A stretch of DNA of 60,340 bases from Candidatus Cacconaster merdequi (lineage in GTDB: Bacteria > Bacteroidota > Bacteroidia > Bacteroidales > UBA932), in the NCBI GenBank assembly GCA_018064345.1, contig JAGHVK010000021.1, forward strand, positions 1-60,340, given 5' to 3'. Shown piece by piece: positions 1 to 60,340 of the stretch. The notes under the pieces are model-generated. The model did no database searches, had not been told where the DNA came from, and was given only the letters and a program-made list of their open reading frames with translations. The translations under genes were made by a program, and so were the position numbers. Every line of letters starts with the position of its first letter. Position 1 is the stretch's first letter.

Positions 1-6
1 AAGTGT

Positions 7-606
7 TTACTTCTTCTTGTTTGGAGCAATCATCATAATCATCCTCTTTCCTTCAAGCTTCGGCATCTGCTCGGCCTTTCCGTACTCATCGAGTTCGAGA
101 GCGAAACGCAGCAGCAGTTTCTCACCCTGTTCGGAGAAGAGAATCGAACGACCGCGGAAGAATACGTAGGCCTTAACCTTCGAACCTTCCTGAAGGAAAC
201 TCTTCGCGTGGTTCAACTTGAACTGAAAATCGTGTTCATCAGTCTGAGGCCCGAAGCGTATCTCCTTGATAACCACCTTGGAAGCATTAGCCTTCTGTTC
301 CTTGGCCTTTTTCTTCTGCTGGTAGAGATATTTCTGATAGTCGATGATCTTGCATACAGGAGGATCCGAATTAGGAGCAATCTCCACCAGGTCCAACTCC
401 TGTTCTTCAGCCATCGACAGCGCCTGTGCAATAGGATAGATACCCTGTTCAGGCACATTTTCACCTACAACCCTGACTCTGGGGGCTGTAATGCGTCCGT
501 TGATGCGCAGTCCGTCATCTTTGTCCTTCCTGTTCTGAGGCAGACGTTGATCCGGCAGGCGCGGGCCGCTCGGTTTCGGTTTCGGTGGGCGATAATTCGT
601 TGCTAT
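7..606 (-). CDS. infC: Translation initiation factor IF-3, AUA start codon
   Basis: IF-3 binds the 30S subunit, checks the initiator tRNA-start codon pairing and keeps the subunits apart. The C-terminal domain is clear ([16 protein letters not shown], then the FFRGRSILF segment), as is the N-terminal domain ([20 protein letters not shown], then LDLVEIAP). The first ATG, at 456, would cut off most of the N-domain. In-frame reading upstream reaches an ATA at 604-606, preceded after 8 bases by a perfect AGGAGG at 615-620. This gives a 199-residue protein with a basic, proline-rich N-terminus ([14 protein letters not shown]). AUU or other rare starts are established for infC in enterobacteria, where they allow IF-3 to repress itself. 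AUA as the start here is inferred from the ribosome site and frame. It follows thrS, as in many bacteria; rpmI and rplT would lie beyond the window edge. Confidence 0.93.
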
Positions 607-614
607 GGCAGTGT

Positions 615-620
615 CCTCCT
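615..620 (-). promoter_or_regulatory. Strong Shine-Dalgarno site of infC
   Basis: A perfect AGGAGG on the minus strand, 8 bases before the ATA at 604-606. It decides the infC start. It stands out because the other genes in this window lack recognisable Shine-Dalgarno sites, as is usual in Bacteroidota. Confidence 0.75.
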
Positions 621-651
621 AAATTAAGTTTCCTACTGGTATATGTTTTTT

Positions 652-2598
652 CTAAATTTCTTCGCGTCCAAGCTCCTTCGCAACTTCACTCTTGACAAGT
701 CCGGCAAAATCGCTGACAGACATTACACCGCCATCTTCGCCTCCACGCTTGCGCACTGAAACAGTGTCTGTTGTCGCTTCCTTTTCACCGACTATCAGAA
801 GGAAAGGCGTACGCTTGAGTTCATTCTCACGTATCTTCTTGCCAATCGTTTCGTTACGGTCGTCTATTGAAGCGCGAATTTCGTAATTTAATAACAAATC
901 GCAAACTTTTTTTGCAAAATCGTTATATTTTTCACTGACAGGCAGTACCGTCACCTGATCAGGTGTGAGCCACAACGGAAGCTTTCCGCCGGTGTGTTCC
1001 AGAAGGACAGCCACGAAACGTTCCATCGAGCCGAAAGGAGCGCGGTGAATCATCACAGGGCGGTACTTCTTGTCGTCAGCGCCGGTATATTCGAGTTCGA
1101 AACGTTCCGGAAGGTTGTAATCCACCTGAATCGTACCCAGCTGCCACTTCCTTCCGATTGCGTCCTTCACCATGAAATCGAGTTTAGGGCCGTAGAAAGC
1201 TGCCTCGTCATATTCAACTACGGTAGGAAGGTTCTTCTCTGCAGCAGCCTCGACGATTGCCTGCTCTGCCTTCGCCCAGTTCTCCTCACTGCCTATGTAC
1301 TTGCTGTGATCTGTCTTGTGACGGAGAGATATCTGAGCAGTGAATTCAGTGAAGTTCAAAGTCTTGAAGATATAAAGGACTATATCGATAACCTTGCAGA
1401 ACTCTTCCTTGAGCTGGTCGGGACGGCAGAAAAGGTGAGCATCATCCTGTGTGAAGCAACGGACACGGGTGAGGCCGTGGAGCTCACCGCTCTGCTCGTA
1501 ACGGTAAACTGTACCGAACTCCGCCAGACGCAGAGGCAGCTCTTTGTATGAACGCGGTTTTGCCTTGTATATCTCGCAGTGGTGAGGACAGTTCATAGGT
1601 TTGAGCAGGTATTCCTCTCCTTCCTGCGGAGTGGTGATAGGGCGGAAGGAGTCCTTCCCGTATTTTGCCCAGTGTCCGGAAGTTACGTAAAGCTCCTTGT
1701 TGCCGATATGTGGAGTGATGACCTGAACGTAACCGTAGCTGCGCTGCACCTTGCGGAGAAAATTCATAAGCCTCATGCGAAGGTCCGTTCCCTTAGGGAG
1801 CCAGAGAGGAAGGCCCATTCCCACTTTCTGTGAGAAGGTGAAGAGCTCCATCTCTTTTCCAAGCTTGCGGTGGTCGCGTTTCTTCGCCTCTTCAAGCATC
1901 GCGAGATACTCGTCGAGCAGACTCTTCTTCGGGAATGTCACGCCGTAGATTCTGGTCAGCTGCTTGCGTGTTTCGTCGCCACGCCAGTATGCACCGGCTA
2001 TCGAAGTGAGCTTCACAGCCTTTATCATAGAGGTGTCACGCAAGTGAGGTCCGCGGCAAAGGTCCGTGAATGCTCCGTTGGTGTAAAGAGTTATTGTGCC
2101 GTCCTCAAGGTCATTGATAAGCTCGCACTTGTACTGGTCACCCTTCTCGGTGAACATTGCCATCGCCTCAGCCTTTGAAATGTCGATTCTCTTGAATGTC
2201 TCCTTCGTGCGGGCCAGTTCAATCATCTTGTCCTCAATCTTCTTGAGATCCGATTCGGTCAGCTGCCTCTCGCCCAGATCCACGTCATAGTAGAAACCTG
2301 TCTCGATGGCCGGTCCGATTCCGAACTTCACGCCCGGATAAAGGGCTTCGAGAGCCTCCGCCATAAGGTGGCTGGAAGAGTGCCAGAAAGCGTGCTTCGC
2401 CTCTGCATCATCCCACTTGTGAAGGGTCAGTGAACAATCTTCATCAATCGGGCGGTCGAGATCGTAGATCGTTCCGTTTACCGATGCACACAAAACATCG
2501 GCTGCCAAACGGGGACTTATGCTCTCAGCAATCCGATAAGCGGTCACACCGCTTTCATACTCTTTGACGTTGCCGTCAGGAAATGTTACTTTAATCAT
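652..2598 (-). CDS. thrS: Threonine--tRNA ligase
   Basis: Class II synthetase that charges tRNA-Thr in the cytoplasm. Domains in order: TGS domain (about residues 1-62, [17 protein letters not shown]), second additional (editing) domain with [11 protein letters not shown] and the TDLCRGPHL segment, catalytic core with [20 protein letters not shown] and the YRYEQSGEL region, and C-terminal anticodon-binding domain ([16 protein letters not shown] onward). The length of 648 residues is normal. The start is placed at the ATG at 2598, because the longer reading to 2655 runs through the promoter at 2625-2645 and adds 19 residues unlike a TGS domain. It is followed by infC after 45 bases, probably in one transcript. 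It is divergent from the threonine operon. Confidence 0.97.
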
Positions 2599-2624
2599 TA
2601 CAACAGATTTTAATATAGAACTTG

Positions 2625-2645
2625 CAAAGGTACATATTTTTTCAA
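2625..2645 (-). promoter_or_regulatory. Promoter of thrS-infC
   Basis: Minus strand: TTG at 2643-2645 and TACCTTTG at 2625-2632, matching the Bacteroidota TTG / TAnnTTTG pattern with a somewhat short spacing of 10 bases. Transcription would begin near 2620, which supports the thrS start at 2598. Confidence 0.6.
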
Positions 2646-2725
2646 CAGAATACACCCGATATGCGAATTATCTTGCAAAGAGATATTTTTTTGGCCACAG
2701 CCGTTCATTCAGGTGATATTTTGAG

Positions 2726-2733
2726 TAAATTTG
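2726..2733 (+). promoter_or_regulatory. -7 element upstream of the thr operon
   Basis: TAAATTTG fits TAnnTTTG and lies 28 bases before the thrB ATG; no good -33 TTG is visible. The predicted leader of about 23 bases is too short for a leader peptide or attenuator. Confidence 0.5.
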
Positions 2734-2761
2734 TAGGTTAAACCGTATTTGACGCCTTGTT

Positions 2762-3691
2762 ATGAGGAAAATCAGGATATTTGCGCCCGCCACCATCGCC
2801 AATATGGGATGCGGGTTCGATGTAATAGGCTTTGCACTGGACGAGGTCGGCGACATAATCGAGTTCTCAGTTGAAGAGGGTGACTCTCTGACCATCACGA
2901 ACTCTTCCGATGTTCCACTCCCGGATGACGTGGAAAAGAACGTAATGACTCCGGTGATACGGAAATTCCTCGAAATGACAGGAAACAAGGCACAGGTTTG
3001 CGTCGATATAATCCAGAATATTTACCCAGGCTCCGGAATAGGGGCCAGCGCAGCTGCAAGTGCTGCCGCAGCTGTCGGGATGAACGAACTTTTCGGGAAA
3101 CCTCTTGACGAAGAGCAGCTTGTGGTCTGCGCAATGGAGGGTGAGAATCTGGCAAGCGGGGGTTATCACGCAGACAACGCCGCACCCGCAGTAATGGGAG
3201 GCATAGTCCTTATAAGAGGATACGAACCACTTGACCTTGTGAAGATTCCCATACCTGACAACTTCTACTGCACAGTCATCCACCCTCACATCGTAGTCCC
3301 GACAAAAGAGGCCCGTGCAATCCTTCCGAAGGAAATACCGATGCACGATGCGATAGTCCAGTGGGGAAATGTAGGCGGTCTGGTTGCAGGCCTGTTCAAG
3401 GGGGACATAGGTCTTGTCGGAAGAGCCATGAAGGACGTGGTGGCGGAGCCGTGGAGGAAGAAATTCATCCCGGGGTTTGATTCACTCCGCGGAAAGCTGC
3501 TGACCGGAGCGGGTGTCCTGGCAATGAACATATCAGGATCCGGGCCGTCTGTCTTCGCACTTTCCGACAGCCGGCAGAAGGCAGCTGCCGCCTCAGAGAT
3601 AATGAAGAGTCACTTCGCCGGCCTCGGCATAGGGGCTGAAGCATATACTGCCAAAATTTCCGGAAGAGGAGCCGGGGTGTGCGTACAATAA
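2762..3691 (+). CDS. thrB: Homoserine kinase
   Basis: GHMP-family kinase that phosphorylates homoserine to O-phosphohomoserine, the substrate of threonine synthase. The glycine/serine-rich ATP loop of the family is seen as PGSGIGASAAASAAAA (about residues 90-105). The N-terminal APATIANMGCGFDVIGFAL segment and the C-terminal GAGVLAMNISGSGPSVFAL motif also match homoserine kinase. The length of 309 residues is typical. It is the first gene of thrB-thrA-thrC-asd, with 36 bases to thrA. The order thrB-thrA-thrC differs from the thrABC order of enterobacteria. Confidence 0.95.
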   Translation: MRKIRIFAPATIANMGCGFDVIGFALDEVGDIIEFSVEEGDSLTITNSSDVPLPDDVEKNVMTPVIRKFLEMTGNKAQVCVDIIQNIYPGSGIGASAAASAAAAVGMNELFGKPLDEEQLVVCAMEGENLASGGYHADNAAPAVMGGIVLIRGYEPLDLVKIPIPDNFYCTVIHPHIVVPTKEARAILPKEIPMHDAIVQWGNVGGLVAGLFKGDIGLVGRAMKDVVAEPWRKKFIPGFDSLRGKLLTGAGVLAMNISGSGPSVFALSDSRQKAAAASEIMKSHFAGLGIGAEAYTAKISGRGAGVCVQ

Positions 3692-3727
3692 TCCATAAAC
3701 AGATCACACGTAACAAGATAACAAGAA

Positions 3728-6184
3728 ATGAAAGTCCTTAAATTCGGCGGATCATCGGTAGGAACAGTTGAGAGCATCTGCCAGGTAAAGAAGATTGTAG
3801 AAGCGTGCGATGAGCCCGCAGTGGTCGTTGTGTCGGCGCTCGGAGGAATAACAGACCAATTGATAGCCACTTCGTTCCTTGCAAGGAGCGGTGATGCTTC
3901 ATACATCAGTTCTTTTGAAACGATGGCCGTCAGACATCACAAAATGATAGACGCCGTCATAAAGGACAGCGCCAGGAAGGAAAAGCTTCTCGGCGAAGTC
4001 GATTCCCTGCTTGACGACCTCAAAAGCATATATCACGGAGTGTATCTTCTCAGGGACCTCTCCAGCAGGGTGTCCGATGCCATCGTAAGCTACGGGGAAA
4101 GAATTTCCTCACGTATCACCGCAGCTCTCATCGAAGGTGCGGTATGGTATGACTCCACCGCACTCATCAAGACCGAGAAGAAAGGACGAAAGAACGTGCT
4201 TGACATCGAGCTGACTGAGAAACTCATAAAAGAGGCCTTTTCAGGTGATTGCGAAAGGCTCAAGGAAACCTGCGGAGGGTATGTCGCAGTGGCGCCGGGA
4301 TTCATATCTTCCGATACCGTGACAGGAGAGATCACAAATCTCGGCCGCGGCGGTTCGGATTACACGGCAGCGATTTATGCCGCCTCGCTCGGAGCCGGCA
4401 TACTTGAGATATGGACCGATGTCGACGGATTTCTCACTGCTGACCCGAGGGTTGTGAAGAATGCTTTCAAGATTGACCGGCTCAGCTATATGGAAGCGAT
4501 GGAACTCTGCAACTTCGGAGCGAAGGTCATCTACCCTCCTACCCTGTACCCTGTCTGTGCGGCCAACATTCCAATACTCATCAAGAATACCTTCAACCCG
4601 GCAAACCCGGGAACGGTAATCGACAACCATTCAGCGAAGGACGGACGTATCATCCAGGGAATCTCCTCCATCAACGACACCAGCCTGATTACCATCTCCG
4701 GCCCGTTCATGGTCGGTGTGGCAGGCATCAGCAGCAGGATATTCTCCGCCCTTGCCGAGGAGCAGATAAACGTCATCTTCATAAGCCAGGCTTCATCGGA
4801 GATAAGCATATCCGTCGGTGTCAGGAAAGAGGACGGTCCTCTGGCGCAGAAGGTACTCAACAAAGTCTTCGAAGAGGAGATAAAGATGGGAGCGATGTAT
4901 CCTATGCGGATTGAGGAGGACCTTGCGACCGTGGCCGTGGTCGGCGACAGGATGAGGCAGCGTCCCGGAATAGCAGGCAAACTTTTCAGCATTCTCGGAA
5001 ACCGGGGAATCAGCATAAAGGCCTGCGCTCAGGGAGCTTCTGAAACCAACATATCTTTCGTAATAAGAAGCGAATACCTGAAAGAGTCCCTGAACGCCAT
5101 ACACGAAGGGTTCTTCCTTGACGACAGGAAAGAGCTCAACCTCTTCATCTGCGGTACAGGCACCGTTGGTGGCGCTCTCATATCCCAGATTGAGTCTCAA
5201 TCTGAATTTCTCTCAGAGAACAGAGGCCTTCTCCTCTCCGTCAAAGGCATCGCAAGGAGTACGCGTGGAATCTTCTCACGAAGCGGCATAGATCTGAAAG
5301 ACTACAGGACTGCCCTTGAATCAGGCATACCTCTCACCGCGGAAAGATTGAAGGATGAGATAACAGGAATGCAGCTTCCTGATTCCGTCTTCGTTGACTG
5401 TACGGCAAGCGCCGAGGTCGCATCGCTCTACGAGGAATTGCTCAGTCACGGAATAAACGTGGTGGCTGCCAACAAGATAGCAGCATCTTCCCCATTCACC
5501 GGATACGCCCGTCTGAAAGATACTGCACGCAGGCACAACGCCCGGTTCCTGTATGAGGCCAACGTCGGGGCCGGCCTGCCCGTTCTCAGCACTGTCAATG
5601 CACTCCGCTGCAGCGGTGACCGTATAGAAAGGATGCAAGCTGTCGTCAGCGGGACAATGAACTTCATTTTCAACACCATATCTGAAGATATACCGATCAG
5701 CCGCGCTGTCAGGATGGCTCTTGAGCAGGGATTTTCAGAGCCTGACCCGAGAACAGACCTGTCTGGCAGGGACGTCATAAGGAAGCTGGTCATACTTGCA
5801 AGGGAATGGGGTCTTGAGGTGGAACAGGAAGATGTCGTTTCCACACCTTTCATTCCACAGGAACTGTTCGATTGCAGCCTTGAAGAGTTCTGGACCAGAC
5901 TCCCGTCAATCGATGAGAGATTCGAGAAGGAGCGCAAGCGTCTGGCCGGGGAGCGCAAACGCTGGCGTTTCGTTGCGGAACTGGAGGACGGCAGATGCAG
6001 CGTCTCACTCCGGGAAATCGAGGAAGGCTCCCCTATGTACGACCTTGAGGGATCCAACAACATAATCCTGCTGACCACTGAAAGGTACCATAACGACCCT
6101 TTGATCATCAAAGGCTACGGTGCCGGCGCAGGCGTGACTGCAGCAGGTGTATTCGGTGACATTCTTTCAATAGCAGGAATCTGA
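3728..6184 (+). CDS. thrA: Bifunctional aspartate kinase / homoserine dehydrogenase
   Basis: Carries out the first and third steps of the aspartate route to threonine. The N-terminal aspartokinase domain (about residues 1-295) begins with KFGGSSVGTVESI and includes NLGRGGSDYTAA. The middle holds two ACT-type regulatory regions (about 310-455; SLITISGPFMVGV and TVAVVGDRMRQRPGIAGKLF). The C-terminal homoserine dehydrogenase (about 460-818) starts with the nucleotide-binding FICGTGTVGGAL and has the NVGAGLPVLSTVNAL and SGTMNFIF motifs. The length of 818 residues matches ThrA of enterobacteria. The ACT regions imply feedback control by threonine, by analogy only. The stop codon shares one base with the thrC start, so translation is probably coupled. 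Confidence 0.96.
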   Translation: MKVLKFGGSSVGTVESICQVKKIVEACDEPAVVVVSALGGITDQLIATSFLARSGDASYISSFETMAVRHHKMIDAVIKDSARKEKLLGEVDSLLDDLKSIYHGVYLLRDLSSRVSDAIVSYGERISSRITAALIEGAVWYDSTALIKTEKKGRKNVLDIELTEKLIKEAFSGDCERLKETCGGYVAVAPGFISSDTVTGEITNLGRGGSDYTAAIYAASLGAGILEIWTDVDGFLTADPRVVKNAFKIDRLSYMEAMELCNFGAKVIYPPTLYPVCAANIPILIKNTFNPANPGTVIDNHSAKDGRIIQGISSINDTSLITISGPFMVGVAGISSRIFSALAEEQINVIFISQASSEISISVGVRKEDGPLAQKVLNKVFEEEIKMGAMYPMRIEEDLATVAVVGDRMRQRPGIAGKLFSILGNRGISIKACAQGASETNISFVIRSEYLKESLNAIHEGFFLDDRKELNLFICGTGTVGGALISQIESQSEFLSENRGLLLSVKGIARSTRGIFSRSGIDLKDYRTALESGIPLTAERLKDEITGMQLPDSVFVDCTASAEVASLYEELLSHGINVVAANKIAASSPFTGYARLKDTARRHNARFLYEANVGAGLPVLSTVNALRCSGDRIERMQAVVSGTMNFIFNTISEDIPISRAVRMALEQGFSEPDPRTDLSGRDVIRKLVILAREWGLEVEQEDVVSTPFIPQELFDCSLEEFWTRLPSIDERFEKERKRLAGERKRWRFVAELEDGRCSVSLREIEEGSPMYDLEGSNNIILLTTERYHNDPLIIKGYGAGAGVTAAGVFGDILSIAGI

Positions 6185-7485
6185 TGGAATACTACAGCAC
6201 GAACGGAAAAGCCCCGAAAGCGACTCTTCGGAAGGCTGTTGTGAAAGGCCTTGCAGAAGACAGGGGCCTGTATATGCCTCAGACCATCCCCCATCTTCCA
6301 GAAAGTTTCTTCCGGGAAATCGGAAGTTTATCATTCCGGGAACTTTCATACAGGATAGCAGACGCTTTCTTCGGTGAGGACATTCCTGCGGACAAACTCA
6401 AGGGAATCGTTTACGACACGCTCTCTTTTGACTGTCCGCTGGTCGAAGTCTCACCGGGAATATATTCTCTTGAACTCTTCCACGGTCCGACACTCGCTTT
6501 CAAGGACGTAGGGGCAAGATTCATGGCTCGCCTCCTTCAATACTTTACCGAAGAGGAGGGTCACAGGCAGGTAAATGTGCTTGTTGCTACTTCCGGTGAC
6601 ACAGGCTCTGCCGTTGCGAACGGCTTCCTCGGGGTAGAAGGTGTCCACGTATATGTGCTCTATCCAAAAGGGAAAGTAAGCCCGATTCAGGAGTGCCAGT
6701 TCACAACTCTCGGCAGGAACATAACGGCAGTAGAAGTGGACGGGGTGTTCGACGACTGCCAGGCTATGGTCAAGAATGCATTTATGGACAGCGAATTGAA
6801 CGATGCGATGAAGCTTACTTCCGCCAATTCGATAAATGTAGCAAGATTCCTTCCTCAGTCGTTCTATTATTTCTGGGCGTACACTCAGATGCGCCGGCTG
6901 GGGGTCAGCAAGGAGATTGTGGCCTGCACACCTTCCGGCAACTTCGGAAATATCTGTGCAGGGCTCTTCGGTAAGCGTATGGGGCTGCCTGTCAAACGTT
7001 TCATTGCAGCCAACAATGCCAACAGCGTATTCTATGAATTCCTGCGCGACGGAGAGTACAGGCCGAGGCCGTCCGTCCGTACTATTGCGAATGCGATGGA
7101 TGTCGGTGATCCGAGCAACTTTGCCAGGATATGGGACCTTTACGGAAAGAGTCACGAAGCCGTATGCCGCGATATCAGCGGTGTCACATATTCCGATGCA
7201 CAGATTGAAGAGACCATCCGGGACGTTTATCGTCAGAGGGGCTATCTGTGTGACCCTCACGGCGCTTGCGGCTACCGTGCCCTCAAGGAAGGTCTCAGGG
7301 AATCTGAAGCGGGTTTCTTCTGTGAGACTGCACACCCTGCCAAGTTCAAGGATACGGTTGAACGGATAATCGGAGAAGAGGTAGCCGTTCCGCCAAAGCT
7401 TGCCGCATTTATGAAAGGTGAGAAGAAGAGCGTGCCTATGAGCAGGGAATTCACGGATTTCAAGAATTATTTACTCGACAGATAG
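6184..7485 (+). CDS. thrC: Threonine synthase
   Basis: PLP enzyme converting O-phosphohomoserine to threonine. The PLP lysine sits in [17 protein letters not shown] (about residue 108), and the phosphate-binding stretch is [14 protein letters not shown]. The N-terminal [20 protein letters not shown] is typical of the longer, E. coli-like threonine synthases; 433 residues is the expected length. Its ATG overlaps the thrA stop by one base, and asd begins after one base, so all four genes are probably translated from one mRNA. Confidence 0.96.
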
Positions 7486-7486
7486 T

Positions 7487-8497
7487 ATGAAAATAGCAAT
7501 TGTAGGAGCCAGCGGAGCTGTGGGACAGGAATTCCTTAAAGTGCTGGATGAACGGAATTTTCCCATTGACGAACTCTTTCTTTTCGGTTCAGCGAGAAGC
7601 GCCGGCCGCAAATACTCCTTCCGGGGCAAGGAGATAACCGTCAGGGAACTCAAGCATAACGACGATTTCAAAGGAATAGACATAGCCTTCACTTCTGCCG
7701 GAGCCGGCACTTCCCGGGAGTTTGCTGAAACCATAACCAAGTACGGAACGGTGATGATTGACAACTCCAGTGCCTTCCGGATGGATAGCGACGTTCCTCT
7801 TGTCGTTCCGGAGTGCAACGCTGAGGATGCCCTCATCCGTCCGCGAGGAATCATAGCCAACCCGAACTGCACAACCATAATGATGGTTGTGGTGCTGATG
7901 CCGATAGAAAAGCTTTCACACATAAAGAGCATACATGTGGCGAGTTACCAGTCAGCCTCCGGGGCAGGAGCGCAGGCAATGGCTGAGCTGCAACAGCAAT
8001 ACCGGGAGATAGTCGAAGGCAAACCGGTGACAATCAACAAGTTTGCCTATCAGTTGGCATACAATGTCATTCCTCAGATAGACGTATTTACCGACAACGG
8101 TTATACGAAAGAGGAGATGAAGATGTTCAACGAGACCAGAAAGATTCTCCACTCAGACGTGAAATGTTCGGCTATGTGCGTCAGGATTTCCGCCCTGCGT
8201 TCTCACTCCGAAGCAGTATGGATTGAGACCCAGAGGCCTCTTTCCGTTGAAGAGGTACAAAAGGCTGTCGCCCAAGCTCCTGGGGTCACTCTTCTGGACG
8301 ACCCTGCCACACAGACATATCCGATGCCTCTTTTCACAGGCGGAAAGGATGATATTTTCGTAGGGAGAATCCGCAAGGACCTCGCCAACGAAAACGGCAT
8401 CACGCTCTGGCTCTCCGGCGACCAGATAAAGAAAGGTGCTGCCTTGAACGCTGTCCAGATAGCCGAGTATCTTGTCAGACAGAATGACATTCGATAA
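7487..8497 (+). CDS. asd: Aspartate-semialdehyde dehydrogenase
   Basis: Reduces aspartyl phosphate to aspartate semialdehyde with NADPH, the step between the two activities of ThrA. The N-terminal nucleotide-binding motif is [16 protein letters not shown]. The active-site cysteine is in [15 protein letters not shown] (about residue 128). [13 protein letters not shown] and the [13 protein letters not shown] histidine region are conserved. The length of 336 residues is typical. As the last gene of the operon it completes the pathway from aspartate to threonine and also feeds lysine and diaminopimelate synthesis. Confidence 0.96.
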
Positions 8498-8538
8498 CAA
8501 TTGATGGTGACCGGCTGAGCCATTATGCTTGAAAAAGC

Positions 8539-8570
8539 TTTGGAGTTCGATGATTATTTGCCTATTTTTG
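8539..8570 (+). promoter_or_regulatory. Promoter of the DUF4199-glycosyltransferase unit
   Basis: TTTG at 8539-8542, then 20 bases, then TATTTTTG at 8563-8570, a good Bacteroidota -33/-7 pair. The start codon lies about 61 bases further on. Confidence 0.6.
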
Positions 8571-8631
8571 CCTGCAGCTAAACTGCGATATTCGATTTTT
8601 GCGACCAAAATACAATAATAACACGTAGACT

Positions 8632-9171
8632 ATGGAAAACAGATATGAATCAAAATGGAGTGCCGCTGCAAAGGATGGACTGATCCTTGCAGCCGTCACA
8701 GTAGTATGCACCCTCATCAGCGCATTTCTGAAGACCCCCTGGCTCGGCTCAATCCTTACGTTGGTAAAGCTCGTAGGCTCAATCTGGGTGCTTCGGGTAA
8801 TAATGCTCAATTACGGCAAAGCCCGCCCTTCAGAGACGACCTTCGGTTACGGATTCCTCGTATGCCTATTTTCATCAATCGTATGCGCGGTATGGTCGTT
8901 CGTCCTGTATGAATTCATCACTCCGGGTACATACGAAGAAGCGATGCTTCAGGCACAGGAGATGCTTTCCGGCTACGGTCAGGAAATGACGGAGGAATTT
9001 GACGAGGCAATGGCTTTGGTCGGAGACAATTTCAGCAAGATATCATCAATCACAACATTCCTGTGGTGTACATTCCTCGGCCTGATTTTCAGCGCGATAC
9101 TCTCTTCAGGAACCTCACGCAACAAAGATATCTTTGCAGACTCACGCGGAGAAGAAGATGACGATGAATAG
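8632..9171 (+). CDS. DUF4199 family membrane protein
   Basis: A 179-residue inner-membrane protein with about four hydrophobic segments (near residues 13-31, 36-55, 65-90 and 135-157) and an acidic C-terminal tail (EEDDDE). The pattern matches DUF4199, a Bacteroidota family of unknown function. It lies 31 bases before a GT2 glycosyltransferase. This pairing is common in Bacteroidota and suggests a role together with the glycosyltransferase at the membrane, but nothing in the sequence shows an enzymatic activity. Confidence 0.8.
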   Translation: MENRYESKWSAAAKDGLILAAVTVVCTLISAFLKTPWLGSILTLVKLVGSIWVLRVIMLNYGKARPSETTFGYGFLVCLFSSIVCAVWSFVLYEFITPGTYEEAMLQAQEMLSGYGQEMTEEFDEAMALVGDNFSKISSITTFLWCTFLGLIFSAILSSGTSRNKDIFADSRGEEDDDE

Positions 9172-9178
9172 TCATAAC

Positions 9179-9192
9179 ATGTTTTGAAATGC
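9179..9192 (+). repeat. Dispersed TTTTGAAATG motif, copy 1
   Basis: ATGTTTTGAAATGC between the DUF4199 gene and the glycosyltransferase gene, ending 11 bases before the start codon at 9203. The core matches the other copies; the flanking GAACC/GGTT arms are not kept here. Confidence 0.5.
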
Positions 9193-9202
9193 CTCCGCGC
9201 CT

Positions 9203-10150
9203 ATGGATCTTTCGATAGTTATTTCCCTCTACAACGAAGAGGAATCTCTCAGGCCCTTGATGGAGTGGATTGACCGTTCCCTCTCATCCATAAAGGATTA
9301 TGAAGTGATTATGGTGGATGACGGAAGCACTGACGGTTCCTGGAACGTTGTTCGCGAACTTGCCGGAATGTATCCGAGAATCCATGCCATACGTTTCCGC
9401 CGCAACTACGGAAAATCAGCAGCACTTTACTGCGGCTTTGAAGCCGCACAGGGCGATATCGTTGTGACAATGGATGCGGACCTTCAGGACAGCCCGGAAG
9501 AGATACCTCAGATGATGAGGATGATTCGCGAGGATGGGTATGACCTTGTTTCCGGCTGGAAGAAGAAACGCTACGACAACGTTGCCACAAAGAACATTCC
9601 ATCAAAGCTTTACAATGCCACCGCAAGAAAAGTCACCGGCATCAAGCTGCACGATATGAACTGCGGGCTGAAAGCATACCGCAAAGAAGTTGTAAAGAAT
9701 ATCGAGGTTTACGGGGAGATGCACCGTTTCATTCCGTACCTTGCCAAAAATGCCGGATTCAGCAACATTGGTGAAAAGGTGGTCAAACATCAGGCACGCA
9801 AGTTCGGAAAGAGCAAATTCGGAGCCAGCCGCTTCATCCACGGATTCCTGGACCTTATCTCCATCTGGTTCCTGCAAGTGTTCGGAAAGAAGCCTATGCA
9901 CCTTTTCGGAGCAATGGGAACTTTCACTTTTCTCGTGGGAGCAGTCATCACCTTGGTACTGATTATCGAGAAACTGACTGCACAGGCTCACGGTGAAGCC
10001 TTCCGGGCCGTGACCGACCAGCCTTTGTTCTATCTCTCGCTTGTAGCTCTTATTGTTGGAATACAGCTCTTCCTTACAGGGTTCGTCGCAGAAATGATAA
10101 CCCGTAACAGCGACGGCAGGAACCGCTACAACATCAAAGAAAGGATATAA
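9203..10150 (+). CDS. Family 2 glycosyltransferase, polyprenol-phosphate type
   Basis: Membrane-bound GT2 enzyme of the DPM1/ArnC/GtrB group, expected to transfer a sugar from a nucleotide to a polyprenyl phosphate on the cytoplasmic face. Visible motifs: SIVISLYNEEESL, VDDGSTDGS (about residues 38-46), DADLQDSPEEIP (about 91-102) and the LHDMNCGLKAYR acceptor-side segment. Two hydrophobic helices follow near residues 235-258 and 275-299, and the tail is basic. The sugar cannot be told from sequence. It follows the DUF4199 gene and is convergent with bactofilin. Confidence 0.9.
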   Translation: MDLSIVISLYNEEESLRPLMEWIDRSLSSIKDYEVIMVDDGSTDGSWNVVRELAGMYPRIHAIRFRRNYGKSAALYCGFEAAQGDIVVTMDADLQDSPEEIPQMMRMIREDGYDLVSGWKKKRYDNVATKNIPSKLYNATARKVTGIKLHDMNCGLKAYRKEVVKNIEVYGEMHRFIPYLAKNAGFSNIGEKVVKHQARKFGKSKFGASRFIHGFLDLISIWFLQVFGKKPMHLFGAMGTFTFLVGAVITLVLIIEKLTAQAHGEAFRAVTDQPLFYLSLVALIVGIQLFLTGFVAEMITRNSDGRNRYNIKERI

Positions 10151-10153
10151 AGA

Positions 10154-10192
10154 ATATGAGGCACGCCGGCCACAGGACGGTATGTCTCATAT
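10154..10192. terminator. Hairpin between convergent glycosyltransferase and bactofilin genes
   Basis: ATATGAG at 10154-10160 pairs with CTCATAT at 10186-10192, and the pairing continues inward with two G-T pairs and one mismatch to CCG/CGG. There is no strong T run on either side, so termination is an inference from position and stem length. Confidence 0.5.
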
Positions 10193-10223
10193 AATCTTCT
10201 GATAAAGATTCGTATTACGAACC

Positions 10224-10673
10224 TTATTCTTCGGGAGAATCGGCGGAGAACTCTTTCTCAGCCCTTTTTTCGTACTCCTCAAAGATTGTCTGGAACTCGT
10301 CTGCCTTAAGCAGCTGGCAGTTGCCGTCGAACTGAGCTCCGTTCTCAACACCGAGTCTGTTGATTTTGATGACTCCCTTGAAACGGCTGGTGCTCATCAA
10401 TGAAAGAAGGTCACCGGAAACAATGTTACCGTCCATCTTTCCGTAAATGTCAGCATTTGTGCAGACAATGTCCCCCTTGAAACAACCTTTCTCTCCAAGA
10501 ATAAGTTTTCCTTTTGTAACGACAGTTCCGAAAAAACGTCCGTCAATGCGGATATCGTGGCTCGACACAAGAAAACCACAACGGACGTCAGAACCGAGAG
10601 CCAATCTGGTCACCACGTTGGCATCAGTGACCTTCTGCTGGGATTCAGCTGATTTTGAACTGTTTTTGATCAT
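10224..10673 (-). CDS. Bactofilin (polymer-forming cytoskeletal protein)
   Basis: A 149-residue protein with the bactofilin (DUF583) beta-helix core at about residues 30-125: repeated short strands with small and hydrophobic residues, as in IRIDGRFFGTVVTKGKLILG, KGDIVCTNADIYGKMDGNI and FKGVIKINRLGVENGAQFDG. Both ends are disordered, with an acidic C-terminus. Bactofilins form filaments without nucleotide and act as scaffolds for cell-wall and shape proteins. The ATG at 10673 is preferred; an in-frame ATG at 10736 would run into lpdA. It lies 7 bases downstream of lpdA. Confidence 0.88.
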   Translation of the reverse strand: MIKNSSKSAESQQKVTDANVVTRLALGSDVRCGFLVSSHDIRIDGRFFGTVVTKGKLILGEKGCFKGDIVCTNADIYGKMDGNIVSGDLLSLMSTSRFKGVIKINRLGVENGAQFDGNCQLLKADEFQTIFEEYEKRAEKEFSADSPEE

Positions 10674-10680
10674 ATATCGC

Positions 10681-12066
10681 TTAAATATGTATGGCTTCGT
10701 TGTGAGAGGCTGCGGCAGCCTCCATAATCGCCTCACTCATCGTAGGATGAGGGAACACTGAATTCATAATGTCAGATGCCTTCGCGCCAAGGTTCCTGGC
10801 AACCACTATTCCGGCTATCATCTCCGAAACATTGTCCCCGACAAGATGGGCTCCCCTAACCAGATCCGTATCGGCATCAATGACCAATTTCACAAATCCG
10901 TCACGCGCACCGGCAGCAACAGCCTTTCCGCTGGCAGTGAACGGGAACTTGCCGACCTTGAAGTTCAGGCCCAACTCCTTCGCTTTCTTCTCTGTCATGC
11001 CCACAGAAGCAACTTCAGGGCTGATGTATGTACATCCTGGGATATTGTCGTAATTCACTCTCTTCGGAGAAAGTCCGGCTATGCCTTCCACACAGCACAC
11101 AGCCTCTGCGGAGGCAACGTGTGCCAGTGCAGGGGTTGCAATGATGTCTCCTATAGCGAACAGGCCTTCGACGTTAGTGCGGTAAGCTTCATCCACCACA
11201 ACCTTGCCCTTTGTCATTTCAACTCCAAGCTCTTCAAGCCCGATACCGTCGGTATTAGGTCTGACACCTGCTGCGGAGAGCACCTGTTCAGCATATACTG
11301 TCTCCTCTCCCCTCTTTGTATCCACTTTCAGGCAGCAAAGGTCTGAAGATGTATCCACGCTCTTGACGGAAGAAGATACCATCACCTTCATTCCCATCTT
11401 CCTGAAACTGCGGCTGACCTGTGCCGAAACATCCTCGTCCTCAACAGGAAGAATCTGCGGCAGGAACTCTATGAGAGTCACTTCAACTCCGAGGCTTCTG
11501 TAAAAGAATGCCAGTTCGCTGCCTATGGCACCCGAACCTATCACAGCAAGGCTCTTCGGAAGAGTCTGTGGCACAAGGGCCTGGCGATAGCTGATTATCT
11601 TCTTTCCATCGATTGGAGCAAAAGGCAGTGAGGCGGGATGAGAGCCGGTGGCAAGAATGATTCTTTCAGCCTCGAAGACGGTGACACCCTCTTCGGAGGT
11701 CACCTCCACACTCTTACCTGAAAGTACCCTGCCGGTGCCTTTTATCAAGGTAACGCCATTCTTCTTGAAGAGATATCCGATACCTTTGTTCATCGTTGCA
11801 GAGACCTCACGGCTGCGCGAGACAATTTTCTCCAAGTCGGGACGGATGTTCTCTGCAGCAAATCCAAATTCAGCAGCACGATGGGCGTAATGCATCGCCT
11901 GTGCACTCTTGAGGAGTGCTTTTGTCGGAATACAGCCCCAGTTCAGGCAAATGCCTCCAAGTTCTTCACGCTCAATGACAGCTGTGCTGAAGCCCAATTG
12001 AGCTGCCCTGATAGCGGCCACATATCCGCCCGGGCCTGAGCCAATGACAATGATATCGTATTTCAT
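10681..12066 (-). CDS. lpdA: Dihydrolipoyl dehydrogenase
   Basis: FAD disulfide oxidoreductase, the E3 subunit of 2-oxoacid dehydrogenase complexes or the glycine cleavage system. The N-terminal FAD motif is IGSGPGGYVAAIRAAQLG, the redox-active cysteines are in GGICLNWGCIPTKALL (about residues 38-53), and a second nucleotide-binding motif is AVIGSGAIGSELAFFY (about 173). The C-terminal histidine-glutamate pair of the interface is in VFPHPTMSEAIMEAA. The length of 461 residues is normal. No E1, E2 or GcvH gene is near, so the complex it serves is unknown. It lies 6 bases after secA. Confidence 0.95.
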   Translation of the reverse strand: MKYDIIVIGSGPGGYVAAIRAAQLGFSTAVIEREELGGICLNWGCIPTKALLKSAQAMHYAHRAAEFGFAAENIRPDLEKIVSRSREVSATMNKGIGYLFKKNGVTLIKGTGRVLSGKSVEVTSEEGVTVFEAERIILATGSHPASLPFAPIDGKKIISYRQALVPQTLPKSLAVIGSGAIGSELAFFYRSLGVEVTLIEFLPQILPVEDEDVSAQVSRSFRKMGMKVMVSSSVKSVDTSSDLCCLKVDTKRGEETVYAEQVLSAAGVRPNTDGIGLEELGVEMTKGKVVVDEAYRTNVEGLFAIGDIIATPALAHVASAEAVCCVEGIAGLSPKRVNYDNIPGCTYISPEVASVGMTEKKAKELGLNFKVGKFPFTASGKAVAAGARDGFVKLVIDADTDLVRGAHLVGDNVSEMIAGIVVARNLGAKASDIMNSVFPHPTMSEAIMEAAAASHNEAIHI

Positions 12067-12072
12067 ATTATC

Positions 12073-15000
12073 TTACAGGCCTGCGCCGTGACACTTCTTG
12101 TACTTCTTGCCGCTTCCACAAGGGCAAAGTTCATTACGTCCGATTTTCTTCTCCACGTGTATTGGAGCGTTGCTCTTCTTCTCAGTGCTGTTGTTCAGCA
12201 TATCAGGACGGCTGGCCTGCAGACGGCTCAAGTCGGAATGCTTTTCAGCAGCCTCGGAGACCTCGACGTCTTCAGGAGTCTGATCCTGTCTCAAGAAGAG
12301 CTGAGTCCTGAGCAGGAATGCCAGAACATCTTTGTAGATTCCTTCAAGGGCTGTTATAAAGAGGTCGTAACTTTCAGTCTTATAGATGAGTTTAGGATCC
12401 TTCTGCTCGTATGCGGCATTCTGGACGTTCTGTTTCAGGTCGTCCATACCTCTCAGATGCTCTTTCCAGTATTCATCTATCACGCGCAGGGTGATTGTCT
12501 TCTCCACTGCCCTTATGAGTTCCTTGCCCTTGCTTTCGTACGCCTTCTTCAAATCGACGAGAATAGTGTAGACGAATTTGCCGTCGCTCACCGGAACGGC
12601 TATGTTCTGGTAGAACTGGCGTTTGGTCTCATATACATACTTGATTATCGGCCAGGCCTTTTCGACAAGTATATCAAATCTGCGCTGCTGGGCAGCAAGT
12701 ATTGAATCACGCAGAGCCTCGCACAACTGCTTGGCGTTCGCCTTGTTATAGAAGGCTTCATCAAATTCCGGCCTTACGGACAGAACCTTCATGAACTCCT
12801 CGCTGAACGAGTCGTAGTCAAGGCCCTTGTTGGAATCCACGAATATCTCGCAGTAGTCAGTGACCATATTGAGCACATCCACGTCGATGCGTTCACCGGT
12901 AAGAGCGCTGCGGCGTTTAGAATAGACGACCTCGCGCTGGGAGTTCATAACATCGTCATATTCGACAAGGTTCTTCCTTATGCCGAAGTTGTTCTCCTCA
13001 ACCTTGCGCTGAGCCCTCTCGATGGCACTTGACAGCATCGAGGCCTGAAGAGCCTCATTTTCCGCCATACCCATCCTGTCCACGACGCTTGTAATCCTCT
13101 CGCTGCCGAAAAGACGCATCAGGTCATCTTCCAGAGAGACATAGAAGATTGAACTTCCCGGGTCTCCCTGACGACCGGCACGACCACGCAGCTGCCTGTC
13201 CACGCGGCGGCTGTCGTGACGCTCTGTACCTATGATTGCCAGTCCTCCCTTTGCCTTGACATCTTCCGTGAGCTTGATATCCGTACCACGGCCCGCCATA
13301 TTGGTGGCAATGGTGACAGTTCCCGGCTCTCCGGCGTGTGCAACGATGTCTGCCTCACGTGCGTGCTGCTTTGCGTTGAGAACCTGGTGCTTGATGCCCC
13401 TTATCTTGAGCATCCTGCTTAGAAGCTCGGATATTTCAACGGAAGTCGTACCGACAAGCACAGGACGGCCTATCGATACATACTCCTGTATCTTCTCTAT
13501 GACGGCGTTGTACTTGCCCTTCTTGGTCTTGTAGATGAGGTCTTCCTGGTCGTCGCGGATCACCGGACGGTTGGTAGGAATCACCACTACGTCAAGCTTG
13601 TAGATTGCCCAGAACTCGCCAGCTTCCGTCTCAGCCGTACCTGTCATACCGGAAAGCTTGTGATACATACGGAAATAGTTCTGGAGAGTGATTGTCGCAA
13701 AAGTCTGTGTTGCGGCCTCCACCTTGACATTCTCCTTCGCCTCGACTGCCTGATGAAGTCCGTCGCTCCAACGCCTGCCTTCCATTATACGGCCTGTTCC
13801 CTCGTCCACAATCTTGACCTTGTTGTCGATTATGACATAGTCCACGTCCTTGGAGAACATAGCATAAGCCTTGAGCAGTTGATCCACGGTATGCATTCTT
13901 TCCGCCTTGAGGGAGTAGTTTGCATAAAGTTCGTCCTTGCAGCGCTGCTTCTCGTCATCCGAGATATCGCTCTTCTCAATCTTTGCAACCTCGTCTCCGA
14001 GCTTCGGCATAAGGAAGAAATCCGGATCCCCTACCGAATCGGCAAGAATGTCGTTACCTTTGTCCGTCAATTCGACGGTACGCTGCTGTTCATCTATAAC
14101 GAAGAGAAGTTCGTTGGTGACGACTCTCTGCTCTATGTCCTTGTCCTGGAAAGCGGCACGGATGACCTTGCTTTCAGCATTCTGCAGAATCTGCTTGATT
14201 CCGGGCTCGCTGAGGTATTTGATGAGCGGGCCGTATTTCGGAAGTCCCTTGTGGGCACGCAGGAGAAGAATCTCTCCCTTGTCCTGAATCTCTCCGGAGG
14301 CAATGAGTTTCTTGGCCTCGTTGAGAGTCTGGTTCACTATGTTGCGCTGAGCGTTGTAGAGCCTTTCCACGTATGGCTTGTACTCGATGAATGCCTGATC
14401 CCCGGCTTTCTCCACAGGACCGGATATGATCAGAGGGGTACGGGCATCGTCTATGAGCACGGAATCGACCTCATCCACGATAGCGAAATGGTGCTTGCGC
14501 TGCACGAGGTCCTTCTCGTTGATGGCCATATTGTCCCTCAGGTAGTCAAAGCCGAATTCATTGTTGGTACCGAAGGTGATGTCGCACTGGTAAGCCTTCT
14601 TCCTCGCCTCGGAATTAGGCTGATGCTTGTCGATGCAGTCCACGCTCAAACCGTGGAACATATAGAGAGGGCCCATCCATTCCGAGTCACGCTTGCTGAG
14701 GTAGTCGTTTACGGTCACTACGTGTACACCTTTGCCTGCCAATGCGTTAAGGAATACAGGAAGAGTTGCCACGAGTGTCTTTCCCTCTCCTGTCGCCATC
14801 TCGGCAATCTTTCCTGAATGGAGGACGGAGCCGCCTATGAGCTGGACGTCGTAATGGACCATATCCCAGGTAACCATATTGCCTCCTGCCATCCAGGAGT
14901 TGCGCCAGATAGCGTATTCCCCGTCAATGTTCACAAAATCGTGGTTCGTGCTCAGGTCGCGGTCAAAGTCCGTAGCCTTTACCCTTATCTTCTCATTCTC

Positions 15001-15366
15001 CTTGAACCTGCGGGCAGTGGATTTCATTATCGCGAAAGCGTCAGGAAGAATCTGGTTCAGAACTTCTTCTATCTTGGTGTCCACTGTCTTTACCAGCTCG
15101 TCAAGTTCGGTTGCAAGTTTCTCTTTCTTCGAAACCTCCAGTTCCGGGTCAGAAAGCTGCTCCTTGATGGTGGCAATCTTGTTTTCTTCGGGAGCGACAT
15201 AATCCCTTATCTTCTGCTTGAGTGCTGCGGACTCCTGACGCAACTGGTCATCCGACAATTTGTCTATCCTGTCGTATGCTGCAAGTATCAGTTTCAGTGT
15301 CGGAGTCAGCTGTTTCAGGTCACGGTCGGCTTTCGAGCCGAATATAGCTTTCAGAAAATTGGCCAT
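12073..15366 (-). CDS. secA: Preprotein translocase ATPase subunit SecA
   Basis: Motor of Sec-dependent protein export. The Walker A motif is MATGEGKTLVATLP (about residue 190) and the DEAD-type box is IVDEVDSVLIDDARTPLIISGP. The second ATPase fold has TIATNMAGRGTDIKL and DRQLRGRAGRQGDPG. The C-terminus carries a zinc-binding SEC-C motif, GRNELCPCGSGKKYKKCHG. At 1097 residues it is longer than E. coli SecA (about 900), as is usual in Bacteroidota, with inserts in the first nucleotide-binding fold. It is probably first in a secA-lpdA-bactofilin unit, since the gaps are only 6-7 bases. Confidence 0.97.
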   Translation of the reverse strand: MANFLKAIFGSKADRDLKQLTPTLKLILAAYDRIDKLSDDQLRQESAALKQKIRDYVAPEENKIATIKEQLSDPELEVSKKEKLATELDELVKTVDTKIEEVLNQILPDAFAIMKSTARRFKENEKIRVKATDFDRDLSTNHDFVNIDGEYAIWRNSWMAGGNMVTWDMVHYDVQLIGGSVLHSGKIAEMATGEGKTLVATLPVFLNALAGKGVHVVTVNDYLSKRDSEWMGPLYMFHGLSVDCIDKHQPNSEARKKAYQCDITFGTNNEFGFDYLRDNMAINEKDLVQRKHHFAIVDEVDSVLIDDARTPLIISGPVEKAGDQAFIEYKPYVERLYNAQRNIVNQTLNEAKKLIASGEIQDKGEILLLRAHKGLPKYGPLIKYLSEPGIKQILQNAESKVIRAAFQDKDIEQRVVTNELLFVIDEQQRTVELTDKGNDILADSVGDPDFFLMPKLGDEVAKIEKSDISDDEKQRCKDELYANYSLKAERMHTVDQLLKAYAMFSKDVDYVIIDNKVKIVDEGTGRIMEGRRWSDGLHQAVEAKENVKVEAATQTFATITLQNYFRMYHKLSGMTGTAETEAGEFWAIYKLDVVVIPTNRPVIRDDQEDLIYKTKKGKYNAVIEKIQEYVSIGRPVLVGTTSVEISELLSRMLKIRGIKHQVLNAKQHAREADIVAHAGEPGTVTIATNMAGRGTDIKLTEDVKAKGGLAIIGTERHDSRRVDRQLRGRAGRQGDPGSSIFYVSLEDDLMRLFGSERITSVVDRMGMAENEALQASMLSSAIERAQRKVEENNFGIRKNLVEYDDVMNSQREVVYSKRRSALTGERIDVDVLNMVTDYCEIFVDSNKGLDYDSFSEEFMKVLSVRPEFDEAFYNKANAKQLCEALRDSILAAQQRRFDILVEKAWPIIKYVYETKRQFYQNIAVPVSDGKFVYTILVDLKKAYESKGKELIRAVEKTITLRVIDEYWKEHLRGMDDLKQNVQNAAYEQKDPKLIYKTESYDLFITALEGIYKDVLAFLLRTQLFLRQDQTPEDVEVSEAAEKHSDLSRLQASRPDMLNNSTEKKSNAPIHVEKKIGRNELCPCGSGKKYKKCHGAGL

Positions 15367-15392
15367 ACTATTTCATTATAATATCAATCTTG

Positions 15393-15400
15393 CAAATATA
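15393..15400 (-). promoter_or_regulatory. -7 element of secA
   Basis: TATATTTG on the minus strand, 26 bases before the secA ATG. A TTTG lies at 15415-15418, closer than the usual 20-base spacing. Confidence 0.5.
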
Positions 15401-15420
15401 ATATTTTTTCAGGACAAATA

Positions 15421-15717
15421 CTATTCCATTCTATCCTGACTTGAACAACGGCCTGACTTGAACTGAAAACGTTCAAGGCTTGGCAAGAAGTGATGGCGTT
15501 ATTAAAGAAAAGATCAGTTAAACAACCTCTAAAGTGTCAACCAATCTCAGGGAAGGTCAGTGATGTCGTTCTGTGGGGGACTGCGTTGCCTCTGAACAGC
15601 AGCACACAGAACAACAAAATCGTCGCAAAGTTGGCACAAAATCTTTTACATTGTACCCCAGAAAAATATGAATTTTTGTCTGAAAATCGCTAAAAAAAGC
15701 TGAGCCACAGAAAAAAA
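15421..15717. other. Gene-free stretch upstream of secA with direct and inverted repeats
   Basis: About 300 bases without a convincing gene. CCTGACTTGAAC occurs twice (15435-15446 and 15452-15463), and TTGAAC at 15458-15463 faces GTTCAA at 15471-15476. An open frame of 67 codons at 15490-15693 has no recognisable family or promoter. A minus-strand CAACTTTG near 15622 resembles a weak -7 element, so a small RNA is possible but not supported further. Confidence 0.4.
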
Positions 15718-15739
15718 CGGGCGGCAATTGTGCCGCCCG
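15711..15739 (-). terminator. Terminator of the ferredoxin gene
   Basis: A 9-base perfect stem (CGGGCGGCA at 15718-15726 with TGCCGCCCG at 15731-15739) followed on the minus strand by seven T. It lies 51 bases after the ferredoxin stop codon. Confidence 0.9.
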
Positions 15740-15789
15740 AATCTTCGTTATTGACTTGCCCGGAAGCAGGTTCCGGCAGTGGTATTGAC

Positions 15790-15957
15790 TTATTCCTGTG
15801 AAATTGCACCCATAGGGCAAACTCCTGCGCAGGTACCGCAGTCAACACAGGCATTTGGATCGATCTTATAGATGTCGCCGGCTGAAATAGCGCCTACCGG
15901 ACATTCATCGATACAAGTACCACAAGCAACGCAAGATGAAGAAATTTTGTGAGCCAT
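15790..15957 (-). CDS. 2[4Fe-4S] ferredoxin
   Basis: A 55-residue clostridial-type ferredoxin, a soluble electron carrier. Two CxxCxxxCP clusters are complete: CVACGTCIDECP near residues 9-20 and CVDCGTCAGVCP near 38-49, joined by the short GAISAGDIYKIDPNA linker, with a second GAIS after the last cluster. It has its own promoter (15993-16023) and strong terminator, so it is a single-gene transcript. The partner enzyme cannot be told from context; pyruvate:ferredoxin oxidoreductase and similar enzymes are typical partners in anaerobes. Confidence 0.95.
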   Translation of the reverse strand: MAHKISSSCVACGTCIDECPVGAISAGDIYKIDPNACVDCGTCAGVCPMGAISQE

Positions 15958-15992
15958 ATCAAATATGTTTTAAAAGTTACTGTTAGGACTTG

Positions 15993-16023
15993 CAAATATA
16001 GTGCTAAACCTGTTAATAACCAA
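15993..16023 (-). promoter_or_regulatory. Promoter of the ferredoxin gene
   Basis: Minus strand TTG at 16021-16023, 20 bases, then TATATTTG at 15993-16000: a perfect Bacteroidota -33/-7 pair. The -33 part lies inside the last codons of the upstream M16 gene. Confidence 0.75.
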
Positions 16024-18919
16024 AAATCTCTTCAGTTGTCACCTTCTTGATCTGTCCGAATCCGGCGAGCGACTCCATATCGAAGTCCTCGGCACGTCCG
16101 AGGATGCAGATGGTGTACTTGCGTCCTTTTATGTTGTCCTGCTGGAACTTGACAACGTCGTCAATAGTGAAGTTCTGTATCTTTTCAAACACAGGCTTGT
16201 CGATATCGTAATCAAGGCCTAGCTCGCGGGCATTGAGATAAGAGTCCAGTACTGCCGACTTGACGGTACGATGAGTGCGCATATTTGATATGAGGCCTTC
16301 CTTTGCAAGCTTGAACGATTTCTCCGATACCGGCATCTCGTTGAGAATCTCGTTGAAGGCATCGAGAGCATCAATCAGCTTGTCGTTCTGAGTCTGGATA
16401 TAGTCCATGAAGACAACGCTGTGGTCGAGGTCGTCAGGCTGGCTGTAATATGCACCGGCACTGTATGCAAGACCGCGTGCCTCACGCATCTCCTGGAATA
16501 CAATCGAACTCATATTTCCTCCGAAATACTCATTGAACAGGCGTGAAACAGCTTCCCTTTCAGGGTCGAAAGGCTCGCCGTTGCTTGAGATGGAGTAGAG
16601 AATCAGCTGGTTGGCATCGTAAGGAGCGATGATTACGGAGTTGTCTTCTGTAATCTGATACTTGTAAGGGTCAGCCTTTGCAACCGGTGCAAGGGTTTCA
16701 GGACACTTGTGAGTCTCGTTGATGACAGCAATCGCATCATCGATGGAGAGAGGTCCGTAATAGAGAGCCTCGTGCTCAACATTGAAGAGAGAATTGATTT
16801 TCCCGATAAGCTGGTCGTCAGTCAAAGCCAAAAGGTCAGACTCCTTGATTGCATCAGTGAATGAATTGTGAGGCCCGTAGAGAGCATATCTCTGAAGCCT
16901 TGAAGCGTTTGAATTCTGGTCGGTCTTCGCATTCCTGCGTTCAAGAAGAGTGTTCGCCTTGAGCATTGAAAGAGCCTCCGGATTAGGTTGTGCATCCGAT
17001 ATGATTGTCTCAGCAAGTTCAAGGGCAGGCTTCATATTTTCAGCCAGACCGTTCACTGAAACATAAGTCCTTTCACTTGAGCAGGATACAGAGAAGTTGC
17101 AGGCAAGCTTATAGAAGGCCTTCTGAACCTCTTCAGAAGTCATCGTGGAAGTACCGATGTACTGGGTGTAGTCAGCAGCGATAGGAAGCACCTTGTCGGC
17201 ATTGGAGCCGCTCTCGAAGATATACATGAATTCGAACAGTCCGTTAGTGACATTCTCCTTGTAGAGAACATTAATACCGCTCTTTGCAGTACCCTGAGAC
17301 ATGTCCTTCTGATAATCGATGAATACCGGCTCGATAGGCTTGACTGCTGCGGCCATCTTCTGGAAATCTGTCAGGAACTGGCTGGCGGTGTCGCGGTTGG
17401 TCATAATCGGGGTGATTGCAGGCTTGGCAATCTTCGTATCGTCAGGGTCCTTGCCCTGCAGCTTGTTCACCTGAACGTAGTTGTTGCTGAAATGCTCGTT
17501 AGCGAACTTCACGATATCTTCCTTGGTTATTGCAGAAAGGCGGTCTGTTTCAGTCACGAAATCCGACCATGGAACATCGTTTATGAAGCTGTTCACAGCA
17601 GTTCTTGCAAGATATGAAGTACGCTCCGTCATCCTCATGTGGTCGCGCTTGAGGTTGTTGATGGTAGCCTCAAGAAGGTCCTCGTCGAAGTCACCGGCTT
17701 TGATCTTCTCTATTTCGGCAAGAGCTATGTCGCGGACCTCGTCAAGTGTCTGGCCGTCCTTCGGCTCGGCCATGACGATGAAGACGCTGTAGTCAGCAAG
17801 GTCCTCAACACCTGCGTACATTCCGAGAGTCTTCTGCTGCTGGTTCACGTCAAGGTCGATGAGGCCTGCCGTACCATTGCAGAGAACATTTTCAAATGCA
17901 TTGAGGGTCAGCATCTCAGGAGAGTTTGCTCCCGGGAAACGCCAAGCGAGCAGAACACTTGGGGACTCATTGCCGATGACAGTCTTGACAATCGGTTCAG
18001 TGATAGGTTTCTCAGGTTCGAACTCCATCTTCTTGAGATTCTCGTTAGGCTTCATCCCGCCGAAATACTGCTTGATAATCTTGATGGTCTTGTCAGGGTC
18101 GAGGTCACCTACCATCACAACAGCCATATTGTTAGGCACATACCATTGGTCGTGATAGTTCTTCACGTTGGTTATTGACGGATTCTTGAGGTGAGAAGGA
18201 AGACCGATGACATCGGTGTTGTATGGATGGTTTTCGAAGAGACCCTCGAACATGGCATTGAAGAACTTTGTCCGGTCCTGCGCCGAGTACATATTGTACT
18301 CTTCGTAGATAGTCTCAAGTTCGGTATGGAATCCGCGGAGTACACAGTTCTCGAAACGGTCAGACTGCACCTTGGCCCAAGCCTCGATCTGGTTGGAAGG
18401 AATGTTCTCCACGTAGCAGGTGACATCGTAGCTTGTGTAGGCGTTTGTACCGCTTGCTCCGATTGCGCTCATCATCTTGTCATACTCATTAGGTATGAAG
18501 AGCTTGGAAGCCTCATAGGAAATGGAGTCAATCTGATGGTAGATTGCCGCCCTCTCCTCTTCGCCCTCAGTCTGGCGGTACACTTCGAAGAGAGCCTCTA
18601 TTTCGTCAAGCATAGGCTTCTCCTGCTCATAGTTCATAGTTCCGAACTGCTCGGTTCCCTTGAACATAAGGTGCTCGAAATAATGTGCAAGGCCGGTTGT
18701 CTCACGTGGGTCATTCTTGCTTCCCACCTTCACGGCAATCTGTGCATCGATGCGCGGCTGGTCCTTGTTTACAATAAGATATACCTTGAGTCCGTTGTCA
18801 AGGGTGTAGATGCGGGCCCCGGTAGGGTCACCTTTCACAGTCTCATATCTGGGACCGCAGCCTGCAGCGACAGTCAGAAGCAGTACCGCTGCAAGGACAA
18901 AATTGAAAAAACGTTTCAT
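16013..18919 (-). CDS. M16-family zinc metalloprotease, lipoprotein
   Basis: A 968-residue pitrilysin/insulinase-type protease with both halves in one chain. The signal peptide ends in a lipobox (LTVAAGC, cysteine 21), so it is predicted to be a membrane-anchored lipoprotein facing the periplasm. The N-terminal active half has the inverted zinc motif HYFEH (residues 79-83) in GLAHYFEHLMFKGTE, with the downstream ELETIYEEYNMY glutamate region. The C-terminal half has the REARGLAYSAGAYY segment of the inactive partner domain. The substrate is unknown. It shares a compact divergent promoter region with the DUF1573 gene. Confidence 0.93.
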   Translation of the reverse strand: MKRFFNFVLAAVLLLTVAAGCGPRYETVKGDPTGARIYTLDNGLKVYLIVNKDQPRIDAQIAVKVGSKNDPRETTGLAHYFEHLMFKGTEQFGTMNYEQEKPMLDEIEALFEVYRQTEGEEERAAIYHQIDSISYEASKLFIPNEYDKMMSAIGASGTNAYTSYDVTCYVENIPSNQIEAWAKVQSDRFENCVLRGFHTELETIYEEYNMYSAQDRTKFFNAMFEGLFENHPYNTDVIGLPSHLKNPSITNVKNYHDQWYVPNNMAVVMVGDLDPDKTIKIIKQYFGGMKPNENLKKMEFEPEKPITEPIVKTVIGNESPSVLLAWRFPGANSPEMLTLNAFENVLCNGTAGLIDLDVNQQQKTLGMYAGVEDLADYSVFIVMAEPKDGQTLDEVRDIALAEIEKIKAGDFDEDLLEATINNLKRDHMRMTERTSYLARTAVNSFINDVPWSDFVTETDRLSAITKEDIVKFANEHFSNNYVQVNKLQGKDPDDTKIAKPAITPIMTNRDTASQFLTDFQKMAAAVKPIEPVFIDYQKDMSQGTAKSGINVLYKENVTNGLFEFMYIFESGSNADKVLPIAADYTQYIGTSTMTSEEVQKAFYKLACNFSVSCSSERTYVSVNGLAENMKPALELAETIISDAQPNPEALSMLKANTLLERRNAKTDQNSNASRLQRYALYGPHNSFTDAIKESDLLALTDDQLIGKINSLFNVEHEALYYGPLSIDDAIAVINETHKCPETLAPVAKADPYKYQITEDNSVIIAPYDANQLILYSISSNGEPFDPEREAVSRLFNEYFGGNMSSIVFQEMREARGLAYSAGAYYSQPDDLDHSVVFMDYIQTQNDKLIDALDAFNEILNEMPVSEKSFKLAKEGLISNMRTHRTVKSAVLDSYLNARELGLDYDIDKPVFEKIQNFTIDDVVKFQQDNIKGRKYTICILGRAEDFDMESLAGFGQIKKVTTEEIFGY

Positions 18920-18980
18920 AATGTATTGTAAGTTATTGTTTCGCAGATTTGGTTCGGTTCTTGTTCAAAACGTATTTTCG

Positions 18981-19011
18981 CAAAAATAAAAATGAAATGG
19001 TATATTTGCAA
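18981..19011 (-). promoter_or_regulatory. Promoter of the M16 protease gene
   Basis: Minus strand TTG at 19009-19011, 20 bases, then TATTTTTG at 18981-18988. The -33 part abuts the -7 element of the divergent DUF1573 promoter. Confidence 0.65.
19001..19008 (+). promoter_or_regulatory. -7 element of the DUF1573 gene
   Basis: TATATTTG, 18 bases before the start codon at 19027. The -33 position holds TTTTCG rather than TTG. The element rules out the in-frame ATG at 18949 as the start. Confidence 0.6.
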
Positions 19012-19026
19012 GAAAAACTATCCATA

Positions 19027-20154
19027 ATGGAATGGCGCAAGTCGATTGCTAAATTACTCGTTCTCATCCTCTTCACAGGCCCGGCTGTCCTTGCACAGGA
19101 GAAGAAGCCTCTGCAAGAGGAGCAGATGGTCGAGTTCACGAAGAAGACACACGACTTCGGAGACGTTCTGATATCCGACGGCCAGCTATCGCATACATTC
19201 ACCTTCACGAACGTTTCAAAGGAGCCGATAGCGGTGACTCAGGTAATCTCTTCCTGCGGCTGCACTACGCCCGTATGGACCCGGGAGCCGATAATGCCGG
19301 GAAAAGAAGGGAAGATTCAGGTCACCTTCGCCAATGACCAGGGGCCATACCCTTTCGACAAGACCCTTACGGTTTACATTACAGGCGCAACCGCCACTTT
19401 GTCAAGGCCTGTCATCCTCCGCATCCGCGGCAATGCACACGACAGGAAGAAATCCCTCGCGGAACTTTACAAAGTGAGAGTGGGAGTCATTGGAATGAGA
19501 GAGGAACGTTTCTCCGCAGGATACATCGACCAGGGCAGTGCAAAGGCCGATGACACCCAGATTGCCAATCTCTCGAAACGCAGCGTGAAAGTGACGGCGG
19601 CCGGTTCCACTCCGGGACTCACAATCACTGTCTTTCCAAATCCGATTCCGCCGGAATCCACAGCAAAGCTTACATTTTCCATAGATACAAAGCAGACCGG
19701 CAAGAAACTGTGGGGCAGACAGTCGTTCTCCACCGGTTTCCTCCTCAACGGAAAGCGTGTCGAAGGAAAGGTGACGGTCGATGCTGTTATAAAGGACGAC
19801 TTCACCCACCTGACTGCGGAGCAGATCGACCGGGCGCCTGTCCCTGTAATAGACCAGAGCTACTTCGAATTCGGAGAGATTGACCAGGGCAAGGTGGTTA
19901 CGGCTGAATATTCCATTGAGAACAGAGGGAAAGACCCTCTGATTATCTATGCCGTGGATACCAAAGAGAAAGGAGTGTCAGTGGCTTCAAAGCTGCCTGT
20001 CACCATCCCCAGAGGCGCCGCAGTGAAAATGAGCATACGGTTCGACTCTTCAGAGCACGAAGGAGAAATGCTTGAAGTTCTTGCACTTACAACAAATTCA
20101 CCACAGAAACCGATTATTAACCTGTTCCTTACCGGGAACGTAATCAAACGATAA
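19027..20154 (+). CDS. DUF1573 domain protein, secreted
   Basis: A 375-residue exported protein. A signal peptide is visible (MEWRKSIAKLLVLILFTGPAVLAQ, cleavage after about residue 24). The first DUF1573 domain covers about residues 35-130, with HDFGDVLISDGQLSHTFTF and the cysteine pair in SSCGCTTPVW. A second related Ig-like domain near 275-375 starts at FEFGEIDQGKVVTAEYSIEN. DUF1573 is an immunoglobulin-like fold (related to ASH/MSP domains) common in Bacteroidota; the function is unknown. It precedes meaB by 5 bases, but no functional link is evident. Confidence 0.85.
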   Translation: MEWRKSIAKLLVLILFTGPAVLAQEKKPLQEEQMVEFTKKTHDFGDVLISDGQLSHTFTFTNVSKEPIAVTQVISSCGCTTPVWTREPIMPGKEGKIQVTFANDQGPYPFDKTLTVYITGATATLSRPVILRIRGNAHDRKKSLAELYKVRVGVIGMREERFSAGYIDQGSAKADDTQIANLSKRSVKVTAAGSTPGLTITVFPNPIPPESTAKLTFSIDTKQTGKKLWGRQSFSTGFLLNGKRVEGKVTVDAVIKDDFTHLTAEQIDRAPVPVIDQSYFEFGEIDQGKVVTAEYSIENRGKDPLIIYAVDTKEKGVSVASKLPVTIPRGAAVKMSIRFDSSEHEGEMLEVLALTTNSPQKPIINLFLTGNVIKR

Positions 20155-20159
20155 ACGAA

Positions 20160-21278
20160 ATGGATTCATCGCATCAGGGAGACTTTTTCCCGGACTATGA
20201 CAATAAAGACACGAAGCTTGTAATCAACGAAGGTGTGGAACAGCCGCCTATCGTCAATCCCTACATCAAGAAGGTATATAAGAAAAAGCCCGCACTCAAA
20301 AGCGTGGACGAGTATATGGAAGGTATCACAAACGGTGACACCACCATACTCAGCCAGGCGATTACGCTCGTAGAGAGTTATCTTCCCGAACACAGGGCAG
20401 TCGCCCAGCAGATAATACAGCGCTGCCAGACAATCTCCAACGGGAAAGAGACAATGCGAATCGGCATAACCGGAGTACCGGGAGCCGGCAAGAGCACCTT
20501 CATCGAGGCGTTCGGCTCATTCCTGACATCGAAGGGGCACAAGCTGGCTGTGCTTGCCATCGACCCAAGTTCGGAAAAGAGCAAAGGCTCCATTCTCGGT
20601 GACAAGACCCGTATGGAGACCCTCTGCAACGATCCAAATGCATTCATCCGCCCCAGCCCGTCAGCCGGGTCGCTCGGAGGCGTGGCACGCAAGACACGCG
20701 AGACCGTACTTCTCTGCGAGGCGGCCGGGTTCGATGTTGTCTTCATTGAGACAGTAGGTGTCGGCCAGAGCGAGACTGCCGTCCACTCTATGAGCGATTT
20801 CTTCCTGCTGCTTATGCTCTCCGGCGCCGGTGACGACCTCCAAGGCATAAAGAGAGGCATTATGGAGATGTCCGACCTGATAGCAATCACCAAGGCCGAC
20901 GGAAGCAACATTGACAAGTCCAATATGGCCAAGGCATTGTACGCCAATGCTCTTCACCTCTTCCCGCCTACCGAGTCAGGATGGGTGCCTACCGCCCTCA
21001 CATCCTCTGCTGTGACAAAGGAAGGCCTTCCCGAGATACTCAAGAAAATCGAGGACTATTTCGAGCTCGTCAAAGGCAACGGATATTACAGGAAGAAACG
21101 CCGCGAACAGGCCCGCTACTGGATGTATGAAAGCATCAACGAAAGCCTGAAGAACATGTTCTACGAGAATCCAGTAATCGACAGACTTCTACCGGATTAT
21201 GAGCAGGCAGTCCTTTCCGGCAACCTTGAATCGTTCAGTGCGGCAGCCGAACTGATAGAGAAATACGGAGGCAAATAG
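20160..21278 (+). CDS. meaB: Methylmalonyl-CoA mutase-associated GTPase
   Basis: G3E-family P-loop GTPase (ArgK/MeaB) that protects and loads B12 onto methylmalonyl-CoA mutase. Motifs: Walker A GVPGAGKSTFIEAFG (about residues 105-119), LAIDPSSEKSKGSILGDKTRM, FIETVGVGQSE and the base-recognition ITKADGSN (TKAD). The length of 372 residues is typical. The mutase subunits mutA and mutB are not in the window, although they often adjoin this gene. A terminator hairpin overlaps its stop codon. Confidence 0.94.
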   Translation: MDSSHQGDFFPDYDNKDTKLVINEGVEQPPIVNPYIKKVYKKKPALKSVDEYMEGITNGDTTILSQAITLVESYLPEHRAVAQQIIQRCQTISNGKETMRIGITGVPGAGKSTFIEAFGSFLTSKGHKLAVLAIDPSSEKSKGSILGDKTRMETLCNDPNAFIRPSPSAGSLGGVARKTRETVLLCEAAGFDVVFIETVGVGQSETAVHSMSDFFLLLMLSGAGDDLQGIKRGIMEMSDLIAITKADGSNIDKSNMAKALYANALHLFPPTESGWVPTALTSSAVTKEGLPEILKKIEDYFELVKGNGYYRKKRREQARYWMYESINESLKNMFYENPVIDRLLPDYEQAVLSGNLESFSAAAELIEKYGGK

Positions 21279-21313
21279 CTCCCGCACGTTCAAGGGAACG
21301 GGTGGCTATTTTT
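21275..21313 (+). terminator. Terminator of meaB
   Basis: ATAGC at 21275-21279 pairs with GCTAT at 21305-21309, with inner CCCG/CGGG, and five T follow. The stem includes the meaB stop codon. The last bases also form TATTTTTG (21307-21314), a possible -7 element for the recombinase gene. Confidence 0.65.
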
Positions 21314-21314
21314 G
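21307..21314 (+). promoter_or_regulatory. Possible -7 element of the recombinase gene
   Basis: TATTTTTG overlapping the T run of the meaB terminator, 35 bases before the ATG at 21350. No TTG is seen at the -33 position, so this is weak. Confidence 0.3.
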
Positions 21315-21319
21315 TATAT

Positions 21320-21348
21320 TCCCTGTGTAACAATAAAAAACACAGGGA
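21320..21348 (+). repeat. 9-base inverted repeat directly before the recombinase start
   Basis: TCCCTGTGT at 21320-21328 and ACACAGGGA at 21340-21348 with an 11-base A-rich spacer. The right arm ends one base before the ATG at 21350. It may be an mRNA hairpin that hides the start codon, an operator, or a recombination site. Confidence 0.7.
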
Positions 21349-21349
21349 T

Positions 21350-22270
21350 ATGAATAACAAAGAGAAACATCCTCAAATCAGCGTCTCCGCCCTTCTTGCC
21401 CACAAGGTGGAGTCCAATCTGAAACAGGGCAGAATAAATTCATACTACAGGTACAGAAGTGCCCTGAGAGCCTTTGAACGCCACACCGACTGTTCAATCC
21501 CGGCCATAGAGGTTTCAAAAGGATGGCTCGAAAGGTGCGAGAGATCTTTCCGGGAGCAACCTCTCTCCTACACCACCATCCGCATCTATATGAACGCCTT
21601 GAAAGCCGCTCTCCGTGACCGGTACCCGGAAAGAAAGCTTCCGTTCGGCAGGGACCGGTATGAGATTCCTGTAGCCGCCACCCGGAAACTCGCATTGACG
21701 AAGGGCCAGGTGCAGAGGATTGCAGAGTATCGGGGGACACACAAGGAGGAGCTGTACCGGGATCTGTGGCTCTTCTCCTACCTGTGTAACGGAATCAATT
21801 TCAGGGATATGCTGTTCCTCAAGAAGTCTGATGTCAGAGATGGGGAAATCTGCTTCACAAGATGCAAGACAAGGCACAGGAGCAATCAGCAACGTATCGT
21901 ACGTGCAGCTGTCACGCCTCAAATGAGAGCGATAATGGAAAGATACTGCAGTTATGGAAGCTCCTACGGAGACGGATTCATCTTTCCTTTCGCAAAGAGA
22001 GGGATGAGCATCGTGGAGCAGACATATCTTACACGGAGAATCATACGGCTCTGCAACCTTAGCCTGCACAATATCGCCGGGAAGGCCGGAGTGCCGCAGT
22101 TCACGACCTATTCTGCAAGGCATTCTTTCGCAACGGTGCTTCAGCGCAGCGGAGTAAGCATCGAATACATCTCCGAATCCCTCGGCCATTCGTCGCTTGA
22201 GATGACAAGGACATATCTTGCCGGTTTCGACACGCGGACACGGATGCGCAATGCAAGAAAACTATTGTAG
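21350..22270 (+). CDS. Tyrosine recombinase (orphan integrase)
   Basis: A 306-residue site-specific recombinase of the phage-integrase family. An N-terminal SAM-like DNA-binding domain (about residues 10-95, YYRYRSALRAFERHTDCSI) precedes the catalytic domain (about 110-306). Catalytic residues of the second box are seen in TTYSARHSFATVL, LGHSSLEMT and the tyrosine in TRTYLAGF. In the first box the motif is LCNGINFRDMLFL, a form common in Bacteroidota in which asparagine stands where many integrases have arginine. The ATG at 21350 is chosen because it follows the leader repeat. No mobile element surrounds it; it is convergent with the ABC exporter gene at 2 bases. Relatives act as integrases or as DNA invertases. 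Confidence 0.88.
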   Translation: MNNKEKHPQISVSALLAHKVESNLKQGRINSYYRYRSALRAFERHTDCSIPAIEVSKGWLERCERSFREQPLSYTTIRIYMNALKAALRDRYPERKLPFGRDRYEIPVAATRKLALTKGQVQRIAEYRGTHKEELYRDLWLFSYLCNGINFRDMLFLKKSDVRDGEICFTRCKTRHRSNQQRIVRAAVTPQMRAIMERYCSYGSSYGDGFIFPFAKRGMSIVEQTYLTRRIIRLCNLSLHNIAGKAGVPQFTTYSARHSFATVLQRSGVSIEYISESLGHSSLEMTRTYLAGFDTRTRMRNARKLL

Positions 22271-22272
22271 TA

Positions 22273-23871
22273 TTACATAGTCAGAACCTCATCCGCGTAT
22301 GATATGACTCTTTCGCGGTGGGATATGAAGATAATGGTTTTCCGTCCGTGATACTCTCTTACGAGGTTGGAAAGGAAAATATCCTCAGTAACTCCGTCGA
22401 GGGCAGAAGTAGCCTCGTCCAGGATGAGAATGGTGCCGGAGTGCAGCAGGGCCCGTGCAATCGATATACGTTGTGCCTGACCTTCGCTCAGCCCGGTGCC
22501 TGTCTCACCACATCTGGTGTCAAGACCGTCAGGCAGGTCAAAGACAAAATCAGCAGCTGCCGTATGAAGCACTTCACGCATACGTTCTTCTGTCACATCG
22601 CTGCAAGCCAGCAAGAGGTTCTCACGAATAGTACCGCTCATAAGGGTATTTCCCTGAGGCACATACATATAATTGCATATTCCGGGGACAGACAGCTTCC
22701 CGCTCTGAGGTTTCAGAAGGCCCATAGCAATCCTGGCCAGAGTACTTTTCCCTCTTCCGGTAGGGCCCATCACCACAGTCAGGGCACCGGCAGGAAATGT
22801 ATGTGAAAAGTTATTCAGCACAGGCGGTGCTTCCTGAGAGTATGAGAAAGTAATGCCGTCGAAGACAAGGTCAGGAGCACTGTCAAGCAGTTCTCCTTCC
22901 GGAATCGGTGAAGCCGACAGGCTCACCAGATCGGCAAGCCTCTCTTCCGAGGTCAGGGCCTGGATGATGGCCGGAACGTGGCCTCCGAGATTTGCGATAG
23001 GCCGCTGCACTTGTCCCACAAGCTGCAGGAAGGCCGTCATCATACCGTAAGTCACGACTCCGTCACGTATACCGTATATTCCCCAAAGGAAAGCCGCCGT
23101 ATATCCGGCCATGAACCCTACTCCCATGAAGGCTCTGGCTACGGCATTGTAATTCATCCTCGATATGGTAAGCCGTCTGATGTCATCCTGAATGGATTTG
23201 AACTTTTCAAGGACGCGCTCGACACCGATGAGGGTGATGACCAGGACTCTGTTCTGAAGATTCTCCTGAATGTGCTGCTGGCTTCGGCTGTCAAGTTCAC
23301 GGATCTTCTCGGTTAGACGGCGCATTGTCTTGTAGAACAGTTTCGAACCCAGGACGGCCACTATCATAAGGACAACGAGAAGTCCGAGAAGATTCGGAGC
23401 CATCGAGACAAGGAAAATCGAAGCGCCTATCAGCTGGCAGACAGTGATCACGATGTCGGGGATGCGGGTGCATACGAGATCCACCATCACACGGATATCT
23501 TCCTGGATACGGTTCAGGACATCTGCGCTATGATATGTTTCACGTCCGTTCCATGCGCTTTTCAGCACGTGGGAGAAGATGTTGTACCGCAGTGCATTCT
23601 TCGTCTGGACAATGTTGTAGCTCTCCCAATATGAAGCTGCAAGGCTGCCTATTATCTGCAGCGCAACGATACCTGCCATCAGTGCGACATAAAGGTTGAG
23701 AGGTTTGTCGAGAGTGCCCGTGGCGATATCGACGAGACATTTGCTCACCCACACGAACAACAATGATGCGGCTATCCTCACGAAACCTATCGCGATACTC
23801 ACCACATTGCGCTTCCATACAGGACGTGCAAAGATCAGAACCCCCTTTATGCTGCTTTTGAAATCTTTCAT
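22273..23871 (-). CDS. ABC exporter, fused membrane and ATPase domains
   Basis: A 532-residue half-transporter of the type I exporter class. The membrane domain, with about six helices, covers residues 20-310. The ATPase domain has Walker A VVMGPTGRGKSTLARIA (about residues 365-380), Q-loop near YVPQGNTLMSG, a signature LSEGQAQRI (glutamate in place of the second glycine of LSGGQ) and Walker B TILILDEATSALD. There is no N-terminal C39 peptidase. It is the last gene of the kinase-peptidase-PqqD cassette, 9 bases after the PqqD gene. The likely role is export of the cassette's peptide product, inferred from context. Confidence 0.9.
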   Translation of the reverse strand: MKDFKSSIKGVLIFARPVWKRNVVSIAIGFVRIAASLLFVWVSKCLVDIATGTLDKPLNLYVALMAGIVALQIIGSLAASYWESYNIVQTKNALRYNIFSHVLKSAWNGRETYHSADVLNRIQEDIRVMVDLVCTRIPDIVITVCQLIGASIFLVSMAPNLLGLLVVLMIVAVLGSKLFYKTMRRLTEKIRELDSRSQQHIQENLQNRVLVITLIGVERVLEKFKSIQDDIRRLTISRMNYNAVARAFMGVGFMAGYTAAFLWGIYGIRDGVVTYGMMTAFLQLVGQVQRPIANLGGHVPAIIQALTSEERLADLVSLSASPIPEGELLDSAPDLVFDGITFSYSQEAPPVLNNFSHTFPAGALTVVMGPTGRGKSTLARIAMGLLKPQSGKLSVPGICNYMYVPQGNTLMSGTIRENLLLACSDVTEERMREVLHTAAADFVFDLPDGLDTRCGETGTGLSEGQAQRISIARALLHSGTILILDEATSALDGVTEDIFLSNLVREYHGRKTIIFISHRERVISYADEVLTM

Positions 23872-23880
23872 CAGATGGAG

Positions 23881-24150
23881 TTACTCTTCAACTATTCCCG
23901 CTTCAATCCAGGACTTGGCTACCTTTGCAGCATCTTGGGCAGCCACCTCTTCGGAGACGTCGTACTCTTCAAGGAGAAGGGATTTGAGCTTCTCAACATC
24001 AAACTCCTGCCCCTCCACGCTGCGCCACAGGTATGCAGCGCTCCCGTTCAGGACTATCATCTTATTGAAATTCACGAGCTTGATTCCTTCGCCCACGATT
24101 ATGTACTCACGGCCAAGCTGCCGCATCTTAAAGCCTTCTATCTGTTTCAT
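23881..24150 (-). CDS. PqqD-like peptide-binding protein
   Basis: An 89-residue protein of the PqqD family (the fold of the RiPP recognition element). It shows the winged-helix pattern: FKMRQLGREYIIVGEG, INFNK-like strand LVNFNKMIVLNGSAAYLW, then helix-rich KLKSLLLEEYDVSEEVAAQDAAKVAKSWIEAGIVEE. Proteins of this family bind leader peptides and present them to modifying enzymes in PQQ, lasso peptide and sactipeptide pathways. It sits between the S26-type peptidase (1 base) and the ABC exporter (9 bases), which points to handling of a ribosomal peptide. No precursor gene is seen. Confidence 0.82.
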   Translation of the reverse strand: MKQIEGFKMRQLGREYIIVGEGIKLVNFNKMIVLNGSAAYLWRSVEGQEFDVEKLKSLLLEEYDVSEEVAAQDAAKVAKSWIEAGIVEE

Positions 24151-24151
24151 A

Positions 24152-24613
24152 TTATCTAAAGATTCTTTTCAAGATTGAAAGTGCCCTGCGAACCTTGCGG
24201 TCGAACCACAGAATATAGGGCCTCAAAGGAAGCATTTTCCTCCACAACCTCGCCTTCGGCACGGACACCTCACGGCCCGAAGGCCTCACAATGGCGACCA
24301 CCGTTCCCAGCACATTCTTCCTCAAGCATCTTTCGTGTCCCCTGCAATTGCCGTCACCCATAAGTTCAAGTTTGTCCCCATCCACTGATACAACACGATG
24401 AAGGACATAATGGGCTGGTGCTATTTCGGCAAGGACCACGTCGCTGACTTTAATCTGGTCCATCGGGAACTTCTTCAGACGGACACTGTCCTTCTCACCG
24501 TGGATGAAAGGGAGCATACTGCATCCTTTTGTCATCAGGACGACTTCGATATCTTCTGAAAGAAGACGTCCGACTTCCGAAAGAAGTATCTCGTTTGGTA
24601 TTACTTTTTGCAT
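24152..24613 (-). CDS. S26-type (signal peptidase-like) serine protease
   Basis: A 153-residue S24/S26-fold peptidase. The catalytic serine is in KGCSMLPFI (SMxP), the likely general base histidine in YVLHRVVSVDGD, and the acidic position in LMGDGNC. This Ser-His-Asp set matches the Sec11/SipW branch (S26B), not the Ser-Lys bacterial LepB type. No clear N-terminal membrane anchor is present; a hydrophobic or basic stretch lies near the C-terminus. The ATG at 24613 overlaps the kinase gene by 13 bases; an ATG at 24628 is the alternative. In this cassette it may remove a leader peptide (inference). Confidence 0.8.
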   Translation of the reverse strand: MQKVIPNEILLSEVGRLLSEDIEVVLMTKGCSMLPFIHGEKDSVRLKKFPMDQIKVSDVVLAEIAPAHYVLHRVVSVDGDKLELMGDGNCRGHERCLRKNVLGTVVAIVRPSGREVSVPKARLWRKMLPLRPYILWFDRKVRRALSILKRIFR

Positions 24614-25494
24614 ACTTCTGAGTAACATGTGAATGCCGCTTCTGCATCCGGACGGCAGTCAAGCACGTAGCAAGGCACCTGCAAAGCGAGGGACGCTATG
24701 GAGGCGTGAAGCCCGTCAGCCATTGATGCTATTGGTTTGAAGCCTGAGGATGAGGAAGATACGGAAGCGTATGCTTCAGCGGCACTCAGACGTGATATTT
24801 TATTTTCGGAGCATCTGCGAATGCGGACCAATGCTCCGAGTTCAGCACTCTGATTCTTGTAACAAGGGGTCTTTCCACTCCAAGGCGAGCCGAACACACG
24901 GATATCCCCATCCGGCATTATCCTGACAATTGGATTGTCGTCGTTCAGAAGTTGTGCTCCTTCAATGTTTTCAAGCCACATCCGGCTGTGTGTGCTCTTG
25001 CCCGTACCGCTCCTGGCAAGGAACATATAGGCACGGCCGTCCTTCATCGTGACTGAAGAGTGCATCTCCAGAGTACCGAGAGGAGCGCTGCAGAACGCAT
25101 ACTGAAGCATCGCAGAGTTGTCGATTGCAAAGCGAGCGAAACGCAAATCCATAACATTCAGCACACCGCTCGAGAAATCATCCGGCATCTGCAACGATGC
25201 AATCGGGGCCATGTTTCCGAATGGCGCCATCTCAGCCAGCCAGCCCTTGTCGGGACTGTGGTAAAGGTCGAGGCTTGGCTCCTCAGGCTCCAGTTCCACG
25301 GCATAGACGGCTTCGTACCCTTCGTGACTTACCTCCTTGCAGGCCTCACCTCCGAAATAGAGAGAAAAGAGCTGTCCGTCACCGCAATCTGTCACTTCGA
25401 ATGGAGCGTAATTGGTCAGGCTTTTCCACACTGTGCAATCTTCAGGCATACTGATTGTGAAAAGGTGACCTGCTACTATGTATTTTCGATTCAT
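24601..25494 (-). CDS. HPr kinase-like protein
   Basis: A 297-residue protein whose C-terminal half has the HPr kinase/phosphorylase C-domain pattern: P-loop LARSGTGKSTHSRMWLEN (about residues 165-182), QLLNDDNPIVRI (about 187-198) and the GSPWSGKTPCY loop (about 205-215). The N-terminal half is not the HprK N-domain, and no HPr or PTS genes are near. Stand-alone kinases of this type occur in RiPP clusters, including lasso peptide clusters where they phosphorylate the precursor. That assignment here rests on the linked PqqD, peptidase and exporter genes. It is the first gene of the cassette, with a promoter that touches the start codon. Confidence 0.82.
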   Translation of the reverse strand: MNRKYIVAGHLFTISMPEDCTVWKSLTNYAPFEVTDCGDGQLFSLYFGGEACKEVSHEGYEAVYAVELEPEEPSLDLYHSPDKGWLAEMAPFGNMAPIASLQMPDDFSSGVLNVMDLRFARFAIDNSAMLQYAFCSAPLGTLEMHSSVTMKDGRAYMFLARSGTGKSTHSRMWLENIEGAQLLNDDNPIVRIMPDGDIRVFGSPWSGKTPCYKNQSAELGALVRIRRCSENKISRLSAAEAYASVSSSSSGFKPIASMADGLHASIASLALQVPCYVLDCRPDAEAAFTCYSEVCKK

Positions 25495-25498
25495 TCTG

Positions 25499-25506
25499 CA
25501 AATATA
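25499..25506 (-). promoter_or_regulatory. -7 element of the kinase-peptidase-PqqD-ABC cassette
   Basis: TATATTTG on the minus strand, followed by only 4 bases and then the ATG at 25494. Transcription would start at or next to the ATG, giving a leaderless mRNA. Confidence 0.55.
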
Positions 25507-25540
25507 GGAAAGATGTTTGGAAACCGCCGCTAATTCTCAG

Positions 25541-25560
25541 CCTGTTTTGAGATTGTTCCT
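25541..25560 (+). repeat. Dispersed TGTTTTGA motif, diverged copy 2
   Basis: CCTGTTTTGAGATTGTTCC in the short gap between psd and the kinase cassette; it matches the other copies with two changes (GAGATTG in place of GAAATGG). Confidence 0.4.
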
Positions 25561-25564
25561 GCCG

Positions 25565-26221
25565 TCACTTCAGCAAGGCAATCACGGATTCCTGAGCGTG
25601 AAGGATGTCGCCTACGGCAACCTTTACTTCAGATGTCAGGGGCAGATATATGTCAATCCGTGAGCCGAACTTTATTATTCCGCACTGCGCACCCGCAACG
25701 ACCTTCAAGCCTTTCTTCGCATAGCATACGATACGTCTGGCAAAACCTCCTGCAAGCTGCTTGAAGAACACGTCCTGCCCGGAAGCTGTTCTGATTGAGA
25801 CACAAGTATGTTCGTTCTCTTCGGAAGCCTTCGGTTTGAAAGCGAGGAAATGCTTGCCCGGATGGTACATTGAATAAGTGACTTCACCTGTGACAGGCCA
25901 GAAGTTGGCGTGATAGTCCCAGAAGTCCATATAGACGGAAATCAACGTACACTCCTTCTTGAGCCACTCTTTCTCGACGGCTTTGCCTATAAAGACCACC
26001 TTGCCGTCCGAAACCGACGAGACGGCGCTGTCGCTGCCATTCCGCTCGCGGTCCGGCACCATGTGGAAAAGAGTCTGCCAACGGCAAACCCACAGGATTC
26101 CGACAAGAAGAGGCCAGTCAATCCACCATATCCTGACATACCTGAACAGTATGAACAGAGCAATGGCGGAAAGCGCATACACCAGAATTACAGTCCCATA
26201 GGAATTACGGTCGAGCTTCAT
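25565..26221 (-). CDS. psd: Phosphatidylserine decarboxylase proenzyme
   Basis: Makes phosphatidylethanolamine from phosphatidylserine in the inner membrane. The protein is 218 residues, as in the short bacterial type. N-terminal hydrophobic segments lie near residues 8-26 and 31-45. The self-cleavage site that creates the pyruvoyl group is seen near the C-terminus as IKFGSRIDIYLP, with cleavage expected between glycine and serine. YHANFWPVTGEVTYSMYHPGKH is also family-typical. It follows cdsA by 4 bases, so two successive lipid enzymes are in one unit; a phosphatidylserine synthase gene is not in the window. Confidence 0.92.
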   Translation of the reverse strand: MKLDRNSYGTVILVYALSAIALFILFRYVRIWWIDWPLLVGILWVCRWQTLFHMVPDRERNGSDSAVSSVSDGKVVFIGKAVEKEWLKKECTLISVYMDFWDYHANFWPVTGEVTYSMYHPGKHFLAFKPKASEENEHTCVSIRTASGQDVFFKQLAGGFARRIVCYAKKGLKVVAGAQCGIIKFGSRIDIYLPLTSEVKVAVGDILHAQESVIALLK

Positions 26222-26225
26222 ATCT

Positions 26226-27071
26226 TTATTGGAGGAAAGAAGTCAGTTCAATATATGCTGCGGCGGCAGGCAGGGCGAAAAGTGCGGCATCGAACCTGTC
26301 AAGCATTCCGCCGTGTCCCGGAAGCATATTTCCGGAATCCTTCACCCCCGCACGGCGCTTGAGCAGGGACTCGAAAAGGTCGCCGAATATTCCGGCGACA
26401 GAAACCGTAAAAGCAAGGATGAGCCAGTGGGCAAGAGAAGTACCGGGCATCAGCAGCCATCTTTCCAGTACGGCTACAGCCATCGATGTCAGCACCCCGC
26501 CGACCGCTCCGATCCAGGATTTCTTGGGCGAGAGGGACGGAAACAGTTTCCTGCTGCCTTCCTTCTGTCCGAATGACATTCCGTACGCGTATGCACCTAT
26601 ATCGTTGGCCCATACCAGAATGAATATGGCAAGCAGCAGCATTCCGTTGAACGGGCCGTTCCCATCAAATGCAATCCACAGAGAGGAAGAGACAGGAACC
26701 GCCAAATACAGCAAAGGGAAGAACAGAGCAGTGTCGCAATTGTACTTTTCCGTGCAATCGAAAAGCATATATATCATCGCCAGAAAGGCCGGCAAAAATG
26801 CAAGAGCCACAAAAGACGGACGTAACCCGCATTGTCTTGTGCAGAAAAGCAGCACAAACAGGGATACCACGGACAATATCACGCAGAATCTCTCCTTTGC
26901 ATACTTCCCTGCAGGAATGGCAAGATTGAAGTATTCGATGCACAATGCCGTGGAAATCAGAGAGAAAAGCACAGCATAGGCTAGTGGCCAAATAAAACCT
27001 ACCACCATTACGGCAGCAAAAACGACAGCCGTCAAGGTACGTATTGCAAGAGCCTTCCCCGCCATGATCAA
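26226..27071 (-). CDS. cdsA: Phosphatidate cytidylyltransferase
   Basis: Integral membrane enzyme making CDP-diacylglycerol from phosphatidic acid and CTP. It has about seven hydrophobic segments over 281 residues. The C-terminal family signature is complete: SWIGAVGG, then GDLFESLLKRRAGVKDSGNMLPGHGGMLDR (near residues 215-260), with KDSG, PGHGG and DRFD. The ATG at 27071 overlaps the ftsH stop as ATGA; an ATG two codons later is also possible. It supplies the precursor for the route to phosphatidylserine used by the next gene, psd. Confidence 0.94.
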   Translation of the reverse strand: MIMAGKALAIRTLTAVVFAAVMVVGFIWPLAYAVLFSLISTALCIEYFNLAIPAGKYAKERFCVILSVVSLFVLLFCTRQCGLRPSFVALAFLPAFLAMIYMLFDCTEKYNCDTALFFPLLYLAVPVSSSLWIAFDGNGPFNGMLLLAIFILVWANDIGAYAYGMSFGQKEGSRKLFPSLSPKKSWIGAVGGVLTSMAVAVLERWLLMPGTSLAHWLILAFTVSVAGIFGDLFESLLKRRAGVKDSGNMLPGHGGMLDRFDAALFALPAAAAYIELTSFLQ

Positions 27072-29176
27072 GCCTCTTTATTGTCCCCGGTTTCTCCGGA
27101 AGCCTGACCTTCAGAGGAAGAGTTCTCTCCGGACTCACCACCGACAGCCGCAGACGGTTCATCCTTCGGAGCTTCTTCCTTTTTCGAAGGCTCTTCCTTG
27201 AGGAGTCTGTTAGGATCGACTCCACCTTTCCGCGGTCCGAATATCTCTTCCAAATCCTCAGAGAACACGACCTCCTTCTCAAGCAGGCGGGCGGCGAGTT
27301 TTTCAAATCCTTCGCGGTTCTCGGTCAGAACGCGCGTCGCAGTCTCGTGAGCCTGCTCAATCAGGCGTTTCACCTCTGCATCGATGATTTCAGCAGTCTT
27401 TTCACTGTACGGACGGTTGAGAGACATTTCACTGCGTCCAGTCGAATCGAAATATGACACGTTTCCTATTTCAGGGCTCATTCCGAAGTAGGTCACCATA
27501 GCGTAAGCCTGCTTCGTGAGTTTCTCAAGGTCGTTCAACGCGCCTGTCGAAATAACTCCGTTCACAATCTCCTCGGCCACCCGGCCACCGATAGTGGAAG
27601 CCATCTCATCCTTGATCTGCTCAACGGTCGTAAGCTGACGTTCTTCAGGAAGATACCAAGCAGCTCCAAGTGCCTGTCCCCTTGGTATGATGGTCACCTT
27701 GAGAAGAGGGTTTGCGTTCGGAAGGAGCCAGCTGACTGTCGCGTGACCGGCTTCGTGGTGAGCTATGGTACTCTTTTCCTGTGGGGTTATTATCTTGCTG
27801 CGACGCTCGAGTCCTCCGATGATCCGGTCAATTGCATCAAGGAAATCCTGTTTCTCGACGGCTTTCTTTCCGTTGCGGGCAGCTATCAGCGCGGCCTCGT
27901 TGCAGACGTTGGCTATGTCCGCACCGGAGAAGCCCGGAGTCTGCTTTGCAAGGAAGTCAATCTGGAAGCCTGCGGAGAGCTTTATGCCCTTCAGATGGAC
28001 TTTGAATATCTCAAGCCTTTCCGTAAGTTCCGGAAGGTCCACGTGTATCTGCCTGTCGAAACGTCCCGCACGCAAAAGCGCACTGTCAAGAATGTCTGCA
28101 CGGTTCGTGGCGGCAAGGATTATGACACCTGAATTGGAGCCGAATCCGTCCATTTCGGTAAGCAGCTGGTTGAGAGTGTTCTCCCTTTCATCGTTGGATG
28201 TGAATCCCACGTTCTTGCTGCGGGCACGCCCAACAGCATCGATTTCATCTATGAAGACGATGCAAGGAGCCTTCTCTTTCGCCTGACGGAACAGGTCTCT
28301 CACTCGTGAAGCACCCACACCTACGAACATCTCCACGAAATCGGAACCTGAAATGGAGAAGAAAGGAACGTTGGCTTCGCCGGCGACTGCCTTGGCAAGC
28401 AGCGTCTTTCCCGTGCCCGGAGGGCCTACGAGAAGAGCACCTTTCGGAATCTTGCCGCCAAGGACGGTATATTTCTTAGGATTCTTGAGGAAATCCACTA
28501 TTTCCTTTATCTCAACCTTCGCCTCTTCAAGACCTGCGACATCCTTGAACGTCACTTTGACGTTGTTCTCTTTCTCATACAGTTTGGCCTGTGACTTACC
28601 TGTATTGAAGACACCGCCCGGGCCGCCTCCTCCAATGTTCCGCATCGGGCGGAACATCAGCATCCACATGACAATCAGGAAGAGAGGGAAAATAAGCCAT
28701 TCGAGAATACCCCAGTAGCTCTTCTGTTCGTCTATGACCAGCTTGAACCGGTCTCCTTCAGGAAGAGTTCCGAGCAATTCCTCGAACTGCGCCTCGGCAT
28801 CGAAATTCTCGGAAACGAGGAAATAGAACTGAGGGGAGCTGCTCTTCGGCTCCTTACCTCCGAAAAGGTTCTTGTATTTGGGAAGAGACTCCTTTTCAAT
28901 GTAGATTTCGCCTCTGCGGTCGTTGCGGATGAAAACCACCTTGCCCACGTCACCGCTTTTGAGTATGGTGTCCTTGACTTCAATCCACTCCTTCTTGAGA
29001 GGGTCCGCAGAGCCGCTGCCGACCCACATATACCCGAGGGCAAGTATCAGGGCGATGTATATGAGGGATGTCCAGGGGAATCCTCCGCCTTTCTGCTGCT
29101 GCGCGCCGCCCTTGCGTGGCTGTGGCCGGCCCGCTTTCTGCGGACGACGCCCGCCATTATTGTTGTTCTGTGCCAT
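27068..29176 (-). CDS. ftsH: ATP-dependent zinc metalloprotease FtsH
   Basis: Membrane AAA protease that removes misfolded membrane proteins and some regulators. Transmembrane segments lie near residues 35-52 and 157-177, with a periplasmic domain between. The AAA domain has Walker [14 protein letters not shown] (about residues 243-255), Walker [14 protein letters not shown] and the second region of homology [20 protein letters not shown]. The zinc motif is HHEAGHATV (HEAGH, about 445). The tail after about residue 650 is charged and disordered. The length of 702 residues is normal for the phylum. It shares one base with rsfS upstream and overlaps cdsA downstream. Confidence 0.97.
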
Positions 29177-29529
29177 TATTCGTCTTTGTATGTTGTTTTT
29201 ACCGCGTCAGCCCATAAATCCTCCAGGCGGTAGAAAAGCCGCTGGTCCGTCTTGAAGATATGCACGACTATATCAGTGTAGTCGAGAATGATCCAGAAGG
29301 CGTTCTCCCTGCCCTGCTTGCGTACGACGCTGCGGCCGAGCTCCTTTTCCATCATCTCCTCGACGTAGTCGGAGATGCCGACGACCTGGGTGGTGGAGTC
29401 AGCATTGCATATTACGAAATTGTCAGCGATGGCCGTACCTATTTTCGTCAGGTCCAAGGATATGACGTCAAGGGCCTTCTTCTCAAGCATAGCGTCGGTG
29501 ATGACGCTTATTTCATTTTTACCGTTCAT
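29176..29529 (-). CDS. rsfS: Ribosomal silencing factor
   Basis: A 117-residue RsfS/YbeB/Iojap protein, which binds ribosomal protein uL14 and blocks subunit joining when nutrients are short. The segments DVISLDLTKIGTAIADNFVICNADSTTQV, VRKQGRENAFWIILDYTDIVVHIF and YRLEDLWADA are characteristic. The ATG at 29529 is chosen because the promoter at 29555-29562 lies upstream and a longer frame from 29625 would span it. The stop codon shares one base with the ftsH ATG (TAATG), so translation is probably coupled. Confidence 0.94.
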   Translation of the reverse strand: MNGKNEISVITDAMLEKKALDVISLDLTKIGTAIADNFVICNADSTTQVVGISDYVEEMMEKELGRSVVRKQGRENAFWIILDYTDIVVHIFKTDQRLFYRLEDLWADAVKTTYKDE

Positions 29530-29546
29530 CTGTCTTATAAAACAAT

Positions 29547-29554
29547 TATCTTTG
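29547..29554 (+). promoter_or_regulatory. -7 element of birA, half of a palindrome
   Basis: TATCTTTG on the plus strand, forming the left half of an 18-base perfect palindrome (29546-29563) shared with the rsfS promoter. Confidence 0.45.
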
Positions 29555-29587
29555 CAAAGATAAGAATAGATTCTTATACGACTACAA
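29555..29587 (-). promoter_or_regulatory. Promoter of rsfS-ftsH-cdsA-psd
   Basis: Minus strand TATCTTTG at 29555-29562 with a TTTG at 29585-29588 about 22 bases upstream. The -7 element is the right half of the palindrome shared with birA. Confidence 0.6.
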
Positions 29588-29645
29588 ATATTCAGCCAAT
29601 AAGGGCCCGGAAATATGCCGGGCATACGGAATTTTTGAAAAGATT

Positions 29646-30398
29646 ATGGCGGAGAGCAATATCAAATGGTTCGACACTGTTGATTCCACTAACTCAACGA
29701 TTGCCCGGGACAAGGAAAATCTTGCCGATATGAGTGTCTATGCAGCTTTCAACCAGAGCAGCGGACGTGGACAAAGAGGCAACAAATGGGAGAGCAAGGC
29801 GGGTGAAAACCTCACATTCTCAATACTTTTCAAACCAAGGGACCTCAACCTGCGCGAACAGTTCTGCATAAGTCAGACCGTTTCGATGGGAGTCGTGGAC
29901 TATCTTTCCGGAAAGGGAGTTACGGCAAAGGTCAAATGGCCGAACGACATATATGTCTCCGACAGAAAAATATGCGGCATACTTATCGAGAACACTGCCT
30001 TTCGTGACAAATTGTCAGCGAGCATAGCAGGAATCGGGTTCAACTTGAATCAGATGAAGTTCGAATCCGACGCACCCAATCCTGTATCTCTGAGTATGAT
30101 TACAGGGAAGTCATACGACATACGGCTGGAGATGGAGGTGCTGCTTCAACATATTCTGTCCATCTATCTTTCCATAACTGAAGGCGACAGGGCCGGATAC
30201 CTGAGAACTTCACTGGACGGGCGCTTTCTTGAGGCGATGTACAGGCGGGGAGAATGGCATTGGTTCGAAGAGATGCCCCAATGCAGGAGAATACAGGCCC
30301 GCATACTCGGCACAGATGACTCGGCCCGCCTCGTGACGGAACACAGGGACGGGTCGATACACTCCTACGCTTTCAAGGAGATAAAATACCTGTTGTAG
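29646..30398 (+). CDS. birA: Biotin--[acetyl-CoA carboxylase] ligase
   Basis: Attaches biotin to carboxyl carrier proteins through biotinyl-AMP. The biotin/adenylate loop is QSSGRGQRGNKWES (about residues 36-49), KWPNDIYVSDRKICGIL follows (about 98-114), and the IAGIGFNLNQ segment is conserved. The 250 residues comprise the catalytic and short C-terminal domains only. There is no N-terminal helix-turn-helix, so it is a group I enzyme that cannot repress transcription as E. coli BirA does. It is convergent with rpe, with one base between the stop codons. Confidence 0.94.
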   Translation: MAESNIKWFDTVDSTNSTIARDKENLADMSVYAAFNQSSGRGQRGNKWESKAGENLTFSILFKPRDLNLREQFCISQTVSMGVVDYLSGKGVTAKVKWPNDIYVSDRKICGILIENTAFRDKLSASIAGIGFNLNQMKFESDAPNPVSLSMITGKSYDIRLEMEVLLQHILSIYLSITEGDRAGYLRTSLDGRFLEAMYRRGEWHWFEEMPQCRRIQARILGTDDSARLVTEHRDGSIHSYAFKEIKYLL

Positions 30399-30399
30399 C

Positions 30400-31079
30400 T
30401 CAGGATCTTGCAGCGGCAAGTATTCTCTGGACAGCAGCCTCAGGGTCAGGCTGGGACATCACCGCACTACCTGCAACCAGACATCTTGCACCGGCATCAT
30501 ACAACGCCTTGGCATTCGATGTGCTCACACCTCCATCCACCTGGATCAGGACGTCAGTTTCGGACGCTGCTATCATCTCGCTCAGTACGCTTACCTTCTC
30601 GACTGTCCCCTCGATGAACTTCTGGCCGCTGAAGCCCGGATTGACACCCATTATCACTACATAATCGATTATGTGGAGATAATCAATCAGGCTCTCGACC
30701 GGTGTGGCAGGATTGACGGCGATTCCTGCTTTCATACCACAGGCCTTGATGTGAGATACAGTACGGGCCATCTGCCTCTTCGGTACAGCCTCGATATGGA
30801 CGCTCAGCCATTCGACACCCATCTTTGCGAACCTTTCGACATACTTGTCAGGAGAGAAATCATCAGGTGCGCATCCATAGGCTTGCGAGCTTTCGAAGCA
30901 ATCGCTTCAACCACAGGGAATCCGAACGAGATGTTAGGAACGAAGACCCCGTCCATTATGTCAAGATGGAACCAGGAAGCGCTGCTTGCATTCACAAGTT
31001 CCGTCTGCTCGTACATCCTGCCGAAATCAGCCGACAGCATTGACGGAGCAATCATCAAATCAGAAACCGGACCCATCAT
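30400..31079 (-). pseudogene. rpe: Ribulose-phosphate 3-epimerase, frameshifted
   Basis: Interconverts ribulose 5-phosphate and xylulose 5-phosphate when intact. The N-terminal part (from 31079) carries IAPSMLSADFGRMYEQ and FHLDIMDGVFVPNISFG. It then runs out of frame after DAHLMIS into a stop near 30805. The rest continues in another frame as PDKYVERFAKMGVEWLSVH and contains VNPGFSGQKF and IQVDGGV. Removing one GA pair from the GAGAGA run at 30852-30857 restores one 225-residue protein. It may be a real mutation, a phase-variable repeat, or a sequencing or assembly error; all catalytic segments are otherwise kept. The first ATG overlaps the pepD stop as ATGA. Confidence 0.88.
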
Positions 31080-32506
31080 TCAATATTTTTGATTACTTCT
31101 TGAAGCACTGCATAGAATCTTTCAAGGGAGGCAAGATCGAGCTTCTCGCCAGGGGCGTGTACACCCTGAAGGGTAGGTCCGAACGCAATCATATCCATAT
31201 CCGGGAACTTCTCTGTGAAAAGGCCGCATTCGAGCCCCGCATGTATGGCGCGGACGACAGGAGTCTTCTTGAAAAGTTTTTCATACGCCGCGACACAGAC
31301 ATCCTTGACGGCCGAGTCCACGTTAGGTTTCCAGCCGCAATAGCCATCCGAAAATTCAGCCTCGGCACCGGCCATTTCAAATACCGCCGCTATCCTCTGG
31401 CTGAGGAACTCCCTTTCCGAATTGACTGAACTGCGCTGCATTGTGCCGACGACCACTTTTCCGCCTTCCTGCTTTACGGAAGCAAGGTTTGTGGATGTCT
31501 GGATGAGCCCCGGAATCTCAGCACTCATAGCGATTACGCCGTGAGGCAGCGCCAGAAGAGCACGGACAAGGTTTCCGGATGTACGGCCATCCATCACAGG
31601 GCCGTTCCAGTTCACCGGCTCAGCCGAGAATGTGATGCCCGGATCAGTCACAGCGAACTCCGACTTCAGTTCCGAAGCGAAACAGTTGAACAGAGCTACC
31701 ACTTCATCCTCCTTCCTGGCAGGAATGGCAAGCACGACCTCACCGTTTCGGGCTATTGCATTCCGCTTGTTCCCGGCACTGATACTGCAAATATCCACAC
31801 CGAAACTGAAAGCCCTGTTCACAAAGCGCGCAATCTGCTGTACGGCGTTCATCCTGTTCTTGTCGATGTCGTCACCGCTGTGTCCCCCGAGGCCGTTCTC
31901 TATTGAAAAGCGGGTGGCCACGGCTCCTTCCGGCATCTTCTTCTCCTTGAAGGTGAAAGTACCGACGGTATCCATTCCTCCGGCACAGCCTATGCAGAAA
32001 TAACCCTCGTCCTCATCATCCATATTGATGAGAGTCTTTCCTTTTACAAAATCCTTCGTGAGGGCTCTTGCTCCGTCAAGACCGGTTTCCTCCGACACAG
32101 TGAAGAGACATTCCAGATCCGGATGCTCTATGGAGTCATCATCAAGTATAGCAAGAGCGGTTGCAACGCCTATGCCGTTGTCAGCGCCCAAAGTTGTCTC
32201 TTTGGCTATCATCCAGCCATCCTCGATCTCATACCGGATGGCATCCTTGCTGAAGTCGAAGCTGCTTCCGGCGACCTTCTCGCAGACCATATCCGTATGC
32301 CCCTGAAGAATCACACCCGGGCGGCCCTCATAACCTTTGGATGCCGGTTTGGAAATCACCACATTGCCGACTGCATCAGTCCTGCAATCCAGCGAGCGTT
32401 CCTTTGCAAACTGCTGAAGATAAGCCACAATCTTCTCTTCGTGGCCTGATTCTCTCGGTATACGGGCAATCTCCCCGAAAAACGACAGTATTTTTTCAGT
32501 ACTCAT
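31076..32506 (-). CDS. pepD: Aminoacyl-histidine dipeptidase (M20 family)
   Basis: Cytosolic zinc dipeptidase of the PepD/carnosinase group. Metal-binding motifs are visible: GVILQGHTDMVCEK (about residues 64-77), TTLGADNGIGVATAL (about 112-126), SEETGLDGA (about 147-155) and the C-terminal HAGLECGLF (about 433). NGLGGHSGDDIDKNRMNA belongs to the dimerisation lid region. The length of 476 residues is typical. It lies downstream of dnaA on the same strand and overlaps rpe by four bases. Confidence 0.93.
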   Translation of the reverse strand: MSTEKILSFFGEIARIPRESGHEEKIVAYLQQFAKERSLDCRTDAVGNVVISKPASKGYEGRPGVILQGHTDMVCEKVAGSSFDFSKDAIRYEIEDGWMIAKETTLGADNGIGVATALAILDDDSIEHPDLECLFTVSEETGLDGARALTKDFVKGKTLINMDDEDEGYFCIGCAGGMDTVGTFTFKEKKMPEGAVATRFSIENGLGGHSGDDIDKNRMNAVQQIARFVNRAFSFGVDICSISAGNKRNAIARNGEVVLAIPARKEDEVVALFNCFASELKSEFAVTDPGITFSAEPVNWNGPVMDGRTSGNLVRALLALPHGVIAMSAEIPGLIQTSTNLASVKQEGGKVVVGTMQRSSVNSEREFLSQRIAAVFEMAGAEAEFSDGYCGWKPNVDSAVKDVCVAAYEKLFKKTPVVRAIHAGLECGLFTEKFPDMDMIAFGPTLQGVHAPGEKLDLASLERFYAVLQEVIKNIE

Positions 32507-32518
32507 TATATATCAATA

Positions 32519-32532
32519 TGTTTGAAATGATT
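32519..32532 (+). repeat. Dispersed motif, weak copy
   Basis: TGTTTGAAATGATT in the gap between pepD and dnaA, one T shorter than the other copies. It may be a chance match in AT-rich sequence. Confidence 0.25.
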
Positions 32533-32547
32533 TGCTGATTCAGGTCC

Positions 32548-33987
32548 TCAAATCTGTTCTTCTGTCAGAACACGTTCGATGTCCCTTACAAAACCCCGGA
32601 AACTGCGGTCGGTATCTATGAGGTCGCTCACGGTGTTGCAGGCGTGAAGCACAGTGGCGTGATCCTTTCCGCCAAGTTGAGTTCCGATTGAAGAGAGTGA
32701 AGTTTTGGTGAGGTTACGGCTGAGGTACATTGCTATCTGCCTTGCCTGGACAATCTCACGTTTCCTGGTCCTCGACAGGAACAGTTCCTTGGTGATACCG
32801 AAGTAGCGGCATACCTCATCCTGGATACGGGCAACCGTTATTTCATTCTGAGGTTCGTTCACTATCTTCTCTATCAGGCCCTTTGCAAGATCGAGGGTAA
32901 TGTCCTTGTTGGCGAAGGTGGCACTTGCCATAAGTGAGACGAGAGCGCCTTCGAGTTCCCTGATATTGGCCGTGACACTCTGGGCGACATAGGAAAGGAC
33001 ATCTTCAGGAATCGTCACGCCTTCCTTGCTGCATTTTGCCTTGAGAATCTCCAGCCTCGTCTCGTATGAAGGCGGCAGGAGTTCGGCGGAAAGACCCCAC
33101 TTGAAACGGGACAGAAGCCTCTGTTCGAGACCAAGGAGATCAACAGGAGCCTTGTCGGATGTGAGAATCAACTGTTTTCCGCTCTGATGCAGGTAATTGA
33201 AGATATGGAAGAATGCTCCCTGAGTTCCTTTCTTCTCCGCAAATTCGTGAACGTCGTCCACTATCAGCACGTCTATCAACTGATAGAAGCGCAGGAAATC
33301 CGCTATCTTGTTGTTATTGTTGTTGGTCTTGGCAGAGCAGGCTGCATTCGTGTACTGGTTCTGGAAAGTGTTCGCAGTGACATACAGCACGACCTTCTCC
33401 GGGAACTTCTCCTTGACTGCTATTCCGATAGCCTGTGCCAGATGGGTCTTGCCGAGGCCCGGGCCACCATATATGAACAGAGGGTTGAAGGTGCTTCTGC
33501 CCGGATTCATCGCTATGTTCAATCCGGCGCTGCGTCCCAATCTGTTGCACTCGCCCTCCACGAAATTCGAGAAGGTGTAACCGGCATTGAGATTAGGCTC
33601 GATGTTCAACTTCTTCAGCCCCGGTATTATGTAAGGATTGCCTGTATAACGGTTCCCGACCTCAGGGATAGGAACTTCCTTGTTCTTGATATTCCCGGAC
33701 TTCTTCGGTCTCTCCTCAATGAATGCGCCGTCGATGATCCTGACTTTGTAGACAAGGTTCGCCTTCGGGCCGATCTCCCTGCGCAGAGCCTTGCTCAATA
33801 TGTCAAGGAAATTCTCTTCGATGTACTCCCTCCAGAAATCGGAAGGGACTTCGATTGTGAGGACACCATCGACGAGCCCGATCGGCTTTATTGGGCCAAA
33901 CCAGGTCTTGAAGCTTTCAACAGGAAGATTGTCCTTGATAATCTCAAGGCATCTTGCCCATACTTCTGCATAATTCAATTCGTCCAT
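32548..33987 (-). CDS. dnaA: Chromosomal replication initiator DnaA
   Basis: Binds DnaA boxes at the origin, opens it with ATP and loads the helicase. The N-terminal domain I (residues 1-80, YAEVWARCLEIIKDNL and FKTWFGPIKP) is followed by a basic linker. The AAA domain has Walker A YGGPGLGKTHLAQAIG (about residues 168-183), Walker B LIVDDVHEFAEK and sensor II region SRFKWGLSAEL. The C-terminal DNA-binding domain has the signature IGTQLGGKDHATVLHACNTV (about 430-449). The length of 479 residues is normal. The 231-base AT-rich region upstream lacks clear DnaA boxes. Confidence 0.97.
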   Translation of the reverse strand: MDELNYAEVWARCLEIIKDNLPVESFKTWFGPIKPIGLVDGVLTIEVPSDFWREYIEENFLDILSKALRREIGPKANLVYKVRIIDGAFIEERPKKSGNIKNKEVPIPEVGNRYTGNPYIIPGLKKLNIEPNLNAGYTFSNFVEGECNRLGRSAGLNIAMNPGRSTFNPLFIYGGPGLGKTHLAQAIGIAVKEKFPEKVVLYVTANTFQNQYTNAACSAKTNNNNNKIADFLRFYQLIDVLIVDDVHEFAEKKGTQGAFFHIFNYLHQSGKQLILTSDKAPVDLLGLEQRLLSRFKWGLSAELLPPSYETRLEILKAKCSKEGVTIPEDVLSYVAQSVTANIRELEGALVSLMASATFANKDITLDLAKGLIEKIVNEPQNEITVARIQDEVCRYFGITKELFLSRTRKREIVQARQIAMYLSRNLTKTSLSSIGTQLGGKDHATVLHACNTVSDLIDTDRSFRGFVRDIERVLTEEQI

Positions 33988-34218
33988 AGTGTCAGGTTAG
34001 CGGTGACAAAATTGAGGAAAAAAAAGTTATAAAAAAAAATATTTTCTCTTGTTTTTTTGAAATATTACGCAAGTAACTAATTGTCAGCAATAAAATTTTT
34101 CAACAAAACGCAATTCATTGATTTTTACCAACTTACGCCCACATATGAAAACCTACATTGCTGATAATAACAGTATTATGTTTAATCTCATCATACACCT
34201 CACGGCATTTTTCAGCAA
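33988..34218. other. AT-rich intergenic region upstream of dnaA
   Basis: A 231-base gap with long A and T runs (34019-34070) and no convincing gene. I found no TTATCCACA-type DnaA box and no TAnnTTTG element at a sensible distance. It presumably holds the dnaA promoter and the 3' end of the amidase transcript. Confidence 0.5.
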
Positions 34219-35349
34219 TCAATAAAAAACAATGAAAGCCCCGCTGAATCTGTTCCTGAATCCGGCCAAATCCTTCTGGGCTTCTTCCTTCGAAGAATAC
34301 TTGCCGACTGCATATTTGTACATGCCATTGCTCTTGACACAGTCATAGTCCTTGATACCCTTCAGCTCCGGAGCGCCCTTCCTCAGCTCCTTGCTCGTGG
34401 CGAAAATCTGAATGCGGTAGAACTTCCCGTCCGCAGCAGGAGACTGCACTGCGCTTGCTGCAGATGAAGATGTTCCGGAAGAGGCGCTGGCCCTGGCACC
34501 GCCGGCGCCGCTACTGACTGAGCCATCCGCCGAATAGCTCACGTGGGCATCGTATTGAGCCTTGAAGGAGCAGAAAGCCTTGTACAGGGCCTCCGCTATC
34601 TCTTTCCGGCAAGCCTTGTCAGTGAGGACCTTGCGGTCGGAAGGGTTGGAAAGATAGCCTATTTCCACAAGGACGGACGGCATTGTGGTACGCCACAGCA
34701 CCATAAGAGGAGCCTGCTTTATGCCACGGCTCTTCTTGACAGGGCCGTTCTTCATATTCTGCTGTACAAAAGAGGCCATCGCTATGCTTTGCTCGAAATT
34801 CGCATTCTGCATCAGATTGAAGAAGATGTACGACTCTGCATTGTCGGGGTCGAATCCCTGGTATGTCGTGCTGTAATCTTCCTCCAGCCTTATGACCGAG
34901 TTCTCCCTGCGGCACACCTCCATATTGGATTCGCTCTTGTCCGTTCCCATCACGTAGGTCTCGCTTCCATCTATGTCCGAGTGTCCCCTCGCCATCGAAT
35001 TCACGTGTATCGATATGAAAAGGTCAGCGTGCGAGCGGTTGGCTATGTCAGCTCTTTCCGCCAGGGGTATGAACGTGTCCGTCTTTCTGGTGTAAATGAC
35101 TTTCACGTCAGGATATGCCTCATTTATCAGACTCCCGAGGGAGAGTGCCACATCAAGGTTTATGTCACTTTCGTGTATCTTCCTGTCAGAAGATACCGTT
35201 CCGGGGTCGTGGCCGCCGTGGCCGGCATCTATGACCACGGTTTTCAACAGCAGGTCAGTCGCATTCTGTGCTGAAACGGATATTCCGGAAAGCAGTAATA
35301 CCGCTGCGACCAGGATGAGATATATCATTTTGTGGGGACGATATTCCAT
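34219..35349 (-). CDS. N-acetylmuramoyl-L-alanine amidase with SPOR domain
   Basis: Periplasmic amidase that cuts the peptide side chains from peptidoglycan. A signal peptide is seen (MEYRPHKMIYLILVAAVL, then SGISVSAQ). The Amidase_3 domain covers about residues 35-225: zinc motif VVIDAGHGGHDPGT, the histidine in SIHVNSMARGH and the catalytic glutamate in SVLVEIGYLSN. A serine/alanine-rich linker follows, and the last 75 residues (FYRIQIFATSKE to FIVFY) form a SPOR-like domain that binds stripped glycan at division sites. The ATG at 35349 is preferred because the promoter at 35384-35412 lies upstream of it. The length is 376 residues. Confidence 0.92.
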   Translation of the reverse strand: MEYRPHKMIYLILVAAVLLLSGISVSAQNATDLLLKTVVIDAGHGGHDPGTVSSDRKIHESDINLDVALSLGSLINEAYPDVKVIYTRKTDTFIPLAERADIANRSHADLFISIHVNSMARGHSDIDGSETYVMGTDKSESNMEVCRRENSVIRLEEDYSTTYQGFDPDNAESYIFFNLMQNANFEQSIAMASFVQQNMKNGPVKKSRGIKQAPLMVLWRTTMPSVLVEIGYLSNPSDRKVLTDKACRKEIAEALYKAFCSFKAQYDAHVSYSADGSVSSGAGGARASASSGTSSSAASAVQSPAADGKFYRIQIFATSKELRKGAPELKGIKDYDCVKSNGMYKYAVGKYSSKEEAQKDLAGFRNRFSGAFIVFY

Positions 35350-35367
35350 TTTGTTCGGATAAATTAC

Positions 35368-35375
35368 TAATTTTG
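35368..35375 (+). promoter_or_regulatory. Possible -7 element of the LptD-like gene
   Basis: TAATTTTG, 51 bases before the ATG at 35427. It lies inside the start region of the divergent amidase transcript, so the two 5' ends would overlap. Confidence 0.4.
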
Positions 35376-35383
35376 TCTTTTTG

Positions 35384-35412
35384 CAAAGATACAAAAATTG
35401 TTTTCACAACAA
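35384..35412 (-). promoter_or_regulatory. Promoter of the amidase gene
   Basis: Minus strand TTG at 35410-35412, 18 bases, then TATCTTTG at 35384-35391. Confidence 0.65.
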
Positions 35413-35426
35413 CAAGAACCTGTTCG

Positions 35427-38198
35427 ATGTCATTAAAAGCGGCGATAGTTTCCTTTTCACTGATGATTGGAGCCTGCATCCCTACGCAGGCGGGCCCTTC
35501 TGCCGGAAACTTCGTGCAGCTGCCTCAGGACACCGTTACGCAGCAGAAGGCCCGCATCCGGTCCGAAGCCGACACCGTTCAGCACCGGGAAACTGCAATT
35601 CCGGCTGATACCGACACAATATCCCATCTGAATGACGGAATCCCGCCAGACGGACTGATTGATGAAACGGCACAGGACACTCTGGAACGCCCTGTCGGAA
35701 CGATAGACCGTCCGGCATTCTCCGCAGCAAGGGATTCGGTCATAGAGGATATGGAGCACAACATCATCCACTACTTCGGTGACGTGACTGCATCATACGG
35801 CACGCTTGAGCTCAAGGCGGATTACATGGCATACAACACCAAGCTGAACACCGTGTACGCGAAAGGGTTCCTCGACTCCATCACCAACACCTTCGTCGGC
35901 AAACCTACGATGAAGGATGGCGCACAGACCTATGAGATGGAGGAGCTGTACTACAATTTCACTTCGAGGAAGGCGAAGATAAAGAATATGACCACGCAGC
36001 AGCAGGAGGGGAATCTGATTGGAGAGAACCTGAAGATGATGCCTGATCAGTCCATCAACATAAAAGGAGGTAAATACACAGTGTGTGATGCGCCTCACCC
36101 TCACTACTACCTCAAGATGACTACCGCCAAGATTATGACAAAGCCGCGCCAGAGAACGATGTTCGGCCCGGCATACGTGGTGGTGGAAGATGTCCCGCTC
36201 CCCGTCGTAGTGCCTTTCGGCTTCGTTCCCGATATGCCTACGAGAGCCAGCGGACTGCTTATGCCTACTTACGGTGAAGAGCAGGCCAGAGGAATGTACC
36301 TCAAGGATCTGGGGTATGCTTTCCTGCTGGGGGACCATTTTGACCTTGCCATCACGGGGGACATATACACATACGGGTCGTGGGCACTGCGTGGGACATC
36401 AAGATACAAGAAGCGCTATTCATTCGACGGCTCGCTTTCCGTGAACTATTCAAATGACGTCACTGGCGAGCGCGGCAGCAAGGATTTTTTCCAGTCTAAG
36501 AACTTTGGAGTGAACTGGACCCATTCACAGGACCCGAAGGCTCATCCGGGCACGTCGTTCAGGGCATCCGTGAATTTCTCCAGCCCTTCGAACAACAGAT
36601 TCAACTCCCACAGCATCAACGAGAGTCTCCAGAACCAGATATCTTCTTCAATATCATATTCAAAGACCTGGTCCGGAGTCAGCCTGTCCATAAACGCCCT
36701 GCACAGCCAGAACTCCAGGGACAGTTCCTATTCCGTCACATTGCCTAACGTAACGCTCACAGTCAACCGTTTCTACCCTTTCAAGAGGAAGGTCAGGGTC
36801 GGCAAGGAACGTTTCTATGAGCAGATTTCGTTCAGCTACAACACTTCCCTGCAGAACAAGGTGAATTTCAAGGCAAGCGAGTTCGCGATGAACAAGGACT
36901 TCGTGAACAAGATTCAGAACGGAATGAACCACAGTTTCTCAATCGGCCTGCCGGGATTCACTCTGCTGAAATTCTTCCAGTTCTCGCCGAACATAAACTA
37001 CGGAATGAACTGGTATTTCAGGGAGCAGTACCTTGAGTACAACCCCGACACCGACAAGGTCGAGACAAAGTACACCAATCAGTTCAGCACGCTCGGAATA
37101 TCGCAGAACTATTCCGGAGGCATATCGATGAGCACCCGCATATACGGAATGTTCAACTTTGGAAGAAAGAGTAGAGTACAGGCCATCAGGCACATGATAA
37201 CGCCATCGTTCAGCCTCGGACTGCATCCTGAACTCGGAACAAGAGCCAACGGGTACACTTCCTATACGTACATCGACAACAAAGGTGAAAGCCACACCGT
37301 CGAGTACAACAAATACAGCGGGATGTTGAACTCGCCTCCGGGGAAAGGACGCAGCGCCTCCCTTTCATTCTCATTTGCCAACAATCTGGAGGCAAAGGTA
37401 AGGAAGAAGCCGGAAGACCTTGCAAATGAAGAAGATGCAAACGACCCTAAAAAGAGCACTGAAAAACTCAAGCTGATTGACCAGCTGAATGTGAGCGGCT
37501 CTTACAACTTCCTGGCCGATTCTCTCAAACTGTCCAATATCAGCATATCCGGAGGAACGACCGTATTCGGCAAATTGGGAATCAACGGAAATATGACCCT
37601 CAACCCGTACGCCGTCGATGAAAACGGGCATACCATCAACAAACTCAACTTCATTCAGACAGGGCACATCGCACGAGTGACCAATGCGTCGGCATCCCTC
37701 TCCTACTCGATTAACGGAGGCGGCGATTACAAAGGGAATGACGGTCACAACGGCAATGCAGCGGCCGATGACTATGCAAGGGTTTATTACCACCCTGTGA
37801 CAGGGGAATTCATACCCGGTGGCTGGCTGTACTACATCAATCCGAACACCCCGTGGTCATTGAACTTCAATTACAGCTACTCTTTCTCCCGTTCATACAG
37901 GGTAACTGACGGGAAACTGGAAAAGATTGCCAACACTACCCAGACGCTCGGCTTTTCCGGCCAGATGAAATTGACGAAGAGGCTCAACTTCAACTTCAAC
38001 TCAGGCTGGGACTTCACGCAAATGAAATTGAGCACCACCCAGATCAGTGCCAGCTACGACCTGCACTGCTTCGCCATATCCGTTTCCTGGATTCCGACAG
38101 GGCAGTGGGAGAGCTGGAGTTTCAGGATTGCCGCAAAAGCATCGGCTCTCGCCGACCTGCTGCAATTCAGAAAGTCCGCCAGTTATTGGGACAATTAG
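35427..38198 (+). CDS. LptD-like outer-membrane LPS assembly protein
   Basis: A 923-residue outer-membrane protein. After an N-terminal signal (MSLKAAIVSFSLMIGAC, or cleavage after PTQA) comes a low-complexity stretch. An OstA-like beta-jellyroll follows at about residues 95-210 (YFGDVTASYGTLELKADYMAYN, AKGFLDS, YNFTSRKAKIKNM). The remainder alternates polar and aromatic strands typical of a large beta-barrel and has PLPVVVPFGFVPDMPTRASGLLMPTYGE, which resembles LptD of Bacteroidota. It is expected to place LPS or LOS in the outer leaflet. The IGAC stretch also resembles a lipobox, so lipidation cannot be excluded. It is divergent from the amidase gene. Confidence 0.85.
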   Translation: MSLKAAIVSFSLMIGACIPTQAGPSAGNFVQLPQDTVTQQKARIRSEADTVQHRETAIPADTDTISHLNDGIPPDGLIDETAQDTLERPVGTIDRPAFSAARDSVIEDMEHNIIHYFGDVTASYGTLELKADYMAYNTKLNTVYAKGFLDSITNTFVGKPTMKDGAQTYEMEELYYNFTSRKAKIKNMTTQQQEGNLIGENLKMMPDQSINIKGGKYTVCDAPHPHYYLKMTTAKIMTKPRQRTMFGPAYVVVEDVPLPVVVPFGFVPDMPTRASGLLMPTYGEEQARGMYLKDLGYAFLLGDHFDLAITGDIYTYGSWALRGTSRYKKRYSFDGSLSVNYSNDVTGERGSKDFFQSKNFGVNWTHSQDPKAHPGTSFRASVNFSSPSNNRFNSHSINESLQNQISSSISYSKTWSGVSLSINALHSQNSRDSSYSVTLPNVTLTVNRFYPFKRKVRVGKERFYEQISFSYNTSLQNKVNFKASEFAMNKDFVNKIQNGMNHSFSIGLPGFTLLKFFQFSPNINYGMNWYFREQYLEYNPDTDKVETKYTNQFSTLGISQNYSGGISMSTRIYGMFNFGRKSRVQAIRHMITPSFSLGLHPELGTRANGYTSYTYIDNKGESHTVEYNKYSGMLNSPPGKGRSASLSFSFANNLEAKVRKKPEDLANEEDANDPKKSTEKLKLIDQLNVSGSYNFLADSLKLSNISISGGTTVFGKLGINGNMTLNPYAVDENGHTINKLNFIQTGHIARVTNASASLSYSINGGGDYKGNDGHNGNAAADDYARVYYHPVTGEFIPGGWLYYINPNTPWSLNFNYSYSFSRSYRVTDGKLEKIANTTQTLGFSGQMKLTKRLNFNFNSGWDFTQMKLSTTQISASYDLHCFAISVSWIPTGQWESWSFRIAAKASALADLLQFRKSASYWDN

Positions 38199-38216
38199 AA
38201 AATCTTTGTATCTTTG
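38186..38216 (+). promoter_or_regulatory. Promoter of rho
   Basis: TTG at 38186-38188, 20 bases, then TATCTTTG at 38209-38216, a perfect Bacteroidota pair; the -33 part is in the last codons of the LptD-like gene. Confidence 0.75.
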
Positions 38217-38227
38217 CATTGTCTAAG

Positions 38228-38257
38228 TCAGCCCGCACAACTTTCACCCGGGGCTGA
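38228..38257 (+). promoter_or_regulatory. Hairpin in the rho leader
   Basis: TCAGCCC at 38228-38234 pairs with GGGCTGA at 38251-38257, with GATTTTATC next. It begins about six bases after the predicted transcription start and ends 13 bases before the rho ATG. It may affect rho expression or mRNA stability; this is inference. Confidence 0.45.
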
Positions 38258-38270
38258 GATTTTATCACAA

Positions 38271-40076
38271 ATGTACGATATCATTGAACTGAGCAAGAAG
38301 AATCAGGACGATTTGATTGCTATTGCAAAAGAGCTCAAGGTAAGGAAACCTGAGTCAATTTCCAAGGAGGATCTGATTTACGTCATTCTTGACGAACAGG
38401 CTATACAGAGCAATGAGATGCCGCCGAAGAAGCCAAGGAAGAGAATCCAGAAAAAAGAAGAGAATACGGACGAACCCGCCAAGGTGAAGACTGCCGACAC
38501 CACTCCTTCTGAAGAGCCCGCAGAAGCTAAGCCACAGAAGGCTGGAAGAAGGCCTAGGACTACAAAAGCCCCCAGAGCAGTTTCTCCGGAGGCCGGCATA
38601 ACTGTGGAGCAGGCTGTAGAAGAGGCAGGCACAGAGGCTCAAAGCACGGAGGCTCAAAGCACAGAGGCTCAAGGCCTTCAGAATGCCGTAACTGAGAGGA
38701 AGAAGAGAGGCCGCAAGCCTAAGGAGCAGAACAAGCCTGCCGAAACCAGTCAGGTGCAGCCGGCAGCGACGGTGGAAGACAAGCCACAACAGCCTCAGCA
38801 ACCGCAGCAGCCTCAACAAACTCAACAGCCACAGCAGCCGCAGCAGCCACAGCAAAGTGAGCCGAATCAGCAGAAGTCCCAGAACCAGAACCAGTTCAAA
38901 GGACAGCAGCAGAATCAACAGCAGCAGAAACCGCGCATAGAGTTCGAGGGTACTGTGGAAGCTACCGGAGTGCTTGAGATTATGCCTGACGGATTCGGTT
39001 TCCTGCGCTCTTCCGACTACAACTACCTCAATTCACCGGATGATATCTACGTATCACAAGGGCAGATAAAGATGTATGCCCTAAAGACCGGAGATACCAT
39101 CCTCGGAGAAATACGTCCTCCGCGCGAAAACGACAAATACTTCCCTCTTGTGAAGGTCTTGAAGATCAACGGACGTTCTCCGGAATCAATCCGCGACCGC
39201 GTGCCTTTCGATTTCCTCACTCCGCTATTCCCTGACGAGAAATTCAACATTACAGGCAACGGACACAACAACAATATCTCCATAAGGGTGGTGGATATGT
39301 TCACCCCTATCGGAAAAGGTCAGCGCGGTTTGATAGTAGCCCAGCCGAAAACAGGTAAAACAGTATTGCTCAAGGATATAGCAAACGCAATCGCAGACAA
39401 TCACCCTGAAGTTTACATGATTGTCCTGCTGATTGACGAACGTCCTGAAGAGGTTACCGACATGGAACGCAGCGTGAAGGCAGAGGTTATCGCCTCAACC
39501 TTCGATGAACCGGCCGACCACCACGTAAAAGTGGCCAATATGGTACTCGAGAAGGCGAAGAGGCTTGTCGAATGCGGTCACGACGTTGTGATTCTGCTCG
39601 ACTCCATCACAAGGCTGGCCCGCGCCTTCAACACCGTACAGCCGGCTTCCGGAAAAGTTCTTTCCGGAGGTGTGGATGCCAATGCTCTTCACAAGCCTAA
39701 GCGCTTCTTCGGAGCGGCCAGGAACATCGAAGGCGGCGGCTCGCTCACAATCCTCGCAACAGCCCTTACCGAAACAGGCTCGAAGATGGATGATGTAATT
39801 TTCGAAGAGTTCAAGGGTACAGGAAACCTCGAACTCCAACTGGACCGCAAACTCTCCAACAGGCGCATATTCCCGGCAGTGGACGTAACTCTGAGCTCGA
39901 CACGCCGTGACGACCTCCTCTACAACCCTGACTATATCAACCGCATCTGGGTATTGAGGAACTATCTTGCCGATATGACCTCCGTGGAGGCGATGGAATT
40001 TCTTAAGACTCGTCTCGAAAAGACCAGCAACAATGAGGAATTCCTCATTTCAATGAACGGTGACAAGCTGAACTGA
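38271..40076 (+). CDS. rho: Transcription termination factor Rho with long disordered insertion
   Basis: RNA helicase that terminates transcription. The N-terminal Rho_N helix bundle (residues 1-45, [28 protein letters not shown]) is followed by about 180 residues of low complexity: basic PPKKPRKR, three TEAQS-type repeats, a [10 protein letters not shown] basic patch and (PQQ) repeats. The RNA-binding domain then starts at [30 protein letters not shown]. The ATPase has Walker [32 protein letters not shown] and the Q-loop and R-loop regions. At 601 residues it is about 180 longer than E. coli Rho. In Bacteroides such an insertion drives condensate formation and gut fitness (published work on B. 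thetaiotaomicron Rho). The ATG at 38271 follows the promoter. Confidence 0.97.
38631..38675 (+). repeat. Three 15-base tandem units inside rho
   Basis: Three near-identical units starting ACAGAGGCTC or ACGGAGGCTC, encoding [10 protein letters not shown] and TEAQG in the disordered part of Rho. Confidence 0.85.
38784..38855 (+). repeat. Eight 9-base units (PQQ) inside rho
   Basis: Seventy-two bases encode eight PQQ-type triplets (one is TQQ). Codons alternate among CAA/CAG and CCA/CCG/CCT, so the repeat is kept at protein level more than at DNA level. Confidence 0.85.
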
Positions 40077-41203
40077 TGAACGCCAAGCCGTTTCCTCTAA
40101 TCCGATTGACAATCCTCCTGGCACTCGTTTCCTGCTCTGCGCAGAAGCAGGAATCCCTGCCGGGGGATTTTGTATTCGAAGAAATAGCCTACGCACGCAA
40201 CCTTGAGATAGCCAAAGGCGACAGCTGCGCCGTCGTCCGCATAAGGGACCCGTGGGACACTCTTTCTTTCCGCAGACAATACGTGCTTGTGGGAAGAGAC
40301 TGTCCCCTCCCGTCACAGCTTCCTGAAGGTGAACTGATCCGTATCCCTGTGCTGCGGGCGTCGGTCTACAGCTCCGTACACACGTCAATGCTCGAGCGGT
40401 TAAATGCCCTGGACGTGGTATCAGGTGTCTGCGAGCCGCAGTACCTTACTTCCGAAGCTGCCGTCAGGAGGCTGGAAAATGGTCTGATAACCGACCTTGG
40501 ACCGGCATCGGGACCATCCATCGAAAGAATCGTTGAGACAGGCTCCGAAGTAATCATAGCATCCCCATTCGAAAACTGCAGTTTCGGAGCTGCGGAGAAA
40601 CTGGACATACCCATTGTGGAGGCTGTGGACTATATGGAGAACCATCCGCTCGGGCGCACCGAATGGGTGAAATTCTTCGGCCTGCTCACAGGGCGTGAAG
40701 CCGAAGCCGACTCGATATTCAAGGCTACAGAGGAACATTATCTTGAGCTGAAAGCACTTGCGGCAAGTGCATCAGAACACCCTACCGTAATGCTTGAAAG
40801 AAAGGAAGGAGCATCCTGGGGACTTCCCGGAGGAGAAAGTTATATCGGTATGATGCACGAGGATGCCGGCGCCGAGTATATTTTCAAGTACCTGTCAGGA
40901 GCCAGGAACGTCGGGCTTCCTTTTGAGACTGTCCTCGAAGAAGCCTCCGATGCCGACTTCTGGTTCATCAAGCACGGAGGCAAATCCGGGTACGGATACT
41001 CTGACCTCAAGGAAGAGTATCTGCCATACTCCTACTTCAAGGCGTTCAAGGACAGCAACATATTCGTATGCAGCACGATGTCTTCCACTTATTACGAAGA
41101 CATAACCCTGAATCCCGACCTGATTCTGGAGGATTTCATTGCAATCTATCATCCGGAACTTCTTCCGAACCACATCAACAGATATTACTTCCCTATGGAG
41201 TAA
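40076..41203 (+). CDS. Periplasmic-binding lipoprotein, iron/B12 ABC type
   Basis: A 375-residue substrate-binding protein of the BtuF/FhuD (peripla_BP_2) class. A lipobox is visible (LLALVSCSA, cysteine near residue 20). Family features are LNALDVVSGVCEPQYL near the first lobe start, GPASGPSIERIVETGSEVIIASP and the C-terminal NPDLILEDFIAIYHPELLP. The substrate could be a siderophore, haem or cobalamin; sequence does not say. No permease or ATPase gene is adjacent, so the rest of the transporter is elsewhere. Its ATG shares one base with the rho stop, so the two may be cotranscribed. Confidence 0.88.
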   Translation: MNAKPFPLIRLTILLALVSCSAQKQESLPGDFVFEEIAYARNLEIAKGDSCAVVRIRDPWDTLSFRRQYVLVGRDCPLPSQLPEGELIRIPVLRASVYSSVHTSMLERLNALDVVSGVCEPQYLTSEAAVRRLENGLITDLGPASGPSIERIVETGSEVIIASPFENCSFGAAEKLDIPIVEAVDYMENHPLGRTEWVKFFGLLTGREAEADSIFKATEEHYLELKALAASASEHPTVMLERKEGASWGLPGGESYIGMMHEDAGAEYIFKYLSGARNVGLPFETVLEEASDADFWFIKHGGKSGYGYSDLKEEYLPYSYFKAFKDSNIFVCSTMSSTYYEDITLNPDLILEDFIAIYHPELLPNHINRYYFPME

Positions 41204-41216
41204 CGCCGCGCGGCTA

Positions 41217-41237
41217 AGAACCTGTTTTGAAATGGTT
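41217..41237 (+). repeat. Dispersed palindromic motif, copy 3
   Basis: Full copy (GAACCTGTTTTGAAATGGTT at 41218-41237) between the convergent binding-lipoprotein and DUF4252 genes. GAACC and GGTT can pair as a short stem. Confidence 0.7.
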
Positions 41238-41238
41238 A

Positions 41239-41730
41239 TCAATCAAGAAGCTGGAGCGACGAAACTGCTGTAGCAGGGTCCATATCCACCTTGATTCCCG
41301 TAAGGGAGCACTCACCGTCCTTTGCCACAAGCAGAAAAAGGTTGGTGATGCGCCCGCCGGAGGCAAGATAATAGATATGGAGGCCATCTTTCTGCATCTT
41401 CTCGTCCTGGGGCAGGGAGATAAAAGAGGATTTGCTGAAGACAGATTCCGCTTCCTCGAAAAACCGGCTGACAGGAAAAGAACGGGAATCTTTCATCGAG
41501 AAGATATACATCCCTTTTATATTCATTGCCTTCACCAGCTTACGGCTTTCTCTGGACATACCAACCTTGGCCACGGCAAGCATTGACTGGCTGACCTTGA
41601 TGTACGTGGCATCGCTGTTTTCCGCCTCATATCTTTCACACAATCTCTCAAGGCTTCCGGCATCCTGACCGGAAGCAGTCACATTCAACAGGATGAGCGC
41701 CACTATCGCCCCTACAATCTTCCTCATCAT
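41239..41730 (-). CDS. DUF4252 family protein, secreted
   Basis: A 163-residue exported protein with a signal peptide (MMRKIVGAIVALILLNVTASGQ). The mature part matches DUF4252, a Bacteroidota family: ATYIKVSQSMLAVAKV, LVKAMNIKGMYIFS and a C-terminal LHIYYLASGGRITNLFLLVAKDGECSLTGIKVDM. Function is unknown; members are often near sigma-factor or envelope genes, which is not so here. The double ATG at 41725-41730 is used, in preference to an upstream ATG at 41751 that would precede the signal peptide. Motif copies 3 and 4 flank the gene on both sides. Confidence 0.8.
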   Translation of the reverse strand: MMRKIVGAIVALILLNVTASGQDAGSLERLCERYEAENSDATYIKVSQSMLAVAKVGMSRESRKLVKAMNIKGMYIFSMKDSRSFPVSRFFEEAESVFSKSSFISLPQDEKMQKDGLHIYYLASGGRITNLFLLVAKDGECSLTGIKVDMDPATAVSSLQLLD

Positions 41731-41763
41731 AATACTGTTATCAAAATTCAAGAACTTGTTCTA

Positions 41764-41784
41764 AGAACCTGTTTTGAAATGGTT
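41764..41784 (+). repeat. Dispersed palindromic motif, copy 4
   Basis: Full copy; AGAACC at 41764-41769 pairs with GGTTCT at 41781-41786 across an 11-base TGTTTTGAAAT loop. It abuts the stop codon of the M20 gene on the other strand. Confidence 0.75.
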
Positions 41785-43131
41785 CTAAAAATATTTGTAG
41801 AATAATGCTATCGACTCCATCCCCTTGAAGAGCTGTTCGATGAGAAAACTCTCGTTAGGTGAGTGAATCACATCCCTTTCCAAGCCGAAGCCCATAAGAA
41901 GAGGGTCTGCGTGAAGGATACGCTGCATATCGGCGAGGATTGTGATGCTTCCGCCCCCGCGGCTCGGGACAGGCTCGATGCCATAGACCTCTTCCATTGC
42001 CTTTGATGCAGCCTTGTATGCCTTGGAAGAGATAGGGATAAGGAATCCGTTTCCACCGTGGACGTACCTGACATCGACTTTCACCCCCTTAGGCGCGATG
42101 GCTTTGAAATGGCGCGTGAAGAGACGGGCAATCCTGTCACAGTCCTGGTTAGGGACAAGACGCATGGAAATCTTCGCGTGAGCCTCTGAAGGTATTATGG
42201 TCTTCGATCCGTCCTCTATGTATCCGCCCCAGATACCGTTCACATCAAGACAAGGTCTGATTCCTTCTCTTTCCAAAGTCGTATAGCCCTTCTCGCCGGA
42301 GAGCGCCCCGACACCTATTGAATCCATATATTCCTTCTTGTCGAACGGAGCCCGTGCAAGCATACGGCGGTCCTTCCGTGACAGTTCCACAACATCGTCG
42401 TAGAAGCCTTTGACAGTGATACGGCCTTCATCGTCGATGAGTGAGCCAATCATCTTGCAGAGTGTGTTCACCGGGTTGAAGATGCCTCCGCCATAGTGGC
42501 CGGAGTGGAGATCCTTGTCAGGTCCTGTAACTTTCACCTCCATATATGTCAGTCCGCGCATCCCGCAGTTGATTGAAGGGACCTTGTCGGATATCATGGT
42601 AGTGTCCGAAACAAGAATGATGTCAGAGGAGAGCATCTTGCTGTGAGCCTTCACCCATTCGCCCAGAGAATCGGAACCTGTCTCCTCCTCCCCTTCGAAG
42701 ATGAACTTCACGTTATGGCGGAGCTTGCCGGTACGCACCAGATATTCAAAGACCTTGACGTGCATGAATGTCTGTCCCTTGTCGTCGTTGGCTCCGCGGG
42801 CATAAATTGCCCCGTCGCGGATTTCCGGCTCGTATGGATGTGATTTCCAAAGTTTCAGGTCGCCTTCCGGCTGGACATCATAGTGTCCGTAAACAAGAAT
42901 GGTGGGAAAGCCGGCGCCAAGAGACTTGCTTCCGAACACCACAGGATGGCCGGCAGTCTCATACACGGCGGCACTGTCTGCTCCTGCCGCAAGAAGGAGT
43001 TCCACCCATCTGTCAGCACAGGCGCGCATATCATCCTTGTGCCGGGGGTCGGCACTTACCGACGGTATCCTGAGCAGGGAGAAAAGTTCATCAAAAAAAC
43101 GTTCTTTGTTCTCGGCTATATACTCTTTCAT
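41785..43131 (-). CDS. M20-family dipeptidase
   Basis: A 448-residue zinc peptidase of the M20 family (CNDP/PepV-like group). Metal and catalytic motifs: ILVYGHYDVQPEG (about residues 77-89), GANDDKGQTFMHVKVFEYL (about 109-127), IFEGEEETGSDSL (about 143-155) and the C-terminal SPNESFLIEQLFKG histidine-replacing region. KVTGPDKDLHSGHYGGGIFNP starts the lid domain. The ATG at 43131 follows the promoter at 43154-43161. It is a different subgroup from pepD at 31 kb. It is divergent from tig. Confidence 0.92.
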   Translation of the reverse strand: MKEYIAENKERFFDELFSLLRIPSVSADPRHKDDMRACADRWVELLLAAGADSAAVYETAGHPVVFGSKSLGAGFPTILVYGHYDVQPEGDLKLWKSHPYEPEIRDGAIYARGANDDKGQTFMHVKVFEYLVRTGKLRHNVKFIFEGEEETGSDSLGEWVKAHSKMLSSDIILVSDTTMISDKVPSINCGMRGLTYMEVKVTGPDKDLHSGHYGGGIFNPVNTLCKMIGSLIDDEGRITVKGFYDDVVELSRKDRRMLARAPFDKKEYMDSIGVGALSGEKGYTTLEREGIRPCLDVNGIWGGYIEDGSKTIIPSEAHAKISMRLVPNQDCDRIARLFTRHFKAIAPKGVKVDVRYVHGGNGFLIPISSKAYKAASKAMEEVYGIEPVPSRGGGSITILADMQRILHADPLLMGFGLERDVIHSPNESFLIEQLFKGMESIALFYKYF

Positions 43132-43153
43132 AATTATCGTATCGTTAGTCTTA

Positions 43154-43161
43154 CAAATGTA
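43154..43161 (-). promoter_or_regulatory. -7 element of the M20 dipeptidase gene
   Basis: TACATTTG on the minus strand, 22 bases before the ATG. No TTG at -33. Confidence 0.55.
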
Positions 43162-43173
43162 GTTAATTTTTAC

Positions 43174-43181
43174 TACTTTTG
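43174..43181 (+). promoter_or_regulatory. -7 element of tig
   Basis: TACTTTTG on the plus strand, 58 bases before the tig ATG and 12 bases from the divergent -7 element of the M20 gene. Confidence 0.55.
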
Positions 43182-43239
43182 CGTGCCGATTTTGGCGCAA
43201 TATGCCTGCAAATAACAAAAAATATATAATCTCAATATA

Positions 43240-44562
43240 ATGAAAGTATCACAGAAGAAGATTGACGACCTTAACCTTACCGTCAGCATCAACATCGAAA
43301 AGCCTGATTATGAAGAGGCAAAGAAAAAGAAACTCAATGAATACCGCCGCAAGGCAGAGATAAAGGGATTCCGCAAGGGAATGGCCCCTATGTCCCTTAT
43401 CGAAAGAGTTCACGGCCCGCAGGCTCTTGCCGAGACCATCAACACAGTGGTTACCGAACAGCTCAACAAGTTCATCGAGGACAAGAAGTTCCAGATTCTC
43501 GGAGAGCCTCTTCCAAGCGAAAAGGAAGACAAGAACGACTGGGACAATCCGGACAAGTTCTCATTCAGCTTCGATATCGCCCTCAAGCCTGAGGTGAACG
43601 TAACCGTAAGCGCTGACGACAAAATTCCTTACTATATCGTAAACGCCACCGCAAAGGCCGTCGCTGACTACAAGAAAGGCCTTCTCAGGCAGTTCGGACA
43701 GCTTGGGACAGGCGACAAGGCAAAGGAGGATGATTTCATAATCGCCGACCTCACAGCCGGAGAGCAGAAGATTGAAGGCTCGTACATCGCACTGCGCTCA
43801 ATCACAGACGAGGAAATCAAGAAGAGCTTCGTAGGTATGAAAGCAGGCGACAGCAAGGACGTGGACATTGTCAAGACTTTCACAAACGAAGCTGACCGCG
43901 CCGCAATGTTCAAGGTGAAGAAAGAGGAGCTCGGCACTCTTCCTGAGATATGGAACCTCACGGTGAAAGAGGTGAAGACATTCGTCAGCGCCCCTCTCAC
44001 ACAGGAGACCTTTGACCAGATCTTCGGAGAAGGCAACGTGAAGGACGAAAAAGAGTTCGACGAGAAAGTAAAGGAGCGCCTGCAGGGCGAATATGCTCAG
44101 GAAAGCGACTACAGGTTTATGATTGACGCCAAGGAATATCTCATCAACAAGGCTGCAATCACTCTTCCTGACGCATTCATGAAACGCTGGATCCTCGCTG
44201 CAAACGAGGGCAAGTTCACCAAGGAAGAAATCGAGAAAGAGTACGACACCTTCGCAAAGGACTTCCGCTGGAACATGATTCGCGGTACAATAATGAAGGC
44301 CGCCAAGCTGAAGGTCACCAAGGACGAAGTGATGAAGGAGGCCCGCAAGATGGCATCTTATCAGTTCGCAATGTACGGAATGCAGAACGTCCCTGAGGAG
44401 CACCTCAACAAGTTCGCAGACCAGATGCTCTCCGACAGCCAGCAGGCAGACCGCATAGTGGAGAAAGTGGAGGATGACATCACCCTCGCATACATCAAGC
44501 AGACTGCAACCATCGAGAGCAAGAAGATCACCCTCGAGAAGATGAGGGAACTCACGAAATAA
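43240..44562 (+). CDS. tig: Trigger factor
   Basis: Ribosome-associated chaperone for nascent chains. The N-terminal ribosome-binding domain has the signature GFRKGMAPMSLIERVHG (about residues 47-63). The middle region at about 160-245 (GDKAKEDDFIIADLT, FVGMKAGDSKDVDIV) corresponds to the FKBP-type domain, which is diverged as in other Bacteroidota. The C-terminal part (about 250-440) is long and helical. The length of 440 residues is typical. It stands before clpP and clpX, the tig-clpP-clpX order common in bacteria. Confidence 0.95.
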   Translation: MKVSQKKIDDLNLTVSINIEKPDYEEAKKKKLNEYRRKAEIKGFRKGMAPMSLIERVHGPQALAETINTVVTEQLNKFIEDKKFQILGEPLPSEKEDKNDWDNPDKFSFSFDIALKPEVNVTVSADDKIPYYIVNATAKAVADYKKGLLRQFGQLGTGDKAKEDDFIIADLTAGEQKIEGSYIALRSITDEEIKKSFVGMKAGDSKDVDIVKTFTNEADRAAMFKVKKEELGTLPEIWNLTVKEVKTFVSAPLTQETFDQIFGEGNVKDEKEFDEKVKERLQGEYAQESDYRFMIDAKEYLINKAAITLPDAFMKRWILAANEGKFTKEEIEKEYDTFAKDFRWNMIRGTIMKAAKLKVTKDEVMKEARKMASYQFAMYGMQNVPEEHLNKFADQMLSDSQQADRIVEKVEDDITLAYIKQTATIESKKITLEKMRELTK

Positions 44563-44607
44563 AGTATTGGACCATACGCAGAAAGCGCCTGAAACACTGT
44601 TGAAGAT

Positions 44608-45291
44608 ATGACGGAATTTGAGAAATATGCTATCAAGCACCGCGGCATAAGTGAACTGTCGCTGCAGAAAGTCGGATCGATATATTCAAGCTATATGAAT
44701 CCGATGATTATTGAGGAACGCCAGTTGAACGTGGCACAGATGGACGTATTCTCACGTCTTATGATGGACCGCATCATATTCCTCGGTTGTCCTATAAACG
44801 ATGACGTGGCTAACATCATCCAGGCGCAGCTGCTTTTCCTGGAGAGCAATGACCCTAAAGCGGACATAATGCTCTATATCAACTCTCCGGGCGGAGTTGT
44901 CTATTCCGGGCTCGGCATCTACGACACTATGCAGACAATCCAGCCTGACGTAGCTACAATCTGTACGGGAATGGCCGCTTCGATGGCATCCATCCTGCTT
45001 GCAGCCGGAGCCAGTGGGAAGCGTTCCGCACTTCCACATTCGAGAGTCATGATCCACCAGCCAATGGGCGGAGCTGAAGGACAGGCATCCGACATCGAAA
45101 TCACTGCCAGGGAGATTCTCAAGCTGAAGGATGAACTCTATCAGATTCTTTCCGACCATACCGGAAAGAGCTTGAAGCAGATAGCCAAGGATGCCGACCG
45201 CGACCACTGGATGACCGCTCCCGAAGCTCTGGAATACGGAATGATAGACAACATTGTAGCAAAGAAGTCCCGCAATGGCAAAGAAGAGTAG
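44608..45291 (+). CDS. clpP: ATP-dependent Clp protease proteolytic subunit
   Basis: Serine protease that forms the barrel of ClpXP. The catalytic serine is in [16 protein letters not shown], the histidine in [12 protein letters not shown] and the aspartate in the [12 protein letters not shown] region. [20 protein letters not shown] and [13 protein letters not shown] are family motifs. At 227 residues it is slightly longer than E. coli ClpP because of the N-terminal extension. The last 17 bases overlap clpX, so the subunit and its unfoldase are translated together. Confidence 0.96.
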
Positions 45292-46525
45292 TACAAAGGA
45301 ACCGGACCACTGCTGTTTCTGCGGACGCAGCGCCGACGAGGTGGAACTGATGATAGCAGGTGACAACGCCGCAATCTGTTCCGACTGTGCCCGGATTGCG
45401 TATGAATCTGCCAAAGAAGCCCTCAGTTCTGATGACAACATCAAGACCAACGGCAAGATCAAGGGCAAGTCAAAACTCTTCAAGCCTGCTGAAATCAAGG
45501 CCTTCCTCGATGAATATGTAATAGGTCAGGAAGATGCGAAACGGTTCCTGTCGGTTGCCGTCTACAACCACTACAAGAGGATAAACCTGAAAGATGACCT
45601 GGTCGAGAAGTCCAATATACTTCTCGTCGGGCCTACAGGAACCGGCAAGACACTGCTTGCCAGAACTATAGCACGTATGCTCAACGTTCCTTTCGCCATC
45701 GTGGACGCCACCGTGCTCACTGAGGCGGGGTATGTCGGAGAAGATGTGGAAAGCATTCTCACCCGCCTGCTTCAGGACGCGGACTACAATGTCGAGATGG
45801 CCGAGAAGGGCATTGTTTTCATCGATGAGATTGACAAGATTGCCCGAAAGAGCGACAACCCGTCCATAACCCGTGATGTTTCAGGTGAAGGAGTGCAGCA
45901 GGCACTGCTCAAGATACTGGAAGGAAGCATCGTGAACGTACCTCCTCAGGGAGGACGCAAGCACCCTGAACAGAAGATGATTGCGGTCAATACCGAAAAC
46001 ATTCTCTTCATCTGCGGAGGCGCTTTCGAGGGTATCGAGAGGAATATCGCCCAAAGGCTCAACACTCAGGTGATTGGATTCGGAGCCCGCGAAAAGCACG
46101 AGAGCATCGACACCGACAACCTCATCCAGTATATTGCGCCTCAGGACTTGAGGTCTTACGGTCTGATTCCTGAGATTATCGGCCGTCTGCCGGTGCTCAC
46201 GCATCTCGACCCGCTTGACAGGCCTACGCTCCTGGCCATTCTCACACGTCCTAAGAACGCGCTTGTAAAGCAGTACAAGGAAATTTTCTCCCTCGACGGA
46301 ATCGAACTGTCCATCCCGGATGAAGTGCTCGAATACATCGTGGACACAGCCATCGAGTACAAGCTCGGAGCCCGCGGACTGAGGACAATATGCGAGGCCA
46401 TAATGATGGACGATATGTTCGACGCTCCTACCTCAAGCGAGAAGACTCTTGTAATCACTCTTGAGAAGGCAAAGCAGAAGGTTGCCAGATTTGCCGGAAA
46501 GATGATGGGCGCCGGCAGCCAATAG
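45275..46525 (+). CDS. clpX: ATP-dependent Clp protease ATPase subunit ClpX
   Basis: AAA unfoldase that feeds substrates to ClpP. The N-terminal zinc-binding domain has four cysteines ([11 protein letters not shown] and CSDCARIA, residues about 10-40). The AAA domain has Walker [15 protein letters not shown] (about residues 115-128), Walker [13 protein letters not shown], the ClpP-contacting loop with IGF ([11 protein letters not shown]) and sensor [14 protein letters not shown]. The length of 416 residues is typical. It overlaps clpP by 17 bases and is followed after 8 bases by the chromate transporter pair, so readthrough is possible. Confidence 0.97.
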
Positions 46526-46533
46526 TCTGCGAA

Positions 46534-47061
46534 ATGAAACTTCTCCTCCAACTTTTCTGGTCGTTCTTCAAGATAGGCTCTTTCACCTTCGGAAGCGGTT
46601 ATGCGATGATTCCGATGATTGAGAAAGAGGTCGTGGACAAGAAGAAATGGTTTGAAAAGGAGGATTTCTACAACCAGTTCGCCCTGGCTTCATCCGCACC
46701 GGGACCTTTCGCCATAAATACGGCGGTGTTCGTCGGATACAGGGTCAAGGGCTGGTGGGGGTCGCTTGCAGCAGTACTCGGCGCCGTGATACCATCTTTC
46801 ACGATAATTCTCCTGATTGCGATGTTTCTCACTGACTTCCGTGGCAATCCGACCGTTGAAGCCGCATTCAAGGGCATCAGGCCTGCTGTCATAGCACTCA
46901 TCGCAGTCCCTTTCATCAGGATGCTGCAGCCTCTCAAGTGGTACTTCATTCTTCTTGCAGTTGCGGTCGCAACAGTCATCTGGCAGTTGGGTGTATCCCC
47001 TATCTACTTCATACTTGCGGGCGGAGCCATAGGAGCCGTAGCAGCCCTTTTCAGAAAATGA
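46534..47061 (+). CDS. chrA: Chromate transporter, N-terminal-type half
   Basis: A 175-residue membrane protein of the CHR family, one half of a split (short-chain) chromate transporter. The N-terminal FWSFFKIGSFTFGSGYAMIPMIEKEVV is the signature, followed by SSAPGPFAINTAVFVGYRVKGWWGSLAAVLGAVIPSF. About five hydrophobic segments are present. It overlaps the second half by four bases (ATGA). These pairs are common in Bacteroidota; the natural substrate is uncertain, as chromate is rare in gut settings. Confidence 0.88.
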   Translation: MKLLLQLFWSFFKIGSFTFGSGYAMIPMIEKEVVDKKKWFEKEDFYNQFALASSAPGPFAINTAVFVGYRVKGWWGSLAAVLGAVIPSFTIILLIAMFLTDFRGNPTVEAAFKGIRPAVIALIAVPFIRMLQPLKWYFILLAVAVATVIWQLGVSPIYFILAGGAIGAVAALFRK

Positions 47062-47579
47062 TATACCTGCAACTCTTCCTGTCCTACCTGAAAATCGGAT
47101 TCTTCGGCTTCGGCGGAGGATATGCGATGCTCTCGCTCATTCAGAACGAAATCGTGGTAAGGCACGCCTGGCTCACGGGCACAGAACTGACCGACATCAT
47201 AGCCGTATCGCAGATGACACCGGGTCCGATTGCCATAAACAGCGCCACCTACGTGGGATACGCAGTGACAGGCAGCGCCTTAGGCTCTTTCCTCGCCACT
47301 TTCGCCGTATGCCTGCCACCACTGACGCTTATGGTAGCAATCACCATCTTTTACAACAAGCTGCGCAGCAACCGGATTCTCGAGGGCGCTCTCCGCTGGA
47401 TGAAACCTATGCTCTGCGGAATGATAGGCGCCGCAGCACTGATGTTCCTCAACCGTGAGACATTCATCGACTGGACAAGCGTGGCCATCTTCGCGGCCTG
47501 TTTCGCCGCCACCTGGTTCAAGGTCGATTCGATTCTTCTTATAGTCCTTGCAGCTGCAGCGGGAATCCTGTTGTACTGA
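47058..47579 (+). CDS. chrA: Chromate transporter, second half
   Basis: A 173-residue CHR-family protein homologous to the preceding one: FLSYLKIGFFGFGGGYAMLSLIQNEIV and VSQMTPGPIAINSATYVGYAVTGSALGSFLATFAVCLPP. About five hydrophobic segments follow. The ATG at 47058 overlaps the stop of the first half. The two proteins probably form a heterodimer equivalent to one long-chain ChrA. Confidence 0.88.
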   Translation: MIYLQLFLSYLKIGFFGFGGGYAMLSLIQNEIVVRHAWLTGTELTDIIAVSQMTPGPIAINSATYVGYAVTGSALGSFLATFAVCLPPLTLMVAITIFYNKLRSNRILEGALRWMKPMLCGMIGAAALMFLNRETFIDWTSVAIFAACFAATWFKVDSILLIVLAAAAGILLY

Positions 47580-47601
47580 ATCCTATTTTTAACTATATTT
47601 G
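47571..47601 (+). promoter_or_regulatory. Promoter of the rhamnosidase gene
   Basis: TTG at 47571-47573, 20 bases, then TATATTTG at 47594-47601: a perfect pair. Confidence 0.75.
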
Positions 47602-47613
47602 TAAGAAGAGTGA

Positions 47614-47635
47614 CCGCAGGCCGGAGAACCTGCGG
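47614..47635 (+). promoter_or_regulatory. Hairpin in the rhamnosidase leader
   Basis: CCGCAGG at 47614-47620 pairs with CCTGCGG at 47629-47635 (8-base loop), within the first 30 bases of the predicted transcript. A stabilising or regulatory role is possible but unproven. Confidence 0.45.
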
Positions 47636-47663
47636 CCGGAAGTCCGACATTAAACCTTACAAT

Positions 47664-49880
47664 ATGAACAATACCCATTTCAAAAGAGCGCTTGTACTCA
47701 TTGCAGCAGTGATGGCACTCTTTTTCGAGGCATCGGCAGAGCCCGTCGTTGCCTCCGGTTTCAAGACAATTACAAGCAAGGATGCACTCAGCAGGGAGGC
47801 AAACCAGTGGATTGCCTTCCGCAAAGACGTAACCATCGACAAGATGCCCGCCGAAGCCATCGCCAGGATTTCAGCAGACAGCAAATACTGGCTCTGGATC
47901 AACGGAAAGCTGGCAGTGTTCGAGGGTTCCCTGAAACGCGGTCCCAACTACACCGACTCATACGTCGATGAAGTAGACCTCAAGCCGTTCCTCAAGAAAG
48001 GCAGCAACAAGATAGCCCTGCTTCTGTGGTACTTCGGCAAAGACGGGTTCTCACACGTGGACAGCGGAATGCCTCAACTCTTCTTCGACTGCGAAGCCCT
48101 GGGCATTGAAAGCGACGACACCTGGCGCTGTATGGTTCACCCTGCCTTCGGTACAGCCGTATTCCCAAAGCCAAACTACAGACTTTCAGAGTCATCAATC
48201 CTGTTTGACGCCGGAAAGGATATTGAAGGGTGGCAGACTGCCGGCATTGACGGATTCGGAGAACCGGCTGTAATAAGGAACAGTTCCCTCGGATCACTCC
48301 ATAGAAGGCCGATTCCTATGTGGAAGGATTTCGGTATAAAGAGAGCCAGAACCATCCTTAAAGAGGGAGCGGACGCGGACACAGTAGTGGCCCACCTGCC
48401 TTACAACATGCAGTTCACACCTGTAATAACCGTATGCGATTCCAAAGGCGGCGGACATAATGTAATGATGTACACCAACCACATAATGGGCGGCTCTGAG
48501 CCAAGTGTCCACGCCGAATACATCACCAAAGCAGGGAAACAGACATACGAGAACCTCGGCTGGATGAACGGAGAGGAACTCTTCGTCATCGTTCCACACG
48601 GGATGAAGGTCAGGAAAGTTCAGTACCGGGAAACCGGCTATGCGGCAGAATGCACCGGCAAGTTCCGTTGCGACAACGATTTCATCAACCGTTTCTGGGG
48701 CAAGGCTCTCCACACACTGTACGTCAATATGAGGGACACCTATTTCGACTGTCCTGACAGGGAAAGGGCACAGTGGTGGGGCGATGCCACACTGCTTTCA
48801 GCTGAGACGATATACACATACTCCACTGAGGCATCCCTGCTCACCCGCAAGGCCATACACGAGCTTTGCGCCTGGCAGAAGGAAGACGGGACCCTCTTCT
48901 CCCCTATCCCCGGGAACTACCGTTCAGAACTTCCGGCACAGATGCTTGCAAGCGTAGGCCGTTACGGATTCTGGACTTACTATATGAATACCGGCGACCT
49001 TCAGACAATCATAGACGCATATCCTTCAGTTAAAAAATATCTGAACGTCTGGGAACTTGAGCCGACCGGGCTCACCGGCATCCACGCAGGCGGGTGGAAC
49101 TGGGGTGACTGGGGCGATAACCGCGACATTCGTCTTATACAGTCAGCCTGGTACTATATGGCGCTTTCAGCCGCTTCCGAAATGGCGGCACTGTGCGGAT
49201 GCGAAGAGGACATCCCTGACTATCAGGCAAAGATGGCTCTTCTCAAAGAAGCCTTCAACACCATCTGCTGGACAGGGACCGCATACCGTCATCCTGAATA
49301 TGGCCAGGTTACCGACGACCGCGTACAGGCTCTCGCAGTAGTTTCCGGCATTGCTCCGGAGGAGTGGTACGATGCCATCTTCGAGACCCTCAAGGAACAG
49401 GAGCACGCAAGCCCTTATATGGAGAAATATGTAATGGAGGCGCTCTTCCAGATGGGACACGGCGACTATGCTATGGAGAGGATGCAGAAGCGGTTCGCGA
49501 ATATGGTGAACAACGAGGAATTCTCAACCTTGTGGGAAGGCTGGGGAATACTTGACAACGGCTTCGGTGGAGGCACAACCAACCACGCCTGGAGCGGCGG
49601 AGCAATGATTGTCATCGCTCAGAAAGTAGTGGGTATCACACCAATAGAACCTGGCTACAAGAGCTTCCGAATTGCCCCGACTGCCGGTATTTTCGGCAAG
49701 TTCTCTTTCTCAATGCCATCGGTTCAGGGAAAGATAGCCGTATCTCTTAAAGAGAAGAAGAAAAAGAGCGTATGGAGAATCACCGTGCCTGAAGGCACCA
49801 CCGCTCACATACTGCTTCCGGGAGAAGAGCAGGAGCGCACCGTACAGGGAGGAAGATACAGATTCGTGGTCAAGCACTGA
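47664..49880 (+). CDS. Alpha-L-rhamnosidase-like glycoside hydrolase (GH78)
   Basis: A 738-residue secreted enzyme. Signal peptide: MNNTHFKRALVLIAAVMALF followed by FEASA, cleaved about residue 26. An N-terminal beta-sandwich (about residues 30-180) has SKYWLWINGKLAVFEG, as in GH78 N-domains. The (alpha/alpha)6 barrel covers about 355-650. The acid region DCPDRERAQWWGDATL keeps the acidic residues of the GH78 active site, and EEFSTLWEGW supplies the likely base glutamate. A C-terminal beta domain follows. It should release terminal rhamnose from plant or bacterial glycans. No SusC/SusD genes are near, so it is not in a typical polysaccharide-utilisation locus. Confidence 0.87.
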   Translation: MNNTHFKRALVLIAAVMALFFEASAEPVVASGFKTITSKDALSREANQWIAFRKDVTIDKMPAEAIARISADSKYWLWINGKLAVFEGSLKRGPNYTDSYVDEVDLKPFLKKGSNKIALLLWYFGKDGFSHVDSGMPQLFFDCEALGIESDDTWRCMVHPAFGTAVFPKPNYRLSESSILFDAGKDIEGWQTAGIDGFGEPAVIRNSSLGSLHRRPIPMWKDFGIKRARTILKEGADADTVVAHLPYNMQFTPVITVCDSKGGGHNVMMYTNHIMGGSEPSVHAEYITKAGKQTYENLGWMNGEELFVIVPHGMKVRKVQYRETGYAAECTGKFRCDNDFINRFWGKALHTLYVNMRDTYFDCPDRERAQWWGDATLLSAETIYTYSTEASLLTRKAIHELCAWQKEDGTLFSPIPGNYRSELPAQMLASVGRYGFWTYYMNTGDLQTIIDAYPSVKKYLNVWELEPTGLTGIHAGGWNWGDWGDNRDIRLIQSAWYYMALSAASEMAALCGCEEDIPDYQAKMALLKEAFNTICWTGTAYRHPEYGQVTDDRVQALAVVSGIAPEEWYDAIFETLKEQEHASPYMEKYVMEALFQMGHGDYAMERMQKRFANMVNNEEFSTLWEGWGILDNGFGGGTTNHAWSGGAMIVIAQKVVGITPIEPGYKSFRIAPTAGIFGKFSFSMPSVQGKIAVSLKEKKKKSVWRITVPEGTTAHILLPGEEQERTVQGGRYRFVVKH

Positions 49881-49904
49881 TAACCTGACCCAAGTAAAAA
49901 CAAG

Positions 49905-49934
49905 GAGAGGATTTGGCAAGCATCAAATCCTCTC
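49905..49934. terminator. Bidirectional terminator between rhamnosidase and cyclo-ligase genes
   Basis: An 11-base perfect stem (49905-49915 with 49924-49934) and an 8-base loop, with T-rich sequence on both sides (CTTTC on plus, TTGTTTTTAC on minus). The stop codon of the cyclo-ligase gene lies in the stem. Confidence 0.85.
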
Positions 49935-50453
49935 TTTCGTTGTAATTACCGCATCAACAGGAACGTCCCAGGGGTCCACAGGAATAGAGTCGAACAGCTG
50001 GAAATCGAAGCAGACTCCCGCCTTGAAACCGGAAATGTGCGGCAGAGTCCTGTCATAGAATCCCTTTCCCCTGCCCATCCTGTTGCAGGAACGGTCGAAC
50101 GCAACACCGGGGACAATCGAGAAATCCACATTTTGAAAAGAAGCCGGAGCTGCTTCAAGGGAAGGCTCCATAATGCCTCTGTACCCTTTGACGAGGGCAT
50201 TTTCAGAATACTCTTTCAGAAGAAGATTGTCACCATTCACGACAGGAAGAAGTATCTTCTTGAACCTGGACCATTTACGTATGAAATCCACTGTCGGGAC
50301 CTCATCCGGGAGGGACCAGTACATAAGGACGGTTGATGCACTGCGAAACTGCGGCATATCTTCGACAGTACGCCACAGTGAAGCGCAGTCGCAATCGAAG
50401 CAACCTCCGATGCGTTCTTTAACCACTCTTCTGATTTCGTGTTTGTCCATCAA
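49923..50453 (-). CDS. 5-formyltetrahydrofolate cyclo-ligase
   Basis: Converts 5-formyl-THF to 5,10-methenyl-THF with ATP. The 176-residue protein has the N-terminal basic helix (KHEIRRVVKERI), MYWSLPDEVPTVDFI, the mid-region PGVAFDRSCNRMGRGKGFYDR (GRGKGFYD is the family signature, about residues 125-132) and the C-terminal GVCFDFQLFDSIPVDPWDVPVD. Length is normal. It lies 22 bases after the TolC gene on the same strand and may be read as the last gene of the exporter operon, without an apparent functional link. Confidence 0.92.
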   Translation of the reverse strand: MMDKHEIRRVVKERIGGCFDCDCASLWRTVEDMPQFRSASTVLMYWSLPDEVPTVDFIRKWSRFKKILLPVVNGDNLLLKEYSENALVKGYRGIMEPSLEAAPASFQNVDFSIVPGVAFDRSCNRMGRGKGFYDRTLPHISGFKAGVCFDFQLFDSIPVDPWDVPVDAVITTKERI

Positions 50454-50475
50454 GGAAATTATCGGGGAATACCGG

Positions 50476-51900
50476 TCAGAACTCCTTGTCGCAGAGCATA
50501 CACAATGTATAGTAGCTTACCCAGAAACCTGTAAGTGAGTTCAGATAGTTGGAATGAGCGTCATCCTTACGGCTCTGCGCGAGAATGAAAGTGTTGATGT
50601 CAGTCTCTCCGTTCATATAAAGATCCTGAGCAAGTTCAAAGGATTCATCAGCGAGAGCAAGAGCACGTGCAGTGCGTAAGAGCAAGTCCTGCTGTATGTT
50701 GAATTCCCTCAAGGCGACTTTCACGTCAAGTTCGATCTTCCGTGCAGCCTCGCGCCGGACATCTTCGGCGTGATCCAATCCGTACTGTGCGACTTTGTTG
50801 CGGCTTCGTGCCAGACCACCATCAAAAATCGGAATGCGCAATGTCAAACTGCCAATCATATATGGCTGTTGTCCCGCATAGATGCCGCCAAGTGCATCAG
50901 ACGTACTCTGGAGGCCGAGGTTCAAATCGACACCCATCCTGAGAAGCCGGCCCTGTGCCTTGGCCCTGTCGGCCTGCTGCCGCGCAGACACCACCTGCTC
51001 GTAGTTCCTGATATACTCCGGATTATTGGCCTTTGCAAGTGCAACAGCCTCTTCGAGGGAAATGGACTTGTACGCCGGCACATCCGGAGCAACAAGGTTC
51101 AGTTCCTGACCGGAATCATCCATATTCAGGTATGACAGCAAACGGCTTCTCGCATCCTCCATCTGCGCCTTCGCATTGAACAGCGAATTTTCTGCATTGA
51201 GACTCTGGAGTTCGAGGGCACTCAGTTCGTTCTTGCTTATCGAAGCGATGTTGTACTTTTCCTTACCGATATCGAGAAGTTCCCCAGCTACTTTTGAATT
51301 GCTTACCCAAATGTCGTACTCGGCCATTGCAACATAACACTTCACATACAACTTCACTGTTTCAAGTGCAATGGTGCCCAGGGAATGACGGTATTCCTTC
51401 TCACTCGCACTGAGTTTCAACTCATTGAGTTCCTTTTCCCATTTGTATGGGTTGTATGAAATCAGGTCGTTAGAATAGCCCACTCCCACAGGAACAGTCG
51501 AAAAGAGCCTCGAAGGGTCATCCTGACTGAAGTATCTCGTCCACAAAGCTCCGGTGGAAGCGTAGAATTCACCTCCTATGCCAAGAGCCTTCTGTTCCAT
51601 CCGCAACTCGGCAAATGCGTTGAACATATTGTAGTTGCGGAGTTTGTAGAAATAGGTGGCGGGCTCGAAGGAGATTTTCTGATATCCCGGACTGAGAGCG
51701 AATGAAACCTGCGGACGCCTTTGTGCAAGGAACTGTTCATACTCCCATCTTGCCTTCATCAAAGCATCGGTGCTGACGTGTGCCTCTATCGTGCTGTCTT
51801 GAGCCAGCCTTATAGTCTGGTCCATTGTCAGCGTCTGTGCCTGCAACACTGAAGCCAGCAAGCCGGAGAAAGCGAAAGCAAGTGTTATTATCCTCTTCAT
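50476..51900 (-). CDS. TolC-family outer-membrane efflux protein
   Basis: A 474-residue outer-membrane channel protein. The signal peptide is MKRIITLAFAFSGLLASVLQAQ. The mature part shows the paired long coiled helices of the OEP family, with ITLTMDQTIRLAQDSTIEA-type start, ISKNELSALELQSLNAENSLFNAKAQMEDARSRLL in the first repeat and KIELDVKVALREFNIQQDLL with FELAQDLYMNGETDINTF in the second. It overlaps the adaptor gene by four bases, so it serves as the outer-membrane part of the adjacent ABC exporter. Confidence 0.9.
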   Translation of the reverse strand: MKRIITLAFAFSGLLASVLQAQTLTMDQTIRLAQDSTIEAHVSTDALMKARWEYEQFLAQRRPQVSFALSPGYQKISFEPATYFYKLRNYNMFNAFAELRMEQKALGIGGEFYASTGALWTRYFSQDDPSRLFSTVPVGVGYSNDLISYNPYKWEKELNELKLSASEKEYRHSLGTIALETVKLYVKCYVAMAEYDIWVSNSKVAGELLDIGKEKYNIASISKNELSALELQSLNAENSLFNAKAQMEDARSRLLSYLNMDDSGQELNLVAPDVPAYKSISLEEAVALAKANNPEYIRNYEQVVSARQQADRAKAQGRLLRMGVDLNLGLQSTSDALGGIYAGQQPYMIGSLTLRIPIFDGGLARSRNKVAQYGLDHAEDVRREAARKIELDVKVALREFNIQQDLLLRTARALALADESFELAQDLYMNGETDINTFILAQSRKDDAHSNYLNSLTGFWVSYYTLCMLCDKEF

Positions 51901-52709
51901 AGGTTCACTATTGCAGTCATTCCGGGAAGAAGATGGTCGGAATCCGACAGGACAGCATCAATCTTGACCATTCCCGATTCATCAACAACAGTACCGATAC
52001 TCCTTACCGTTGCTGTATGTACAATCTCATTGTATGCTATTGCCCGCACCTCGACAACAGTTCCGACTTCAAATTTCCTCAATTCGGTTTCAAGTATGCT
52101 GAACTCCACTATCAGATGCTTCGGGTCCACTATTGTGCAAAGAGTCTGGCCGGGCTCCACGAAAGAGTACGACAAAGACTTGATGCCTGTGACCAGTCCG
52201 GATACCGGTGCCTTGATGACCGCCTTCTCAAGCCTTGAACGGTTGAATTCCAAATCCGAAGCACAGACATTTACCCCACTTTTCACCTTTGCATATTCCT
52301 TGATATTGTCCGGGACCTCATCCAGGCGGTCTCTTTTATATCCCTGACCGACAAGAATCTCCGTCATACGGAACTGGGCCTGCTCATAGGCTGTGCGGCT
52401 TATTTCATACTTTCCTTTGAGCTCCCAGTCGTCGAGTCGGAACAGAGGCTGTCCCGCACGCACGGAAGCGCCTTCAATAAGATTGACTTCCAGCAACTGT
52501 CCCTCAATACGGCTGAAGACTGAAACCTCCCTGTCGGAGCGGATTACTCCGGTACTTACGAGAACCTTCCTGGCCTGAGGTCTGGCAGCACCGGCAGTAT
52601 CCACAGGCTGCACCTGCGACGGCTGCTGCTCAACGGCCTTGTTCGAGCAAGCAACGGAAGCCATTGACAAAAGGAAAATTAAGGAATATCTGATAGCCTT
52701 GTCCATCAT
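51897..52709 (-). CDS. Periplasmic adaptor lipoprotein (HlyD/RND type)
   Basis: A 270-residue membrane-fusion protein. The signal peptide ends in a lipobox (LSMASVACSN, cysteine near residue 20). It has the barrel-sandwich hybrid half motifs RIEGQLLEVNLIEGASVRAGQPLFRLDD and VIKAPVSGLVTGIKSLSYSFVEPGQTLCTIVDP, a short helical hairpin between them and a beta-barrel C-terminal part. It is the second adaptor of this operon, besides the HlyD-like protein at 57 kb. It likely bridges to TolC, whose gene it overlaps by ATGA. Confidence 0.88.
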   Translation of the reverse strand: MMDKAIRYSLIFLLSMASVACSNKAVEQQPSQVQPVDTAGAARPQARKVLVSTGVIRSDREVSVFSRIEGQLLEVNLIEGASVRAGQPLFRLDDWELKGKYEISRTAYEQAQFRMTEILVGQGYKRDRLDEVPDNIKEYAKVKSGVNVCASDLEFNRSRLEKAVIKAPVSGLVTGIKSLSYSFVEPGQTLCTIVDPKHLIVEFSILETELRKFEVGTVVEVRAIAYNEIVHTATVRSIGTVVDESGMVKIDAVLSDSDHLLPGMTAIVNL

Positions 52710-54847
52710 TGTTGTCTTATACATAGATTATAGAAGAATCCTTTTTCTGCGAGCAGCTCCTTCGGAGATCCCTCCTCAACAATCTTGCCCTTGTCAAGAA
52801 CCACGATTCTGTCGCAATCCATGACAGTGCTGAGCCTGTGAGCGATGGATATGCGCGTACAACCGAAGGCAGCAAGGTTGTTCACCACATTCCTCTGGGT
52901 GATGTTGTCAAGAGCCGCTGTCGCCTCATCAAAGAAAAGTACTTTAGGCTTGTTGATTACAGAGCGTGCAATGAGCAGCCTCTGACATTGTCCGCCGCTC
53001 AATCCGCTTCCGCCCTCTCCGACTGTCGTCTCCATCTGGAGAGGCATCCTGCGGATATCTTCGTCAAGACTGGCAATGCGGGCCGCTTCCCACACTTCCT
53101 CGTCCGTACTCATAGGTGCAGCCAGCCTGATGTTCTCTGCAATGGTCCCAGGGAACACCTGCATGAACTGCGGGCAGTACCCGATATACTGGCGGAGGGT
53201 TCCCATATTGACATTCTCCATATTGTACTGTCCATAGAACACGGAGCCGCTGTCGGGCTTTTCAAAGCCCAGCATAATTCTCATAAGAGTGCTCTTTCCA
53301 CACCCTGAAGAGCCGACGAGACCGATATTCTCACCAGACCGGATATGCAGAGTCACGTCGTCAAGGACCTTCGGGGAATTCTTATCATAGCTGAACGACA
53401 CGTGGTTGATATCTATGCTTCCCGTTATATTGCTCACACTGACGCGATTGACATTGATTTCAGGTTCTGCTTCAAGGATAGGGACCAATAACTTGACGTA
53501 CGGTACCATCTGGGCGATATTCTGCAACTGTGTCGTCAGCGTGAACAGAGTAGTCTGCATCACTCCGAAAGCGGACAAGAACGCAATGAAATCAGAGACC
53601 GCCATCCCTGACCGCCAGGCGATAATCCACACCAGAAGATTTCCGAAAGAGAATACGGCAGACCCGAGTATCTTTCCGTACTTCAACAGGGAACTTGTCT
53701 TTGCCGTGACATCTTCGGACTTGCTGTACCTTTCAGCCCACTGCGAATATGCCCTGAACTCTGCACGGTTGTTCTTTATCTTGTGGATACCGGTCAGAAC
53801 CCCGTAGGTGAAATCCTGAGTAATACCGGCGTTCGGTATCTTCTCGGCAAACTCCTGACTGTACTTCCGGATAAGCACCACATAAATAATAAGATAAGCG
53901 ACGATTATTGACGTAACAAGCAGAACCATGCTCTTGGCGTACATAAATGCCACTATTATGTACAGGATGGCAAATATGCTGGCCGCCATCATTCCCATCA
54001 ACTGGCTGGTGAGTATCTGATAAACATTATTGGCCGCCAATACCCTCATACTCAAATCACTGGCAGAACGCGTCCTGAAGAAGTTCGAAGGCAGTGTCAG
54101 TATTCTTGCAAAAAGAGCAGGCTGTACGTTGGCGTTGATCTTGTCACGCACCCTGACCACTACGAAATTCCGCACCAAAGTAAAGAGGACGGAACTGATT
54201 CCGGCACCGAGAAGCAGCGCACATATAGGGAGAATGCCAGCGATGATGCCGGAAGGCACAACCTCGCTGAACATTATCTTGTTGGCCACAGGGACAAGCA
54301 GGCTCAGCAAAGTGGCAATGGCACAACTTGCAAACACAAGCAGGTAATCCCCGACCGGGACAGATTTGAGGCAATAACTGATGAATTCCTTGACCGTAAA
54401 TCTCTTACGGGCCATCAGATTGAAAAAGTTGAGGCCATCGTGCGACAATCCTTCGAAAGTCTTCGCGTTCACCCGCTTCGTGCCATCACGGCAAACCCGT
54501 CTATAGCCCACCGCTGATGGAAGAAGAGCTACCAGATGTCCGTCGCTGTCGGTGGTCAGAAGAGGTCCGGATGCATTTTTCCACCACTTGCCTTCTAGAT
54601 TGACGTGATGGCAGAAAAGACCGTTGAACTTCAGGAACTGCTTGATTTCATCCTTTGTTCTGATATCCGACGGAAGGAGTGCTGCATCCAGTTTGAAATA
54701 CTTCAACAGTGAATTGATGGCTATCTGAGAAGTCTCGGACCCGACATATCCCCTCTCGCCGTTGAGCATAGAAAAGAACTGGTCAAGTGCCGTATCCAGC
54801 GCCTTTCGGTTGACTTCATATCTTTCCTTGAGCTTGTCTTCGAACAT
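52706..54847 (-). CDS. NHLM-type bacteriocin ABC transporter, second subunit
   Basis: A 713-residue ABC exporter protein. An N-terminal region of about 165 residues precedes the membrane domain. It resembles the soluble domain of the second NHLM ABC protein (FCHHVNLEGKWWKNASGPLLTTDSDGHLVALLPS). Membrane helices span about residues 175-450. The ATPase has Walker A VGSSGCGKSTLMRIMLG, signature LSGGQCQRLLIARS, Walker B VLFFDEATAALD and SIAHRLSTVMDCDRIVVLDKG. There is no C39 cysteine peptidase motif. It lies 5 bases after the first ABC gene, and the two probably form a heterodimer. Confidence 0.87.
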   Translation of the reverse strand: MFEDKLKERYEVNRKALDTALDQFFSMLNGERGYVGSETSQIAINSLLKYFKLDAALLPSDIRTKDEIKQFLKFNGLFCHHVNLEGKWWKNASGPLLTTDSDGHLVALLPSAVGYRRVCRDGTKRVNAKTFEGLSHDGLNFFNLMARKRFTVKEFISYCLKSVPVGDYLLVFASCAIATLLSLLVPVANKIMFSEVVPSGIIAGILPICALLLGAGISSVLFTLVRNFVVVRVRDKINANVQPALFARILTLPSNFFRTRSASDLSMRVLAANNVYQILTSQLMGMMAASIFAILYIIVAFMYAKSMVLLVTSIIVAYLIIYVVLIRKYSQEFAEKIPNAGITQDFTYGVLTGIHKIKNNRAEFRAYSQWAERYSKSEDVTAKTSSLLKYGKILGSAVFSFGNLLVWIIAWRSGMAVSDFIAFLSAFGVMQTTLFTLTTQLQNIAQMVPYVKLLVPILEAEPEINVNRVSVSNITGSIDINHVSFSYDKNSPKVLDDVTLHIRSGENIGLVGSSGCGKSTLMRIMLGFEKPDSGSVFYGQYNMENVNMGTLRQYIGYCPQFMQVFPGTIAENIRLAAPMSTDEEVWEAARIASLDEDIRRMPLQMETTVGEGGSGLSGGQCQRLLIARSVINKPKVLFFDEATAALDNITQRNVVNNLAAFGCTRISIAHRLSTVMDCDRIVVLDKGKIVEEGSPKELLAEKGFFYNLCIRQQ

Positions 54848-54852
54848 ACGCG

Positions 54853-56583
54853 TTACTTGTTGTCAACCAATTGTGAATAAAAGCCGTTGAGCGCCATCAG
54901 CTGATCGTGGTTACCACGTTCGACAACCTTTCCCTGCTTGAGGACTATTATTTCATCACAGTCACGTATTGTACTGAGTCTGTGAGCTATGATAATCTGA
55001 GAACATCCCATGTTGCGGATGTTGCGCATAACAAGTTCCTCAGTCACTGCATCAAGAGCGGAGGTGCCCTCGTCCATAATCATGACCGACGGCTCTTTGG
55101 CAAAGGCCGTTGCCAGTTCAAGACGCTGTCTCTGACCTCCTGAGAAATTCTTGCCGCCACATTCGACGGAAGCCTCATAGTTACCGTCACGTACAACTAT
55201 TTCTTCGTGGATCTGGGCATCGTGGCAGGCGAGTATCATTGCGAAGTCCTCAGTGGAGTCATCCCACAATTTGACATTTTCAGAGATTGTACCGTCAAAA
55301 AGGACTATGTTCTGGTCCACTATTGCCACGGAATTGGCAAACACGTCCCTGTTTATCTCGGACTGCAGTTTGCCGTCGAACAGCACTTCTCCGGACCATG
55401 GCTGGTACAGTCCTGAGACCAGTTTCGCTATCGTGCTCTTTCCGCAGCCGGACGGACCTACAAAGGCTACGCTCTTCCCCGGTGAGAGTTTGAGATTGAA
55501 ATCTGTAATCAGCGGCGCAGCATTCCTGTCATATCCGAAGGTGACATTCCTCAATTCAACCTCACCACTCAGCTTGCCCTTCTCTATTCCATCCACGCTC
55601 TCGATTGTTCCCGGTACATCACAATCCGCCGAGAGCACATCCTCCATCCTCTCAACCTGGGCCTGGACATCAGCAAGTTCCTGAACATCATTGGTAATAT
55701 GGCTCATAGGTCTCATGCTGGCCGTCATGAAACTCTGGAAAGTCATAAGCATACCGGCAGTGAGATACCCCTGCATTATGTAGTACACCCCGAATCCGAG
55801 AACCAGCACGTTTGAGACAGCCTCCATCATCAAAGGAATGGTCTCAGTACGTATGTTGTCGCCGGTGCAATCCACAACTGCATTCTGCATCTTCGTGAAA
55901 TGCTCCGACCACTTGCGGAAATAGTCCTGTTCGGCAGTCGCTCCCTTGATGGCGTCAATATTGTTTATTGCAGCGGTGGTGAAGCCCTGCAGATTGCCTA
56001 TCTCGGACTGCATCTTCCTGCTCGCAGCAACCCTCTTCTTATGTATAAGCCTGAGAATCACTATATTCAAAATAATATGCAAGATAGCGAACAGCGACAG
56101 GAAGAGGCTGTACTTGATCATGAAGAAGAGATAGAATACTATGAGGACCATATCTCCGGCAGCCCACAGAAGGTTGTCTATCACTTTCTTCGAAATGGTC
56201 TTGCCATAATAGATCCTCGACACGAGGTCACCGGCATATTTGTCGTGGAAATAACCAACAGGCAACCTCAAAGTGTGCCAGAAGAGTTCATTGGCGGAAG
56301 TTATCGACATCCTGAGCCTGTGCCGCCAGGAAGTGGCTTCAAGGAATCTCAACGCCACCTCTATGCACACTATCAGAGTAGCGAAGGCTATCAGCGGACC
56401 TGCCCACTCCGGATTGAGGCCCGGGAGCACGTTATCCACCAGAATCTGGGTAATGACAGGACTGGCTACCTTAGGGATGATAAGCAACAGAGAAACCGCA
56501 CCGACGAGCATCACTGCCTCGTCGAACCCCTGCATGTGCTTTGACAGGAAGGCAAAAGTGCCGCTTCTTACTCTTTTGCCCAT
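54853..56583 (-). CDS. NHLM-type bacteriocin ABC transporter, first subunit without peptidase
   Basis: A 576-residue ABC exporter. The membrane domain begins almost at the N-terminus (helices from about residue 22), with SRIYYGKTISKKVIDNLLWAAGDMVL in the exporter membrane fold. The ATPase has VGPSGCGKSTIAKLVSGLYQPWSG, FSGGQRQRLELATAF and MIMDEGTSALD. The usual first NHLM subunit carries an N-terminal C39 peptidase of about 150 residues, and this one lacks it. So a substrate would need another leader peptidase or no cleavage. It overlaps the HlyD gene by 16 bases. Confidence 0.87.
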   Translation of the reverse strand: MGKRVRSGTFAFLSKHMQGFDEAVMLVGAVSLLLIIPKVASPVITQILVDNVLPGLNPEWAGPLIAFATLIVCIEVALRFLEATSWRHRLRMSITSANELFWHTLRLPVGYFHDKYAGDLVSRIYYGKTISKKVIDNLLWAAGDMVLIVFYLFFMIKYSLFLSLFAILHIILNIVILRLIHKKRVAASRKMQSEIGNLQGFTTAAINNIDAIKGATAEQDYFRKWSEHFTKMQNAVVDCTGDNIRTETIPLMMEAVSNVLVLGFGVYYIMQGYLTAGMLMTFQSFMTASMRPMSHITNDVQELADVQAQVERMEDVLSADCDVPGTIESVDGIEKGKLSGEVELRNVTFGYDRNAAPLITDFNLKLSPGKSVAFVGPSGCGKSTIAKLVSGLYQPWSGEVLFDGKLQSEINRDVFANSVAIVDQNIVLFDGTISENVKLWDDSTEDFAMILACHDAQIHEEIVVRDGNYEASVECGGKNFSGGQRQRLELATAFAKEPSVMIMDEGTSALDAVTEELVMRNIRNMGCSQIIIAHRLSTIRDCDEIIVLKQGKVVERGNHDQLMALNGFYSQLVDNK

Positions 56584-57410
56584 AGTCTGAGTGAGTTCTT
56601 TGCCTCCGTCACGTTTTCAAGCATATAGTGGAATATGTTGCGTGACTTTACGATGACTTCTATATCGCAGAACGTACCTACGCTCATATCGATCCGCTCT
56701 TTCGAGAGGAAAGACCAGTCCAGTTCGTTTCCGTCGCCGGGGAGGGTCTGCATCTCGATTTCGACTTCGAACACAGAGGCATCATCAGGGAATATCTCAT
56801 CTGCCAGAGAAGCGTTCTGAAACTTCAGGACAGCCTCTTTCTTGCTGATAGGATAAGGAGATACGCTGACCACCTTGCCACGTACATAACCGATGCGCTC
56901 GCGTGTCTCGTTGGCAGGAGTGATCTGGGCAGTCTGACCGGGTGCGATGAATCTCTTGGCTTTAAAGTTCGCAAATGCGGTGACTCTGGTGACAGAACCG
57001 TCCTCTATGTCGGAAGGAAGCAGATTGACAATATCTTCGAAAGCTTCAAACTTTTCATTCTCAGGTATATAAGAAAGGACAACACCGTCAAACGGAGCGG
57101 AAATAATGCTGTATGCACCGGAAACGGAAACGAGTGCCAGGGACTGCCCGGCCTCAACCACGTCCCCTTTGTGGACGAAGGCTTCCTTGACCATACCTCC
57201 GTTAGGGATAGTGACCCCATTGGTTCCATCGCTCGGGAATACGACACCATGGATGTATTCCTTGTCGGTCATGGTACCGAAAAAGCACCATGCCAGAATA
57301 CCTGCGGCAAGAGCAGACAAGGCCAGAAGGACAGCCCTGGTGCTGACTGTTGACAAATGAGTATATCCACCCAATTCGGATGGCGATTTTATATTTTTTC
57401 TAGAAGACAT
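56568..57410 (-). CDS. HlyD-like adaptor of the NHLM exporter
   Basis: A 280-residue membrane-fusion protein with one N-terminal transmembrane helix (about residues 28-47, AVLLALSALAAGILAWCFFG). The lipoyl-like halves include VVFPSDGTNGVTIPNGGMVKEAFVHKGDVVEAGQSLALV and IISAPFDGVVLSYIPENEKFEAFEDIVNLLP. A beta-barrel region with RGKVVSVSPYPISKKEA follows, as in NHLM HlyD proteins. It is the first gene of the operon HlyD-ABC-ABC-adaptor-TolC, with a -7 element at 57442-57449. It is divergent from the DUF3467 gene. Confidence 0.86.
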   Translation of the reverse strand: MSSRKNIKSPSELGGYTHLSTVSTRAVLLALSALAAGILAWCFFGTMTDKEYIHGVVFPSDGTNGVTIPNGGMVKEAFVHKGDVVEAGQSLALVSVSGAYSIISAPFDGVVLSYIPENEKFEAFEDIVNLLPSDIEDGSVTRVTAFANFKAKRFIAPGQTAQITPANETRERIGYVRGKVVSVSPYPISKKEAVLKFQNASLADEIFPDDASVFEVEIEMQTLPGDGNELDWSFLSKERIDMSVGTFCDIEVIVKSRNIFHYMLENVTEAKNSLRLWAKE

Positions 57411-57441
57411 GACACTATGACGAACCGGCCGCGAATATACA

Positions 57442-57449
57442 CAAAATTA
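57442..57449 (-). promoter_or_regulatory. -7 element of the exporter operon
   Basis: TAATTTTG on the minus strand, 31 bases before the HlyD ATG; no -33 TTG seen. Confidence 0.45.
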
Positions 57450-57484
57450 TTATATAAAAGAAGTCAGTTTCGTAAGTTTTTATC

Positions 57485-57492
57485 TAACTTTG
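57485..57492 (+). promoter_or_regulatory. -7 element of the DUF3467 gene
   Basis: TAACTTTG on the plus strand, 32 bases before the ATG, with TTTCG near the -33 position. Confidence 0.5.
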
Positions 57493-57524
57493 CAGACGGG
57501 TGACATATATTTTACCCACCGATT

Positions 57525-57827
57525 ATGAATCAGAACAAACTCGACATTGAAATCCGCCCTGAAGCTGCAATGGGCCACTATTCTAATTTTGCCATAATCA
57601 CCCACTCCACTAGCGAATTCATACTCGATTTCGTGCAGCATATGCCCGGCCTTCCCAAGGCGCAGGTGAACAGCCGCATAATAATGACTCCCGAGAATGC
57701 CAAGCGTCTGCTTTCAGCTCTTGCAGACAACTTGCAGAAATATGAGAGTCAGTTCGGTCAGATTGCTCTTCACGAAGCAGAGATGCCGATAATCCCCCCT
57801 GTCGGTTCCAATCCTGCCGAAGCCTGA
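57525..57827 (+). CDS. DUF3467 family protein
   Basis: A 100-residue cytoplasmic protein matching DUF3467: LDIEIRPEAAMGHYSNFAIITHSTSEFILDFVQHMPGLPKAQVNSRIIMTPENAKRLLSALADNLQKYE is the family core in order. Function is unknown. In Bacteroidota the gene is often found after rpoC, but here it stands alone, with its own promoter, divergent from the exporter operon. It lies 85 bases before lrgA, with motif copy 5 in between. Confidence 0.9.
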   Translation: MNQNKLDIEIRPEAAMGHYSNFAIITHSTSEFILDFVQHMPGLPKAQVNSRIIMTPENAKRLLSALADNLQKYESQFGQIALHEAEMPIIPPVGSNPAEA

Positions 57828-57841
57828 GAGCATAGCACCTC

Positions 57842-57861
57842 AGAGCCTTTTTGAAATGGTT
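57842..57861 (+). repeat. Dispersed palindromic motif, copy 5
   Basis: AGAGCCTTTTTGAAATGGTT between the DUF3467 gene and lrgA. It is one base shorter than copies 3 and 4. GAGCC and GGTTC still pair if a G-U pair is allowed, which hints at RNA structure. Confidence 0.65.
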
Positions 57862-57880
57862 CAGCGCTTCGCTAAATTCA

Positions 57881-57888
57881 TAGCTTTG
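57881..57888 (+). promoter_or_regulatory. -7 element of lrgAB
   Basis: TAGCTTTG, 24 bases before the lrgA ATG; TTC rather than TTG lies at the -33 position, at the end of motif copy 5. Confidence 0.5.
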
Positions 57889-57912
57889 CGGAGATAAAAT
57901 TATAAGGACAGC

Positions 57913-58275
57913 ATGCAGATTTTACTGGGCCTATTCATCCTTTTTGCATTCCTTTTTCTCGGAGATTTGACTTCGGCGGCTATAGGAAATTACATTCCCG
58001 GGAATGTAATAGGAATGATTTTCCTGTTCATTGCTCTATGCTGCAAGATAATAAAGCCCAAGTGGATACGTGAAACGACCGAATTTCTGACAAGGAATAT
58101 GGTCATATTCTTCGTTCCTCTTTTTATGTCGCTGATGGATGAATGGGACATCCTGAAACTGGACTTCTGGTCCTGGATTTTCATACTCTTCGTAACGACG
58201 ATAATAGTAATGCTGTCAGCGGGAGGTTCAGCCGAACTCTTATCAAAGATCAAGAGGAGGAAAACAAATGAATAA
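57913..58275 (+). CDS. lrgA: CidA/LrgA family membrane protein
   Basis: A 120-residue protein with four hydrophobic segments. It has the family motif GNYIPGNVIGMIFLFIALCCK (PGxVIGM) near residues 28-48, then TEFLTRNMVIFFVPLFMSLM. LrgA/CidA proteins resemble holins and act with LrgB in control of cell lysis, or as carriers of small carboxylates such as pyruvate. It overlaps lrgB by 8 bases. Confidence 0.9.
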   Translation: MQILLGLFILFAFLFLGDLTSAAIGNYIPGNVIGMIFLFIALCCKIIKPKWIRETTEFLTRNMVIFFVPLFMSLMDEWDILKLDFWSWIFILFVTTIIVMLSAGGSAELLSKIKRRKTNE

Positions 58276-58957
58276 TTCAGCATTTCTCCTCGCGCTCACT
58301 CTTGGCGCATATATATTCGGCGTTTGGGTCAAAGACAAGACGAAGACGAAGTTGAGCGTGATTCACCCGCTTCTGATATGCGTTCCTGTAATAATGGCCA
58401 CCCTGAAGGTTTTTGATATCCCCGTGAAGAACTATATGGAAGCAAACAAGTTCATCACGTTCTTCCTGGGACCGGCTGTTGTATCATTAGGACTGACGCT
58501 CTATGATAATATTGATCTCATAAAAAAGAACATTCTTCCAATCGCCATATCCGTACTCGTCGGAAGCATCGTGGGGATTGTCAGCGTATGGGTGCTCGGC
58601 AAAATGCTCGGTTTGAACAACGCATTGATAATCACTATGGAGCCGAAATCAGTCACAACCCCTATTGCAATAGAGCTTTCAAAGAACAGCGGAGGTATTG
58701 TAGCCATAACAGCCGTCTCAGTCACTATCTGCGGAATGCTCGGAGCCAGCCTCGGACCAGCAATCCTGAACCTGTGCAAGATCAAGAATCCCATCGCCAG
58801 AGGTTCCGCCATAGGCTGTTCATCTCACGGTATAGGCACATCAAGAGCTTTGGAAGAAAGCGCATTAGAAGGTGCCGTCAGCGGCCTATGCATTGCGTTG
58901 ATGGGTGTTGTCACATCTTTCCTGATGCCTGTCCTCAACCGAATGGCAGGCATTTAG
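58268..58957 (+). CDS. lrgB: LrgB family membrane protein
   Basis: A 229-residue inner-membrane protein with about seven hydrophobic segments. Family motifs: FITFFLGPAVVSLGLTLYDNIDLIKK (GPA.V.LA.PLY type), LNNALIITMEPKSVTTPIAIELSKNSGG (PKSVTTPIA) and GSAIGCSSHGIGTSRALEES (SHGIGTSRA). All are complete. It acts with LrgA. Its TAG stop is overlapped by motif copy 6. Confidence 0.93.
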   Translation: MNNSAFLLALTLGAYIFGVWVKDKTKTKLSVIHPLLICVPVIMATLKVFDIPVKNYMEANKFITFFLGPAVVSLGLTLYDNIDLIKKNILPIAISVLVGSIVGIVSVWVLGKMLGLNNALIITMEPKSVTTPIAIELSKNSGGIVAITAVSVTICGMLGASLGPAILNLCKIKNPIARGSAIGCSSHGIGTSRALEESALEGAVSGLCIALMGVVTSFLMPVLNRMAGI

Positions 58958-59003
58958 AACCTGTTTTGAAATGTTTCCAGGAGCGGTTCAAAACAAGCCT
59001 TGA
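58956..59003 (+). repeat. Dispersed motif, copy 6, with inverted partner
   Basis: GAACCTGTTTTGAAATGTTT at 58957-58976 begins within the lrgB stop codon. An inverted partial copy (TTCAAAACAAG, 58988-58998) follows, so CTGTTTTGAA can pair with TTCAAAACAAG as a stem of about ten bases. It may end lrgAB transcription. Confidence 0.65.
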
Positions 59004-59239
59004 AAAATCCACTCTTCTACTGGAAGAATGACAACACTGCAGAACTTGAATTCGTACTCCAAATCGAAGATAGAATTATTCCTACAGTGGTAAAGAAAGG
59101 ACGGAGAGTGAAAGCACAAAGCATGACTCAGTTCATGGAAAAGTACAAAACTTCTTTAGCGTATAGAATATCCGGAAAGAATTTCGGATTCGCTGACGGG
59201 GTAAAGACAATTCCGTTATACGCTGTATTTTGTATTTGA
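58970..59239 (+). pseudogene. Remnant of an ATPase with a DUF4143 C-terminal domain
   Basis: An open frame without a proper start codon encodes about 80 residues: LKNPLFYWKNDNTAELEFVLQIEDRIIPTVVKKGRRVKAQSMTQF, then YRISGKNFGFADGVKTIPLYAVFCI. This is the C-terminal end of DUF4143 (FxW...AELEFVL, IP..VK.G, IPLYA), found in AAA ATPases of about 400 residues. The P-loop half is absent. The left edge coincides with the inverted repeat of motif copy 6, so it is a truncated gene. Confidence 0.78.
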
Positions 59240-59249
59240 TATCAAGAAC

Positions 59250-59657
59250 CTACTTGGATGCTTTGGCAGAATCCTTCAAACTACTGTATGTCTGAGTCTT
59301 GTCATCCGAAAGATATCCGGATACCTTGCCTGCATGCAAGGCATACGTCATAGGCTTGACTATCTCAAAACGGAGTCCGAGAGCTTCAATAATCCTCAGG
59401 AAAGTACTCGCACCAGGCTCAATCTGCCCTTTCTCAATGCGGGAAATATAGGACTTGTTCGTTCCTATCTTCTCCGCAAGCTCGGCCTGCGTCATGGATT
59501 CCTGTTTCCTGGCCTCTAGAATCAACTGGCCCACACAATAATTGTAGGCTTCTTTTCTGAATTCATTTCTGGATTCAGTACCAACAGCACCGAATCTCTC
59601 GTTCATCATCTCGTCGATATCAACGATATTACTTTCCCTTTTCTGCATAATACTCAT
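59250..59657 (-). CDS. HigA-like antitoxin, XRE family
   Basis: A 135-residue protein with a helix-turn-helix of the XRE type at about residues 45-100: LILEARKQESMTQAELAEKIGTNKSYISRIEKGQIEPGASTFLRIIEALGL. It follows the toxin gene and overlaps it by 29 bases, the toxin-first order of HigBA pairs. An ATG at 59648 is an alternative start. It would neutralise the toxin and repress the shared promoter (family knowledge). Confidence 0.88.
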   Translation of the reverse strand: MSIMQKRESNIVDIDEMMNERFGAVGTESRNEFRKEAYNYCVGQLILEARKQESMTQAELAEKIGTNKSYISRIEKGQIEPGASTFLRIIEALGLRFEIVKPMTYALHAGKVSGYLSDDKTQTYSSLKDSAKASK

Positions 59658-59961
59658 CCTTCAACTTCCTGGCTTGCTCTATCTCTTTTCGAGGTGTTTT
59701 TTGCGACTTCTTCTGAAAGCCGTTGAACAATAATACAATATTGCCTTCATCAAAAATGAAGAATACCCGGAATATGTTACCTCCGTGTTCAGCCCTAAGT
59801 TCAAATATTCCATCCACAATGTGTTTTACGAACTTGGTGCTCAACCTCTCCCGCATCTTCAACATATCAAGAACATAGAACACCTTTCTCGCCTCAACTT
59901 CACTGACAGAAGAAATAAAATCAGTAAAATAGTTCTTGTATGCACGAATCTTCCGCTCCAT
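59629..59961 (-). CDS. HigB-like toxin (RelE superfamily, Gp49 type)
   Basis: A 110-residue protein of the phage-derived Gp49-like/HigB group of RelE-fold mRNA interferases. Typical segments are LSTKFVKHIVDGIFELRAEHGGNIFRVFFIFDEGNIVLLFNGFQKKSQKTPRKEIEQARKLKDEY. The sequence shows the FRVFF and LLFNGFQKKSQKTP motifs of the family. The ATG at 59961 follows the -7 element by only 4 bases, so the mRNA may be leaderless. It is expected to cleave mRNA on the ribosome when HigA is lost. Confidence 0.88.
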   Translation of the reverse strand: MERKIRAYKNYFTDFISSVSEVEARKVFYVLDMLKMRERLSTKFVKHIVDGIFELRAEHGGNIFRVFFIFDEGNIVLLFNGFQKKSQKTPRKEIEQARKLKDEYYAEKGK

Positions 59962-59965
59962 ATCG

Positions 59966-59996
59966 CAAAGATAGGCAAAGTTTAATTATCTTACAA
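59966..59996 (-). promoter_or_regulatory. Promoter of higBA
   Basis: Minus strand TTG at 59994-59996, 20 bases, then TATCTTTG at 59966-59973: a perfect pair. GCAAAG occurs at 59965-59970 and 59975-59980, spaced one helical turn, a possible HigA operator. Confidence 0.75.
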
Positions 59997-60115
59997 CAAA
60001 TAAGGCATATTGTTTAATAAATATGTATCAGATTGAGTAAAACGCGACTTATCAACAATGCTCGGCTTGGGCAGGCTCTTCTTCATACATACAGACTGAT
60101 TATAACCACAATCTT

Positions 60116-60340
60116 TTATTCTTCATTCATGGATGACAGCGATTCATAGAACATTCCGATATGGCGACCATCCACAAGGCCATGGTTGGCTTCTATTGAA
60201 ATGCTCATCATCATCTTTCCACCATCCTCGTGCAGTCTCCCGACAGCAACTTCAGGGATGCTGTCGCCTCTCTTATGACCGCCAGCGTGCTTGATATCTG
60301 TAAAGTCCACCCAGGGAATAGATGTGAAATAGATGATGTC
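60116..60340 (-). CDS. Chloramphenicol acetyltransferase-like protein, partial
   Basis: The C-terminal 74 residues of a CAT-family acyltransferase; the rest lies past the window end. DIIYFTSIPWVDFTDIKH, DSIPEVAVGRLHEDGGKMMMSISIEANHGLVDGRHIGMFYESL align with the CAT core. In ANHGLVDG the histidine three residues before the aspartate keeps the active-site His...DG spacing; the preceding residue is asparagine, not the usual histidine. Chloramphenicol resistance cannot be claimed from the fragment; related proteins act on other acceptors. Confidence 0.8.
   Translation of the reverse strand, partial: DIIYFTSIPWVDFTDIKHAGGHKRGDSIPEVAVGRLHEDGGKMMMSISIEANHGLVDGRHIGMFYESLSSMNEE

Follow-up and report, generated by a model that had tools for sequence, protein, structure and literature searches.

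A conserved Bacteroidales gene cassette as a probable trans-acting hub for the processing and export of dispersed YxxP-leader peptides

Paeninodin-type gene clusters, which make phosphorylated lasso peptides, encode a discrete RiPP recognition element (RRE), an HprK-like kinase, an NTP transferase, an ABC exporter and a precursor with a [Y/W]xxP leader. A second pathway, that of the Linear Polyphosphorylated Peptides (LPPs), was described from Bacillota in May 2026 on the basis of the lpp cluster of Paenibacillus alginolyticus (PMC13381572); section 12 of that paper terms LPPs restricted to Bacillota. The cassette considered here belongs to a Bacteroidales genome, Candidatus Cacconaster merdequi, and lies in a window of 60,340 nucleotides, the whole stretch of DNA that was analysed. 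No description of such a system in Bacteroidota was found in the literature as covered by titles and the openings of abstracts, with few subscription journals or preprints and with a single LPP paper among them, and the available parts of PMC10352776 and PMC7533575 do not describe it. The cassette and its immediate surroundings comprise the following features:

21302..22270, plus strand: tyrosine recombinase (Pfam), tail-to-tail with the exporter gene
22273..23871, minus strand: ABC exporter, 532 aa, MsbA/CydC-like, with membrane and ATPase domains (Pfam)
23881..24150, minus strand: PqqD-type RiPP recognition element as a discrete protein of 89 aa, with N35, Y63 and D73 invariant
24152..24613, minus strand: predicted leader peptidase of 153 aa, similar to S26 signal peptidases, with Ser32 and His72 invariant
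24601..25494, minus strand: HprK-like P-loop kinase, 297 aa, with a SGTGKSTH P-loop, NDD and a GSPWSGKTPCY-type motif
25498..25506, minus strand: element TATATTTGC, similar to the Bacteroidota -7 box and located 3 bases ahead of the kinase ATG

The ORF coordinates bear out the four tightly packed minus-strand genes reported in the preliminary description: the kinase and S26 genes overlap by 13 bases, followed by gaps of 1 and 9 bases, the S26 start being placed at 24613 from comparison with relatives rather than at the 24628 of the longest ORF. Whether the four genes stay together in relatives had been named beforehand as a point on which the reading would turn, and togetherness is kept in many of them, the same gene order recurring in 21 of 34 kinase-bearing stretches from the same genus and in 35 of 80 public loci. 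The tyrosine recombinase is probably a neighbour outside the system. The genes flanking the cassette, scanned with Pfam from 18949 to 30398, are DUF1573, MeaB, the recombinase, Psd, CdsA-like, FtsH-like, RsfS and BirA-like genes, some of these names being presumptive; no macrolactam cyclase, B2 peptidase or transglutaminase-like gene is found among them, as the preliminary description had already remarked for the cyclase and transglutaminase-like genes. The Bacteroidota -7 box has the consensus TAnnTTTG, and judged by its letters TATATTTGC could possibly mark the start of the operon; scanning the window stretch for promoters and terminators gave scores no better than those of shuffles, and a -7 box pattern that includes a spacer of five bases was unmatched there.

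The motif blocks of the kinase (P-loop, NDD and GSPWSGKTPCY-type) are invariant across 56 aligned sequences and its AlphaFold2 (AF2) model has a pLDDT of 95. Its resemblance to the HprK sequence family is weak: the matches are weak and local, and P-loops of ABC proteins score alike. The likeness to the kinases of the HPr-rel-A system (HprK-related kinase A, TIGR04352) and of SynChlorMet (ScmC; both NCBIfam) is that of a related P-loop kinase region, matched weakly at about 18 bits (E about 1e-3), far under the curated cut-offs of 200 and 125; because of this shortfall, the cassette kinase is, by its sequence, a member of neither.

The S26 peptidase resembles archaeal-type signal peptidase I weakly (E 2e-5, far under the curated cut-off), has SEC11C as its best PDB match and shows no hydrophobic stretch exceeding a Kyte-Doolittle limit of 1.6. 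Ser32 and His72 are invariant across 11 sequences, which upholds two thirds of the Ser-His-Asp set proposed initially; for the third residue, Asp is doubtful: of the 48 S26 sequences, out of 70, in which the motif was found, 45 have Glu and 3 have Asp eight residues past the G of GDGN (the other 22 were left out). This residue is Glu94 in the window, and the catalytic acid is perhaps Glu94 or Asp87.

The PqqD assignment is supported at the level of family (PF05402, E 3e-13) and of predicted fold, which had also been singled out for checking: the AF2 model (mean pLDDT 90) places strands at 7-12, 15-21 and 26-34 and helices at 36-44, 52-62 and 67-84, and, judged from secondary structure, three strands followed by three helices fit the winged helix-turn-helix of PqqD/RRE proteins. 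N35, Y63 and D73 are invariant in 64 sequences and align with N33, Y60 and D70 of LppB (chain 9x8z_B), in a weak match (E 0.38) for which the residue numbers of the chain were shifted by an offset derived from the N-Y-D spacing. These LppB residues are the leader contacts according to section 8 of PMC13381572. As for the exporter, the domain search lists membrane and ATPase domains and no C39 or other peptidase domain, in agreement with what was first noted. NTP_transf_5 (PF14907) is absent from the window cassette; it adjoins a second PqqD gene in the same genome and is found within the cassettes of some relatives.

Neither a regular expression nor a profile detects a precursor-like ORF within the window, so the absence of a precursor first remarked upon holds, and the proposal of a distant substrate gains support: a family of candidate substrates is found elsewhere, including in the same genome. 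The missing substrate of the cassette is most likely this family of short peptides, encoded by ORFs of 34-97 aa with a YxxP leader (the motif being a selection criterion) and an acidic core. Two members lie on another contig of the same genome (G000:C6:1600-1740 and 3616 to the contig end); another candidate, on contig C55 (L145), was dropped at an E of 0.7 with the A2 profile. Up to 19 profile matches occur per genome. Among peptides with retrieved DNA, to which the statistics apply rather than to every profile match, the core is net acidic in 87/87 and a Ser stands at Y+18 to Y+20 in 84/87, a position that the profile itself favours. For the candidate cleavage bond, the LPP spacing and the (-3,-1) rule of signal peptidases point to different bonds. 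In some loci the peptide gene adjoins the cassette: at L233, L240 and L246 it directly follows the cassette genes on the same strand in the order K-S-D-N-peptide-lipoprotein, at L271 the order is K-S-D-N-ABC-peptide-lipoprotein, again on one strand, and at L087/L200 the peptide lies 38 bases upstream of the kinase.

The peptides co-occur with the kinase across 295 genomes of the order. With a close kinase defined by a profile E<1e-20, they are present in 11 of 18 kinase genomes against 5 of 277 others (Fisher 4e-12), and in 9/16 against 5/277 (5e-10) once the two genomes that seeded the profile are removed; a looser kinase profile gives 12/41 against 4/254 (1e-8), and the reversed-profile control matches in 1/295 genomes. 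A partly hand-chosen kinase set had given 12/19 against 4/276; it included G077, whose kinase (profile E 1e-35) misses the exact P-loop pattern, and it was therefore replaced by the E<1e-20 cut-off, with the looser one given alongside. Within the genus, peptides occur in 30 of 32 kinase-positive and 4 of 8 kinase-negative genomes (p 0.0095, with a profile partly built from them). Peptide matches at E <= 0.01 are present in all six searched genomes of named loci, though weakly in two; carriers include Prevotella sp. tf2-5 and Prevotella aff. ruminicola Tc2-24, both with matches, that of Tc2-24 being a single weak one. Seven of the 18 kinase genomes have no peptide match at E <= 0.01, and their retrieved stretches yield one diverged candidate (L079 in G152, E 0.04). 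The full cassette is not universal among the 18, since in the retrieved stretches only NTP_transf_5 lies near the kinase in G284 and only S26 in G126. Conversely, peptides occur with no close kinase in G008, G012, G013, G030, G278 and G332, all six being incomplete drafts (65-90 percent), and the retrieved stretch around two G341 peptides contains no cassette genes. The G205 match lacks confirmation as a small ORF, while the G050 match sits in a 224-aa frame; both were retained as peptide positives, against the hypothesis.

An ORF with a strict lipobox follows 55 of 85 peptides, against 31 of 358 control pairs. The gap to the downstream ORF has a median of 18.5 bases (quartiles 12 and 63) over the 72 peptides that have such an ORF nearby, a closeness that speaks for another reading, in which the small ORFs are unrelated to the cassette and encode leader or attenuator peptides acting in cis on the lipoprotein genes that follow. 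This alternative is unlikely: the peptides co-occur with the kinase and adjoin cassette genes in some loci, they lie downstream of a secreted-protein gene in G150, G332 and G058, and they bear a YxxP motif for which the RRE has matching contacts. The partners are labelled here as lipoproteins because Mfa_like_1 matches only 1 of 51 of them, and the label fimbrillin was thus discarded.

A lasso-peptide pathway of which the cassette is a remnant or a tailoring part, with the cyclase and B2 peptidase encoded elsewhere and the YxxP peptides as lasso precursors, would account for a PqqD profile nearest to the lasso RRE TfuB1 (1e-7), for a lasso-like leader motif and for the related L093 peptide, which weakly resembles a paeninodin-type leader (E 0.04). 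It is nonetheless set aside as very unlikely because no cyclase or transglutaminase-like gene is found among the flanking window genes scanned; the cores are moreover acidic and short, and the Thr that occupies the penultimate position in lasso leaders is not evident in the YxxP peptides. Least probable of all is that the kinase is an HPr-kinase relative regulating metabolism, the cassette exporting something else and the peptides being merely co-inherited, for while the kinase ORF continues from IspG in five same-genus stretches (domains checked in one, the junction in two), genomes with both kinase and peptide span nine family groups of the order sample and the peptide adjoins cassette genes in four loci.

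The cassette is thus best regarded, with good though not full confidence, as a processing and export hub that would act in trans on short peptides with a YxxP leader, the genes of which are spread over the genome. PqqD would bind the YxxP leader and present the peptide, the HprK-like kinase would phosphorylate the conserved Ser about 19 residues past the Tyr, the S26 peptidase would cut off the leader near this Ser, and the ABC protein would export the acidic core; the NTP_transf_5 nucleotidyltransferase beside the second PqqD may add a further group. Phosphorylation, cleavage and export are proposed here from the LPP precedent, described for the first two in the cited sections 7 and 11 of PMC13381572. 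The suggestion of the preliminary description, a minimal system that would modify, cleave and export peptides and whose substrate is distant, is supported by the gene order kept in relatives, by the predicted PqqD fold and contact residues and by the candidate substrate family. Once exported, the peptide might conceivably act jointly, or in coordination, with the neighbouring lipoprotein. A broader and distinctly tentative reading would be a genome-wide two-part surface system of Bacteroidales, with a dedicated peptide gene beside each of many surface proteins and a single trans hub that recognises, phosphorylates, trims and exports all these peptides, each of which would serve its own surface protein as a ligand, a lid, an assembly strand or a signal. 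The surface proteins concerned would have a lipoprotein N-terminus and variable outer domains (LRR, FISUMP/Lcl_C, fibronectin III, GH20, C10 protease).

The nearest published system is that of the LPPs rather than the lasso peptides. With paeninodin-type clusters, as outlined in PMC13381572, the system shares a discrete RRE, an HprK-like kinase, an NTP transferase, an ABC exporter and the [Y/W]xxP leader; those clusters also have a macrolactam cyclase and a B2 cysteine peptidase, neither found among the genes scanned here, where leader removal is assigned to the S26 peptidase.

By comparison, in the LPP pathway as described in PMC13381572, a SpI/S26 peptidase, a discrete RRE, an HprK-like kinase and an MsbA-like exporter are clustered as they are here, no cyclase is seen and a YxxP leader is present in both systems, and the leader contacts N33, Y60 and D70 of LppB are matched by N35, Y63 and D73 of PqqD. 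The NTP transferase belongs to the LPP core cluster, whereas it is missing from the window cassette and present in those of some relatives, and LppS (itself outside the alignment) has Asp93 where the S26 peptidase probably has Glu. The LPP leader consensus, YxxPxVLxHQxIxFETxxS, places its Ser at Y+18; the Ser is mostly at Y+19 in the Bacteroidota peptides, whose position frequencies lack the HQxIxFET part after YxxP. LPP precursors number one to three per cluster and lie within it, while those of Bacteroidota are dispersed, up to the number per genome given above, are missing from the window though present beside the cassette at L233, L240, L246, L271 and L087, and, unlike LPP precursors, adjoin lipoprotein genes. 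Because its precursors are dispersed, sit beside lipoprotein genes and do not show the leader consensus published for LPPs, the system would be a Bacteroidota variant working like the LPP pathway and not a member of it. An LPP-type enzyme set occurs in Bacteroidales, though section 12 of PMC13381572 terms LPPs restricted to Bacillota, and the position of the candidate precursors beside particular lipoprotein genes offers a handle on function, with a testable partner for each peptide.

The four minus-strand genes of the cassette lie at the positions first described, and re-measurement returned the same spacing (-13, 1 and 9 bases):

24601-25494, minus strand: HprK-like kinase, open reading frame (ORF) with a weak family match
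24152-24613, minus strand: S26 peptidase, ORF with a weak family match
23881-24150, minus strand: PqqD, PF05402, E 3e-13
22273-23871, minus strand: ABC exporter, ORF

Compared as profiles with the PDB, the kinase reaches PEPCK (E 0.001) and HprK (0.015), scores similar to those of ABC P-loops, and the S26 peptidase reaches SEC11C (E 9e-6); the predicted model of the kinase has a pLDDT of 95. The recognition-element fold on which the reading of PqqD depended appears in its predicted model as three strands followed by three helices (pLDDT 90). The acidic catalytic residue of the S26 peptidase is probably Glu, and its sequence is devoid of any strongly hydrophobic stretch, which fits trimming in the cytoplasm. 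A scan of the window for precursor-like small ORFs gave none, as the preliminary description had it. The flanking genes scanned (18949-30398) are housekeeping genes and one tyrosine recombinase; the latter (21302-22270) lies tail-to-tail with the exporter gene, with 2 bases between them.

Profile searches place the kinase in 32 of the 40 genomes of the genus, all of them drafts. Across the order, 35 of 295 genomes match at E <= 0.001, roughly half of the 35 weakly. The proposed four-gene unit was looked for in relatives, and the order kinase-S26-PqqD-ABC is kept in 21 of 34 kinase-bearing same-genus stretches (the window included) and at 35 of 80 loci from public genomes. Seven of the 34 stretches carry kinase-S26-PqqD with no ABC gene close by, in four both the ABC gene (on the opposite strand) and NTP_transf_5 lie upstream, another is rearranged, and the last is interrupted by a contig end. 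At the public loci, NTP_transf_5 (a label given by the Pfam PF14907 match of one member) lies between PqqD and ABC in 4/80 and follows PqqD, with ABC not found, in 5/80. The window's own genome, a draft 84 percent complete, has further genes of these kinds on two contigs: C22 carries a second kinase with a cut S26, and C116 a second PqqD with NTP_transf_5 after it. In five of the 34 stretches (L064, L065, L067, L068, L106), the kinase ORF is continuous in frame from an IspG (GcpE) ORF, a junction seen in two of the five; S26 and PqqD come next, and the ABC gene is absent from the DNA fetched there:

L067:9590-11767, minus strand: IspG-kinase ORF, domains checked (L067 only)
L065:8256-10442, plus strand: IspG-kinase ORF, in frame

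A second kinase subtype, with SGIGKSTM and without SPWSGKTPCY, occurs alongside S26 in stretches L093 (8952-11284) and L094; in L093, a 72-aa YxxP peptide whose leader weakly resembles paeninodin precursors sits between PqqD and the kinase.

Near the cassettes of relatives lie short ORFs whose YxxP leader is lasso-like. A profile of nine such peptides gave 8, 9 and 11 matches in genomes G007, G010 and G026 and weak matches elsewhere, most of which proved, when inspected, to be small ORFs of like design. The distant substrate suggested at the outset acquired candidates at positions 1600 and 3616 of the own genome's contig C6, through a 36-peptide leader profile and inspection of the sequences; this profile matched 16/295 order genomes at E <= 0.02 and, when reversed, 1/295, inside a 180-aa frame. 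A 72-leader profile matched 16/295 order genomes at E <= 0.01 and 34 of the 40 genus genomes, G027 alone having 19 matches. Among 345 genomes sampled across the phylum, matches at E <= 0.001 came from the own genome and G341 only. All six searchable genomes with named cassette loci gave peptide matches at E <= 0.01, those of G335 and G339 being weak. No Pfam or NCBIfam family scored above cut-off against the peptides scanned.

These ORFs span 34-97 aa (median 49), some starts perhaps being called too early. Tyr and the Pro three positions later are invariant through selection of the peptides; counted from this Tyr, the leader commonly has A at +2, E at +6, V at +7, E at +9, V/I at +10, a hydrophobic residue at +16 and L/A/C at +17. 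Ser occupies +19 in 60/95 peptides and some position from +18 to +20 in 84/87. Beyond +19 lies a segment of median length 15 residues, net acidic in 87/87, with Trp in 61/87 and Cys in 2/87.

Peptides and cassette are linked by position, by co-occurrence and, as set out below, by PqqD residues that would recognise the leader. In stretches L233, L240 and L246, kinase-S26-PqqD-NTP_transf_5 is followed on the same strand by a peptide and then by a lipoprotein gene; L271, whose record is titled Bacteroides sp. STD2_73, has a peptide that begins where the ABC gene ends, with a lipoprotein gene next, and in L087/L200 a peptide precedes the kinase by 38 bases. Counting every placement, a peptide was seen at 8/80 public loci. 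Across the order, peptides occur in 11 of 18 genomes with a kinase at E below 1e-20, the other 7 giving no match, versus 5/277 others (4e-12), and in 9/16 versus 5/277 once two seed genomes are removed (5e-10). At 1e-15, a kinase set that takes in another subtype, the figures are 12/41 versus 4/254 (1e-8); within the genus, 30/32 kinase-positive versus 4/8 kinase-negative genomes have peptides (p 0.0095). Two of the 18 kinase genomes show just part of the cassette in the DNA fetched around the kinase. Peptides without a close kinase occur in G008, G012, G013, G030, G278 and G332; G012, G013 and G030, of the same genus, have strong peptide matches without the cassette kinase, which could reflect draft gaps or loss of the hub.

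Partner genes were sampled beside 85 distinct peptides whose fetched DNA extends 600 bases or more past them, ORFs being chosen by length with no gene finder. For 72/85 peptides, an ORF of 100 aa or longer starts within the next 210 bases, at a median gap of 18.5 bases; 55 of the 72 have a strict lipobox, versus the downstream ORF of 31/358 tandem pairs in kinase neighbourhoods (window, L063-L114), and several of the remaining 17 are lipoprotein or secreted as judged by eye. The partners have a loose N-terminal pattern in common, MK..C..TR..W..GD, and 47/72 fall into one similarity cluster. Where known, their outer domains vary: between 1 and 4 of 51 partners carry any one of LRR, Lcl_C/FISUMP, fibronectin III, GH20 or C10 peptidase, most of the 51 having no Pfam match. 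The first peptide of the own genome is followed, 12 bases on, by the start of a lipoprotein ORF of 539 aa. Contig C6 (L195:1-3744) carries peptide-lipoprotein units in tandem with similar upstream sequences and terminates within the second peptide gene, so that the draft may lack further copies. The reverse arrangement, a large secreted protein and then a peptide, occurs in G150, G332 and G058, the G058 protein bearing a Por_Secre_tail domain. Two YxxP peptides of G150, in the regions L197:3405-5585 and 8743-11082, end identically in SYRNSLWGDDE, each after a secreted-looking protein, and the C-terminal tails of these proteins are identical.

The closest known system is the Linear Polyphosphorylated Peptide (LPP) pathway of Bacillota. 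In its description (PMC13381572), the kinase LppK phosphorylates core Ser3, leader cleavage by the peptidase LppS requires LppB, LppD is the presumed exporter, and N33, Y60 and D70 of LppB hold the Pro and Tyr of the leader. PqqD N35, Y63 and D73, invariant in 64 sequences, align with these residues in PDB 9x8z, in a weak alignment (E 0.38) with a chain offset deduced from spacing. By analogy, PqqD would recognise the peptide, the conserved Ser would be phosphorylated, S26 would take off the leader and the ABC protein would act as exporter. Against this reading stand the seven kinase genomes without a peptide match, the six genomes with peptides and no close kinase, the two with part of the cassette, and the probable Glu of S26. 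Because the peptides, when compared, did not match the leader consensus published there, the system is not classed as an LPP member. It is not an ordinary system; it is read as a Bacteroidota variant that would work like LPP, and its candidate precursors are dispersed, adjoining lipoprotein and secreted-protein genes.
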